Assembly (NCBI GenBank): GCA_947501845.1
Contig: CANMXP010000029.1
Location: 1-47,791 of the forward strand
Reading direction: 5' to 3'
DNA: 47,791 nt
Source of the DNA: an uncultured Flavobacteriaceae bacterium
GTDB lineage: Bacteria; Bacteroidota; Bacteroidia; Flavobacteriales; Flavobacteriaceae
In this document: piece after piece, positions 1 to 47,791 of the stretch
How positions within the stretch are numbered: position 1 is the stretch's first letter
How the letters are laid out: each line of letters begins with the position of its first letter
Made by a program: the position numbers and the translations under genes
Notes under the pieces: generated by a model
Databases searched by the model: none
Told to the model about the DNA's origin: nothing
What the model saw: the letters and a program-made list of their open reading frames with translations, nothing else

Positions 1-72
1 ATTGGGAAACCTGTTTGAACATCAAGAGACGCTCCTTCACATATCCTCAAATTATTTATTGACTTTATTATA

Positions 73-89
73 AAACCCGTAGTGGGTTT
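73..89. terminator. weak terminator-like hairpin
   Basis: A 6-bp stem (AAACCC / GGGTTT) with a 5-base loop is followed by a short T-rich stretch. It could end a gene lying left of the window. The stem is short and the T tract is broken, so this is a weak call. Confidence 0.3.
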
Positions 90-121
90 CTTATCTTTAG
101 TACGTTTTTATAATAAATAGA

Positions 122-2566
122 ATGACAGAAAATAAAGAACTGGATTTAGCTTGGGACTTTGTTAATAATACCGATAGAAACGTATTTTTAACAGGTAAGG
201 CAGGTACTGGAAAAACTACTTTTTTGCACAAGCTAAAAATGAAATCTTTAAAGCGTATGGTTGTTGTAGCCCCTACAGGTGTTGCCGCTATAAATGCTAA
301 AGGGGTAACTATACATTCGTTTTTTCAAATGCCATTCGGGCCACTTTTACCAGATACTAATTTAAATAATACAACTTCAGGCTTTAACCGTAAGTTTAGC
401 AAGACCAAAATAAATATTATAAAATCTCTGGATCTATTGGTTATAGATGAGATTAGTATGGTGCGTGCCGATTTGTTGGATGGCATAGATCGAGTTTTAA
501 GACGTTTTAAAAACAGAGATAAAGTATTTGGGGGTGTTCAACTATTAATGATAGGCGATCTGCAACAGTTATCTCCTATTATTAAGGAAGATGAATGGGA
601 ATTGCTCAAGGCTCATTATAAAAACGGTTTCTTTTTTAGTAGTCAGGCGTATATGCAATGTCAGGCTATCACAATAGAATTAAGTCATATTTACAGGCAA
701 GATAATCCTAAGTTTATTAATATTCTTAATGAGATTCGAACGAATACATTAACACAAGCTTCGGCAGATGAGTTAAACAAACGTTACCAACCCGATTTTA
801 TTCCAGATGAAAAAGAAGGTTATATATCCCTAACAACTCATAATAAAAAGGCAGAGCATACCAATAATAGAGAGCTGGAAAAACTAAAAACAAACGCCTT
901 TACTTATAATGCCAGTATTGAGGGAAAGTTTCCAGAATATGCCTACCCCAATAAAGAAGAGCTTGTATTAAAAGTGGGAGCACAGGTTATGTTTATTAAA
1001 AATGATAGCTCGCCCGAAAAACGCTATTTTAATGGAAAGATAGGACGTGTGATTCATTTAGATAAAGATGAAGTTATCGTACACTGTCAAGAGGATGATT
1101 TTAACATAGTCACCACACCCGAAATTTGGGAGAATATAAATTATAGTGTAGATGCAGAAACCAAAGCCATTACCGAAAATAAAATTGGTGCCTATACGCA
1201 AATGCCGCTACGCTTGGCTTGGGCCATCACCATACATAAAAGTCAGGGTTTAACTTTTGAAAAAGCGATTATCGATGCGCAAGGCGCTTTTGCTCACGGA
1301 CAAACCTATGTGGCATTAAGTAGGTGTAAATCTTTAGAAGGCTTGGTATTAAACAGTAAAATAAGCTCCAATCATATAATTAGTGATAGTAATGTTTTGT
1401 CTTTTAATAAAATGGCAGAAGAGAATCAGCCAGACGAACATGTTTTGCAGGTTTCGAAGTCTGAATTTCAATTGAATTTAATAACAGAGTTATTCGATTT
1501 CTATAAATTCCTCCACCCCATAGGGCGTATACTAGATATTTATTATAAAAATAAAACCAGTATAGAAGGACACATAGAAGATCCTTTAAATACTATGAAA
1601 GCCTGTATTACTGAGCTTTTAAAAGTCGCCAATGCATTCAAGGCACAGCTAGCTACATTAGTTGAAGCGTCTAAAACACCAGAATCGAGTAAAGCACTTC
1701 AGGAACGTTTTATAAAGGCGATTGCCTATTTTGCTGCCCAAACAGAACAGCATATAAGTCCAGCATTTAAAGTTTTTGGCTTTACAACAGATAATAAAAC
1801 GATTGAAAAAGACCTCCTCAAACCGTTTGAGACTTTAGAAGTATTACTAGCTACCAAATTACTCTATTTTCAGGGCTTGGCAGCAGGCTTTAATGTCACC
1901 ACTTTTTTGGAATTACGTGCTAAATCTGTTTTTATGGCCAAGGAAAAGCCTAAAAAGCCCAGAAAAATGGTCATAGATGGCACGACAAATATGGAGCTGT
2001 TTGAATTGTTGCGAGAACTACGAAACAACATTGCACAGCAAGAAGATTTAATCCATTATCAGGTTTTTACGCAAAAAGCTTTGTACGCTATGTGCGAAAC
2101 CTTACCAACCAATAAACAAGAATTATTACTGGTTAATGGCATGGGGAAGGTACGGGTGGAAAAATATGGAACTGCTGTTTTGGAGGTCATTAGAGCTTAC
2201 TGTGATGAACATGATATTGAAACTTCTGATGCTAGCAAAATTGAACTTTTTGAAGCACCCAAACCTAAGCGTAAAAAGGGAGATACTAAAAATATTTCCT
2301 TAGACTTATTTAAAGCAGGAAAATCTCCAGATGCCATTGCTTTAGAGCGCGATTTAAACGTCAATACCATTATGGGGCATTTGGCAAGTTTTATACCTTC
2401 TGGCGACGTTAAAATAACCGATTTAATTTCTGAAGTGCACTACAAAGAACTAAAGACCATCATCCCGAAAACAAAATTTGAAAACCTTTCCGACCTTAAA
2501 CACCAGATAGATGCTAAGTATAGTTACGGTGAATTACGCCTGGTACTTGACGATTTGTCCAAGTGA
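122..2566 (+). CDS. Pif1-like helicase with HRDC and C-terminal helix-turn-helix domain
   Basis: This is an AAA/superfamily 1 DNA helicase of the Pif1/RecD-like type. Walker A GKAGTGKT lies at residues 25-32 and Walker B LLVIDEI at 105-111. The motif HKSQGLTF and the later VALSRCKSLEGL match the C-terminal helicase motifs (UvrD_C_2-like) near residues 375-410. About residues 622-695 read as an HRDC domain (ELLRELRNNIA ... NGMGKVRVEKYG), and the last ~90 residues resemble the helix-turn-helix tail seen in Bacteroidota helicases of this architecture. The expected role is ATP-driven unwinding in replication or repair in the cytoplasm. It stands alone, with no close same-strand partner. The ATG start lies directly after an AT-rich leader. 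The family assignment is firm; its physiological role is not known from sequence. Confidence 0.9.
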   Translation: MTENKELDLAWDFVNNTDRNVFLTGKAGTGKTTFLHKLKMKSLKRMVVVAPTGVAAINAKGVTIHSFFQMPFGPLLPDTNLNNTTSGFNRKFSKTKINIIKSLDLLVIDEISMVRADLLDGIDRVLRRFKNRDKVFGGVQLLMIGDLQQLSPIIKEDEWELLKAHYKNGFFFSSQAYMQCQAITIELSHIYRQDNPKFINILNEIRTNTLTQASADELNKRYQPDFIPDEKEGYISLTTHNKKAEHTNNRELEKLKTNAFTYNASIEGKFPEYAYPNKEELVLKVGAQVMFIKNDSSPEKRYFNGKIGRVIHLDKDEVIVHCQEDDFNIVTTPEIWENINYSVDAETKAITENKIGAYTQMPLRLAWAITIHKSQGLTFEKAIIDAQGAFAHGQTYVALSRCKSLEGLVLNSKISSNHIISDSNVLSFNKMAEENQPDEHVLQVSKSEFQLNLITELFDFYKFLHPIGRILDIYYKNKTSIEGHIEDPLNTMKACITELLKVANAFKAQLATLVEASKTPESSKALQERFIKAIAYFAAQTEQHISPAFKVFGFTTDNKTIEKDLLKPFETLEVLLATKLLYFQGLAAGFNVTTFLELRAKSVFMAKEKPKKPRKMVIDGTTNMELFELLRELRNNIAQQEDLIHYQVFTQKALYAMCETLPTNKQELLLVNGMGKVRVEKYGTAVLEVIRAYCDEHDIETSDASKIELFEAPKPKRKKGDTKNISLDLFKAGKSPDAIALERDLNVNTIMGHLASFIPSGDVKITDLISEVHYKELKTIIPKTKFENLSDLKHQIDAKYSYGELRLVLDDLSK

Positions 2567-2810
2567 TAAATGTTTCAGAACTGGCTTCCTTGATTTTTCT
2601 TTTTAAATATGTCTTGAAGATTGTGATAGAATACGCTTTGTCTAAGCAAAGCGAAGAGCTAATCGGTAAGGTGTTGGGAATGAGAACAATATAATTTAAT
2701 TTTTTACAGTTTTATAAACTTCTAGCAATAAGTTGCCTAGAGTTAAAAAAGGGGGAAAACACCTGTTAAAAATAGGGAAGATACTTATTAGGTTCAGATT
2801 GTTAAAGAGT

Positions 2811-2818
2811 TAGTTTTG
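2811..2818 (+). promoter_or_regulatory. candidate -7 element for the metalloprotease gene
   Basis: TAGTTTTG matches the Bacteroidota -7 consensus TAnnTTTG and lies 38 bases before the ATG at 2857. No good -33 TTTG is seen at the expected spacing. The rest of 2567-2856 shows no gene. Confidence 0.35.
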
Positions 2819-2856
2819 GATAGAATCATATTTTCTAGTCTAAAACTATTCTTATC

Positions 2857-5800
2857 ATGAAAAAATATTTTACTAAGGTTTTGGTAATTGTACTATTATC
2901 TAAAACACTTTCTTATTCTCAAGAGGTACACGTTTTTGAATCAAATCCAGGAGCATTGGGTAGTACAAATGTTGATCGGGTGTCAAAGAATGAATTGAAT
3001 CAAAAAATACTTTTTATCCCTGTTGTATCTCAAGACTTTGCTGGCTATGACCCTAATAATAATTTATTTGAAACGCTTTTTCCAGGAGTTAGAGCAGATT
3101 TTATAGCTAAAGCCAATACGAATAATATGGTGTGGCAAGAGAATTCTTATGGTAAAGTTTCTTTTCAATCAGATGTGCTTGATAGGGTATATCAAATGCC
3201 GAGAGAACTTGAGTTTTATGTCAATCCAGATTATGTAACACCAAGCCTAAAAGGATCTGCAATGGATCCTTTTCCTATTACACCCTCTAACAATAGTTTG
3301 CAATTAACACTTCATATTAATGATTCTGATGAAACTGCTTTCGATATTTCATTTGACGGTATGACAACTTATTCAAATTATAATGATTTAGTAACAGAAA
3401 TAAATAGTCAAATTTTAACAGCTGTAGGAGATAAACTCAGTGCTTCACATAGTAGTTCAGCCCTAAACTTTGAAGTTGCACAAATTTATGTTGCAAAGGG
3501 CACTTATATTCGCCTTGATATTGAATCAAGCGATGCAGAACTCCTAGATGAACTTGGTTTGGACAGACCAGTCTTTAATTTCCCTTCAAGAAGTATTACT
3601 AGTTCTGGTACTAGTTATCCTGTGACAACAATAGGCGTACCTGTCACGCTTACTTTGGAATTTAAAAATGAGACAGATCCGCCAGTTAGCTTCGATTTTA
3701 ATCTACCTTCAGCTACAACATATACAACTGTTAACGATTTTATTACCGCTTTTGGAGCAGTTCACCCAGAATTAACGTTAACAGCAGAACCTGATAATAA
3801 TTTGAGGATCACATTAGACTCGGGAGTGTTGTCTGATATTACAGAAATAACCATGTCTGGTAATAGCCGACTCGTAGATGCTTTTGGGTTTGATGTTTCA
3901 ACAGAAATAGTTGGTGCCATTAATCAATCTTCAAGAAATACCGTAAAAGGAAATCGAAGCCTTCTTTGTGGTCAAGCGCTGGCTGCATGGTTGCTTGATG
4001 AGATAAATAGAAATAATCCAACATTATCGTTTTCTGCAGGAGATGAAGGCGCAATAAAAACCATAGCCGATAATCTTTTTGATCAGTATCGTTCTATTGC
4101 CGTTATAATTATGGATGTGCCAGCAGGAAAAAGAGAAGGAGCATCAGGAGGGTATATTAATTTAGGAGTAGAAAATGGAGGTTATTTGTTTTCTCACCAA
4201 ACGTATGCTTCAATACAAGTGTTATATGGGTATACTACAGAAACTACCATAGCCCATGAAGTAGGTCATAATATAGGCTTTTGGGATCTCTATGACAATG
4301 GAGGAGGAAAATACGATTCAAGACTTAAATATGTGAATGAATGGGATATTATGGATAATCAAGGTAATCTTCCACATACTGGAGCATGGCATAAGCAAAT
4401 TATAGCAGGTTGGTTTGATATTGATGGGAGTAATTATGAGGTTTTCGAAGAACCTGGGGCTACAGGAAGCGAGATAGAACGCTACGTACTAACCCCAATA
4501 GAAATGAATAAAGATTATGATAATAATCTGGCGGGTGTACCTGCAAATAGAACAGTTACCAAAGCAATTCAAGTAGTATTTGGGCTTACCGATCCAGAGC
4601 CTATGCATTATCTTTTTCTACAAAACAGACAAAAAGGGGCCAACTATAGCCAGACACTGCCACGACGAGACGCCTTAGGAGATCGGGGAGGTATGGAAAT
4701 TACAGACTGTATAAGCCCTAGGAATTATGATTTTTTCAGACCTGAATCAAGAAATGTTGTTCATATAATGACCGATGAACCTCTTTTTGAAAATGATGCT
4801 AAACCTATTGTTCCAGGAACTTCTGTCGATTTATTATCAACATTCCCTGCTTATGACGGGGTCGAGGTAAATATTGTTGGAGAAATCTCTGGTCCTGCAC
4901 CTTTTTCAGATAGTCCGAGCTATCTTGTAGATGTGATTCGGGAACAAAAGGAAAAATTAGATCTTACAATTACCCCATGGCAAGCACCGCCATATGAAAG
5001 TGTGGATATTTGGGTAGAACATAACGATGGAAGCCTTGCTACTGATGCCTTATCAGGAAATGGTGAAGCTACACGTTGGAGTCCAGATTATAACCCTGCT
5101 GCTAATGGAGGAGAGCATCTTAATTTTGTGAGAGTTAAAGTAAGGAACAATGGAACCATTGATGCTACGAATGTGACTGTAAGGGTTAAGGTAAATCAAC
5201 CTGGGGGTATGGGAGATAGTGGTAGTTGGATAACATTAGGCATTAGCGATGGTCAGGATATTCCAAAAGATGGTTTTGCTATTTTTAATTTAGGATGGTC
5301 TCCAAAAGTGAATGCCCATACTTGTATTCGTGCCGAGATATGGAGGCATGATAGCCCATTATCAGATGTTAATCCATGGAATGATAGTACACAAGAAAAT
5401 ATTTCATTGTTTCATCCAACGTCTTCAAGCCCATGGCGAGATGAGCATTTTGAATTCGATATAACCAATAGTCGTTCTACACCGCTATGGGTAGAAGTAT
5501 CACCTAAAAATTTACCAAGAGGTCTTTCTGTCGATCTTGACGATGAGTACTTTCGTATAGAAGGTAATACGACTAAAAGAATAAGTGGCATACTCAGTTT
5601 AGATGAAGCAGTAATTCCTACGCCAGAGACTGATGTTTTTAACCCCAATGTACAAAGGGATGTACGAGGATATCGAACAAAACCACAACCTTTTCATCTA
5701 GAGGCGTTTGTTGTAGATGACGAGTACCGCCTCCCTATAGGAGGAATAACTTATGTGGTATTTCCATCGGTAAATATCGAAATTGATTCAGAAACAACGG

Positions 5801-6513
5801 TGCATACCGATGGAACAGTTACAGTTTCTGGTACAACAAAACCCAGGGCACCGAATCAAGATCTAGAGATTATTGTAAAATACCCTTCAGGTAAAATGGA
5901 ATGGATAGAAGTGACAACAGATAATAATGGGAATTTTGAAAAAGCTATAATTCCAAAAGAAGAAGGGCAAATAAGAATATGTGTAGATAACCCTCCAGGT
6001 ACAGGCTATGCGCCCACGCGTACAGGAGAAACCATTGTAAATACCAAACACCCTACAGGTTCTTCGTTAGACAACAAGGATTGGGAAGTAAATTTCTTTT
6101 TAGGAGGATTATATTTTACAGATGTTCCTAATTATGGCAGTAATATCCATACGGGGTTCAGGTTTTCGTATGACTTCACAGATAAGTTTGATCTTGAATT
6201 TGAAGCGAGTACCAGTAAAATAAAAGACGCTGTAGATGAAGCATTGTTGGGAGGGATCCAGGCTCAATTGATTTATGAACCTTTTAGAGGAAGAAAAGTA
6301 TATCCATTTGCAACACTAGGGGGTGGCTATTATTGGTTTAGTAGAATTAATCGTTGGGAGGATTTTTATGGAATAGTTTATGGAGTTGGCTTGAAGTTTG
6401 ATGCATATAGTTGGTTGCAATTCAGAATAGATGCCAGGCTTAATAATTATATAAATGCAGATACAAATTTTGATAACTTGCAGGTAAATTGGGGCATTCG
6501 ATTTCCTTTTTAA
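2857..6513 (+). CDS. secreted HExxHxxGxxD zinc metalloprotease (M6-like) with C-terminal beta-barrel
   Basis: The 1218-aa protein begins with a signal peptide (about 1-21, cleavage near SYS/Q). The motif HEVGHNIGFWD at 467-477 gives a zinc-metalloprotease site (H467, E468, H471, with D477 as likely third ligand), as in M6/immune-inhibitor-A-type peptidases. Residues ~140-350 hold two similar units reminiscent of flagellin 'IN' repeats, an uncertain resemblance. Residues ~690-1060 look like Ig/CARDB-type beta modules. From ~1075 to the C-terminal phenylalanine the sequence alternates like an eight-strand OmpA/OmpW-type outer-membrane barrel (WEVNFFLGG ... WGIRFPF). It could be a cell-surface protease anchored by its own barrel. 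The next gene is 41 bases downstream on the same strand. The protease motif is clear; the barrel rests on sequence pattern; the substrate is unknown. Confidence 0.8.
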   Translation: MKKYFTKVLVIVLLSKTLSYSQEVHVFESNPGALGSTNVDRVSKNELNQKILFIPVVSQDFAGYDPNNNLFETLFPGVRADFIAKANTNNMVWQENSYGKVSFQSDVLDRVYQMPRELEFYVNPDYVTPSLKGSAMDPFPITPSNNSLQLTLHINDSDETAFDISFDGMTTYSNYNDLVTEINSQILTAVGDKLSASHSSSALNFEVAQIYVAKGTYIRLDIESSDAELLDELGLDRPVFNFPSRSITSSGTSYPVTTIGVPVTLTLEFKNETDPPVSFDFNLPSATTYTTVNDFITAFGAVHPELTLTAEPDNNLRITLDSGVLSDITEITMSGNSRLVDAFGFDVSTEIVGAINQSSRNTVKGNRSLLCGQALAAWLLDEINRNNPTLSFSAGDEGAIKTIADNLFDQYRSIAVIIMDVPAGKREGASGGYINLGVENGGYLFSHQTYASIQVLYGYTTETTIAHEVGHNIGFWDLYDNGGGKYDSRLKYVNEWDIMDNQGNLPHTGAWHKQIIAGWFDIDGSNYEVFEEPGATGSEIERYVLTPIEMNKDYDNNLAGVPANRTVTKAIQVVFGLTDPEPMHYLFLQNRQKGANYSQTLPRRDALGDRGGMEITDCISPRNYDFFRPESRNVVHIMTDEPLFENDAKPIVPGTSVDLLSTFPAYDGVEVNIVGEISGPAPFSDSPSYLVDVIREQKEKLDLTITPWQAPPYESVDIWVEHNDGSLATDALSGNGEATRWSPDYNPAANGGEHLNFVRVKVRNNGTIDATNVTVRVKVNQPGGMGDSGSWITLGISDGQDIPKDGFAIFNLGWSPKVNAHTCIRAEIWRHDSPLSDVNPWNDSTQENISLFHPTSSSPWRDEHFEFDITNSRSTPLWVEVSPKNLPRGLSVDLDDEYFRIEGNTTKRISGILSLDEAVIPTPETDVFNPNVQRDVRGYRTKPQPFHLEAFVVDDEYRLPIGGITYVVFPSVNIEIDSETTVHTDGTVTVSGTTKPRAPNQDLEIIVKYPSGKMEWIEVTTDNNGNFEKAIIPKEEGQIRICVDNPPGTGYAPTRTGETIVNTKHPTGSSLDNKDWEVNFFLGGLYFTDVPNYGSNIHTGFRFSYDFTDKFDLEFEASTSKIKDAVDEALLGGIQAQLIYEPFRGRKVYPFATLGGGYYWFSRINRWEDFYGIVYGVGLKFDAYSWLQFRIDARLNNYINADTNFDNLQVNWGIRFPF

Positions 6514-6554
6514 ATAAAAGGGATATCACAAATCGTTAATTTGAAAAATGTAAA

Positions 6555-7037
6555 ATGAAATATTTACTTTTTATTATATCACTTTTACTTACTATATCTG
6601 CTATAGGTGCTCAAGAAACTCCAGAAAATAGAGGGATTAAAAAAGGGGAGCCAGTGCCTCCCTTTTTTCTCCAAAATAAAAAAGGAGGTTGGCAAAGCAG
6701 TGAAAGCGTGTTTAGTAGGCCTTTAACGGTCTTGTGGTTTTCAGATATTTCCAAGCTGAATAAAGTGAACATAAATTCTCTAAAGAGTTTAGAGTCAGAT
6801 AGTATATCAGTATATATTATTGATAATAATAAATTTACCTCGAATACAATCCGAAAAAAAATGTATCATGATCTAGTCCCTGGTCTTCCTGTTTTGTTGG
6901 ATTATAAAGATTATGCAAGTAATGCCTACGGTGTAAACCGCTCATTAGCATGGTTTCTTGTTAATAATAATGGGATCCTCATCGAATTTGACTACAGCCG
7001 TTCACTCGATTTGTTATTTAAAAGTGTTAAAAAATAA
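6555..7037 (+). CDS. secreted thioredoxin-fold (redoxin-like) protein without cysteines
   Basis: A 160-aa protein with an N-terminal signal peptide (about 1-19, cleavage near IGA/Q). The order GEPVPPFFLQNKKGG, LTVLWFSDISK, LPVLLDYKDYASNAYGV, AWFLVNNNGILIEF follows the AhpC/TlpA redoxin fold, including the loop after the predicted cis-proline region. The usual WxxWCxxC active site is replaced by WFSDISK and the whole protein has no cysteine, so ordinary thiol redox chemistry is excluded. It lies 41 bases behind the metalloprotease and probably shares its transcript. A chaperone-like or binding role for that exported protein is possible but is inference. A convergent gene ends 57 bases downstream. 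Confidence 0.6.
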   Translation: MKYLLFIISLLLTISAIGAQETPENRGIKKGEPVPPFFLQNKKGGWQSSESVFSRPLTVLWFSDISKLNKVNINSLKSLESDSISVYIIDNNKFTSNTIRKKMYHDLVPGLPVLLDYKDYASNAYGVNRSLAWFLVNNNGILIEFDYSRSLDLLFKSVKK

Positions 7038-7093
7038 TGCGTCTTTATGTTGCGTTGAAAAACTTTGCTTTGGGAAAAGCTTATACCATTACA

Positions 7094-8491
7094 TTACCAA
7101 CCATCTAATACACATTGTAATGTGTGAGGTACCGTTTCAGATAAAGGGATGTCTTCAAGCGTGTCTCCCAGATAATTGCCACTAGCCAAACCAGTAACAT
7201 CATTAAAACGATACGACCAACAATATCTTAGTTTGGGGTGTTCTTCAGAGTAGGTTACCAGATTATCAATTAATATGGCATTATCGAATTCAGAAAATGC
7301 TAAGAAATAACCAAGAAATTTGTTGCGACGTACATCGGCATCAGAACTTTTATACATATACATGCCACAACTATTGCACACATTTTCATGAACATAGGTC
7401 GCTCGATTATGGCCTTTATCTCCACCTCCAGAATACTGAATATATCCTAACCTTCCGTTTACGGAGCTCGTTTTCATGGTAATTGTATTTCTGGCAATAA
7501 TATTATGTGTTTTATGCCAGCTAACAATGGGACCATCTACATAAGTGTTGCCTTCGCCCTGTTCCATAGTATTATCAAGAATATACACATTCTCCCCGCT
7601 AGTATTTACAATATCACCGCCCGTATTGTGGTGAAAATAATTGTTTTGAATTAAAATATCTTCATCAACACGCCCTGGGCCTTCTATATCAATACCAAAT
7701 TGCGGACTTGTGCCATTTATATGGTGTATCTCGTTATCTTTTATTTCAATACGTTTACCACCAACTATGGAGATGCCTTGGCGTCTGTTATTATAAATAT
7801 CGTTATTGGTAAAAGTCACATCATTGGCATCCAGTACTAAAGAACCATCACCAGTTAGGTTATGAATTTTCATATTTTCAATTAATACCAGATTGCTTTT
7901 ATTCCAAACACAGATGCCATGGCCTTCGTCATGGGCTGTCTTACCATCACTATCTCGGGGCGTGAAAATATGTGTGTCGCGATCGCCTTTTATAATGCCA
8001 TCACGAATAATTATATTATCACCCTTTAAGCTAATAACACAGTAATTCCATTTATTATTAGTGTCGATTTCTAGCACCGTACCTTCACTAAATATAAATT
8101 CGGTATCACCATGTATTTCAATGCCTCCTTGGTAAATATCGTTTACATCTTTACCAACTAAATAGTTGCCTTGAGGTAATGTGACTTTGCTATAACCTTC
8201 CTCATGGGCCCAATCTATGGCAGCCTGCAGGTTAGCGGTGGTTTTAATAGCATCGGTACCATCATTGGGAATATCCCATTGATTTAAATCGATAGTATAT
8301 TCAAGGGTGTTTGGTAATGTTGGTAATGCAGCATTAAAAAGGCGCACAGGTAAACCGTTTGCGTCTAAATTTTCAGGATCGGCACCATAATTTATATCCA
8401 GTTCATCAAGATTTAAACCTTCATCACTACACGATGTAGCAAAAATCATGATACCAATTAGTAGGTAGTATGTTAAGCTTTTCATGGGCAT
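7094..8491 (-). CDS. right-handed parallel beta-helix lipoprotein
   Basis: A 465-aa protein with a type II signal sequence and lipobox ATSC (Cys21). Acidic residues follow it (CSDE), resembling the surface-export signal of Bacteroidota lipoproteins. The body shows the short repeating units of a right-handed beta-helix (IIIRDGIIKGD, LVLIENMKIHNLTGDG, VTFTNNDIYNN, IEIKDNEIHHINGT), the NosD/pectate-lyase-like fold. Such proteins are often lyases, epimerases or glycan-binding proteins, but no catalytic set can be assigned by eye. It is convergent with the thioredoxin-fold gene, far from the PUL, and has no operon partner. A second in-frame ATG two codons later is an equally good start. Confidence 0.75.
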   Translation of the reverse strand: MPMKSLTYYLLIGIMIFATSCSDEGLNLDELDINYGADPENLDANGLPVRLFNAALPTLPNTLEYTIDLNQWDIPNDGTDAIKTTANLQAAIDWAHEEGYSKVTLPQGNYLVGKDVNDIYQGGIEIHGDTEFIFSEGTVLEIDTNNKWNYCVISLKGDNIIIRDGIIKGDRDTHIFTPRDSDGKTAHDEGHGICVWNKSNLVLIENMKIHNLTGDGSLVLDANDVTFTNNDIYNNRRQGISIVGGKRIEIKDNEIHHINGTSPQFGIDIEGPGRVDEDILIQNNYFHHNTGGDIVNTSGENVYILDNTMEQGEGNTYVDGPIVSWHKTHNIIARNTITMKTSSVNGRLGYIQYSGGGDKGHNRATYVHENVCNSCGMYMYKSSDADVRRNKFLGYFLAFSEFDNAILIDNLVTYSEEHPKLRYCWSYRFNDVTGLASGNYLGDTLEDIPLSETVPHTLQCVLDGW

Positions 8492-8722
8492 TATTTTGGG
8501 GTTAATGCTTATATGTTTTACAAATTAATAAATATTAAATAATTGCAACATTATATTAAGTTACGAAAAGGTTTAATATATGGATGTTTTTACAATATTT
8601 ATCTTCGTTTGGTTGAATTGAATTTAATGACTATTTATTAGCTTTCTTCAATTTTTTCTTTCTAAAAGCTTCTTTGAAAATGTAAATAGGATATACTTTT
8701 TATACAAAAGACAGAAGTAATT

Positions 8723-8938
8723 CTAAGATTTAGAATCTTTGGTAGGTATCAACAATTCTCTAATATCCACATCCAAAATTTCTGCTATACGCTTTAAATC
8801 TTTTAAATGCGGTTGTGATTTATTATTGCACATTGAAGTAACCGTATTAGGATTTCTATCCAATTTGGCAGCCAATTCTTTTTGGCTCATTCCTTTTATA
8901 ACGAGTACTTCCTTTATTCTATTTATTCTTTCTGGCAT
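8723..8938 (-). CDS. small XRE-family helix-turn-helix regulator
   Basis: A 71-aa protein made almost entirely of one Cro/C1-type helix-turn-helix domain: MSQKELAAKLDRNPNTVTSMC gives the core turn, and RIAEILDVDIRELLIP is the typical fourth and fifth helix ending. There is no sensor or dimerization extension. It is transcribed divergently from the 101-aa gene at 9133, leaving a 194-base shared upstream region. It may control itself and that neighbour; the target is inference. Confidence 0.85.
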   Translation of the reverse strand: MPERINRIKEVLVIKGMSQKELAAKLDRNPNTVTSMCNNKSQPHLKDLKRIAEILDVDIRELLIPTKDSKS

Positions 8939-9079
8939 ATTTCAAAATTAACTAAAATCAGTAATAGAGGCAAGTCCTACATTACTACGATATAGCTTTT
9001 ATGTGTGTTTGTATTGTTTTAAACAGTGTTATTATAAGTTAAAACGATGAAAATATTTTTTTAATTCATTGTTTAAATC

Positions 9080-9087
9080 TATATTTG
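9080..9087 (+). promoter_or_regulatory. candidate -7 promoter element for the 101-aa gene
   Basis: TATATTTG matches the TAnnTTTG consensus and lies 45 bases before the ATG at 9133. The -33 region here is only a run of T, so the promoter is incomplete by eye. Confidence 0.4.
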
Positions 9088-9132
9088 TATAAGACATAGT
9101 AATGTAATAATTGGTTTAATCAATATTTTAAT

Positions 9133-9438
9133 ATGAAAAACGAGCAATTAATAATTAGCCTTATACTGCAAGATCTTAAACATAATCAGTTATTATTGGG
9201 ACTAGAGAAGATAGGTTTAGATGTAAATGATACGCACTATTTAAGCATCTTAGATATTGTTTTTCAATTAATGAAAGTTCCTGAACAAGTAGCTGATGAT
9301 TGTGGCGCATTGTATTTAAACTTTATGGATCAGGCTATTCAATATAAAATGTCCGATACGGTTAAACGAGACACCTTAAAACCTTTAGCAGAGGTTTGTT
9401 ATAGGCAATTGAGGATTTTAATAGATATGGAGTATTGA
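9133..9438 (+). CDS. hypothetical 101-aa helical protein
   Basis: I do not recognise this protein. It is soluble, with no signal peptide or membrane segment, and its composition is that of a compact all-helical protein (MKNEQLIISLILQDLKHNQ ... MEY). There are two cysteines (in DDCGALY and EVCYRQL), too few for a metal-binding motif. A consensus -7 box lies upstream and an XRE regulator is divergent, which together support a real gene. It could be the partner of the regulator or an unrelated housekeeping gene. Confidence 0.6.
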   Translation: MKNEQLIISLILQDLKHNQLLLGLEKIGLDVNDTHYLSILDIVFQLMKVPEQVADDCGALYLNFMDQAIQYKMSDTVKRDTLKPLAEVCYRQLRILIDMEY

Positions 9439-9665
9439 ATTGTGTTATGATGTTGTGTGCTATGTAACTTTGTTTTGGTTAAAGCGAAGTATAAATTACT
9501 ATATATTCTTTGTTTTTTCTTCTAAAAACTTTCTCTACAATCTTATATGGAAGGTGATTTTTAAGAAATGACGATAAGAGAGAAGTGAAATATTTGTGGA
9601 AAGGATAAATAAGTGAAGAGTAATCTAATGAAATATTTTACCTTTAGACAAAGAATAAAATTAGT

Positions 9666-12158
9666 ATGGTTGATTTAGATGGTTCAAAAGAAAAATTTAA
9701 TGAATTTGTTAATTTTTTTGATATTTATAAAGATAAAGATATAACAGAAAGTGATACTCGATCAAAATTACTTGATAAATTATTTATTGAAGTTTTAGGC
9801 TGGAGTGAATTAGATATAGATAGAGAAGGGCATACCTCTGAAGGGTATTATGACTATTTTTTTTCAACACCTAATTTTAAATTTGTTTTAGAGGCAAAAA
9901 AGAGCTTTATAGAATTTAAATTACCAAAGAACACTTCAAAATTTGTAACTCTTAATTCTATATATAAAGAAAATGAAAAAGTTATTAGGCAAATTAGAGG
10001 ATATCTTTTTGAAGTTGGACTTCAATATGGAATCATTTCAAATGGCAAACAATTTATTATAGGAAAATTTGTAAATAATAATGGTGAACCATGGAAAAAA
10101 AATAAAGTGTTATTTTTTGATGGAATTCATGATATAGAAAGTCGTTTTATTGAGTTTTATAATTTACTTGCACGGAACAATGTAATAGAAAATAGCGGAT
10201 TTACTATTTCAGATAAAGATATTCTATTTGGAAAAACGATTATATCTACAATTCCTAAAAAAGATGGGGAATTAGTTCGGAATTCCTTTAGTTCAAAATT
10301 AACTCCATTAATAAATGAGATTTTTGGAGAAATTTATAAGTATGAAACTTTAGATAATAATGTTCTTATAAAAGAATGTTTTGTTGAAAATGTTGAAATA
10401 AAAAAAAATAAAGAGGAAATAGAAGAATTATTTGCCGATTTACCACCAAGTTTAGGAGAAGTTGTACCAGCTCGAAATGTTAGTAGTATTGCACGACAAA
10501 TAGAAGATGAATTAATTGATTATCCTGTTAACTTAAATAATGTAGAGCCACCTTATCCGATAATAATCATTGGATCAAAAGGATCTGGGAAAACTACATT
10601 CATTAATTATTTATTTAAATCTTCAGTTTCAGATGATTTTGATAGGCACAGACCTAATATTTATATAGACTTTAGAAAGTATGTAGATTACGATTTAGAT
10701 AAAATAAATAGCAAAATCTATAAAGATTTAATATCAGCAATAGAAGAAAAGTATTACTATTATAGATTACATACACTTAAAATATTAAAGAAAATTTATA
10801 GGAATGAGATTCGGAAAAAAGATGAAAGTACTTGGGTTGCCTATAAGAAAGATAAAGATCTTTATAACATAAAATTAAGTGAGTATTTAGAAAAAGTACA
10901 GGAAGATCATGAAAATCATTTTATTAAATTAGCTCAATACTTTATTAATGATAGAAAACAAAGGTTATGTATTATTATTGACAATGCAGACCAATTTGAG
11001 TTTAATGTACAAAAAAATGTTTTCCTTTTCTCCCAGAGCTTAAGGATAAAATCTAAATGTGCCATTATTCTATCATTGCGTGAAGGGTATTACTACAAAT
11101 GGAGATATAAACCGCCATTTGACGCTTTTAAAAGTAATATTTATCACATTTCTGCACCTCCATATAATTTAGTTTTACAAAAAAGGATAGATTACGCTAT
11201 TAAAAATTTGAATATAAATGGTAAAACAAAAGGACAAAATGATAATTTAAATATCGATTTTGATAATAGAAATATTCTAGACTTCTTTTTAAACTTAAAT
11301 AAGACATTATTTATTAGAGAGAATTCTGAGATGTTACAATTTCTTGAGAAAACAACTTACCCTAATATAAGAGAAGGCCTAGAGCTATTTGATCATTTTT
11401 TGCTTTCTGGACATACTGATATTACAAAATATATTTTAAGACAGCAAACATCAGAATATAGTAAGCAAGCAATTCCAATATGGGAGTTTATTAAAGCTGT
11501 CGCTTTAGACAATAAAAAATATTATAATCATGAGAATAGTAAAATTCATAATATTTTTTATCCTTCAGGTAATGGTACATTAATATTCCTGAAGTATAAA
11601 ATTCTTAAATTTCTTGATTTAAGATTAGTAAATTTGGGTATTTCTGAGAAGTTTTACAAACTAGAAGATTTAATAGATGACTTTATAGAAAATGGGTATA
11701 AGAAAAAAACTCTTAATACTGAATTGAAAGATCTTTTAAACTATGGACTAATCGAAACTGAAGATATGATATCAGATAGTGAAGAAGATGGAGATATAGA
11801 ATTCTCTAATGCGATTAGTATTACATCAAAAGGACACTATTATATAGAATACCTTGTGACAAAATTCTCATACATAAGTATTATTTTACAAGATTCAATA
11901 ATTATGGACAAGGATTATTTTTCAAAAATGGTTAAAGTTTTTCCAAAAGCAAATGCATATGGGAAAAGTAATTTAACTGAAAGGTTTGAGGTAGTAAATT
12001 TATTTATTGAATATCTAAAAGTTAGAGAAATAGAAGAATTGGCAGGAAATGAAAAAGGTTATATTATGGATGAAATATTAACAGCAGGATTATATAAGTC
12101 TTTAGATAAAGTTAAAAAAAGAATTGCTATTTTCAAGATGGATGTCCAGACCTCATAA
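9666..12158 (+). CDS. PD-(D/E)XK nuclease domain fused to P-loop NTPase, candidate defence protein
   Basis: The 830-aa protein has two recognisable parts. Residues ~20-150 match the N-terminal nuclease domain of type I restriction subunits (HsdR_N-like): the LGW motif after a helix, D63, E76-A-K78, then Q109-x3-Y113 and the conserved YGIISNGKQFIIG segment. Residues ~295-520 form a P-loop NTPase, with Walker A GSKGSGKTT at 303-311 and a Walker B CIIIDNAD ending around D439-D442, of the KAP/STAND-like kind. No SF2 helicase motifs are present, so it is not a normal HsdR. The C-terminal ~300 residues are unassigned and may be sensory. The gene is markedly AT-rich compared with its neighbours, has no methylase or specificity gene nearby, and precedes a CoiA-like nuclease gene. 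An antiviral role is inferred from domain type and context. Confidence 0.75.
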   Translation: MVDLDGSKEKFNEFVNFFDIYKDKDITESDTRSKLLDKLFIEVLGWSELDIDREGHTSEGYYDYFFSTPNFKFVLEAKKSFIEFKLPKNTSKFVTLNSIYKENEKVIRQIRGYLFEVGLQYGIISNGKQFIIGKFVNNNGEPWKKNKVLFFDGIHDIESRFIEFYNLLARNNVIENSGFTISDKDILFGKTIISTIPKKDGELVRNSFSSKLTPLINEIFGEIYKYETLDNNVLIKECFVENVEIKKNKEEIEELFADLPPSLGEVVPARNVSSIARQIEDELIDYPVNLNNVEPPYPIIIIGSKGSGKTTFINYLFKSSVSDDFDRHRPNIYIDFRKYVDYDLDKINSKIYKDLISAIEEKYYYYRLHTLKILKKIYRNEIRKKDESTWVAYKKDKDLYNIKLSEYLEKVQEDHENHFIKLAQYFINDRKQRLCIIIDNADQFEFNVQKNVFLFSQSLRIKSKCAIILSLREGYYYKWRYKPPFDAFKSNIYHISAPPYNLVLQKRIDYAIKNLNINGKTKGQNDNLNIDFDNRNILDFFLNLNKTLFIRENSEMLQFLEKTTYPNIREGLELFDHFLLSGHTDITKYILRQQTSEYSKQAIPIWEFIKAVALDNKKYYNHENSKIHNIFYPSGNGTLIFLKYKILKFLDLRLVNLGISEKFYKLEDLIDDFIENGYKKKTLNTELKDLLNYGLIETEDMISDSEEDGDIEFSNAISITSKGHYYIEYLVTKFSYISIILQDSIIMDKDYFSKMVKVFPKANAYGKSNLTERFEVVNLFIEYLKVREIEELAGNEKGYIMDEILTAGLYKSLDKVKKRIAIFKMDVQTS

Positions 12159-12395
12159 AATTTTGGATAAACAATAGGTGATGTAAGGCTATATATTAGG
12201 GGTTTAGTTATAAGTTTCTTAATAATTCTAACTACAGAGCAACTTCAAAGCAATCTTAATTAGTTATAATTTTTTCTAAAATATAGTGAAAGAGCCGTTA
12301 ATTGTTTCCAAAATTATATACAGTCTTGATTTTTTCTTTTTATCAAGAAAAAAAGAAAATATTTCATTCTATTAAACCTAAAATATAGCTTGAAT

Positions 12396-13673
12396 ATGAA
12401 TATGAGATATGCTTGTTCTGGTAGTTTAAGGATAGAACCTCACCCAAGTGCAGTGGGTATTTGCCAAATATGTGAAAATGAAGTAAAAGCATATTGTGGG
12501 GAAATAAATAAGTGGCATTGGAGGCACAATAAACTACCTGATTGTGATTCTTTTCATGAGCCAATGACCGAATGGCATAAGAGCTGGCAAAATCAATTTC
12601 CTGAGGATTGGCGAGAAGTAGTTTTGGTTAGAAATAATGAAAAACATTTTGCCGACATTCTTACCTTTCATAACTTAGTAATCGAGTTTCAGCATTCTTC
12701 AATTTCTTCCAAAAAAATATTAGAGCGAGAATTATTTTATAATTGCATGATTTGGGTTGTAGATGCTATTGGTTTCAAGAAAAATCTAAAAATCAAAGAC
12801 CTATTTCAAGATCATTTAGATGAACTAAAAAAAAAGTACAATAAAACTGTTTTATATAATGAAATCTCTAATGTAATTGATATAGAAATAAGTTTATTAA
12901 AGTCGGAATTACTTTATTTAGAAAACCAGTTATTTCGTTATCCAAAAGCCCTAAATAGAAAGAGAAAGGTATTAGCTACGGATGAAAAAATACTACAAGG
13001 GTTAGATGAGTATTTAACAAATGAAGCCTTCGTCACTTGGACAAAAAATGGAAGAATACTTTATAGGTATAGTGAAAATTTGGATATGAATGAAGTAGAG
13101 ATAAGAAACCAAATAATTGATTTACAACAGGCAATAGGTTCTAATACAAATCAAATTAACCAAATTAATGTTGAGTTAAAAGACAAAGGCAAAGAGTTAA
13201 AGGAGAAACTTGTACTTCATAAAAATGAAATTCAAGAAAAAATTAGATATCAAAAACAATCACTTCAAGAAATCTATGTAGGAGTAAAGTCCATTTTCTT
13301 AAAAGGTCTTTCTGACCTAATTGAAAAAGAGAAATCTGAAATCCAAAAAATCGAGTTAGACTTACCAAAAATAAATAAAGAAATTATTTCAAAGAATTTG
13401 GCTATTGAACAAATTAATATAAATAAATTGAATAGGATATCCGATTTTTTAGCTGAGAAAAGCCTGGGATTTAAAAAAGAAATGCAGATAATTAAAGAGA
13501 AGTATGGTAATGTTTTCTCATATGAATGGAAGCGTGAACGAAGGTCATGGAAATCTGCCTCAAAGCCGATATTCTTAGATTTAGGTGATGAATATTTGTA
13601 CGAAATAAAGTCGGTCAATCTTCTTAAGAGAATATCTAAAACTCATTTTGTAATTCATTATTCTAATGAGTAG
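12396..13673 (+). CDS. CoiA-like nuclease with zinc-finger-like N-terminus and long coiled coil
   Basis: Numbered from the ATG at 12396 (a TTG two codons upstream and an ATG two codons downstream are alternatives), the protein is 425 aa. Cysteines in CSGSL, CQIC and AYCGEINKWHWRH suggest the small zinc-binding module seen in CoiA-family proteins. The nuclease core is H84-F-A-D87 followed by E97-F-Q99-H-S-S, the CoiA form of PD-(D/E)XK in which Gln replaces the usual Lys. From ~160 to 350 the sequence is charged and heptad-like, predicting a long coiled coil, which is not needed for a classical competence protein. It follows the nuclease-NTPase gene after a 237-base gap on the same strand and shares its AT-rich composition. 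A role in defence or DNA processing is inference. Confidence 0.75.
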   Translation: MNMRYACSGSLRIEPHPSAVGICQICENEVKAYCGEINKWHWRHNKLPDCDSFHEPMTEWHKSWQNQFPEDWREVVLVRNNEKHFADILTFHNLVIEFQHSSISSKKILERELFYNCMIWVVDAIGFKKNLKIKDLFQDHLDELKKKYNKTVLYNEISNVIDIEISLLKSELLYLENQLFRYPKALNRKRKVLATDEKILQGLDEYLTNEAFVTWTKNGRILYRYSENLDMNEVEIRNQIIDLQQAIGSNTNQINQINVELKDKGKELKEKLVLHKNEIQEKIRYQKQSLQEIYVGVKSIFLKGLSDLIEKEKSEIQKIELDLPKINKEIISKNLAIEQININKLNRISDFLAEKSLGFKKEMQIIKEKYGNVFSYEWKRERRSWKSASKPIFLDLGDEYLYEIKSVNLLKRISKTHFVIHYSNE

Positions 13674-13793
13674 ATTAAAATAAATAGACTAAAGACGAGT
13701 TCTGTTTTGCATAATATTAAAATCATGCAAAAAATTTAATTCACTTGAACACGAATGTTTGAAAGCACTACACATAAAAAACCCCTCAAACAA

Positions 13794-15098
13794 TCACCCC
13801 AAAGCCTCCCTATAAACTTGTAAACAGCGTTCCCGTGCTAATTTATGGTCTACTAAAGGTTGCGGATACGTAAGCTCTTGAAATTCTGGTACCCATTTTT
13901 TAATATAGTCTAGGTCCTTATCAAATTTTTGAGCTTGAGCCGTTGGGTTAAATATTCTAAAATAAGGAGCCGCATCGGTGCCACAGCCAGCAACCCATTG
14001 CCAGTTGCCAATATTGCTAGACATATCGTAATCTAATAACTTTTTAGCAAAATAGGCTTCACCCCACCGCCAGTCAATCAACAGGTGTTTGCATAAAAAA
14101 CTGGCAACCACCATACGCACACGATTATGCATGTGGCCCGTAGCGTTAAGCTCTCGCATACCAGCATCAACAAGCGGATAACCCGTTTCGCCTTTGCACC
14201 ATAAATAAAATTCCTGTTCGTCATTACGCCACATAATACGATCGTACTTTGGTTTAAAAGCTTTGGTTGCTGTATGTGGATAATGCCATAAGATCTGCAT
14301 AAAGAATTCGCGCCAAATCAATTCCTTTAAAAAAGTGTTATTAGGCTGTTTATAGGCCAATAAAACAATTTCGCGAATGCTTACGGTGCCAAAACGTAAC
14401 TGGATTCCCAGTTTAGAACTCCCATCGCGAGCGGGGAAGTCACGATTAGTTTCATAGGTGTTTATAAAAGATGCACTGAGCCTATAGCCTGCAACCTTTA
14501 TTAAAGTGGCTTTAAACCCCAGATCTTCAAGAGATAAAAAAGGGAACGCCTTATTTTTTACAAATTTATCCAAATGTTTTTCAGAAGGAAACCTTTGAAT
14601 CCCCTGATTTTTTATGGCTTCCAACCATTTTTTGGAGTAAGGGGTATATACTTTATAAGGTGTCCCGTCTTGCTTAACAATATCATCTTGTTCAAAAATA
14701 ACCTGATCTTTAAAGGTGTTAAAAGCAATACCTTTTGCCGCCAAAAGTTTTTCGATTTGTTGATCGCGCTGAAGGGCATAAGGTTCGTAATCCCGATTGG
14801 TATAAACCGATATTACGTGGTATTCTGAAATGAGCTGTTTATAAACAGCTTCTGGTTTGCCAAAATAGACGGCCAAACCACTTCCAAATGTATTTAGTTT
14901 GGTATTGATTTTTTCTAATTGCTCATGGATAAAAGCGACCCGCACATCATCATGGTCTAACTTATCGAGAATATCTGAGTCGAAAATAAAAATGGGCAAC
15001 ACAGGAGTGCCAGAAGATAATGCTTGATATAAACCAGCATTATCATGAACCCTGAGGTCTCTTCGAAACCAAAAAACAGTGACTTTTTGCTTTGCCAT
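13794..15098 (-). CDS. phrB: deoxyribodipyrimidine photolyase (class I, FAD-dependent)
   Basis: A 434-aa cryptochrome/photolyase family protein that uses blue light to split pyrimidine dimers in DNA. The N-terminal antenna domain begins VFWFRRDLRVHDNAGL. The C-terminal FAD-binding half has WREFFMQILWHYP, ARELNATG-type (MRELNATGHMHNRVRMV) and the signature DYDMSSNIGNWQWVAGCGTD with FNPTAQAQKFD. Length is normal for the family and both halves are complete. Its start codon abuts the stop of the SRPBCC gene, so it is the last gene of a five-gene minus-strand operon. Being coupled to TspO and the other small genes fits a light- or oxidative-stress-induced unit. Confidence 0.95.
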   Translation of the reverse strand: MAKQKVTVFWFRRDLRVHDNAGLYQALSSGTPVLPIFIFDSDILDKLDHDDVRVAFIHEQLEKINTKLNTFGSGLAVYFGKPEAVYKQLISEYHVISVYTNRDYEPYALQRDQQIEKLLAAKGIAFNTFKDQVIFEQDDIVKQDGTPYKVYTPYSKKWLEAIKNQGIQRFPSEKHLDKFVKNKAFPFLSLEDLGFKATLIKVAGYRLSASFINTYETNRDFPARDGSSKLGIQLRFGTVSIREIVLLAYKQPNNTFLKELIWREFFMQILWHYPHTATKAFKPKYDRIMWRNDEQEFYLWCKGETGYPLVDAGMRELNATGHMHNRVRMVVASFLCKHLLIDWRWGEAYFAKKLLDYDMSSNIGNWQWVAGCGTDAAPYFRIFNPTAQAQKFDKDLDYIKKWVPEFQELTYPQPLVDHKLARERCLQVYREALG

Positions 15099-15596
15099 TT
15101 AAAAAGATTTTAAGCTTAGTTTATTAGGAACGGTTTCTAGTGTTCCAAATAGCTCGGTTAGTTTTTTCTCCCTGTAACTAAAAATTTGTTTGAGCTGTTT
15201 TTTTACGATAATGGGATGTGCCAGTTGCCCCAACAAGCCAAAAGGAATTTTATAATCGATAATATCTTCCATTTCTATGCCACCGTCTATATCTTTTATA
15301 AAATGTTTGTGATGCCACAGGGCGTAGGGACCAAAACGCTGCTCGTCAACAAAATATTCCCCTTCTTTAACATGTGTGATTTCCGTAACCCATTTCGTGG
15401 TATACCCAGGAAAAGGGGATACTTTATATTGAATAATTTGCCCAGGGAACATAGGTCTATCTGCTCCAGATAGTATATGAAACCCCATATGGTCTGGTGT
15501 AATGACTTTAAGGTTTGCAGGGTTACACAAAAACGCCCATGCTTTTTGCCTTGAAATTGGAAATGCCTGTTTAGAATGTAATTGATAGAGTTTCAT
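15099..15596 (-). CDS. SRPBCC-family ligand-binding protein
   Basis: A 165-aa protein of the START/Bet v1-like SRPBCC superfamily, of the kind often annotated as polyketide cyclase or cell-division-inhibitor-like. Typical segments are ISRQKAWAFLCNPANLKVITP at the N-terminus, the PFPGYTTKWVTEITHV and EQRFGPYALWHHKHFI strands, and a final amphipathic helix (ISYREKKL-like, here FSYREKKLTELF). The hydrophobic pocket would bind a small lipid-like ligand; which one is unknown. Its stop codon directly touches the photolyase ATG, so the two are translationally coupled. No catalytic function can be claimed. Confidence 0.85.
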   Translation of the reverse strand: MKLYQLHSKQAFPISRQKAWAFLCNPANLKVITPDHMGFHILSGADRPMFPGQIIQYKVSPFPGYTTKWVTEITHVKEGEYFVDEQRFGPYALWHHKHFIKDIDGGIEMEDIIDYKIPFGLLGQLAHPIIVKKQLKQIFSYREKKLTELFGTLETVPNKLSLKSF

Positions 15597-15605
15597 AAGT
15601 TAATT

Positions 15606-15776
15606 TTATTCGGAGACGAGTTTCTCAATTTTTTTTGAAATTTTGTCTGCTTCGGCATATTTTTCATCGCTCATTTTTCTATTGATTGTTGATAGTCCAT
15701 GAGCTTCTTTTAGTAGCTTTCTATGAGCATCATTAAGCTTTTGGAGGGGCGATTTTCTTTTAAAAAAATTAAACAT
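15606..15776 (-). CDS. Lacal_2735-family small protein
   Basis: Reading the minus strand from the ATG at 15774-15776 gives 56 codons to a TAA at 15606-15608. The product begins MFNFFKRKSPLQKLN, contains LLKEAHGLSTINRKMSDEKYA (split here by function: a basic helix, then an NRK-x-SD-x-KYAEAD motif) and ends in KLVSE. That layout, an MF-x-F-F-K-R-K start plus an NRK..SD.KYAEAD core, matches the Lacal_2735 family of tiny flavobacterial proteins of unknown function. It sits 9 bases from the SRPBCC gene and 11 bases from tspO, within the operon. It is easily missed because of its length. Confidence 0.8.
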   Translation of the reverse strand: MFNFFKRKSPLQKLNDAHRKLLKEAHGLSTINRKMSDEKYAEADKISKKIEKLVSE

Positions 15777-15787
15777 ATCGTTTCTTT

Positions 15788-16249
15788 TTAATTATACAAA
15801 AGGATGTAAAGGTTTAATGATGTTGCAACACAAAGCCAAACAGCATAGGGAACAATAAATAGACTTTTAAGTTTGAGTGTTCTGTAAAATGCAATCAAAA
15901 AATAAAAAACCAGAACGCTAAGCAGGATTAAATTTATAAGTCCTAAAGCGACAAGGTGTTGATTGAAAAATATGTAATTCCAACTAATGTTTAATAAAAA
16001 TTGTACAGCAAATAATACCCATATTCTGTTTGATACTAAGGTGTCGTATAGGCGGGTTATATAAACGGAAAAGCAGAGCATAATAATTGACCATGCGGTT
16101 CCAAATACCCATCCAGGAGGTGTCCATGGTGCTTTATTTAAGTCCATATACCATACTGTAGTTGGACCATTTTGCATAAGTAAACTACCAATACCCAATG
16201 CTCCAAAATTTATGAGAAGGAAAATAAAGAATAAGACTATTTTTTTCAT
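15788..16249 (-). CDS. tspO: TspO/MBR-family tryptophan-rich membrane protein
   Basis: A 153-aa, five-helix integral membrane protein. The family hallmark is clear: LNKAPWTPPGWVFGTAWS near residues 38-55, followed by tryptophan-rich helices (LLNISWNYIFFNQH) and the last helix VWLCVATSLNLYILLYN. TspO proteins bind porphyrins and are linked to oxidative and light stress in bacteria. Here it is the second gene of the minus-strand operon with photolyase, which fits that role. It follows the SDR gene by 23 bases. The ligand in this organism is not deducible. Confidence 0.95.
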   Translation of the reverse strand: MKKIVLFFIFLLINFGALGIGSLLMQNGPTTVWYMDLNKAPWTPPGWVFGTAWSIIMLCFSVYITRLYDTLVSNRIWVLFAVQFLLNISWNYIFFNQHLVALGLINLILLSVLVFYFLIAFYRTLKLKSLFIVPYAVWLCVATSLNLYILLYN

Positions 16250-16272
16250 TTTTAAAAATTTAATAGGTGCAA

Positions 16273-17691
16273 TCAGGCAGCAATTTTATTTATCATACCG
16301 TTAAAAATAAAACCATGGAACGGTAAAACGGCATACCAATATAATCGTCCCCAAAGTCCCTTGGGCCTAAAAGTGGCCTTTTGCATAAGCGTATTATTTA
16401 CAATTTTAAATTCTAGCCATGCTTCTCCTGGTAGACGCATTTCGGCAAATAACAGCAGGCGTTTTTCTTCATTATTGGCATAGAGCACACGCCAAAAATC
16501 CAGCGCATCTCCAGTTTGTAATTCCATAGGATGCCTACGGCCACGTCGTAATCCAATACCGCCTACAGCTTTATCTATCAAACCTCTTATTTTCCAGAGT
16601 ATCGTACCATAGTACCAACCATTTTCTCCACCAATGGCCCAAATACGTTTAATGGTTTGTGTTTCATTTTTAATGGTTCTTTTTTTAATGTCCTTAAAAC
16701 AACCAAATTGTGGAACTTCGATATATTGAGAGAGCCTTTTGCTAAAACGCCCACTTATCAAAGAATCTTTCCAGCTTGAGACGATACTATTCTGCTCTAT
16801 TTTTTGGAAGGCTTTTTGTACGGCTTGTTTATAATCTATAGGCTTTATATTCAGAATTTTATTAATACTACTGGGCTTGCCAATCACTTCAACTTTCATG
16901 CTGTCTACTAAGGATATAGCTAGTTTGTACGATGTGGCAGTTATAAAGAACAACCAGTAGGATGATAATTTTGGTGTCATTACTGGAACCGTTAAAATGT
17001 GTCTTTTTAATTGTCTTACGGCAGCAAATTGAAGCATCATTTGTTTATAAGATAAAATATCTGGTCCTACAATATCAAAAGACTTATCCATAACTTCGGG
17101 GTGATGGATCGCTTTAGATAGAAAGGAAAGCACATCTCTAATAGCTATGGGCTGACATTTAGTATTTACCCATTTGGGCGTTACCATAATGGGTAATTTT
17201 TCAACCAAATCCCGTATAATTTCGAAAGAGGCACTTCCACTACCAACAATAATTCCAGCTCTAAAAGTAGTTAGGGCGTATTTTGATGATTTCAATAGTT
17301 GCTCTACTTTATATCTGGATTGTAAATGTTTGGATAACTGATCATCGTTAACAATACCACTTAAATAAATGACTTGTTTGGTCTTGGTTTGCTCCAAACG
17401 CGTTTTAAAATTTAAGGCGCATTGCTTTTCTAAGGACTCAAATTTTTCAACACTAGAAGACATCGAGTGTATTAAATAATAGCCTAAATCGATATCTTTA
17501 GGGATTTTGTTTAAGCTTTCTTCTTTAAGAAAATCAATCTCAATAATAGAAACCTTTGTATGATTTCTTAATATTAGAGGTACTCGATTTATATCCCGAA
17601 CACAGCATATGAGCTCATGGCCGAGCTCCAACAATATAGGAATGAGTCGCTTGCCAATATAACCTGTAGTACCTGTAACTAATATCTTCAT
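16273..17691 (-). CDS. NAD(P)-binding SDR-family protein with C-terminal DUF2867 domain
   Basis: The first gene of the minus-strand operon, 472 aa from the ATG at 17691; a TTG two codons earlier is less likely. The N-terminal atypical short-chain dehydrogenase domain starts KILVTGTTGYIGKRL, with the TGxxGxxG nucleotide-binding motif, and continues DLGYYLIHSM and VIYLSGIV, as in NAD(P)H-binding SDRs. About residues 325-472 (RIWAIGGENGWYYGTILWK ... WYAVLPFHGFIFNGMI) are the DUF2867 domain, regularly fused behind this SDR type. The substrate is unknown. Co-transcription with tspO and photolyase points to a light/stress context. Confidence 0.88.
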   Translation of the reverse strand: MKILVTGTTGYIGKRLIPILLELGHELICCVRDINRVPLILRNHTKVSIIEIDFLKEESLNKIPKDIDLGYYLIHSMSSSVEKFESLEKQCALNFKTRLEQTKTKQVIYLSGIVNDDQLSKHLQSRYKVEQLLKSSKYALTTFRAGIIVGSGSASFEIIRDLVEKLPIMVTPKWVNTKCQPIAIRDVLSFLSKAIHHPEVMDKSFDIVGPDILSYKQMMLQFAAVRQLKRHILTVPVMTPKLSSYWLFFITATSYKLAISLVDSMKVEVIGKPSSINKILNIKPIDYKQAVQKAFQKIEQNSIVSSWKDSLISGRFSKRLSQYIEVPQFGCFKDIKKRTIKNETQTIKRIWAIGGENGWYYGTILWKIRGLIDKAVGGIGLRRGRRHPMELQTGDALDFWRVLYANNEEKRLLLFAEMRLPGEAWLEFKIVNNTLMQKATFRPKGLWGRLYWYAVLPFHGFIFNGMINKIAA

Positions 17692-17718
17692 AATCAACTT
17701 AAATACTTGTTCGTCTTA

Positions 17719-17773
17719 CAAATATAGTGATAAATATTATTTTGTTTAATTTATTGGTTAAATTGTTAAACAA
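17719..17773 (-). promoter_or_regulatory. promoter and palindromic operator of the photolyase operon
   Basis: On the minus strand TATATTTG (plus-strand 17719-17726) matches the TAnnTTTG -7 box, 28 bases before the SDR ATG. Just upstream, TTGTTTAA (17742-17749) and TTAAACAA (17766-17773) form a perfect 8-bp inverted repeat with a 16-base spacer, and a related TTGGTTAAA lies between them at 17754. The palindrome covers about -23 to -54, where a MerR- or TetR-type factor could act. No clear TTTG -33 box is present, which suits an activator-dependent promoter. The cognate regulator is not evident in the window. Confidence 0.5.
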
Positions 17774-17850
17774 AACAGCTGATCGTAAGTTTAGTGTAGA
17801 CGATTGGCGTAACTCGAGTTCGACATAAAATTTGTAAAAAAACAGACAAA

Positions 17851-17973
17851 AGCTCAATACAATAAAGCTTGTCACCTTGAGTGCAGTAGAAAGGTCTTAA
17901 AAATTCAGTTGTTTTAATTAGGTTTAGACTGCGCTCGACCTGACATTTAAATAAAGCTAAAATTGTATTGAGC
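17851..17973. repeat. intergenic long inverted repeat, interspersed-element-like
   Basis: Outer arms AGCTCAATACAAT (from 17851) and ATTGTATTGAGCT (ending 17973) are perfect 13-base complements. Inner arms TGTCACCTTGAGTGCAGT and ACTGCGCTCGACCTGACA pair at 14 of 18 positions. The whole ~123 bases can fold into one long hairpin. It lies between divergent genes, where a terminator is not needed. The inner arm text resembles dispersed intergenic repeats I associate with flavobacterial genomes; copy number cannot be checked here. Confidence 0.6.
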
Positions 17974-18060
17974 TCAGGTTATTAAAATGTTGTTAGGCCG
18001 CACTCACCTTAACAACAGCCCTTCTATATTGCTAAATTTTATGTTAAAATAAATAAAAAT

Positions 18061-18104
18061 AATAGTATTACTTTTGTTTTTTAATAGTAATACTATTAAA
18101 TTTG
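18061..18104 (+). promoter_or_regulatory. TetR promoter with embedded palindromic operator
   Basis: TTTG at 18073-18076 and TAAATTTG at 18097-18104 are separated by exactly 20 bases, a perfect Bacteroidota -33/-7 pair, 14 bases before the TetR ATG. Filling the spacer is TAATAGTA-A-TACTATTA (18082-18098), a perfect 8+8 palindrome. An extra half, AATAGTATTACT at 18061-18072, is the reverse complement of part of it. This layout is what autorepression by a TetR dimer would need. Related half sites TAGTAATA recur at 19171 and 19214 before the ABC operon. Confidence 0.75.
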
Positions 18105-18117
18105 TGATATTAATTAT

Positions 18118-18792
18118 ATGAATACAATATCTGTACATATTAATATTAATCCAGGGCTTTATAAAAAGAACCCAGAATCTTCCGATCTTGGAAAACGTAT
18201 CGTTTCTAAAAGTATAGAAATGATTCATGAAATAGGATTTGAGGATTTTACTTTTAAAAAGCTTGGGGTTGAAATAACGTCTAACGAAAGTTCTATATAC
18301 CGTTATTTTGAAAGCAAACACATACTGCTTGTTTATCTTATAAATTGGTATTGGAGTTGGTTGGAATACAGGTTGGCATATAAAATTCAAAATATAAAAT
18401 CACCCAAGGAAAAGTTAGGAATAGCTGTAGACTTACTTGTGCAGGAAGTGATAAATGACAATGATTTTTCGAGTGTAAACGAAATTTTATTGCACAAAAT
18501 AATAGTGGATGAGTCATCTAAGGCGTACCATACCAAATCGGTTGATGCCGAGAATGAAAAAGGGTATTTTAAATGTTATAAACGCGTAGTACAGCGCGTT
18601 AGTGAATTGGTTCTTGAGTGTAATCCCGATTTTGAATTTCCGCATATGCTAATTTCTACAGTGATAGAAGGTGCCCATCAACAACGTTATTTTTCGCAGC
18701 ACCTACCATCGTTAACAGATTTTGAGAAGGGTAAGAATAATATAGTCAGGTTCTATACAAACTTGGTGTTTAAAACATTAAACATTTTATGA
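18118..18792 (+). CDS. TetR/AcrR-family transcriptional regulator
   Basis: A 224-aa protein with an N-terminal TetR helix-turn-helix: SKSIEMIHEIGFEDFTFKKL then ITSNESSIYRYFESKHILLVYL (about residues 28-80), followed by a helical ligand-binding domain (~85-215). Its promoter carries a perfect palindrome, so autoregulation is likely. The stop codon overlaps the next ATG (ATGA), coupling it to the small membrane protein gene, and the ABC/HlyD/TolC export genes follow on the same strand. It probably represses that export unit. The inducer is unknown. Confidence 0.92.
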   Translation: MNTISVHININPGLYKKNPESSDLGKRIVSKSIEMIHEIGFEDFTFKKLGVEITSNESSIYRYFESKHILLVYLINWYWSWLEYRLAYKIQNIKSPKEKLGIAVDLLVQEVINDNDFSSVNEILLHKIIVDESSKAYHTKSVDAENEKGYFKCYKRVVQRVSELVLECNPDFEFPHMLISTVIEGAHQQRYFSQHLPSLTDFEKGKNNIVRFYTNLVFKTLNIL

Positions 18793-19112
18793 GTTTTAAA
18801 TTTCAAACATATAAACCCTTGTATATATTGATAGCGATAGTGATGTCGCTATATTTTGTAGCACAATATAATGTTCAAAATTATTTAATTGAATCGAATA
18901 CAGAGATTGTTTCCTTGAAAAAAGAGACTTCAGAAGATTCAGAAAAAAAAGATAATATTGAGGAATTAAATAAAGACTCTAAAAAAATCCATACATTTTT
19001 TGTCTATAACATATGTGCTTTGAAAATAGAGGGAGATATTACCTTTTATGCCGAAAAAAATAGCATGATTATAGATTTTGATGTTCTAAATCCACCTCCA
19101 GAACAAATCTAA
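18789..19112 (+). CDS. small single-pass membrane protein, unknown function
   Basis: A 107-aa protein translated from an ATG overlapping the TetR stop by four bases. One N-terminal membrane helix (YILIAIVMSLYFVAQY, about 11-26) is followed by a highly charged linker rich in Glu, Lys and Asp, then a short hydrophobic/beta C-terminal part ending PPPEQI. No family is recognised. Translational coupling to TetR and position before the export genes suggest an accessory or sensor role for the exporter; that is inference. Confidence 0.65.
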   Translation: MSFKFQTYKPLYILIAIVMSLYFVAQYNVQNYLIESNTEIVSLKKETSEDSEKKDNIEELNKDSKKIHTFFVYNICALKIEGDITFYAEKNSMIIDFDVLNPPPEQI

Positions 19113-19474
19113 TTTCTTTTGTAAGCCCTATTGACTTGAATTACATAAGTACAGTAATTAAAAAGGTCGATAGTAATAAAAACATTTAATATTAAACTTG
19201 TTTATTTATCAATTAGTAATAGGTCTTGAAGTGCTCGGGATAAACTTTTAGGAAATCTTATAATTATAAAAATACTTCCTTAAGTTTCAATTGGAAAAAC
19301 ATACCGCAGACTCAGCATATTGATTTCAACGAGTAGCCCATAATTAAAGGTTTATAAAATTGATGCGCATCGCATTAGTTCGGCTTACACACGCATCACA
19401 GTTACATGCAACATCACAATCAATTAAAAATAGTATTAACTAATGGTCATTACCATTTAGTATCATTTATTTAT
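19113..19474. other. intergenic leader of the export operon
   Basis: No gene is seen in these 362 bases. Two copies of TAGTAATA (19171-19178 and 19214-19221) match the half site of the TetR operator at 18082-18098, so TetR may also bind here. An in-frame ATG at 19406 would add 23 residues to the ABC protein, but that stretch does not look like the family's N-terminus. Confidence 0.45.
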
Positions 19475-21151
19475 ATGGAACAAAAACAATTAACACCTTG
19501 GAGGCGGTTTATAGGCTTATTACAGCTGGATAGAAAAGATATTAGACAAATTTTTTACTATGCCATTTTTGCTGGTATAGTGGCTTTATCCTTGCCATTG
19601 GGTATTCAAGCCATCATCAATTTTATTCAAGGTGCCCAAGTATCTACGTCGTGGATTATATTAGTAATTTTAGTAACCTTAGGAGTGGCATTTCAAGGGG
19701 TGTTACAGTTAATGCAAATTAGGATTCTTGAGAATATTCAACAAAAAATATTTACAAGATCTTCTTTTGAGTTTGCCTATAGGTTCCCGAAAATAAAGAT
19801 GAGCGAGCTACGAAATTTTTATCCACCCGAGCTGGCGAATAGGTTTTTTGATACCCTAACGGTTCAAAAAGGATTATCAAAAATTTTAATTGATTTTCCT
19901 GCAGCTTTATTACAAATAATTCTGGGGCTGCTACTATTATCATTTTACCATCCGTTTTTTATTATTTATGGCATATTGCTTATCGCTTTAGTTTATATCC
20001 TTTTTAAATCTACGGCTCGAAAAGGACTAGAAACCAGTCTTATGGAATCAAAAAACAAATATAAAGTAGCGCATTGGATACAGGAAGTCGCACGGTCTTT
20101 AATTAGTTTTAAGTTATCGGGAAACAGTCAATTGGCTATGAATAGAAATGACGATTTAACAGCTCAGTACCTTTCGGCTAGAGAAAGTCATTTTAAAATA
20201 CTGTTAACACAGTTTATTCAAATGATAGGTTTTAAAGTCCTTGTAACATCAGGCTTATTGCTTATAGGCGGGTTACTTGTATTAAATCAGCAAATGAATA
20301 TTGGTCAGTTTGTAGCAGCAGAGATTATTATTCTGCTTTTAATCAGTTCTGTTGAAAAGGTAATTACGGGGTTGGAATCTTTTTACGATGTACTAACCTC
20401 TTTAGAAAAAATAGGTCAGATCGTAGATAAAAAACTAGAACCACAAGAAGGGATAGATCCTTTTGAAAATAAAAGTAATATGACTCTGGAATTAGATGAG
20501 CTAAAGTACCATTCTCCAGAAGGGGAAGAAATACTTAAGGGTATTAATTTTACGCTCTTACCAAAAGATAGAATCCACTTAGAAGGTGCTTCGGGATCTG
20601 GTAAAACAACTTTGCTTAAAATAATTTCGGGACTAATCGAACCAACAAGTGGTGATTTATATATAAACGATGTGTCATTAAAGGCCGTATGGCCTAATCG
20701 CTATAGGGCTAATGTAGGACAGGTGCTACCAGATCAAACACCTTTTGAGGGGACCATACTGGAGAATATAACATTAGGCGCCAATAACATTGCACAGGAA
20801 CGGTTGCATGAGGTGCTAAAAAATGTAGGATTGTTGGATTTTATTAAAAAACAGCCTAAAGGTTTAATGACCATGATACATCCTGAGGGGCAGCAAATCC
20901 CATTTACGGTTTCCAAACGTATTGTTTTGGCAAGAGCCATTATTCAAAATCCCAAATTGTTGATATTCAAAGACCCTTTAGAGCATTTTGAAGAAAAAGA
21001 AGCCAATCGAATTATCGATTATTTGCTTTCTCCAGAGCGGGAATGGGCACTTATTATTTCCAGTAGCAATCCAGCATGGAAGGAAAAATGCCATAAAAGT
21101 ATGAAATTAGAAAAAGGCGTATTAATTAGTAAAAATAATACCGATGCTTAA
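19475..21151 (+). CDS. type 1 secretion-like ABC transporter with degenerate ATPase domain
   Basis: Numbered from ATG 19475 (557 aa; MEQKQLTPWRRF is a normal exporter start, and ATG 19406 is the longer alternative). It has a six-helix exporter membrane domain (~30-310) without an N-terminal peptidase, then a nucleotide-binding domain. Walker A GASGSGKTT (371-379) is intact. Other motifs are lost: the signature LSGGQ is replaced by IPFTV (475-479), Walker B reads LLIFKD (Lys499 and Asp500 in place of Asp and Glu), the Q-loop Gln is replaced by Pro (VLPDQ), and the switch His is absent (IISSSNP). It overlaps the HlyD gene by 8 bases, with TolC next, so it is the inner-membrane part of a tripartite exporter. 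How a homodimer hydrolyses ATP is unclear. Confidence 0.85.
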   Translation: MEQKQLTPWRRFIGLLQLDRKDIRQIFYYAIFAGIVALSLPLGIQAIINFIQGAQVSTSWIILVILVTLGVAFQGVLQLMQIRILENIQQKIFTRSSFEFAYRFPKIKMSELRNFYPPELANRFFDTLTVQKGLSKILIDFPAALLQIILGLLLLSFYHPFFIIYGILLIALVYILFKSTARKGLETSLMESKNKYKVAHWIQEVARSLISFKLSGNSQLAMNRNDDLTAQYLSARESHFKILLTQFIQMIGFKVLVTSGLLLIGGLLVLNQQMNIGQFVAAEIIILLLISSVEKVITGLESFYDVLTSLEKIGQIVDKKLEPQEGIDPFENKSNMTLELDELKYHSPEGEEILKGINFTLLPKDRIHLEGASGSGKTTLLKIISGLIEPTSGDLYINDVSLKAVWPNRYRANVGQVLPDQTPFEGTILENITLGANNIAQERLHEVLKNVGLLDFIKKQPKGLMTMIHPEGQQIPFTVSKRIVLARAIIQNPKLLIFKDPLEHFEEKEANRIIDYLLSPEREWALIISSSNPAWKEKCHKSMKLEKGVLISKNNTDA

Positions 21152-22502
21152 TATATCACATAACCAAATAAATAAAAAGGTAACCTTAGAAGGGTATAAA
21201 TCTCATAAAAAAGTCTTTCAGAAACGGCATTATAAAATGTTCAACAGGTTTTTAGGGGCGTTTTCAATTATTGGAATCATCATCTTGTTTTTGCCTTGGA
21301 CGCAAAATGTTACCGCAGATGGGTATGTAACAACATTAACCCCAGATCAACGACCTCAAACCATACAATCGCCCATACCAGGACGCATTGAGCAATGGTA
21401 TGTAAAAGAAGGTGATTATGTTAATAAGGGCGATACGATACTTCGTATTTCGGAGATAAAAACTGAGTATCAAGACCCAAAACTAGTAGAGCGTACCAAG
21501 CTTCAGCGTGATGCCAAAAGTAATTCGGTACAATCCTATAAAGGCAAGGTTGAAGCACTTAAAAACCAAATAGAGGCCATAATAAGAGAAAGGAGTTTAA
21601 AATTGACGCAAGCTGAAAATAAATTAACGCAATCTTATTTAAAGGTAAAAAGTGATAGCATAGATTTAGAAGCGGCGAAGACAAATTATAAAATAGCGAA
21701 TACACAATTAGAGCGTATTCTCACACTTCAAAGCGAGGGTTTAAAACCCATGACAGCTGTTGAAGAGAAACGGTTAAAAATGCAAGAAGCCCAGGCAAAA
21801 TTGATTTCTCAGGAAAACAAGTTAATGTCCAGTAAAAATGATGTGTTAAATGCAAGAATAGAAATTAATAGGGTAACAGCAGCATATGCCAATAAACTGG
21901 CTAAGACAAGTAGTGATAAATTCACGGCACAGTCAAATCAGTTTGAAGCCGAAGCCCAGACATCGAAGTTGGAAAATCAGACCTCTAATTACGAGCTTAG
22001 AAATGCACTCTATTATATCACAGCACCACAGGATGGTTATGTGAATAAGGCATTACGGGCTGGTATTGGCGAAACATTTAAAGAAGGAGAAGCTTTAGTA
22101 GGAATTATGCCTGCAAATTATGATTTGGCAGTAGAAACTTTTGTAGAACCCATAGATTTACCATTAATACATAAGGGAGAGCGTGTGAGAATTCAATTTG
22201 ACGGATGGCCAGCCATTTTCTTTAGCGGATGGCCTAATGCATCATTTGGAACTTTTGGAGGTAGAGTTGTAGCAGTGGAAACATTTATTAGCGATAATGG
22301 CAAATTTAGAGTGCTTATTGCTCCAGATACTAACGAAAATGAATGGCCTCAAAATGTACGTGTTGGCTCTGGTGCTTATACCATTGCTTTATTGGAAAAT
22401 GTGCCAATCTGGTTTGAAGTATGGCGGAAGTTAAATGGGTTTCCACCTAATTATTACAAACCTGATCCAAATAAAGCAAAGCAAAAAAAATCAAAAAAAT
22501 AG
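21144..22502 (+). CDS. HlyD-family periplasmic adaptor (membrane fusion protein)
   Basis: A 452-aa protein with one N-terminal membrane helix (~FLGAFSIIGIIILFLPW, about 33-50). A biotinyl-lipoyl half follows (IPGRIEQWYVKEGDYVNKGDT), then a long coiled-coil hairpin (~115-290), the second lipoyl half (YYITAPQDGYVNKAL) and a beta-barrel domain (VETFVEPIDLPLIHKGERVRI). This adaptor connects an inner-membrane ABC exporter to an outer-membrane TolC channel. Start overlaps the ABC stop by 8 bases and the TolC gene begins 4 bases after its end, so the three are one operon. The cargo is unknown. Confidence 0.92.
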   Translation: MLNISHNQINKKVTLEGYKSHKKVFQKRHYKMFNRFLGAFSIIGIIILFLPWTQNVTADGYVTTLTPDQRPQTIQSPIPGRIEQWYVKEGDYVNKGDTILRISEIKTEYQDPKLVERTKLQRDAKSNSVQSYKGKVEALKNQIEAIIRERSLKLTQAENKLTQSYLKVKSDSIDLEAAKTNYKIANTQLERILTLQSEGLKPMTAVEEKRLKMQEAQAKLISQENKLMSSKNDVLNARIEINRVTAAYANKLAKTSSDKFTAQSNQFEAEAQTSKLENQTSNYELRNALYYITAPQDGYVNKALRAGIGETFKEGEALVGIMPANYDLAVETFVEPIDLPLIHKGERVRIQFDGWPAIFFSGWPNASFGTFGGRVVAVETFISDNGKFRVLIAPDTNENEWPQNVRVGSGAYTIALLENVPIWFEVWRKLNGFPPNYYKPDPNKAKQKKSKK

Positions 22503-22505
22503 AAC

Positions 22506-23912
22506 ATGAAAATTTTGTTTAACAGTTGTATATATTTTTTTAGTCTTTTTATGGTTGCTCAAGATACTTTAAGAGATTCCTTATCTTTTCAAGAGTATAT
22601 GGGCTATGTAAAACAGCATCATCCTCTGGTAAAGCAGGCCAATTTGACTTTAAATATAGGGGAGGCCAATCTTTTAAAGTCCAAAGGCGGGTTTGATCCT
22701 AAAATTGAGGTCGATTTTAATCGAAAAAAATTCAAGAATACAGAATATTATAATGAATTAAATGCCACTTTTAAAATACCGACCTGGTATGGTGTAGAAT
22801 TTAAGGCCAATTATGAGCAAAATTCGGGCGACTTTTTAAGCCCAGATTTATCTGTGCCAGATGATGGTTTGTATAGTGCAGGGGTTTCTGTGTCTCTGGC
22901 TCAGGGATTATTGATTAATGAAAGAATGGCTTCACTTAAAAAGGCGCGTTTTTTTAGGGAGCAATCAAAAGCAGATAGGGATTTATTGGTTAATAATGTA
23001 TTATTTGAGGCGGGAATGGCCTATACAGCATGGCTGGAGGCAGCAAATGAAGCACGTATATTTTTAAACTTTTTAGCAAATGCCAATACCCGTTTTTTGG
23101 CTGTGAAGCGCAGCGTAGAAACAGGACAGTCTGCTCCCATAGACTCGGTAGAAGCAAAAATAGCTTTGCAAAACAGACAATTAAGTTTTGAAGCAGCTAA
23201 GCTAAAACGTATAAAAGCGGCTTTAAAAGCAAGTAATTATTTATGGATGCAAGGCGTGCCAATTGAGATTGAGGAAAATATTTTCCCTTCTAAGCCTACT
23301 ATAAATGATTTAAATATGGCATTAATGATGCAACAAAACCGAATAGATTCATTGCTCTTGAAGCGTCATCCAAAATTAAGATCGTTAAATAATAAGATAG
23401 AGGTATTGAAAGTTGATAGGAATTTAAAAATGAATAAACTATTGCCAAAGCTTGATTTGCAGTATAATTTTTTATCTGAAGATTATGAGCCGTTGCGAAG
23501 TTTTAACACATCCAATTATAAGGCATTTGTAAATTTTAGTGTGCCTATTTTTCTTCGTAAAGAACGTGGGGATTTAAAGCTTGCCAAGTTAAAACTGCAA
23601 GATGTTGATTATGAAAGGACATCACAGGTACTTGCTATTAAAAATAAAATCAATGCTATTAATAGTGAGATAAGCTCTCTGGATAAACAGCAGGTTATTG
23701 TAAACAATGTGGTTGCTAATTACAAAGTTTTGCTAAAAGGAGAAGAGCGCAAGTTTTTTTTAGGTGAGAGTTCATTATTTCTTATCAATTCGCGAGAGCG
23801 TAGTTTGATAGATGCCCAATTAAAAGAAAACAATATTATTATAAAACGACTTGAATCGAGTATTAGATTTTTCAACACGCTTGGAGCAAGTCCTATAGAT
23901 AGTATTAAATAA
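22506..23912 (+). CDS. TolC-family outer-membrane efflux protein
   Basis: A 468-aa protein with a short signal peptide (to about MVAQ, residue 19). The long helical repeats are typical of outer-membrane efflux proteins, for example LSFQEYMGYVKQHHPLVKQANLTL at the first helix (quoted in part) and RFLAVKRSVETGQSAPIDSVEAK in the middle. The conserved GQSAPIDSVEA stretch is the usual helix-turn before the equatorial region. It is the third gene of the ABC/HlyD/TolC set and would form the outer-membrane exit duct. No terminator hairpin is obvious before the HTCS gene 190 bases on. Confidence 0.9.
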   Translation: MKILFNSCIYFFSLFMVAQDTLRDSLSFQEYMGYVKQHHPLVKQANLTLNIGEANLLKSKGGFDPKIEVDFNRKKFKNTEYYNELNATFKIPTWYGVEFKANYEQNSGDFLSPDLSVPDDGLYSAGVSVSLAQGLLINERMASLKKARFFREQSKADRDLLVNNVLFEAGMAYTAWLEAANEARIFLNFLANANTRFLAVKRSVETGQSAPIDSVEAKIALQNRQLSFEAAKLKRIKAALKASNYLWMQGVPIEIEENIFPSKPTINDLNMALMMQQNRIDSLLLKRHPKLRSLNNKIEVLKVDRNLKMNKLLPKLDLQYNFLSEDYEPLRSFNTSNYKAFVNFSVPIFLRKERGDLKLAKLKLQDVDYERTSQVLAIKNKINAINSEISSLDKQQVIVNNVVANYKVLLKGEERKFFLGESSLFLINSRERSLIDAQLKENNIIIKRLESSIRFFNTLGASPIDSIK

Positions 23913-24102
23913 TTGATATATTAAAGTTTAAAGCCCCCTTTTTTGACCAGAATATTTATGGTCCAATGTTTATGTGATATGCTATTTTGTGGTTTTTAAT
24001 AAATCTAATTATTGGCATACATCATGATAATTATCCTAAACTTTACTTATATTGTGGAATTAAAGTTAATTTCACACAGATTTTTATTACATATTTAATG
24101 TT

Positions 24103-27100
24103 ATGATAAAGAATCATTACTGTATATTCTTGTTCATATGCATGTCCAATTTGTTAGTTGGGCAGGCCTTATATCAAACATCTAATAATTTGAGATTCGA
24201 GCATTACTCTTCTAAAGAAGGCTTATCTCAAAGGTCGGTAACATCTATTTTTCAAGATAAAAAAGGCTATTTATGGTTTGGGACCAGAGATGGGCTAAAT
24301 AAGTTTGACGGGAAAAATTTTGTTCAATATAGACATAATTCACAAGATTCAACAAGCTTGAGCTATAGTTGGGTTAGTGCTATATATGAAGATAACATAG
24401 GGAATTTGTGGGTTGGAACCAAACAAGGTCTGAATAAGTATAATCCTACTGGAGATAATTTTATAAGATATAAATACTCATTAAGTGAAAATACAATTTC
24501 AGATAATGAAATTTGGGATATAACGCAGTTTGATGACAATTTTATTTGGGTTGCTACGAATGATGGCATCAATAAAATAGAAATAAAAACGAACAAGATA
24601 TCCTATTTAAAACATGAAAAGAATAATATAAATTCCATTTCGGACAATAGCATTAGAAGCTTTTTTTCTTCGAATGAAAAAGAATTATGGATTTGTAATA
24701 TTGAAAATATAGATGTTTATAATTCTCAAACCAAAAGTTTTAGACAGTATAATTATCCAGAAGGGACTATAAGAAATGCCCATGTAAATAATTCTCCATC
24801 TGTATTTATAGATAGTAAACAAAATGTTTGGTTAGGATACGAGGGAGGACTTGCTATTTTAGATAAGTCGTCCAATACTTTTGTAAACTATCATTTAAAT
24901 GCATCAAGAGTCATAGATAAGCCTGTAAGAAGTATAAAAGAAGATGATTTTGGAAACCTATGGATAGGAAGTTATAATGGCCTTTATATACTTGATAATA
25001 AAGCAGAAACTTTTAAGCATTACGTACATGATGAAAATAACCATAGAAGTTTAAGTCAAAATTCTATATATGAAATTTTAATGGACTTCAATGGGGGTGT
25101 TTGGATTGGTACCTGGGCAGGAGGCGTCAACTTTTTTGATAAAGACCATGATAGTTTTAAAAGTTTATCCTCAAGTCTAAACGACAGGGGACTTAATTAT
25201 AAAGTAATTAGTTCTATTGTAGAAGGGACAGACAGGAAAATATGGATTGGTACAGAAGGAGGTGGTATTAATCTTTATGATAAAATAACAGGGAAGGTAG
25301 AATATTATACAAACGATCCTTCAAATCATTTTAGCTTAAGTTCAAATAATATCAAACACATGGTTAAAGGGGCTGATGATATTTTATGGATTGGCATGCA
25401 CGATGGCGGAGTGAATTATGTGAATCCTAATAGGAGGCCTTTTAAGTTTTTTAACCTTAAAGATATTTCTCCTAATGGCATTAATCTTAAAGACTATAAA
25501 ATTACAACGATAAAGGAAGATGGTAATAAAAATTTATGGATCGGAACTTTAACAGATGGTATTATTTTTTATAATTCGGAAAAAGCTTCGTTAACAAAAT
25601 TCAAAAGCCCAATAAAATCTGTGATATTTATTAATCAGTCCAGCGATCCAAATATACTGCTATTTGGAGGCACTGGAGGTATTGGTAGTATAGATATTAA
25701 TTCGAAAAGAATGAAGCTTATTAATTTTAATAACGATCAAAGCGAATATGGGTTTCCAATACAAACAAATTGTTTATACACAGACCAAAATGAGAACTAT
25801 TGGATAGGAACAGAGGGTAAAGGTCTTTATCGATATAATTCTAAATTAAACGAATCAGAACATTTTGGCACAAATGAAGGCCTTCCAAGTGAAATAATAT
25901 ATGGCATTTTGCCAGATTCCGATGGGGATTTATGGATTAGCACCAACAATGGGTTGAGTAAGTTTGACATTGAAAAATCAGCGTTTAGAAATTTTTATGT
26001 TTCAGATGGGCTTCAAAGTAATGAGTTCAATTACGGGGCATTCTTAAAAACATCCTCTGGCGAATTGATGTTCGGAGGTGTAAATGGGTTAAACTATTTT
26101 AACCCTAATGATATTGTAGACGAAGATTTTATTCCAAATCTAGACATATATTCAGTTAGCGTTAGAAATAAACCCTTTTTAAGAATTACAGACTCAATAA
26201 AAGAAATAAAGTTAAAGCACGATCAAAATGATTTTAAATTTGATTTTGTAGCAATTAATTTTTCTAATCCAGATAGTAATAATTATGCTTATATGCTTGA
26301 AGGTTTCGATTCAGATTGGAACTACATAGGTAATAATACAAGTGCTAATTATACCAATTTAGGCCATGGTACTTACGTGTTTAAGGTTAAAAACGCCATT
26401 AGTCCTAATTCATGGCGTGAAAAACCAGATATAATAAAAGTAACGATATTGCCAGCGCCTTGGAAAACCTGGTGGGCGTATCTCATTTACTTGTTTTTAG
26501 CATCACTATCGTTTTATTTCATAAGAAAGTTGATTCGAGCCAGAATTAATGCTAAAAATGAACTTAAAAGAGAAAGGCTTGAAAAGGAGAAACTTGAAGA
26601 AGTAAACAAATTAAAACTCCAGCTTTTTACAGAGATATCTCATGAATTTAGAACGCCACTTACACTCATTTTAGGGCCTGTAGAACAATTGTTAAGATCT
26701 AATATTGAAGAAGGAAACCCCGAATTCAAAAAAAAATTAGATACCATTAAAATAAATACGAATGTTTTATTACAACTTACTAGTGAATTATTAGACTTTA
26801 GAAAAAGTGAATCAGGAAAAGCCAGGTTATTTGCATCAAAAAACAACATTGTTCCTTTTATTCAACAAACAAAGCTTTCGTTCGATGAATTGGCGCAACA
26901 AAAAAATATTGATTTTCAATTTATCTCAGAAAAAAATGCCATTAAAGTTTGGTTCGACGATTCTAAATTTAGGAAGATACTGTTTAACTTGCTCTCTAAT
27001 GCCTTTAAATACTCAAGCGAGAATCAAAAAATCATAGTTCGTACTTCTGTAACATCAAAAAAGCATGGTCTCGATTCAAATAAAGCTGTTAAAATTGATA

Positions 27101-28227
27101 TTATTAATTTCGATAATGTTATTCCAAAGGAAAAAATCAATTTGATTTTCGATAGGTTTTATAGATTAGATCATAAAAATCTATATACAGGTAGTGGTTT
27201 AGGTTTATCGCTTACAAAGAGACTTGTAGAACTACATAAAGGAGAAATTGTAGTAAAAAGTTCTAAAAAAAGCGGAACTTGTTTTAGTGTTTATTTACCA
27301 TTAGGTAAAGGCCATCTCTCAAAAAATGAACGGTTTGAATTTTCAGACACCAATAATGAGAAACAAGTTATTAGTGGAGATCCTTTTGTTGAACAAGAAT
27401 TGCTTAAAATATTGCTTGAATCAAAAACGGACATAGAGCCAATTGATAAATCCCGTGAAACGATATTAGTCGTTGAGGACAATACTGAAGTAAGAAGCTA
27501 TATTAAAAGTATTTTTTCTAAAAACTACAATATATTTGAAGCCGCAAATGGAAAAGAAGCTATTGAAATAGCTCAAAAAGAAGAAGTTGATGTTATAGTT
27601 AGTGATGTTATGATGCCAATAATGGATGGTTTTGAATTATGTCATAAGATAAAATCGGAAATTATAACTAGCCATATTCCTATTGTATTGCTTACTGCTA
27701 AGACTTCAGACCAATACAAAAAAACAGGTTATAAAATTGGAGCAGATATATATATAACCAAACCATTCGATGTAGATGTTTTGAAGCTTAGAATATTTAA
27801 TTTATTAGAAAATAGAAAAAATATCATTTCTAAGTTCAAGAAAGAAATCATTTTAGAACCTGAGGCGTTAAATATTACTTCTGAGGACGAGAAGTTTTTA
27901 CAGAAAGCGATAAAAATAGTAGAGGATAACATTACAAATCCAGATTTCAATGTATCTGTATTTACAAGCTTAATGGGAATGAGCCGACCAGTATTGTATA
28001 GAAAACTAAAGGCTTTGGTCGATCAATCTGTTTCAGAATTCATAAGAGGGATTCGATTAAAAATAGCAAAACAAATGCTAATTGAAACTAAAATGAATAT
28101 TTCGCAAATAGCCTATGAGGTTGGGTTTAATGACCTTAAATATTTTAGAAAATGTTTCAAGGAACTTTTTAATGAAACACCCACGGTTACTAGAAATAAA
28201 AACTTTAAAAAGACAATAGAATCTTAA
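24103..28227 (+). CDS. hybrid two-component system (HTCS) sensor-regulator of the PUL
   Basis: A 1374-aa one-protein sensor and transcription factor. Order: signal peptide (~1-20); a periplasmic two-propeller region of repeats such as GYLWFGTRDGLNKFD (~30-690); Y_Y_Y domain (~705-785); membrane helix (788-811); HisKA with H847 in ISHEFRTPL; HATPase (N box LLSNAFKYS, G2 box GSGLGLSL); receiver with E1125-D1126, D1168 and K1220; and an AraC-type helix-turn-helix (~1275-1365). The G1 box that should read DxGxG is N-F-D-N-V-I-P at 1002-1008, losing the Asp and both Gly. The gene sits just upstream of susC on the same strand and probably activates it after binding an oligosaccharide in the periplasm. 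Domain calls are firm; the effect of the altered G1 box is unknown. Confidence 0.95.
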   Translation: MIKNHYCIFLFICMSNLLVGQALYQTSNNLRFEHYSSKEGLSQRSVTSIFQDKKGYLWFGTRDGLNKFDGKNFVQYRHNSQDSTSLSYSWVSAIYEDNIGNLWVGTKQGLNKYNPTGDNFIRYKYSLSENTISDNEIWDITQFDDNFIWVATNDGINKIEIKTNKISYLKHEKNNINSISDNSIRSFFSSNEKELWICNIENIDVYNSQTKSFRQYNYPEGTIRNAHVNNSPSVFIDSKQNVWLGYEGGLAILDKSSNTFVNYHLNASRVIDKPVRSIKEDDFGNLWIGSYNGLYILDNKAETFKHYVHDENNHRSLSQNSIYEILMDFNGGVWIGTWAGGVNFFDKDHDSFKSLSSSLNDRGLNYKVISSIVEGTDRKIWIGTEGGGINLYDKITGKVEYYTNDPSNHFSLSSNNIKHMVKGADDILWIGMHDGGVNYVNPNRRPFKFFNLKDISPNGINLKDYKITTIKEDGNKNLWIGTLTDGIIFYNSEKASLTKFKSPIKSVIFINQSSDPNILLFGGTGGIGSIDINSKRMKLINFNNDQSEYGFPIQTNCLYTDQNENYWIGTEGKGLYRYNSKLNESEHFGTNEGLPSEIIYGILPDSDGDLWISTNNGLSKFDIEKSAFRNFYVSDGLQSNEFNYGAFLKTSSGELMFGGVNGLNYFNPNDIVDEDFIPNLDIYSVSVRNKPFLRITDSIKEIKLKHDQNDFKFDFVAINFSNPDSNNYAYMLEGFDSDWNYIGNNTSANYTNLGHGTYVFKVKNAISPNSWREKPDIIKVTILPAPWKTWWAYLIYLFLASLSFYFIRKLIRARINAKNELKRERLEKEKLEEVNKLKLQLFTEISHEFRTPLTLILGPVEQLLRSNIEEGNPEFKKKLDTIKINTNVLLQLTSELLDFRKSESGKARLFASKNNIVPFIQQTKLSFDELAQQKNIDFQFISEKNAIKVWFDDSKFRKILFNLLSNAFKYSSENQKIIVRTSVTSKKHGLDSNKAVKIDIINFDNVIPKEKINLIFDRFYRLDHKNLYTGSGLGLSLTKRLVELHKGEIVVKSSKKSGTCFSVYLPLGKGHLSKNERFEFSDTNNEKQVISGDPFVEQELLKILLESKTDIEPIDKSRETILVVEDNTEVRSYIKSIFSKNYNIFEAANGKEAIEIAQKEEVDVIVSDVMMPIMDGFELCHKIKSEIITSHIPIVLLTAKTSDQYKKTGYKIGADIYITKPFDVDVLKLRIFNLLENRKNIISKFKKEIILEPEALNITSEDEKFLQKAIKIVEDNITNPDFNVSVFTSLMGMSRPVLYRKLKALVDQSVSEFIRGIRLKIAKQMLIETKMNISQIAYEVGFNDLKYFRKCFKELFNETPTVTRNKNFKKTIES

Positions 28228-28453
28228 AAACAGGCTTCCCGTTTAGTTAAAAAAATACTATTTGTCCATTTTTTATACCAATTTAATAAAACTTCAATAC
28301 GTATTTTGATATAACTAGTTAATCAAAATATGGCATTCTATAATATGTTTGGTCTGGTGCTTTGAACAATAAGTCCATGCTAAAAGAACGCAACTACGCC
28401 CTTTATTTGTAAAATTAAAGATACTTTTATGATATAAATTAAAGCCTTATAGT

Positions 28454-28480
28454 TTTGATACAAATTCGTCTTAAGGTTTG
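28454..28480 (+). promoter_or_regulatory. weak promoter candidate ahead of the intergenic terminator
   Basis: TTTG (28454-28457) and AAGGTTTG (28473-28480) resemble a -33/-7 pair, but spacing is only 15 bases and the first -7 base is off. If real it would start a transcript of about 85 bases ending at the terminator at 28535-28572. Confidence 0.25.
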
Positions 28481-28534
28481 TTTATACAGTGAATAGTAGT
28501 TAGTTTATATTAAGTTAGTTTGAATTAGTTTAGT

Positions 28535-28572
28535 TTAAAAAGGGTATGTTTTAAAACGTACCCTTTTTTTTT
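28535..28572. terminator. strong intrinsic terminator between HTCS and susC
   Basis: AAAAGGGTATGTTTT and AAAACGTACCCTTTT pair at 14 of 15 positions (one G-T wobble) with almost no loop, followed by a T run. It works on paper for transcripts from either side. It lies about 310 bases after the HTCS stop and ~120 before the susC ATG, so it may end the HTCS message or a small RNA between them. Confidence 0.75.
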
Positions 28573-28604
28573 GAATTGAATGTTGTTTTGAAAAGTACGA
28601 ACGA

Positions 28605-28665
28605 TTTCCCCCTTCTTTTTTTACTAATATCCCCCTAGATTCATTGTAGTGGCGTTTTAGCTTTA
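28605..28665 (+). promoter_or_regulatory. susC promoter with candidate HTCS direct-repeat operator
   Basis: TTTCCCCCT (28605-28613) and TATCCCCCT (28628-28636) are near-identical direct repeats 23 bases apart, about two helical turns, as expected for an AraC-type dimer. A -7-like TAGCTTTA is at 28658-28665, and the nearer repeat falls where a -33 box should be, with no TTTG there. This fits an activator-dependent promoter starting about 23 bases before the susC ATG. Binding by the neighbouring HTCS is inference. Confidence 0.5.
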
Positions 28666-28693
28666 CCACTTATTAACAAACTAAAATTTAAAA

Positions 28694-31600
28694 ATGAAAA
28701 AAAGAATTACTAAATCGACTAGATGGTATTGTTTTGTAGCAGTACTCTATCTATTTTGTACACATGTCGTATTGGCTCAAGAGCAAAGTATTTCTGGTAC
28801 TGTTTTAGATGAAAACAATGTCGGAATTCCTGGAGTGAATATTCTGGTACAAGGAACCAATAAGGGAGCAGTGTCAGATTTTGACGGGAAGTTTAAAATA
28901 AATGCCTCCTCAGGAAGTACACTGGTCTTTTCATATTTGGGATATAAAACACAAAGTCTTGTTTTGGGGAGTAGAACAACAATTACTGTAACAATGGTTG
29001 CAGATGTGGAACTATTGGATGAATTGGTTGTTGTAGGATACGGTGCCCGAAAAAAATCTGATTTGACAGGTTCTGTGTCAACAGTAAAAGGAGAGTCGTT
29101 AACCGTGGCTCCAATGGCTAACCTTTCAGCTGGACTTTCAGGTAAATTAACAGGGGTAGTATCTTCTCAACAAACAGGGCTACCTGGTTTTGATAATACC
29201 ACAATTAGAGTAAGAGGTACGAGTACATTAAATAATAATAGTGCACTTATTATTGTTGATGGCGTAGAAAGACCTTTAGGAAGAATTAACCCTAACGAAA
29301 TTGAAAGTGTTACGGTGCTTAAAGATGCTGCTTCAGCAGCTATATATGGTGCAAGAGCAGCGAATGGTGTTATTTTGGTAACAACCAAAAGAGGTGGAAA
29401 CCGTAAAGCAACCTTTAATTTCTCAACAAGCTATGGTATACAAACCATATTGAATTCTCCACAAATGATGAATTCTTTACAGTTTGCTACTCATTTTAAT
29501 GAGGCTCAATTAAATTCTAATCCTAATTTAGACCCATCGGGTTTAAGGTTTTCACCACAAGATATTGAGGATATTAGAAATGGTTTAATACCAGATACAA
29601 ATTGGTATGATGAGGTAGTGCAAAATAATGCACCTATATTACAACATAATCTAACGATTGATGGAGGCAATGAAAAAACAGGTTATTTCCTTTCTTTTGG
29701 ACATTTAGATCAAGAGGGGCTTTATAAAAGTTCTAGCTTTAAATCATACAGTATTCGTTCTAATATAGACACAAAAATTGGTGAAAACTTAACCATTGGT
29801 TTAGATGTAGTAGGTAGATTGGAAGAAACCACAAATAGTGCCTTTGAAGGTTTGAATGATGACCCTACCAGAACAGATTTTGCTACATGGTCAATATTTG
29901 CAGCTGTAGGTAATGGTATTCCAACATTTGCACCTTATGTTGATGGTGATGGAGACGGAGAAGTTGATGACCTAGGTTTTGATGGAAAAATAGACTCTGC
30001 TATTGGTCGTGCAAATCATTCAGGGCTTTACGAAAGAAGTAACAATGTATTTCAAAGTGCATTAAACTTAAAGTATGATATTCCATTTTTAGAAGGACTT
30101 TTTGCTAAAGCAAGATACTCATATGATGCATCATTTAACAACAAAAGAGCTTTTAAAACACCGTTTACTTATTACCAACCAACCAGCGCAGGATTTAGCG
30201 TTGCCGAAAGTGCACCATCGCCTTCATTAACAGAAAACAGAGGAACTTGGAACCAAAGAACAGCACAATTTAGCTTGGGCTATGATAAAGAGTTTGGAAA
30301 AAATAAAATTGGGGCACTATTATTATATGAGCAAGTTGAAATAACCTCAAGTAACTTAGGAGCATTCCGCGATGGGTTCTTAGGAACAGCTATCGACCAA
30401 TTCATTGCAGGATCCGAGGAAAATGCATCTAATAGTGGATCGGCCAGAGAACGAGCTAGGATAGGATATGTAGGTAGGGTTAATTACGATAGGGCTGGTA
30501 AATACTTATTTCAGGCTAATTTTAGATATGATGGCTCACATAGATTCGCTAAATCTAATCGATTTGGTTTCTTTCCAGCCGTTAGTGCAGGATGGAGAAT
30601 TTCGAAAGAAGACTTTTTTCCTCAAGATGGGGCTATTAGTAACTTAAAGCTAAGAGCTTCTTGGGGTAAGTCTGGTAATGATAGATTAAGAAACGGTGAT
30701 TTTCAATATTTATCTCAATTTGATATCAAACCTTCTGTGTCTGCTTTAGGAGGAAGCACTAGAACAGGAATAAGCGAATCGATCCTATCTAATCAATCAG
30801 TAACATGGGAAGAGGCCGTAGGGTCTAATATCGGGTTTGAATTAGGTCTATTAAACAACAAAATAGGTTTCGAATTTGATTATTTTACTAAAGACACAAA
30901 AGATATTCTAATAGCGGCCACTGGTAACACACCAGATACTTTTGCTGGACGTTTGCCTGAGTTAAACCTTGGAGAAACAAAAAGTAATGGTATTGAAGCC
31001 GAAGTTAGATATTCGGATAATTTTGGAGACTTTAGTTTAAATACATCTGCTAATGTTACTTATGCAACTAGTGAGGTTGTTAATATAGCTGAAGCCGAAA
31101 ATGTTAATCCTTGGTATAAGCTTACAGGACAGCCAATAGGTGTAGAGCGTGGTTTGGTTGCACTTGGTCTTTTCCAATCTAGGGAAGAGTTAGATAATTC
31201 TCCAAGGCAAGATCAGGATGACGTCAATCCAAATTCTACACTGTTTCCAGGAGATATAAAATATCAAGATGTCAATGGAGATGGTGTTATTGATGGAGAC
31301 GATAGAACCATTATTGGTAAAAGTGATCTTCCAGAAGTGGTTTTTGGCTTTAATCTAAATATGCAATACAAAGGTTTTGGGCTTGTAGCAAATTTCCAAG
31401 GAGCTACAGGGTTTACAAGATACATTGAATATGTGCCTTTTTCGGTTGAATCCAATTCCAGAGCAGCATTGGTAGACTCATGGAGACCAGGTAATGAAGG
31501 TGCAAGATTTCCACGATTAACAGTAGGAGGTACAGCAAATAACAGTTTAAGATCTAGCTTTTGGCTAAACGATGTTACTTATTTCAGGTTAAGAAATGTA

Positions 31601-31792
31601 CAGTTGTCGTATACATTGCCAAGTACAGCGCTTGAATCTGTAGGAATCGATAGTGTTAGACTACATTTATCTAGTACAAATCTATTTACTTTAACAAACG
31701 TAAAAGATGTAGATCCAGAAGGGCCTTCAACAGAACGTCCTTATTACCCACAAATGAAGTCTACTACGTTTGGCGTTAACATAACCTTTTAA
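28694..31792 (+). CDS. susC: SusC/RagA-family TonB-dependent outer-membrane transporter
   Basis: A 1032-aa TonB-linked porin that imports oligosaccharides together with its SusD lid. Signal peptide to about VVLA/Q (29). Then a carboxypeptidase-regulatory-like domain (ISGTVLDENNVGIPGVNILV, ~32-110), the SusC TonB-region hallmark LLDELVVVGYGARKKSDLTG, and a plug domain with GARAANGVILVTTKRG. The 22-strand barrel ends in ...STTFGVNITF with terminal Phe. It has no N-terminal STN domain, so it does not signal through an anti-sigma factor, in line with HTCS control. DVNGDGVIDGDDR is the usual Ca-like loop of the family. susD begins 11 bases after its end. The transported glycan is inferred only from the locus. 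Confidence 0.97.
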   Translation: MKKRITKSTRWYCFVAVLYLFCTHVVLAQEQSISGTVLDENNVGIPGVNILVQGTNKGAVSDFDGKFKINASSGSTLVFSYLGYKTQSLVLGSRTTITVTMVADVELLDELVVVGYGARKKSDLTGSVSTVKGESLTVAPMANLSAGLSGKLTGVVSSQQTGLPGFDNTTIRVRGTSTLNNNSALIIVDGVERPLGRINPNEIESVTVLKDAASAAIYGARAANGVILVTTKRGGNRKATFNFSTSYGIQTILNSPQMMNSLQFATHFNEAQLNSNPNLDPSGLRFSPQDIEDIRNGLIPDTNWYDEVVQNNAPILQHNLTIDGGNEKTGYFLSFGHLDQEGLYKSSSFKSYSIRSNIDTKIGENLTIGLDVVGRLEETTNSAFEGLNDDPTRTDFATWSIFAAVGNGIPTFAPYVDGDGDGEVDDLGFDGKIDSAIGRANHSGLYERSNNVFQSALNLKYDIPFLEGLFAKARYSYDASFNNKRAFKTPFTYYQPTSAGFSVAESAPSPSLTENRGTWNQRTAQFSLGYDKEFGKNKIGALLLYEQVEITSSNLGAFRDGFLGTAIDQFIAGSEENASNSGSARERARIGYVGRVNYDRAGKYLFQANFRYDGSHRFAKSNRFGFFPAVSAGWRISKEDFFPQDGAISNLKLRASWGKSGNDRLRNGDFQYLSQFDIKPSVSALGGSTRTGISESILSNQSVTWEEAVGSNIGFELGLLNNKIGFEFDYFTKDTKDILIAATGNTPDTFAGRLPELNLGETKSNGIEAEVRYSDNFGDFSLNTSANVTYATSEVVNIAEAENVNPWYKLTGQPIGVERGLVALGLFQSREELDNSPRQDQDDVNPNSTLFPGDIKYQDVNGDGVIDGDDRTIIGKSDLPEVVFGFNLNMQYKGFGLVANFQGATGFTRYIEYVPFSVESNSRAALVDSWRPGNEGARFPRLTVGGTANNSLRSSFWLNDVTYFRLRNVQLSYTLPSTALESVGIDSVRLHLSSTNLFTLTNVKDVDPEGPSTERPYYPQMKSTTFGVNITF

Positions 31793-31803
31793 AATAAACA
31801 ATA

Positions 31804-33513
31804 ATGAGAAAGATAAACATATTAATAGTCGTTTTTTGCCTGTTTTCAATAGTAGGCTGTCATGACGATCTTGATGTAGAAAACAAGTCTGGGATTAGTT
31901 CTGATGCCGTTTTTTCAGACGAAGGATTAGTAGAAGCGTTCCTTTACACACTCTACTCGTATACAGGAGTAGATTATATGCGAGGTATAGGTGAGATAGG
32001 TAGTGATGGAGGTTCTAACCGCCTTTATAACAACACATTCCATTTGGCTTCGATTACAGATGAAGCTAGGGCAAAAAGTGGTTGGGTAGGAGCGAATAGA
32101 AATGTTGCGCCAGGGAATATATCTCCAACTAATAATGCAGGTTTAGAGCCCAATTTTTGGAGAAATTGCTATAGAGGTATCAGAGAGTGCAGTACGATGG
32201 TAGAAGGACTGAAGGATTCAAGCTTGGAAGCAACATTTGTAAGTCAAATGAGTGCAGAAGCCAGATGGTTAAGAGCTATGCTTTATTTCGAATTGGTGAG
32301 AAGATATGGTGGCGTGCCATTAATTACTGCACCACAAGGTATAGATGACGATTTATTAGTATCTCGTGCTACTGCTGATGAGGTATACGATTTTATTTTT
32401 TCAGAGTTAGAAGCAGCAGCAGCAGATTTGCCATCTGTTAATGATGGTGCTGCAAGAGATCGAGCTAATAAAGAAGGAGCTTGGGCACTAAACGGGAGAG
32501 CTATGCTGTATGCAGAAAGATGGGCACAATCTGCAACACTTTCTAAAAGAGTTATTGATGCTGGTATGGAATTATCTCCAGATTATAATGCCTTGTTTAG
32601 ATCATATGGAGGCGACCCAGAAATACTTTTTGAAGTGCGTGTTGAAGTGGGGACTTTTGCTCATGGCTTAGATAAATGGAACTGGCCACTAGGTTATAGA
32701 AGTGAAGCAGGTGGACAAACAAATCCAACACAAGAGTTTGTAGATTCCTATGAGACTACCGATGGGTTACCTATTAGCGATCCGCTTTCTATTTATGATC
32801 CTAACGACCCTTATGCAAATAGAGATCCTAGATTTGCAGCTTCAGTTGGTTTTCATGGAAACCCTTGGGGTTTAGCGCCAAAAACAGGGATAGACAGACT
32901 GGATATCGAATTTATTATTGGTAGAGATGGATTGAGGAATCCAAACGATGGAAATGATACGCAAACGGGGTATTACCTTAAAAAATTCATGGATCCATCT
33001 TTAGGGCAAGATCCAGATAGAGGAGCTAGTAAGACATCTTTCAAGCACTTAAGGTTTGGAGAGGTATTACTAAACTATGCTGAAGCTAAAAACGAAGCAG
33101 ATGGTCCAGATCAAAGTGTGCATGACGCGATCAATGAAATTAGAAGTAGACCAAGTGTGAATATGCCAAATATTCCAGCTGGTTTGGATAAAGATGAAAT
33201 GCGAGAAAGAATTCGTCAGGAAAGAAAAATTGAGCTGGCTTTTGAAACACATCGTTGGTATGATTTGATTAGATGGAGAATAGCTGAAGACGTTTTAAAT
33301 GGTAAACAGTTCCATGGCATGAGAATAACTAGAACAACTCCTGTACCAGACCCGTATGAGGCTGAGTACGATCCTGCAAATTTAGTTTACGACCCTACAT
33401 TTGTTGTAAGTACTACGGTACCTCAGGTGTTTTTACCACATTTTTATTTGATGCCTATCCCTCAATCGGAAATTGATAAAAATGTAAATTTAACTCAAAA
33501 CCCAGGATACTAA
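31804..33513 (+). CDS. susD: SusD/RagB-family surface glycan-binding lipoprotein
   Basis: A 569-aa lipoprotein with lipobox IVGC (Cys19) followed by acidic residues (CHDDLD), a surface-export type of sequence. The family features are present: an N-terminal tetratricopeptide-like helical part with AEARWLRAMLYFELVRRYG, the mid stretch LRFGEVLLNYAEAKNEA, and the ending RQERKIELAFETHRWYDLIRW ... PIPQSEIDKNVNLTQNPGY. It pairs with SusC 11 bases upstream to form the lidded uptake complex. A strong terminator follows, so the susCD message ends here. Confidence 0.97.
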   Translation: MRKINILIVVFCLFSIVGCHDDLDVENKSGISSDAVFSDEGLVEAFLYTLYSYTGVDYMRGIGEIGSDGGSNRLYNNTFHLASITDEARAKSGWVGANRNVAPGNISPTNNAGLEPNFWRNCYRGIRECSTMVEGLKDSSLEATFVSQMSAEARWLRAMLYFELVRRYGGVPLITAPQGIDDDLLVSRATADEVYDFIFSELEAAAADLPSVNDGAARDRANKEGAWALNGRAMLYAERWAQSATLSKRVIDAGMELSPDYNALFRSYGGDPEILFEVRVEVGTFAHGLDKWNWPLGYRSEAGGQTNPTQEFVDSYETTDGLPISDPLSIYDPNDPYANRDPRFAASVGFHGNPWGLAPKTGIDRLDIEFIIGRDGLRNPNDGNDTQTGYYLKKFMDPSLGQDPDRGASKTSFKHLRFGEVLLNYAEAKNEADGPDQSVHDAINEIRSRPSVNMPNIPAGLDKDEMRERIRQERKIELAFETHRWYDLIRWRIAEDVLNGKQFHGMRITRTTPVPDPYEAEYDPANLVYDPTFVVSTTVPQVFLPHFYLMPIPQSEIDKNVNLTQNPGY

Positions 33514-33521
33514 ATAATCTT

Positions 33522-33565
33522 AAAGGCACATAATATTATCATAAGATATTATGTGCCTTTTATTT
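33522..33565 (+). terminator. intrinsic terminator of the susCD transcript
   Basis: Perfect 15-bp arms AAAGGCACATAATAT (33522-33536) and ATATTATGTGCCTTT (33546-33560), with a 9-base loop, are followed by T-rich sequence. It lies 9 bases after the SusD stop. The high expression expected of susCD is thereby separated from the downstream enzyme genes. Confidence 0.9.
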
Positions 33566-33680
33566 AAATAATATTTTTTTATTAAATCGACTAGAGAAAG
33601 CTTATTGGCGATGTTATAGAAACTAAAGCTATTCTAGATAAGCATAATACTCTATTGAAAAACTTCTATTAAAATTTGAT

Positions 33681-34907
33681 ATGAAATTTAAACAATCAAA
33701 GCACCCTTTTTATATATTATTACTAATCTGTATTGTAATAGTTGGGTGCATACAATCAGGAAAAGCTAACCAAAAAAAACAGAAGTTACAGCAAGAGAAA
33801 AGTTTTACGATAGAGGATCAAATTTTAGCAGCTGAAAAAAACTATAAATTACTGGTTAATAATGCAAGAAAGGCAAATAATATTCCAAGATCACTAGAAA
33901 AAAATGCCATTAAATGGATTCATAATGGTTTTGATTGGACAGAAGGCTTTTTTCCAGGTTCGCTTTGGTATATATATGAGCTAACTAATAATGAGAAATG
34001 GAAAAAAGAAGCTTTATATTTTCAAGAGTTAAATTTTGACGATCGTTTTGCTTCTAGTCACGATTTAGGTTTTGTTTTTCAGTGTTCTTATGGTAATTCA
34101 TTTCGGTTAACAAAAGCAGAACAAAATAAAACAGCTCTAATTGATGCATCCAATGCTTTAATTGGTCGTTTTAATGAAGCAGTTGGTTGTATTAAATCAT
34201 GGGATGTAGATAGTGGATGGCAGCAACAAAGAGGTTGGCAATACCCCGTAATAATTGATAATATGATGAACTTAGAGTTATTGTTTGAAACGTCTCTGCT
34301 AACAGGTGAAGATAAATATAAAGACGTAGCTATTTCACATGCCAATACCACATTAAAAAAACACTTTAGAGAAGATAACAGTTCGTACCATGTCGTAGAT
34401 TACGATTCTATTACTGGAGTTCTAAGGTCTAAACAAACTGCACAAGGGCATGCTCATAATTCTTCTTGGGCTAGAGGTCAGGCCTGGGGACTTTATGGAT
34501 TTACAGTTTGCTATCGTTACACTAAAAAGCCTGAGTATCTCACTCAAGCTAAAAAAATTGCAGATTATATTTTAAGTAATTCCACAGTTGCAAAAGAAAA
34601 TATTCCTTATTGGGATTATAATGCTCCTAATATACCAAATGAACCAAAAGATGTTTCGGCGGCAACAATTACAGCATCTGCTTTAATTGAATTAAGTCAA
34701 TATGCCGATAAGAAATATCTCGATAAAGCAAAAAGTATTATTGAAACATTATCAACAGATGAATATTTTGCAAAACCAGGAACCAATGGGAATTTTTTGC
34801 TTAAACATAGTGTAGGAAGTATACCTCATGGGGCAGAAATTGATGTTCCGTTAAATTATGCAGATTATTATTATTTGGAGTCTCTAGTAAGACTAAGGAA
34901 GTTATAG
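33681..34907 (+). CDS. GH88-family unsaturated glucuronyl/galacturonyl hydrolase
   Basis: A 408-aa lipoprotein (lipobox VVGC-like, Cys23, no acidic residues after it, so probably periplasm-facing). The (alpha/alpha)6 barrel of GH88 is recognisable: WTEGFFPGSLWYIYEL, HDLGFVF with D128, IIDNMMNLELLF with D193, and the hallmark SSWARGQAWGLYGF. D128 and D193 correspond to the two catalytic aspartates of unsaturated glucuronyl hydrolases. The enzyme hydrates the 4,5 double bond left by polysaccharide lyases and releases the uronate. Its presence implies that a lyase acts on the PUL's substrate, fitting the two beta-helix genes downstream. It follows the susCD terminator and needs its own promoter. 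Confidence 0.9.
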   Translation: MKFKQSKHPFYILLLICIVIVGCIQSGKANQKKQKLQQEKSFTIEDQILAAEKNYKLLVNNARKANNIPRSLEKNAIKWIHNGFDWTEGFFPGSLWYIYELTNNEKWKKEALYFQELNFDDRFASSHDLGFVFQCSYGNSFRLTKAEQNKTALIDASNALIGRFNEAVGCIKSWDVDSGWQQQRGWQYPVIIDNMMNLELLFETSLLTGEDKYKDVAISHANTTLKKHFREDNSSYHVVDYDSITGVLRSKQTAQGHAHNSSWARGQAWGLYGFTVCYRYTKKPEYLTQAKKIADYILSNSTVAKENIPYWDYNAPNIPNEPKDVSAATITASALIELSQYADKKYLDKAKSIIETLSTDEYFAKPGTNGNFLLKHSVGSIPHGAEIDVPLNYADYYYLESLVRLRKL

Positions 34908-35307
34908 ACATAGTATTAAATATTTATTTACAGAGGCTTATCTTGTTTGTGCCCCTAATGAATGTTGTAAAGACTGGAATAGTTTTAAAGAACTCTAAAA
35001 TATTTTAAAATATCTCAGATCGAAGGGATGAATGGCTGTGAAGATTCTGCAAAACGTTCAATAAATCAATAGATAGAACTTCGAAATATGATAGGTTCCA
35101 TTTCTATAACCCCAGAAACTATAGAAAAACCTATAAAGCCAAACAATTGTTTGCTTTGTATTATGCCTCAAGCCACGGATCAATCGATGTTAAAATTGCA
35201 ATGAATCCCAAACCTGATTTTGGAGTAAAGTTTAGTGAAAAGAAACTTGAAAAAACTTGTAACATAAAGATTTCTATGTAGTTTAATAATTTTAATTAAA
35301 AATAATT
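34908..35307. other. 400-base gap with possible coding remnant
   Basis: No intact gene. Between about 35050 and 35281 one plus frame stays open to a TAG, reading like protein (RFHFYNPRNYRKTYKAK ... NIKISM), but it follows a TGA and has no ATG near its start. It may be the decayed 3' end of an older gene, or chance in AT-rich DNA. I recognise no family and see no hairpin terminator. Confidence 0.3.
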
Positions 35308-37875
35308 TTGACAAACCTGACTTTAAAAGCGCAAACGGTATTTTTTTTAGCACTTATACTAACCTTAAGTAAAGTGGGAAAGCTAAATTCACAAGAAATC
35401 AATCCTTTAACCTTGTGGTACAATAGTCCAGCAGAAGAATGGATGGAAGCTTTGCCAATTGGAAACGGGAGTTTTGGAGCTATGATTTTTGGGCAACCAA
35501 AAAAAGAAACTATAAGATTAAATCATGATGAGTTTTGGTCTGGATATCCTAAAGATATTACAAACCCCAAGGCGCTTCAATATAAGGACCAGATAATTAA
35601 TTTAGTTGCCAATAGGCAATATACAAAGGCTAATGCCTTAATTAAGAATATGCAAGGCCCTTTTACACAGTCTTATCAGCCCCTTGGAGATCTTATACTG
35701 GAAATGAATCATACGAAAGCTGTTAGTAATTACAGGCGTACTTTAGATTTGTCCAAGTCTGTAGCCACAGTTAATTACACAACCAATGGAGCAGATTTTA
35801 AAAGAGAAATATTTTCAAGTTATCCTGATAAAGTCATAGTAATCAAACTATCTGCATTAAAAGGAGGGGAATTGGATTTTAACTTAAGTTTTACCTCTAA
35901 AGTAAAATATAAAACTGCAATAGAAAATGACGCCCTAGTATTAACAACAAAAGCAGCTAAACATGTAGAGCCAAATTATAGAACTGGGTTTGCCGATACT
36001 GCCGCTATTATATATGATGATTGGGATGGCGAGGGAATGGAAGCACAGGTGCGATTAAAAATAATTGCTCCCCATTCTAAAATAGCTAAAGTTGACAAGG
36101 CATTGAAAGTGATAGGAGGTACAGAGGCCACTATTATTTTATCAGGTGCTACAAGTTTTAATGGGCCTTTTAAATCTCCAGGCTTAGAAGGGAAAGATTA
36201 TGTGAAAATTGCTAAAAATGATTTAGATAAAGCATTAAAAAAGGGGGTTAAAAAGCTTAAAAAGAATCATCTCGAAGATTATCAAAATTTATTTAATAGA
36301 GTAGCAATTCGATTAGGAGATACCAATACAAATTATAAGAACCCCACCAACGAAAGGATTATAGCATTTAAAAAAAATCAAGATCCCTCTATGGTGGCTC
36401 TGTTGTTCCAGTATGGTAGATATTTGCTTATCTCTTCTTCTAGGCAAGGAGCTCAGGCAGCGAATCTTCAAGGTATATGGTCAGAAAAAGTGCGTCCGCC
36501 ATGGAGCAGCAATTTTACCCAGAATATTAATGTACAAATGAACTACTGGCCAGCTGAGGTTTGTAATCTTTCAGAGTTAACAAGCCCTTTAATGAACCTT
36601 ATTAAATCAAATGCAATAAAAGGACAGGGTGTAGCAAAAGCGAACTATGGTTTAGATGGATGGGTGTCTCATCACAATGGAGATATCTGGGCACATTGTG
36701 CTCCAGTAGGAGATTTTGGAACAGGAGCTCCAAGATGGGCTAATTGGGCATTTGGAGGTGTTTGGTATTCCAGTCACATTTATGAACATTTTCTTTTTAC
36801 AGGAGATGTTGAATTTCTTAAGGAATATTATCCAATTATGAAAGGTGCTGCAGAATTTGTTATAGGAATGCTGCATGAAAATAAAAATAAAAAACTCGAA
36901 ACAGGCTTTGGAACCTCACCAGAAAATGCCTTTATAGATCCAGAAACAGGGGAAGCTGTAGCTGTTTGTGCAGGACCAGCTTCAGATTTGGCCATGACAA
37001 ATGAGTTGCTAAACAATTGTTTAAAATCATGCGAAATTCTTAATGTTGACGAAGCATTTAGAAATAAGTTAAAAAGTATAATTCCAAAATTACAAGAATT
37101 TAGAATTAACAGTAATGCCATATTAATGGAGTGGAATGAAGATTTTAAAGAAACAGATTCAGAGCATAGGCATTTAAGTCATTTGTATGGCTTACACCCA
37201 GCAAACCAAATCAATGCCTGGGACACGCCAGAGTTATTTGCGGTCTCTAAAAATTCGCTTTTAAGACGCGGAGACGAAGCTACGGGGTGGTCTATGGGCT
37301 GGAAAACCAATATGTGGGCGCGAATGTTAGATGGCGATCATGCACATAAAATTATCAATAATATGTTTTCGCCTATATCATTTAAAGGTGTTGAATTTAC
37401 AGGAGGGGGGCTCTATACAAATATGCTTGATGCCCATCCGCCCTTTCAAATTGATGGGAATTTTGGTGTCACTGCGGGCATAGCAGAAATGTTGTTGCAA
37501 AGCCATAGTGGCGCGATCCATTTACTGCCAGCCTTACCTCAAAATTGGTCTGCAGGAGAAGTAAAAGGTTTAAAGGCACGGGGTAATTTTGAAGTAGATA
37601 TAGAATGGTTTGAAGGAAAATTAAAAACAGCTCTAATAAAACCGCTTATTGGAGGAGCATGTCGTATTCGTTCAGAATGGCCTTTACAAATTGATGGAGG
37701 CAAATTAGTAACAGAATTAGAGCATAATAACCATTTAATGCATACAACCAAGGTACCTAAACCTAGACTCTTAGGAATCACTCAGGTAAAATCAAGTCAT
37801 TTGAAAGGATATTACAGTTATAATGTAGTTACAGTGCCAAATAAGCCAATCAAAATTAGTTTGAAGGTTGAATAA
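35308..37875 (+). CDS. GH95-family alpha-L-fucosidase / alpha-L-galactosidase
   Basis: An 855-aa secreted enzyme starting at TTG: an in-frame TAA is 15 bases upstream, no ATG precedes the signal peptide, and the TTG gives a proper signal sequence ending LNSQ/E. GH95 is clear from [53 protein letters not shown] and [17 protein letters not shown]539 (SPEN) and D716 (DGNFG) match the catalytic general acid and its partner region in characterised members, with the Asn pair of NINVQMNYW for water activation. It removes terminal L-fucose, or L-galactose in some members. It begins the downstream enzyme run; 22 bases separate it from the beta-helix gene. Confidence 0.93.
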
Positions 37876-37921
37876 TTGAAATAAACTTGTAATTTTAATG
37901 GAATTTAGATTAAGAATATCA

Positions 37922-39592
37922 ATGGTATCTAGGGTTAAAATAAGTATGGCTATTATTTTTTTTGTCATCGTTTCATCTTGTAAAGGGCAAGAAAAGGCTC
38001 AAATCTGGCAGACTTATGTATCCCAAAAATCTGCTGGGAAGCCAACTCCAATAATAGATTATTCTTATGCAGGGTATGCTTTTGGAGAAACAGGCATACC
38101 AAATAGTACCGTATTAAATTATCCAATTTTTGATGTAACTTCTTTTGGGGCGGTTGCCAATGATACTATTGCTGACGGTTTTGCAATAGCAAAAGCAATA
38201 AAAGCAGCCGAAAAAAACGGTAAAGGGATCGTTTATTTTCCTAAAGGTAGATTTATCGTTAATAAAGGAGAACATACTAGAGGATTTGAAATAAATAGTT
38301 CAAATATAATTTTGAAGGGAGCAGGAGCAGGTCCAGAGGGTACCGAGATTTTTATGCAAGATTATATGAAACATGACAAAAGCTTGTTCAAATGGACTTC
38401 TCCATATATGTTTACTTTTAAACCTGAAAATTTAAATGTCGATACGTTTTGTTCAACAAACCTAGCTGGTAGGCCTTATTCTTATACTTCTAAAATAGTT
38501 AAAGACTCTAAATTAGGTTCTAAAACCATATATGTTGAAAATGCTAAACAGTTTATAGGTCAAACACATATTATTTTGGTCATGCCATATAATAAAGAAT
38601 CAATGGTTGATTTTATGGGGGATTTAGAAACAAGACCACAATGGGAGCGAATCAATAATAAAGGAATAGCAGCAAATGAAATACACAAAATAGTATCAAT
38701 AAAAGAAAATGTGATAACTCTTGAAAAACCTTTGTTAACAGACGTGAAAAAGAAATATGGCTGGTATATAGCACCCCATGAAGTTATTGAAGAGTGTGGT
38801 TTTGAGGATATTCATTTCATTGGTAATTTTCAGGAAAGTTTTGTACATCATAAAAATCAAATTCATGATGGGGGTTGGAAAGGTGTAAAAATGGCTCACG
38901 TATCTAATGGTTGGATAAGCAAATGTGTATTTTCAAATGTTAATAGTGCTGTAGCGATTGTAGGTAGCATAACAACTTCTGTAATGATGAATATTATAAA
39001 TGGTAAGCAAGGTCATGGATCTGTTGAAATGACTTTTGGTACAAGAAACTTTGTCGGTTTATGGAAAGATGATACAGACAAAGGTCAATGGCATGGTATA
39101 GATGCATCTCATCTAGCAGCTGGAAATGTTGCATGGCGTATATATGCTCCAAAAGGAAGAGGGTTCGATTTGCATTCAGGAAATACAAGACAAACCCTTT
39201 ACGATTGCTACGAAGGATACAATATGAGTGGGCATGGTGGAAACTATAAAATGGAGCCTCACCATTTAAAAGGGTTCACATTATGGAATTTTAAGCAGTA
39301 CGGACCAGCGGTAACAAATTATGATTATTGGTCATTACAGCCACGAGAAGATAACTCAAAAAGTCCTTATTGGGGATTTGCAATTACAAATCCTTATATT
39401 ATAGGTTTTCATGGAACTAGTACAACATTTAATGAAGCCAATTTAGGTTATGTTGAGAGTGTTGGAAAGAAAGTGCTGCCAGAATCATTGTACGAAGCAC
39501 AGCTAGCTTATAGGGTAGGAAAACGTCCAGATTGGATTGACGAAGTATTAGAAACATGGAAAAAATGGCATAAAGAAGTTGGTAAAAAGTAA
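37922..39592 (+). CDS. beta-helix lipoprotein, pectate-lyase-superfamily, candidate polysaccharide lyase
   Basis: Numbered from ATG 37922, which gives a clean lipoprotein signal (IVSSC, Cys20); ATG 37898 is eight codons upstream. Residues ~60-120 carry the Pectate_lyase_3 entry motif: VTSFGAVANDTIADGFAIAK then GKGIVYFPKGRFIVN. The later body forms a right-handed beta-helix with conserved HH-K and DGGW and several His/Trp (GIDASHL, HSGN, GFHG). The arrangement looks DUF4955-like, an uncertain memory. It is a clear paralog of the gene at 43627, and the two bracket the haloperoxidase fusion. A lyase role would explain the GH88 gene; hydrolase or epimerase is the alternative. Catalytic residues cannot be named. 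Confidence 0.8.
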   Translation: MVSRVKISMAIIFFVIVSSCKGQEKAQIWQTYVSQKSAGKPTPIIDYSYAGYAFGETGIPNSTVLNYPIFDVTSFGAVANDTIADGFAIAKAIKAAEKNGKGIVYFPKGRFIVNKGEHTRGFEINSSNIILKGAGAGPEGTEIFMQDYMKHDKSLFKWTSPYMFTFKPENLNVDTFCSTNLAGRPYSYTSKIVKDSKLGSKTIYVENAKQFIGQTHIILVMPYNKESMVDFMGDLETRPQWERINNKGIAANEIHKIVSIKENVITLEKPLLTDVKKKYGWYIAPHEVIEECGFEDIHFIGNFQESFVHHKNQIHDGGWKGVKMAHVSNGWISKCVFSNVNSAVAIVGSITTSVMMNIINGKQGHGSVEMTFGTRNFVGLWKDDTDKGQWHGIDASHLAAGNVAWRIYAPKGRGFDLHSGNTRQTLYDCYEGYNMSGHGGNYKMEPHHLKGFTLWNFKQYGPAVTNYDYWSLQPREDNSKSPYWGFAITNPYIIGFHGTSTTFNEANLGYVESVGKKVLPESLYEAQLAYRVGKRPDWIDEVLETWKKWHKEVGKK

Positions 39593-39598
39593 ATTCTT

Positions 39599-42500
39599 AT
39601 GAAAGTCTCTCTCGTTTTAAAATTTGTTTTAGGATTCATTGTAACGAGCCAGGTCGTTGCACAAACATTTCATCGGTCGGAAGTCAATGCTGGCTTAGGA
39701 ATATTATCTGAAAATAATGGTGTTGCTGTAGCCGATTACGATGGAGATCATGATTTGGACTTATTTGTTGTGGCCAAAGCAAAAGATAATAATAGTAAAG
39801 AAATAAGTAAGAGTAGACTGTTTAGAAATAAAGGTAACGGCCAATTTGAAGATGTTACCGAACTTTCGGGCTTGGTAAACTTGTTTCCTTCCAGTGAAAC
39901 AGCAGATTTGTTTGCAGGTCTCGATGGTATAAAGTACGGCGCTTCATGGGGAGATTATGATAATGATGGATTCCCAGATATATTTTTTACCCATTCATTC
40001 AAAATTCAACTTTTCCATAATGAAGGTGATGGTACGTTTATAGAAAGAACGATTGAGGCTGGTTTCGAAAAATACAATTCATGTAGAAATACAAGCGCAA
40101 CATGGTTTGATGTTAATAATGACGGATTTTTAGATATATACATTTCAGATTGGGGAGGCTGTACCAATAATAGCTTTTATATTAATAATGGAGATGGCAC
40201 ATTTAATAATGTTACAAATCAATTTGGAGATGATAATACTAAATTGTCCTATATGAGTGTCCCTTTCGATTTTAATGATGACGGATGGATGGATTTATAT
40301 GTAGCAAATGATAAGAATGAACCCAACGAACTTTTTATAAATAACATGGGTATTGGCTTTGAGGATAAAGCAAGTGAATACAGCGTTAATAATTTTGGGG
40401 ATGATATGGGTATTGCGATTAACGATTATAATAACGATGGTCTTTTTGATTTTTTTGTAACTAATATTGGAGAAAATATACTACTAACCAATCAAGGTAA
40501 TAACACATTCGTAGATGTTGCTATTGGAGAAAATATTAGTAATACAGGTTGGGCATGGGATGTGAATTTTGCCGATTTTGATTTAGATGGCGATGAAGAT
40601 TTATTTGTGGTAAATGGCTTCAGTGCTACAGAATATAATGCGTATTTTAAAAACTTATTGGTAGAAAGCGGTACGGGTTTTTCGAATATTTCTGAACAGG
40701 TGAACCTAAGGGACCTAACAAAAAGTGTAGGATCTACACCATTTGATTATGACAATGACGGAGATTTGGATTTATTCATAACCAATACAGATAGAGCATC
40801 TTTCTTTTATGAAAATCATATTATTAATGAAGTGTCCCCAACTAACCCTCATTGGTTTAAAGTGATATTGCAGGGGACTACATCAAATAGAAATGCCATA
40901 GGAACTAAGCTTACTATAACCACAAATCAAAGTACTGTACATAGATATTATACAGGTCTTGGTTTTCTATCACAAAGTATACTACCTGTTCATTTTGGCT
41001 TGGGAGATGTTTCTTCTATCTCAGAATTAAAAATTGAATGGCCGTCTGGACTTGTAGAGATTCATAACAATTTAGATGTAGATACCCATATTCTAGCAGA
41101 AGAAGGGAATGGTTATACCGTTCTAAACCTTCCAGATGTTAACAAAATAAGAGGATGTACAGACCCTAGTTCTTGTAATTACAACCCAGAAGCAGTTATA
41201 GATAATGGTACATGTACTTATCTGGAATCTAAAGAAATTTCAGGTAAACTAAATGCAAATAATTTAACCACCGAAGTATATGCTTATCCAGTTGCAAACG
41301 ATTCAGAACTTAAATGGTCGGTCTCAGGAGGTAAAATTATTGATAAACGGGCAAATTCAATTACAGTAGAGTGGGGTATTGGGCCTCTGGGTGAAGTTTC
41401 GGTTGTTGAATCAAATTCGACGTGTTCCACACAACCTATTAGACTCGCCGTAAATTTTTCGATTTCTGATGATTATTCGATAGCAAGAATTTGGAATGAA
41501 GCATTATTGCAAGCCATTCGGAACGATTATGCGCGACCAACCGTACATGCTAGAAATCTTTTTCATACCAGTATAGCTATGTACGATTCTTGGGCAATTT
41601 ATGATGAAAAAGCCAAGCCGTATTTAATTGGAAACCAAGTACAGGGTTTTAATAATACATTTAACGGTTTTCAGATAGGTGAAAATATAGAAGAAGATAG
41701 GGATAAAACGATTAGCTATGCAGTATATCGTTTATTGAATCATAGGTTTAAAAACTCTCCTAATAAGGAAGCCACTTATGAAATATTTAATGCTATAATG
41801 AACAATTTAGGATATGATGCCAATGACGATTCAACAGACTATTCAAACGGAAGTCCTTCGGCTTTGGGCAATTTCATAGCAAAAACAATTATAGATTATG
41901 GCCTAATTGATGGATCTAGAGAAGTGAGAGATTACGATAATTCGTTTTATTTACCAATTAATGCACCTTTAGCACCAATTGTTTCTGGAAATGATAATAT
42001 TACAGACCCTAATAGGTGGCAGCCTTTAAGTTTAACCCAATTTATAGATCAAAGTGGAAATTTAGTGGATGGCAGTACACCCGATTTTTTGAGTCCAGAA
42101 TGGGGTGCTGTTAATCCTTTTGCACTTCAGGAGAGCGATAAGAAAACCTTTTCCAGAGATGGAGACGATTATACGGTCTATCATAATCCAAATACACCGC
42201 CTCAATTAAATGTTATGTCTAATGATGTTTCAAGCGAAGCCTATAAATGGGGATTTTCTTTAGTGTCTATTTGGGGGGCTCATTTAGACCCGTTGGATAA
42301 TGTCATTTGGGATATTTCTCCAAAATCTATAGGTAATATAAGCATCGATAATTTCCCTTCTAATTATACAGAATATCCTAATTTTTATAAGGATGTTGAG
42401 GGTGGTGATATTTCGGGAGGGCATTTAGAAAATCCACATACTGGAGCCCCTTACGAGGAACAACTAGTGCCTAGAGGTGATTATGCACGCGTTTTAGCCG

Positions 42501-43585
42501 AATTTTGGGCAGATGGCCCTGATTCTGAAACGCCACCAGGACATTGGTTTACATTATTAAATTATGTAAGTGACCATAGTTTATTTACCAGGAAACTTAA
42601 TGGGAAAGGAGATGCTTTAGATGCATTAGAGTGGGATGTGAAATCATATTTTATAATGGGAGGCACGATGCATGATGCAGCTATTGCTGCTTGGGGGATA
42701 AAAGGTTGGCACGATTACATTAGACCCATTTCGGCTATACGTTACATGGCTGAATTAGGACAGAGCAGCGACTCTGCACGAGACAATTATAATATTGCAG
42801 GAATACCTTTAAAAGAGGGCTATATAGAAGTGGTAGAAGAAAATGACCCACTAGTGGGAAATAATTCTGAACATCTTGGGAAAATAAAATTATATACATG
42901 GAGGGGACATGACTATATTGGTAATCCAGAATCTGATAATGCAGGTGTTGGTTGGATTTTAGCTGAAAATTGGTGGCCCTATCAGCGACCTAGCTTTATT
43001 ACACCTCCATTTGCGGGCTTTGTGTCTGGACATTCTACTTACTCTAGGGCAGCAGCAGAAGTTATGACCTTGTTAACTGGTGATGCATTTTTTCCAGGAG
43101 GCTATGGCGAGTTTATAGCAAGAAAGAATGCGTTTTTAGTCTTTGAAGAAGGCCCAAGTATAGATGTTAAATTACAATGGGCGACTTATAGGGATGCATC
43201 AGACCAATGCAGCTTATCAAGAATTTGGGGAGGTATCCACCCGCCAGCAGACGACATTCCTGGAAGGCTTATTGGTGAGCAAATTGGGGTTGATGCTTAT
43301 GAGTTTGGTGTGCAATATTTTGAAGGGAAGGTAAATGGTAACCAAGAAAGTACAGATTATACCATATATCCAAACCCTATGATTGAAAACACATTATACG
43401 TGACCAATACGAAGGCATCTGATGTTTTTCAAGTATTTGACTTGAAAGGGAGTTTCATTCCAATAGTAGAGATATCTTATAACGACGATACAAAAAATAC
43501 AATGCTCACTTTTTCCAATGCCTTAGTAAATAGTGTTTACCTCTTAAAAATTAATAACCATAGTAAACTTATCATTAAAAGATAG
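39599..43585 (+). CDS. FG-GAP/ASPIC-UnbV repeat protein fused to vanadium-dependent haloperoxidase with T9SS tail
   Basis: A 1328-aa secreted protein. After a signal peptide (to ~VVAQ, 22) come FG-GAP/VCBS repeats with DxDxDG-type calcium loops (DYDGDHDLDLFVVA, DYDNDGFPDIFF; ~30-400), an ASPIC/UnbV module (GLGDVSSISELKIEWPSG, ~435-505), and a cysteine module CTDPSSCNYNPEAVIDNGTC (~520-540). The vanadate-binding haloperoxidase/PAP2 set is complete: K1035-x6-R1042-P1043, S1143-G-H1145, and S1207-R1208-x5-H1214-x3-D1218. The last ~70 residues (YTIYPNPMIENTLYV ... KLIIKR) are a T9SS sorting domain for export. A haloperoxidase uses hydrogen peroxide and halide to make reactive halogen; the same fold also serves acid phosphatases. 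It sits between two paralogous beta-helix genes inside the PUL. The motifs are certain; the halide and target are not. Confidence 0.88.
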   Translation: MKVSLVLKFVLGFIVTSQVVAQTFHRSEVNAGLGILSENNGVAVADYDGDHDLDLFVVAKAKDNNSKEISKSRLFRNKGNGQFEDVTELSGLVNLFPSSETADLFAGLDGIKYGASWGDYDNDGFPDIFFTHSFKIQLFHNEGDGTFIERTIEAGFEKYNSCRNTSATWFDVNNDGFLDIYISDWGGCTNNSFYINNGDGTFNNVTNQFGDDNTKLSYMSVPFDFNDDGWMDLYVANDKNEPNELFINNMGIGFEDKASEYSVNNFGDDMGIAINDYNNDGLFDFFVTNIGENILLTNQGNNTFVDVAIGENISNTGWAWDVNFADFDLDGDEDLFVVNGFSATEYNAYFKNLLVESGTGFSNISEQVNLRDLTKSVGSTPFDYDNDGDLDLFITNTDRASFFYENHIINEVSPTNPHWFKVILQGTTSNRNAIGTKLTITTNQSTVHRYYTGLGFLSQSILPVHFGLGDVSSISELKIEWPSGLVEIHNNLDVDTHILAEEGNGYTVLNLPDVNKIRGCTDPSSCNYNPEAVIDNGTCTYLESKEISGKLNANNLTTEVYAYPVANDSELKWSVSGGKIIDKRANSITVEWGIGPLGEVSVVESNSTCSTQPIRLAVNFSISDDYSIARIWNEALLQAIRNDYARPTVHARNLFHTSIAMYDSWAIYDEKAKPYLIGNQVQGFNNTFNGFQIGENIEEDRDKTISYAVYRLLNHRFKNSPNKEATYEIFNAIMNNLGYDANDDSTDYSNGSPSALGNFIAKTIIDYGLIDGSREVRDYDNSFYLPINAPLAPIVSGNDNITDPNRWQPLSLTQFIDQSGNLVDGSTPDFLSPEWGAVNPFALQESDKKTFSRDGDDYTVYHNPNTPPQLNVMSNDVSSEAYKWGFSLVSIWGAHLDPLDNVIWDISPKSIGNISIDNFPSNYTEYPNFYKDVEGGDISGGHLENPHTGAPYEEQLVPRGDYARVLAEFWADGPDSETPPGHWFTLLNYVSDHSLFTRKLNGKGDALDALEWDVKSYFIMGGTMHDAAIAAWGIKGWHDYIRPISAIRYMAELGQSSDSARDNYNIAGIPLKEGYIEVVEENDPLVGNNSEHLGKIKLYTWRGHDYIGNPESDNAGVGWILAENWWPYQRPSFITPPFAGFVSGHSTYSRAAAEVMTLLTGDAFFPGGYGEFIARKNAFLVFEEGPSIDVKLQWATYRDASDQCSLSRIWGGIHPPADDIPGRLIGEQIGVDAYEFGVQYFEGKVNGNQESTDYTIYPNPMIENTLYVTNTKASDVFQVFDLKGSFIPIVEISYNDDTKNTMLTFSNALVNSVYLLKINNHSKLIIKR

Positions 43586-43626
43586 TCTGCCATTCAATAA
43601 AAGAGCATATACAAATCGATAAAAAA

Positions 43627-45186
43627 ATGAGAGCATTTTCAAGAATCTATGTATTAGTTTTTGCTATTTCATGTACTATTTGGAATTGCAAATCCCAAGG
43701 CTCTAACTTATGGGAAAACTTTAAAGAGACGAAAAAGAATCATTCAGAACCAATACTACCCGATTTCTCCTATACAGGTTATAAGTTTAGTGAGGTTGAA
43801 ATTCCTCATGTAGATTATAAAATATATAACGTCATCGATTATGGTGCTAAACCTGATGATAAAGTTTCGGATAAAAAAGCAATAAAAAAAGCAATAAAAG
43901 CGGCATCAAAAAATGGAAGTGGAATTATCTATTTTCCAAAAGGCAGATATGACATCAATACGAATGCAGATGATGAAAGCATTATTACAATTACATCGTC
44001 AAATATTGTATTTAGAGGTGAAGACCAAAAAAATACAATCTTGTTTTTTGACAGAGACTTACCTCCTGCTGACCCCAAAAAACTATGGACATGCCCGTAT
44101 GCAATCCAAGTTAAAAGTGCAAATAAAGACACTTTTATAACCAAAGTTACTTCAGATTCAAAAAGAGAATCTCATACCATTAAAGTAGATGATGCATCAA
44201 AAATAAAAAAAGGAGACTGGATTATTTTAAAAGTTTTAAATAACGATCCTGAATTGATAAATTACGATTTGGGCGGTTTAAAACCAGATAAAGAATGGAC
44301 TTCTATTTTAAAAAAAGGGGTAAAAGTAAATGAGTATCATCAAGTAGCATTGGTGATAGGGAATACCATTAAAACGGTTGCCCCAATTCATTATGATATT
44401 AAAGCGAAACATCATTGGGAAATACATGATTTCGCACATTTAGACCATGTAGGATTTGAGAATTTAACATTTGAAGGAAACTGGACCAAAAAGTTCGTAC
44501 ACCACAGATCTGCACAGGATGATGGTGGGTGGAGTATTTTAAAAATAGCTAAAGCTGTTAATTCTTGGATTAGAAGTTGCACATTCAAAAATGTTAATAA
44601 TGCTGCAAGTTTCAATCAATCTGCAAATTCGACGGCCATAAATACTACAATAGAGGGATATGTTGGACATAGTGCCATACATGCTTCACGCTCAACAGGT
44701 ATTTTGATAGCGAATTGTGTTGATAAATCAGGAATGCATCATGCATTTGGAGTCGATGGACATGCTACTGGAACTGTTATATGGCGTTCTAGCTATCCTG
44801 CTCATACATCTTTCGAATCGCATGCATCACAACCCCGTTGTACCCTCTTTGATGAAGTTGAAGGCGGATTTTTTCGAGGTAGAGCTGGAGGAGCCAGATT
44901 TAATTTGCCTAATCATGGAAGGTATCTGGTGCTCTGGAATTTTAAAGAAATTGATGAGCCAGAACACGATTTTAGGTTTGTAGCAACCAATACTTGGTTT
45001 TGGCGAATTTCGCCTCCAATTATTGTCGGATTTCATGGAGCAGGAACAACGTTTAAAAAGGATGAGGTTCAAATATTAGAAAGTCTAGGTAGCCCAGTAG
45101 AGCCTGAATCTTTATTCGAAGCACAATTAAAATTAAGATTGGGTGATCTCCCTAAATGGATAATAAGTTTAAAAAACCAGAAGTGA
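43627..45186 (+). CDS. paralogous beta-helix lipoprotein, candidate polysaccharide lyase
   Basis: A 519-aa protein with a lipoprotein-like signal (Cys16 or Cys21, TIWNC/KSQ). It parallels the gene at 37922 throughout: PDFSYTGYKFSEVEIP, VIDYGAKPDDKVSDKKAI, SGIIYFPKGRYDIN, then HHRSAQDDGGW, NVNNAASF, GVDGHATG, PPIIVGFHGAGTTF, and the ending EAQLKLRLGDLPKWI. The shared His, Asp-Gly-Gly-Trp and Gly-Phe-His-Gly features suggest a common active site. It lacks some inserts of the longer copy. One base separates its stop from the sulfatase ATG, so they are surely co-transcribed. Different cleavage preference on one polymer is a plausible reason for keeping two copies. Confidence 0.8.
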   Translation: MRAFSRIYVLVFAISCTIWNCKSQGSNLWENFKETKKNHSEPILPDFSYTGYKFSEVEIPHVDYKIYNVIDYGAKPDDKVSDKKAIKKAIKAASKNGSGIIYFPKGRYDINTNADDESIITITSSNIVFRGEDQKNTILFFDRDLPPADPKKLWTCPYAIQVKSANKDTFITKVTSDSKRESHTIKVDDASKIKKGDWIILKVLNNDPELINYDLGGLKPDKEWTSILKKGVKVNEYHQVALVIGNTIKTVAPIHYDIKAKHHWEIHDFAHLDHVGFENLTFEGNWTKKFVHHRSAQDDGGWSILKIAKAVNSWIRSCTFKNVNNAASFNQSANSTAINTTIEGYVGHSAIHASRSTGILIANCVDKSGMHHAFGVDGHATGTVIWRSSYPAHTSFESHASQPRCTLFDEVEGGFFRGRAGGARFNLPNHGRYLVLWNFKEIDEPEHDFRFVATNTWFWRISPPIIVGFHGAGTTFKKDEVQILESLGSPVEPESLFEAQLKLRLGDLPKWIISLKNQK

Positions 45187-45187
45187 T

Positions 45188-46762
45188 ATGAGTTTTAAAA
45201 TAAAGGTTTTGGTTGTATTAAGTTTGTTCTTTTTCAATTGTCAGGAGACTAAGACTCAAGTTGTAAAAGAAGAAAAGAAACCCAATGTTTTAATTATATT
45301 TCCAGATCAACTTAGAAGATATAGTGCAGGATTTTGGTCTGAGCCTCCGTACAAGCAACATGTTGTAGGCAAACCAGACCCTGTAATAACACCTAATATT
45401 GATAAACTCGCTAAAAACGGTGTGGTTTTTACACGAGCAGTTAGTAACTACCCTCTTTGTAGCCCCTATCGTGGCATGCTGATGTCTGGTATGTATCCAG
45501 AGCAAAACGGTATTTGGAACAATTGTAAAGTGGGAAGAACTCATAGTTTAAAAGATGATATAGCAACCATCCCCGATTTGTTTTTAAATGCAGGATATAA
45601 CACCTCGTATATTGGTAAATGTCATTGGTTGAAAAATGACCCGTTGTTTGATGAAAAGGGGACCTATATAGGTTCGGTAGAAGCACCAGGGGGGCATCAT
45701 ATAAATCCATACGACACATATATTCCACCAGGAAAGACACGCCATGGCATAGAATATTTTTATCAAGCTATTAAGGACGAACATTTCAATCCGCATATTT
45801 ATTCTAATGATTCAGCAGCAATTGGAGGCAAAAAAGACGGTGAATTATATTTGCCGAAAATATTTTCACCAAAAAATGAATCACAAATCATAATTAATTA
45901 TTTAAGAAATAAAAGAGGACAAAGAGATAATAATAAACCTTTTTGTATGATTTGGTCCATGAACCCTCCTCACAGCCCTTGGGATGATAAAAACACAGAT
46001 ATGGCTACTTTAAAAAAGCATTATGGTGCAGATAAATTTCCTGAGCTTAATGATAAACTATTGGTTCGTGATAATGTAGATAAAGAAGTAGGGAGCTATG
46101 TAAGGCATTATTTTGCTAACGTAACAAGCTCCGATCACTACATTGGTTTGGTAATTAATGAATTGGAAAAATTAGGAGAACTAGATAATACCATCGTGAT
46201 TTTTAGTTCAGACCATGGAGAAATGCTAGGGAGTCATGGTAAAAAAGGTAAAAATACAGTAGAAATAGAATCTACAGCTGTTCCATTTGTTGTACATTGG
46301 CCAAAAGGATTGAAGTCTGGAATTAACGATCTGCTCTTAAGTGTTCCTGATGTATTGCCAACAGCAATGGGATTGGCAGGTATAGAAAATCAAATACCTA
46401 AAGAAGTTGAAGGGACTAACTTTGCATCATTACTACAAAATGAAAGGAATAACGATGTAAAGAAACCTAAGGCTGTTTTGTTCATGTTAGGGAATTCAAG
46501 AGGTGTTTTGACCAATAGATACTCATTGTGTTTAAAAGAAAATAAAAAGCAATGGGATATGCCAGAAGCGATAAGTATCGAAGAGGCTTTTTTATATGAT
46601 AATCAAGTAGACCCCTATCAGTTAAATAAAATTGATATTGAAGAAAAGCCTAAAATTTCAAAAGAATTATTGTTAGAGTTAGCTAAACTTCTGAAAAAAA
46701 CAAACGACCCATGGTACCAAGATAAAAGATATAGTAGTATCATCCCATATGCTGAAATTTAA
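45188..46762 (+). CDS. S1-family sulfatase, lipoprotein
   Basis: A 524-aa formylglycine-dependent sulfatase with lipobox-like FFNC (Cys18). C91 in C-S-P-Y-R is the residue converted to formylglycine by the maturing enzyme. Metal and phosphate-like site features follow: LIIFPDQLRR near the N-terminus, and FSSDHGEMLGSHGKKGK (DH metal ligands with the following Lys) near residues 340-356. Length is normal. It removes sulfate from algal sugar residues before glycosidases act. It begins one base after the beta-helix gene stop and closes the enzyme operon. S1 subfamily and the sulfated sugar cannot be told by eye. The maturase gene is not in the window. Confidence 0.95.
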   Translation: MSFKIKVLVVLSLFFFNCQETKTQVVKEEKKPNVLIIFPDQLRRYSAGFWSEPPYKQHVVGKPDPVITPNIDKLAKNGVVFTRAVSNYPLCSPYRGMLMSGMYPEQNGIWNNCKVGRTHSLKDDIATIPDLFLNAGYNTSYIGKCHWLKNDPLFDEKGTYIGSVEAPGGHHINPYDTYIPPGKTRHGIEYFYQAIKDEHFNPHIYSNDSAAIGGKKDGELYLPKIFSPKNESQIIINYLRNKRGQRDNNKPFCMIWSMNPPHSPWDDKNTDMATLKKHYGADKFPELNDKLLVRDNVDKEVGSYVRHYFANVTSSDHYIGLVINELEKLGELDNTIVIFSSDHGEMLGSHGKKGKNTVEIESTAVPFVVHWPKGLKSGINDLLLSVPDVLPTAMGLAGIENQIPKEVEGTNFASLLQNERNNDVKKPKAVLFMLGNSRGVLTNRYSLCLKENKKQWDMPEAISIEEAFLYDNQVDPYQLNKIDIEEKPKISKELLLELAKLLKKTNDPWYQDKRYSSIIPYAEI

Positions 46763-47169
46763 AATATATGAGCATAAATGGATATCTTGATTAAAAGATT
46801 ATTTGGAGCATTATCAGATATAAAATGCTACATCAAGTTTTAACCGTACAAACTGATTATTCTAATAGGGCAGTTTTGTATTGGGTATAAGGTTTTGAAA
46901 TACAAGGAAGTATTACTTATTGAATTTCAGATTCAAAAAAGATAAATACTACTTGGAAAGTATTTGTGAACTAAATATTAACCATAAAGAGATATCTCTA
47001 CCCCTACGGGTTCATCTTAAATTTCAATCTTTGTTTTTCCGTTAAACGCTATCCAATTTATTATTAACTAATAGAGAACTAATTAAAGATTAAAAGTTGG
47101 TTTTTTGTTAATTGGTTTAGCGTTATGTAGGTTTTTATGGAACACTAACAAAAATAAAATCTTAAAAAA
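46763..47169. other. non-coding gap before GH97
   Basis: No credible gene is seen in these 407 bases. The last ~70 bases hold a consensus-like promoter (47104-47135). No strong hairpin ends the sulfatase transcript, so some read-through into the next gene is possible. Confidence 0.5.
47104..47135 (+). promoter_or_regulatory. candidate promoter of the GH97 gene
   Basis: TTTG (47104-47107), 20 bases, then TAGGTTTT (47128-47135) fit TTTG-N20-TAnnTTTG with one mismatch. It lies 34 bases before the TTG start at 47170. It indicates separate transcription from the upstream sulfatase operon. Confidence 0.55.
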
Positions 47170-47791
47170 TTGAAAATTAATATCTCAATATTATCAGCTG
47201 CAATCTCATTACTTTTTTTTTCTTCTTGTAACACACAAAGTGAAGTTGTTTTAAAAAGTCCAAATAATCACTATGTGTATAATTTCAAAATTAATGAAGA
47301 AGCCAATACAACAACTTATACGCTTAAATACAAAGGAAAGGATATTATAGCACCATCAGGTTTAGGGTTTGGAATTGAAGGCGTTTCTATTGAGAAAGAT
47401 GTCAAGATAGAAGCCATAGAAAAGAAATCTGTTAGCACCACTTGGAAGCCTATTTACGGAGAAAAGAATGAATACCCAGATGTATATGAAGAAACATTGA
47501 TTTCCTTATCAGGGAGTAATACAATGTTTAATCTTAGAGTTAGAGCTTATAACGAAGGCGTAGCTTTTCGATATGAGTTTCCAAAAAACAAATCTAAAAA
47601 TCAAATTAATAAAGAGTTAACAGAGTTCTCATTACCTCATGATGCGCATGCATGGAAAGCTTCAAAAGCACAAAAACCAATTGTTAAAACACTAATTTCG
47701 AAAATTACAGAAACAATAGAAAGGCCTTTATTGGTAGAGCTATCAGACTCTTTATATGCAGCTATAGGAGAGGCTGGTTTAGTAGATTATT
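47170..47791 (+). CDS. GH97-family glycoside hydrolase (partial, runs off the window)
   Basis: Starting at TTG 47170 the frame stays open for 207 codons to the window edge. The start is a lipoprotein signal (SLLFFSSC, Cys20). No ATG gives a longer or comparable signal, so TTG is preferred. The first ~200 residues are the GH97 N-terminal beta-sandwich: SEVVLKSPNNHYVYNF, DIIAPSGLGFGIEG, YGEKNEYPDVYEE and LRVRAYNEGVAFRYEFP. GH97 members are exo-acting alpha-glucosidases or alpha-galactosidases; the catalytic barrel is outside the window, so retaining versus inverting type and the sugar cannot be told. It would trim imported oligosaccharides in the periplasm. Confidence 0.85.
   Translation, partial: MKINISILSAAISLLFFSSCNTQSEVVLKSPNNHYVYNFKINEEANTTTYTLKYKGKDIIAPSGLGFGIEGVSIEKDVKIEAIEKKSVSTTWKPIYGEKNEYPDVYEETLISLSGSNTMFNLRVRAYNEGVAFRYEFPKNKSKNQINKELTEFSLPHDAHAWKASKAQKPIVKTLISKITETIERPLLVELSDSLYAAIGEAGLVDY

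Follow-up and report, generated by a model that had tools for sequence, protein, structure and literature searches.

A 47,791-nucleotide stretch of DNA from an uncultured Flavobacteriaceae bacterium (contig CANMXP010000029.1; hereafter the window) carries a gene for a predicted vanadium haloperoxidase (VHPO) inside a polysaccharide utilization locus (PUL), which raises the question of whether halogen chemistry belongs to the attack on glycans or whether a general enzyme has come to lie in a glycan locus. A PUL containing a VHPO is not described in the accessible parts of the literature found on haloperoxidases and PULs.

A predicted haloperoxidase is fused to a CRTAC1-like propeller

The features of the gene and its surroundings are collected in Table 1. 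The reading frame is unbroken from its ATG start, and the order of its Pfam matches agrees with a preliminary description of the locus, which had placed a repeat domain before the haloperoxidase and a T9SS tail after it. In the N-terminal part, FG-GAP_3 matched in five stretches (E = 2.2e-38) and UnbV_ASPIC matched at residues 433–497 (E = 2.4e-15), as in the CRTAC1/ASPIC-UnbV family. Consistent with this, the top Foldseek match of the full-length model was murine CRTAC1 (9etn, TMt 0.70), a protein without a VHPO domain, and CRTAC1 was also matched by sequence (phmmer, E = 2.7e-16). The full-length model has a pTM of 0.64, at which the orientation of the domains is uncertain and their packing is not interpretable. 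PKD_6 aligned to the linker and small beta domain in the C10 paralogue (locus L005) at 20.4 bits, below the cut-off of 25. Further downstream, DUF6851 (residues 659–809, E = 1.2e-12) and VCPO_2nd (residues 1185–1245, 30.6 bits against a cut-off of 27) were matched. The tail is T9SS-like: Por_Secre_tail scored 24.0 bits in the window protein, below its cut-off of 27, and 32.9 bits in the C10 paralogue, and the NCBIfam tail profiles gave no match to the window protein at E ≤ 1e-3. The protein is probably secreted.

Table 1. Features of the fused gene and of the PUL around it (window coordinates)
Feature	Position	Strand	Basis
Hybrid two-component sensor (HTCS)	24103..28227	+	Pfam
SusC-like TonB receptor	28694..31792	+	Pfam
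SusD-like lipoprotein	31804..33513	+	Pfam
GH88-like hydrolase	33681..34907	+	Pfam
GH95	35308..37875	+	Pfam
DUF4955 beta-helix 1, distant BT3328 relative (PL29-like)	37898..39592	+	Pfam, NCBIfam
Fused FG-GAP/ASPIC-UnbV–VHPO reading frame, 1328 aa, putative T9SS cargo	39599..43585	+	ORF call, translation, Pfam
Probable signal peptide, residues 1–22	39599..39664	+	Translation, by eye
FG-GAP repeats and ASPIC/UnbV, CRTAC1-like propeller, residues ~23–505	39665..41113	+	Pfam, Foldseek, phmmer
Linker with Cys and small beta domain, residues ~506–626	41114..41476	+	Strands in predicted models
Predicted VHPO catalytic region, residues ~627–1250	41477..43348	+	Model, Foldseek
Motif 1, W1032-x2-K1035-x6-R1042-P1043	42692..42727	+	In 84/84 homologous genes
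Motif 2, F1138 ... S1143-G1144-H1145	43010..43033	+	In 84/84 homologous genes
Motif 3, S1207-R1208-x5-H1214-x3-D1218	43217..43252	+	In 84/84 homologous genes
Putative T9SS-type sorting tail, residues 1256–1326	43364..43576	+	Por_Secre_tail
DUF4955 beta-helix 2, BT3328 relative (PL29-like)	43627..45186	+	Pfam, NCBIfam
Sulfatase	45188..46762	+	Pfam
GH97 N-terminus, ends at window/contig end	47170..47790	+	Pfam

Fold and vanadate-site residues point to the haloperoxidase family

The preliminary description had proposed comparing a predicted structure with haloperoxidases and PAP2 phosphatases. The model of the VHPO region (pLDDT 91.3, pTM 0.91) has the helical-bundle fold of the VHPO family, and all 21 Foldseek matches to the PDB at E ≤ 1e-3 were members of that family, with no PAP2 phosphatase among them. 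XhnO11, NapH1, NapH3 and the Zobellia VIPO were the strongest matches (TMt up to 0.77 for NapH1, 0.75 for 4cit and 0.74 for 9l8x). NapH1/NapH3 and XhnO11 (3w35/3w36, 8cxl, 9l8x), a family with a biosynthetic role, were closest in both fold and C-terminal sequence (TMt 0.74–0.77; profile E 5.8e-14 for 9l8x), but their identity to the window protein is only 15–17% and their chains of 478–531 aa are without the FG-GAP part. The vanadium iodoperoxidase of Zobellia galactanivorans (4cit), also flavobacterial and with reportedly published biochemistry, lacks the propeller as well (458 aa, 14% identity); its TPPF...SGHS segment aligns well, and it has the His of SGH in common with the window protein, whereas the aligned segment of 9l8x is SGS. 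For the Curvularia inaequalis chloroperoxidase (1vnc and mutants; TMt 0.50–0.55, 11–13% identity), W-x2-K-x6-RP, F-x6-H and R-x5-H presumably stand in the same register as in the window protein.

The K-x6-RP, SGH and SR-x5-H-x3-D set previously read at residues 1035–1218 was found there, and all three motifs are intact in every one of the 84 homologous genes examined, a set gathered by similarity to the window gene; because of this recurrence, a chance origin of the set is excluded. The K, R, S-G-H, R and H residues keep the family spacing throughout, and W at K-3 (W1032) and F at H-7 (F1138) are invariant. By analogy, H1214 is the expected vanadate ligand.

The vanadate and phosphate sites, with their motif set, are common to VHPO and PAP2 superfamily members, which would also suit a phosphatase or phosphotransferase working on a PAP2-type site, as would the presence among the structural matches of 3bb0, a dephosphorylating VCPO apo-enzyme, and a PAP2 match to a split paralogue (8.4e-4, below cut-off). 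However, the uniformly VHPO-family structural matches, the invariance of W1032 and F1138, and the lack of a PAP2 profile match to the window protein at E ≤ 1e-3 make a plain phosphatase unlikely, and we hold this class of activity to be highly improbable. The earlier suggestion of a phosphatase variant acting on the polymer thus appears unlikely from the predicted fold and residues. Because one of the top matches, NapH3, is titled in the PDB as a VHPO homologue catalysing a rearrangement, halide oxidation is not proven by the fold alone.

The fusion recurs across genomes

That the haloperoxidase is joined to FG-GAP/ASPIC-UnbV repeats, as first described, is borne out by 63 of the 84 homologous genes fetched and by 43 of 82 genes in a second, partly overlapping "named" set, as assigned by phmmer matches; these failed to pick up FG-GAP-like repeats that can be seen by eye at locus L161. 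The 39 unfused genes of the named set include fragments (for example L191 VHPO334 and L220), and loci L095 and L109 reach the ends of their contigs. Among 397 family genomes scanned, 47 contain confirmed fused genes (57 in total) and 52 contain frames of at least 1100 aa; one scan returned at least 580 VHPO relatives across lineages. This recurrence across genomes and gene sets rules out a one-off or an assembly artefact. An FG gene lies no more than two genes from an unfused VHPO gene in 9/42 cases (3/39 in the named set), and of 19 genomes, 4 have their best FG match in the VHPO neighbour and 15 have it elsewhere. Searches of the PMC literature found no description of a propeller-VHPO fusion, and literature searches found no member of the clade characterised for activity, metal or halide.

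The window copy lies in a PUL, but the family does not keep to PULs

As the preliminary description had it, the gene is co-directional with, and bracketed by, two beta-helix candidate lyases, together with GH95 and sulfatase genes; the directon runs GH95, PL29-like, VHPO, PL29-like, sulfatase, with SusC/SusD upstream, so that the window copy shares a directon with SusC/SusD-linked CAZymes. Against the NCBIfam equivalog for BT3328, which we take to be PL29, the flanking helices scored 296 and 453 bits, short of the cut-off of 1100 bits, and matched only the last ~540 (C-terminal) of its 840 positions. PULs with PL29-like lyases share SusC/SusD, HTCS, lyase-like, GH and sulfatase genes with this locus. 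Only 6 bp separate the stop codon of the first PL29-like gene from the VHPO ATG, a spacing that the window shares with two other genomes of the genus (L052 and L053). Flavivirga algicola has an orthologous locus (L190). The proposed synteny search recovered the arrangement, with this junction, in 3 of the 12 genomes of the genus, but a related Flavivirga PUL (L285) has SusD, HTCS, GH88-like and second PL29-like genes and no VHPO, which rules out the enzyme as an obligatory part of this type of PUL. Among the annotated neighbours, which are a part of all neighbours, none was recognised as a dedicated source of H2O2.

Across relatives, SusD was absent within seven genes of 48 of the 63 fused copies. 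SusD lay within 6 kb of 15/83 VHPO loci, compared with 5.1 expected from genome counts (simulated P 0.00014); in a same-genome control covering 18 genomes it lay within 6 kb of 9/28 VHPO loci and 5/20 random stretches (Fisher p 0.75), and in the named set the association was seen in 7/82. Enrichment of VHPO loci for SusD or PULs is unproven. On a FastTree tree, the fused-plus-SusD label changed 11 times against a shuffled mean of 14.3, which is near scatter. Seventeen loci, 15 of them fused, have a common neighbourhood with pyruvate-dehydrogenase-like E1/E2 genes, and in the window's own genome a paralogue whose VHPO region shares 73% identity with that of the window protein is flanked by YicC and an S41 peptidase. 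The fused copies without SusD, these other neighbourhoods and the same-genome control lead us to reject the view that belonging to a PUL is a trait of the family. The view of the VHPO as a PUL component therefore stands for the window copy and not for the enzyme in general; judging by the same observations and by L285, the family, although not the window copy, is largely scattered away from PULs, a distribution named beforehand as one that would tell against the idea.

These data bear on a reading in which the VHPO is the oxidative arm of this PUL, acting on the glycan-bearing matrix, by halogenating or cleaving phenolic cross-links or by oxidising sugars, and so opening the polymer to the PL29-like lyases and the sulfatase. 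Such a role would fit with the lyase-like genes that stand on both sides of the VHPO gene in the window and in L053, with the short junction kept in three genomes, and with the occurrence of other copies near porphyranase-like, PL11, GH81, GH20 or GH92 genes. However, the predominance of fused copies without SusD, the wide variation of the neighbouring glycan enzymes, the related PUL without VHPO and the same-genome control all argue against it, and we consider it unlikely. In a broader version, to which we give rather little credence, marine Bacteroidota would plug the propeller-VHPO as a portable "halogen module" into PULs for unrelated glycans, relying on halide oxidation rather than on copper as LPMOs do, with the propeller as the docking part.

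Alternatively, the enzyme could release a diffusible hypohalite that destroys the signals or cells of competitors, a PUL-borne defence of the released sugars. Its SGH, where the aligned biosynthetic enzyme has SGS, may be linked to a diffusible product, and the enzyme is widespread across lineages; but direct evidence was not found, and no gene for self-protection was recognised among the annotated neighbours. We regard this defence as very doubtful.

Proposed role and implications

On balance, we favour a secreted, general VHPO, tethered to a CRTAC1-like propeller and captured here by a PUL. In such a protein, H1214 would bind vanadate, K1035, R1042, S1143, G1144 and R1208 would hold it in place, and H1145 would be the putative acid-base residue; H2O2 would be used, extracellularly or on the cell surface, to oxidise halide to hypohalous species or iodine. 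The propeller would be a calcium-loop module, probably anchoring the enzyme or docking a partner. We infer that marine Bacteroidota use the fusion as a general tool and not as a dedicated glycan enzyme, and that a copy entered a PUL directon in one lineage of Flavivirga and is therefore probably made when glycan is sensed. There, it would most likely serve to remove peroxide and halide encountered on algae or detritus, or to modify polymer-attached phenolics. One study reports upregulation of Zobellia vIPO3 with A. nodosum and describes detoxification of reactive oxygen species as important for macroalgae degradation (PMC9296495).

Overall, the results describe a large VHPO clade, joined to CRTAC1-like propellers or, in some cases, encoded next to them, for which our searches found no characterised member. 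If these enzymes are active, secreted halide oxidation would be widespread among marine Bacteroidota, which would be relevant to the cycling of iodine and bromine in the sea and to the ways in which bacteria withstand the oxidative defences of algae. With the PUL-embedded copy, it could be tested directly by genetics whether halogen chemistry aids glycan use.

Predicted fold and putative vanadate site of the fused protein

The window is, in full, contig C29 of a 5.37-Mb genome whose genus is very probably Flavivirga. Translation, Pfam, and alignment bore out the preliminary description of the ORF in its extent, coordinates, domain order, and motif residues; by Pfam, the FG-GAP and ASPIC/UnbV repeats (the propeller) span residues ∼23–505. 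The full-length model (residues 37–1236) had a mean pLDDT of 88.4, and its top PDB match by Foldseek was murine CRTAC1 (9etn, TMt 0.70); because its pTM was 0.64, the relative placement of the propeller and enzyme halves is not fixed in the model. Elsewhere in the window (see the table), the KAP-type NTPase gene lies in the stretch with the lowest G+C (26%, at 10–12 kb), possibly a mobile or defence island.

Features located by coordinates in the window and in homologous loci
Sequence	Position	Feature
Window	39599..43585 (+)	Fused vanadium haloperoxidase (VHPO) ORF, 1328 aa
Window	37898	First PL29-like gene (DUF4955 beta-helix)
Window	43627	Second PL29-like gene (DUF4955 beta-helix)
Window	9666-12158	KAP-type NTPase gene in notably A+T-rich stretch
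Window	19406-23912	ABC exporter, HlyD-like, and outer-membrane efflux genes immediately upstream of PUL sensor gene
L087	5139-13196	Tandem fused VHPO genes, 1340 + 1339 aa, VHPO domains identical
L159 (outside family)	5654-13348	Two VHPO genes, 1065 + 1298 aa, enzyme N-terminal, long C-terminal extensions
L258	3417-4574	PorV-like T9SS gene between FG gene and VHPO gene

An AlphaFold model of the VHPO region (residues 531–1250), built from 84 aligned rows, reached a pLDDT of 91.3 and a pTM of 0.91, and all 21 of its Foldseek PDB hits at E<=1e-3 belonged to the VHPO family. The best were XhnO11 (9l8x), NapH1, NapH3, and the Zobellia iodoperoxidase (TMt 0.72–0.77), and the Curvularia mutants R360A, H404A, and H496A were also matched. 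The fold alone is no proof of halide oxidation because the record of NapH3, a top match, is titled as a VHPO homologue catalysing a rearrangement. Invariant in 84/84 rows were W1032, K1035, R1042, P1043, F1138, S1143, G1144, H1145, R1208, H1214, and D1218, and the Curvularia enzyme has its W350, K353, R360, F397, S402-G403-H404, R490, and H496 at the same spacing. The SGH histidine is present in 4cit, as in the window protein, whereas the aligned segment of 9l8x reads SGS. In PMC12871659, catalytic Lys and Ser are linked to selective enzymes; since SGH is kept here, we infer that the propeller-VHPO clade is more likely of the non-selective kind.

Distribution of fused and unfused genes

VHPO matches occurred in 7/12 genus genomes and, at E<=1e-3, in 243/397 family genomes, of which 108 had a strong match (E<=1e-100), 52 a strong match in a frame of >=1100 aa, and 47 a fused gene confirmed in fetched DNA. 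A phylum scan gave matches in 87/395 genomes, the strong ones outside the family being mostly frames of 730–790 aa; an FG search found the propeller in 0/20 fetched loci with strong matches outside the family, although L161 shows FG-GAP-like repeats by eye. A scan of named genomes gave at least 580 relatives, of which the best 80 were kept (the named set, overlapping the first set of loci). That first set holds 84 genes in 83 loci (80 fetched regions, high-ranking in the genus and family scans, plus 3 loci of the window genome), 63 fused and 21 unfused. The tandem pair of L087 is a recent duplication.

A tree of 105 VHPO domains built with FastTree requires 5 changes of the fused/unfused label. 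An FG gene lay within 2 genes of 9/42 unfused VHPO genes (3/39 in the named set). When the propeller alone was searched in 19 genomes outside the family, the genome-wide best match neighboured VHPO in 4 (G478, G585, G493, and G623) and lay away from it in 15. Contig C17 of the window genome carries a split FG/VHPO pair directly after SusC/SusD, an order found again in L120, L125, and L265. Frames of ∼1100 aa with FG-GAP repeats are abundant in the window genome (contigs C2, C4, C7, C11, C15, C21, C30, and C31); two fetched examples from other genomes, L056 and L110, both lie near SusC/SusD.

The polysaccharide utilization locus (PUL) of the window and its relatives

The window directon runs GH95, PL29-like, VHPO, PL29-like, sulfatase. 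Locus L053 has this directon minus GH95; of these genes, L052 retains VHPO and the PL29-like gene in front of it, and GH97 lies further along. In all three loci (3/12 genus genomes), VHPO and the first PL29-like gene are joined by the same 6-bp junction. A related PUL in another Flavivirga genome, G009, has SusD (49% identical), HTCS, GH88-like, and second PL29-like (972 bits) genes; VHPO, GH95, and the first PL29-like gene are all absent from the 16.7 kb read there, and the sole VHPO match of G009 lies on a different contig.

PUL association across loci

Outside the window/L052/L053 group, glycan-enzyme neighbours vary from locus to locus: porphyranase-like with DUF5060 (L054, with no SusD found in 20 kb), sulfatase and GH3 (L056), PL11 and GH2 (L065), DUF2264 (L080), GH81 (L105), GH20 and GH2 (L120), and GH92 (L216). 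Redoxin/thioredoxin-like genes adjoin some SusCD-linked copies (L058, L078). A cluster of 386–475-aa proteins recurs near fused VHPO in 6 loci (L057, L058, L060, L064, L074, and L078), sometimes with SusC/SusD, and is redoxin/thioredoxin-like in the 2 members scanned (L058, L078).

SusD lay <=7 genes away in 20/83 loci (19/105 tree rows by phmmer; 7/82 genes of the overlapping named set) and <=6 kb away in 15/83, the SusD of the window being at 6.1 kb; related rows in these counts (L052/L053/window; L120/L125) are not independent. Genome-wide SusD counts predicted 5.1 rather than 15 (simulated P 0.00014), with 11/27 vs 3.2 expected in SusD-rich genomes and 4/56 vs 1.9 in the remainder. However, in an empirical control of 20 stretches at round coordinates (from 18 of these genomes, with extra weight on those rich in SusD), SusD was <=6 kb from a mid-stretch pseudo-gene in 5/20, compared with 9/28 VHPO loci of the same genomes (Fisher p 0.75). 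Because this control disagrees with the genome-count expectation, SusD enrichment is not claimed. On the tree, the fused-plus-SusD label (15/63 fused rows) requires 11 changes (8 forced by starred branches; shuffled mean 14.3), a pattern that is almost scattered, with gains or losses on many separate occasions.

The ordinary setting of these genes is a different one: pyruvate-dehydrogenase-like E1/E2 genes are common to 17 loci (15 fused); short-chain dehydrogenase, M28 peptidase, SprT-like, and nucleotidyltransferase genes recur in overlapping locus sets; kynureninase-like and FAD-monooxygenase-like genes belong to a neighbourhood common to 13 unfused copies; and the C10 paralogue of the window genome is flanked by YicC and S41 peptidase.

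Proposed role

Beyond the predicted fold, residues, fusion, and directon observed here, the VHPO part would bind vanadate and oxidize halide with H2O2, T9SS would export the protein, and the propeller may serve as a tether or docking part; a benefit would arise where algal or detrital glycans coincide with peroxide and halide. PMC9296495 reports Zobellia vIPO3 as upregulated with A. nodosum and presents ROS detoxification as important in macroalgae degradation by Zobellia. The variant is real and new: in this clade, a CRTAC1-like propeller is joined to the VHPO, and in one Flavivirga lineage a PUL has captured the copy studied here. The surprising part is its possible role in glycan attack; the family-wide evidence argues for propeller-VHPO as a general enzyme.
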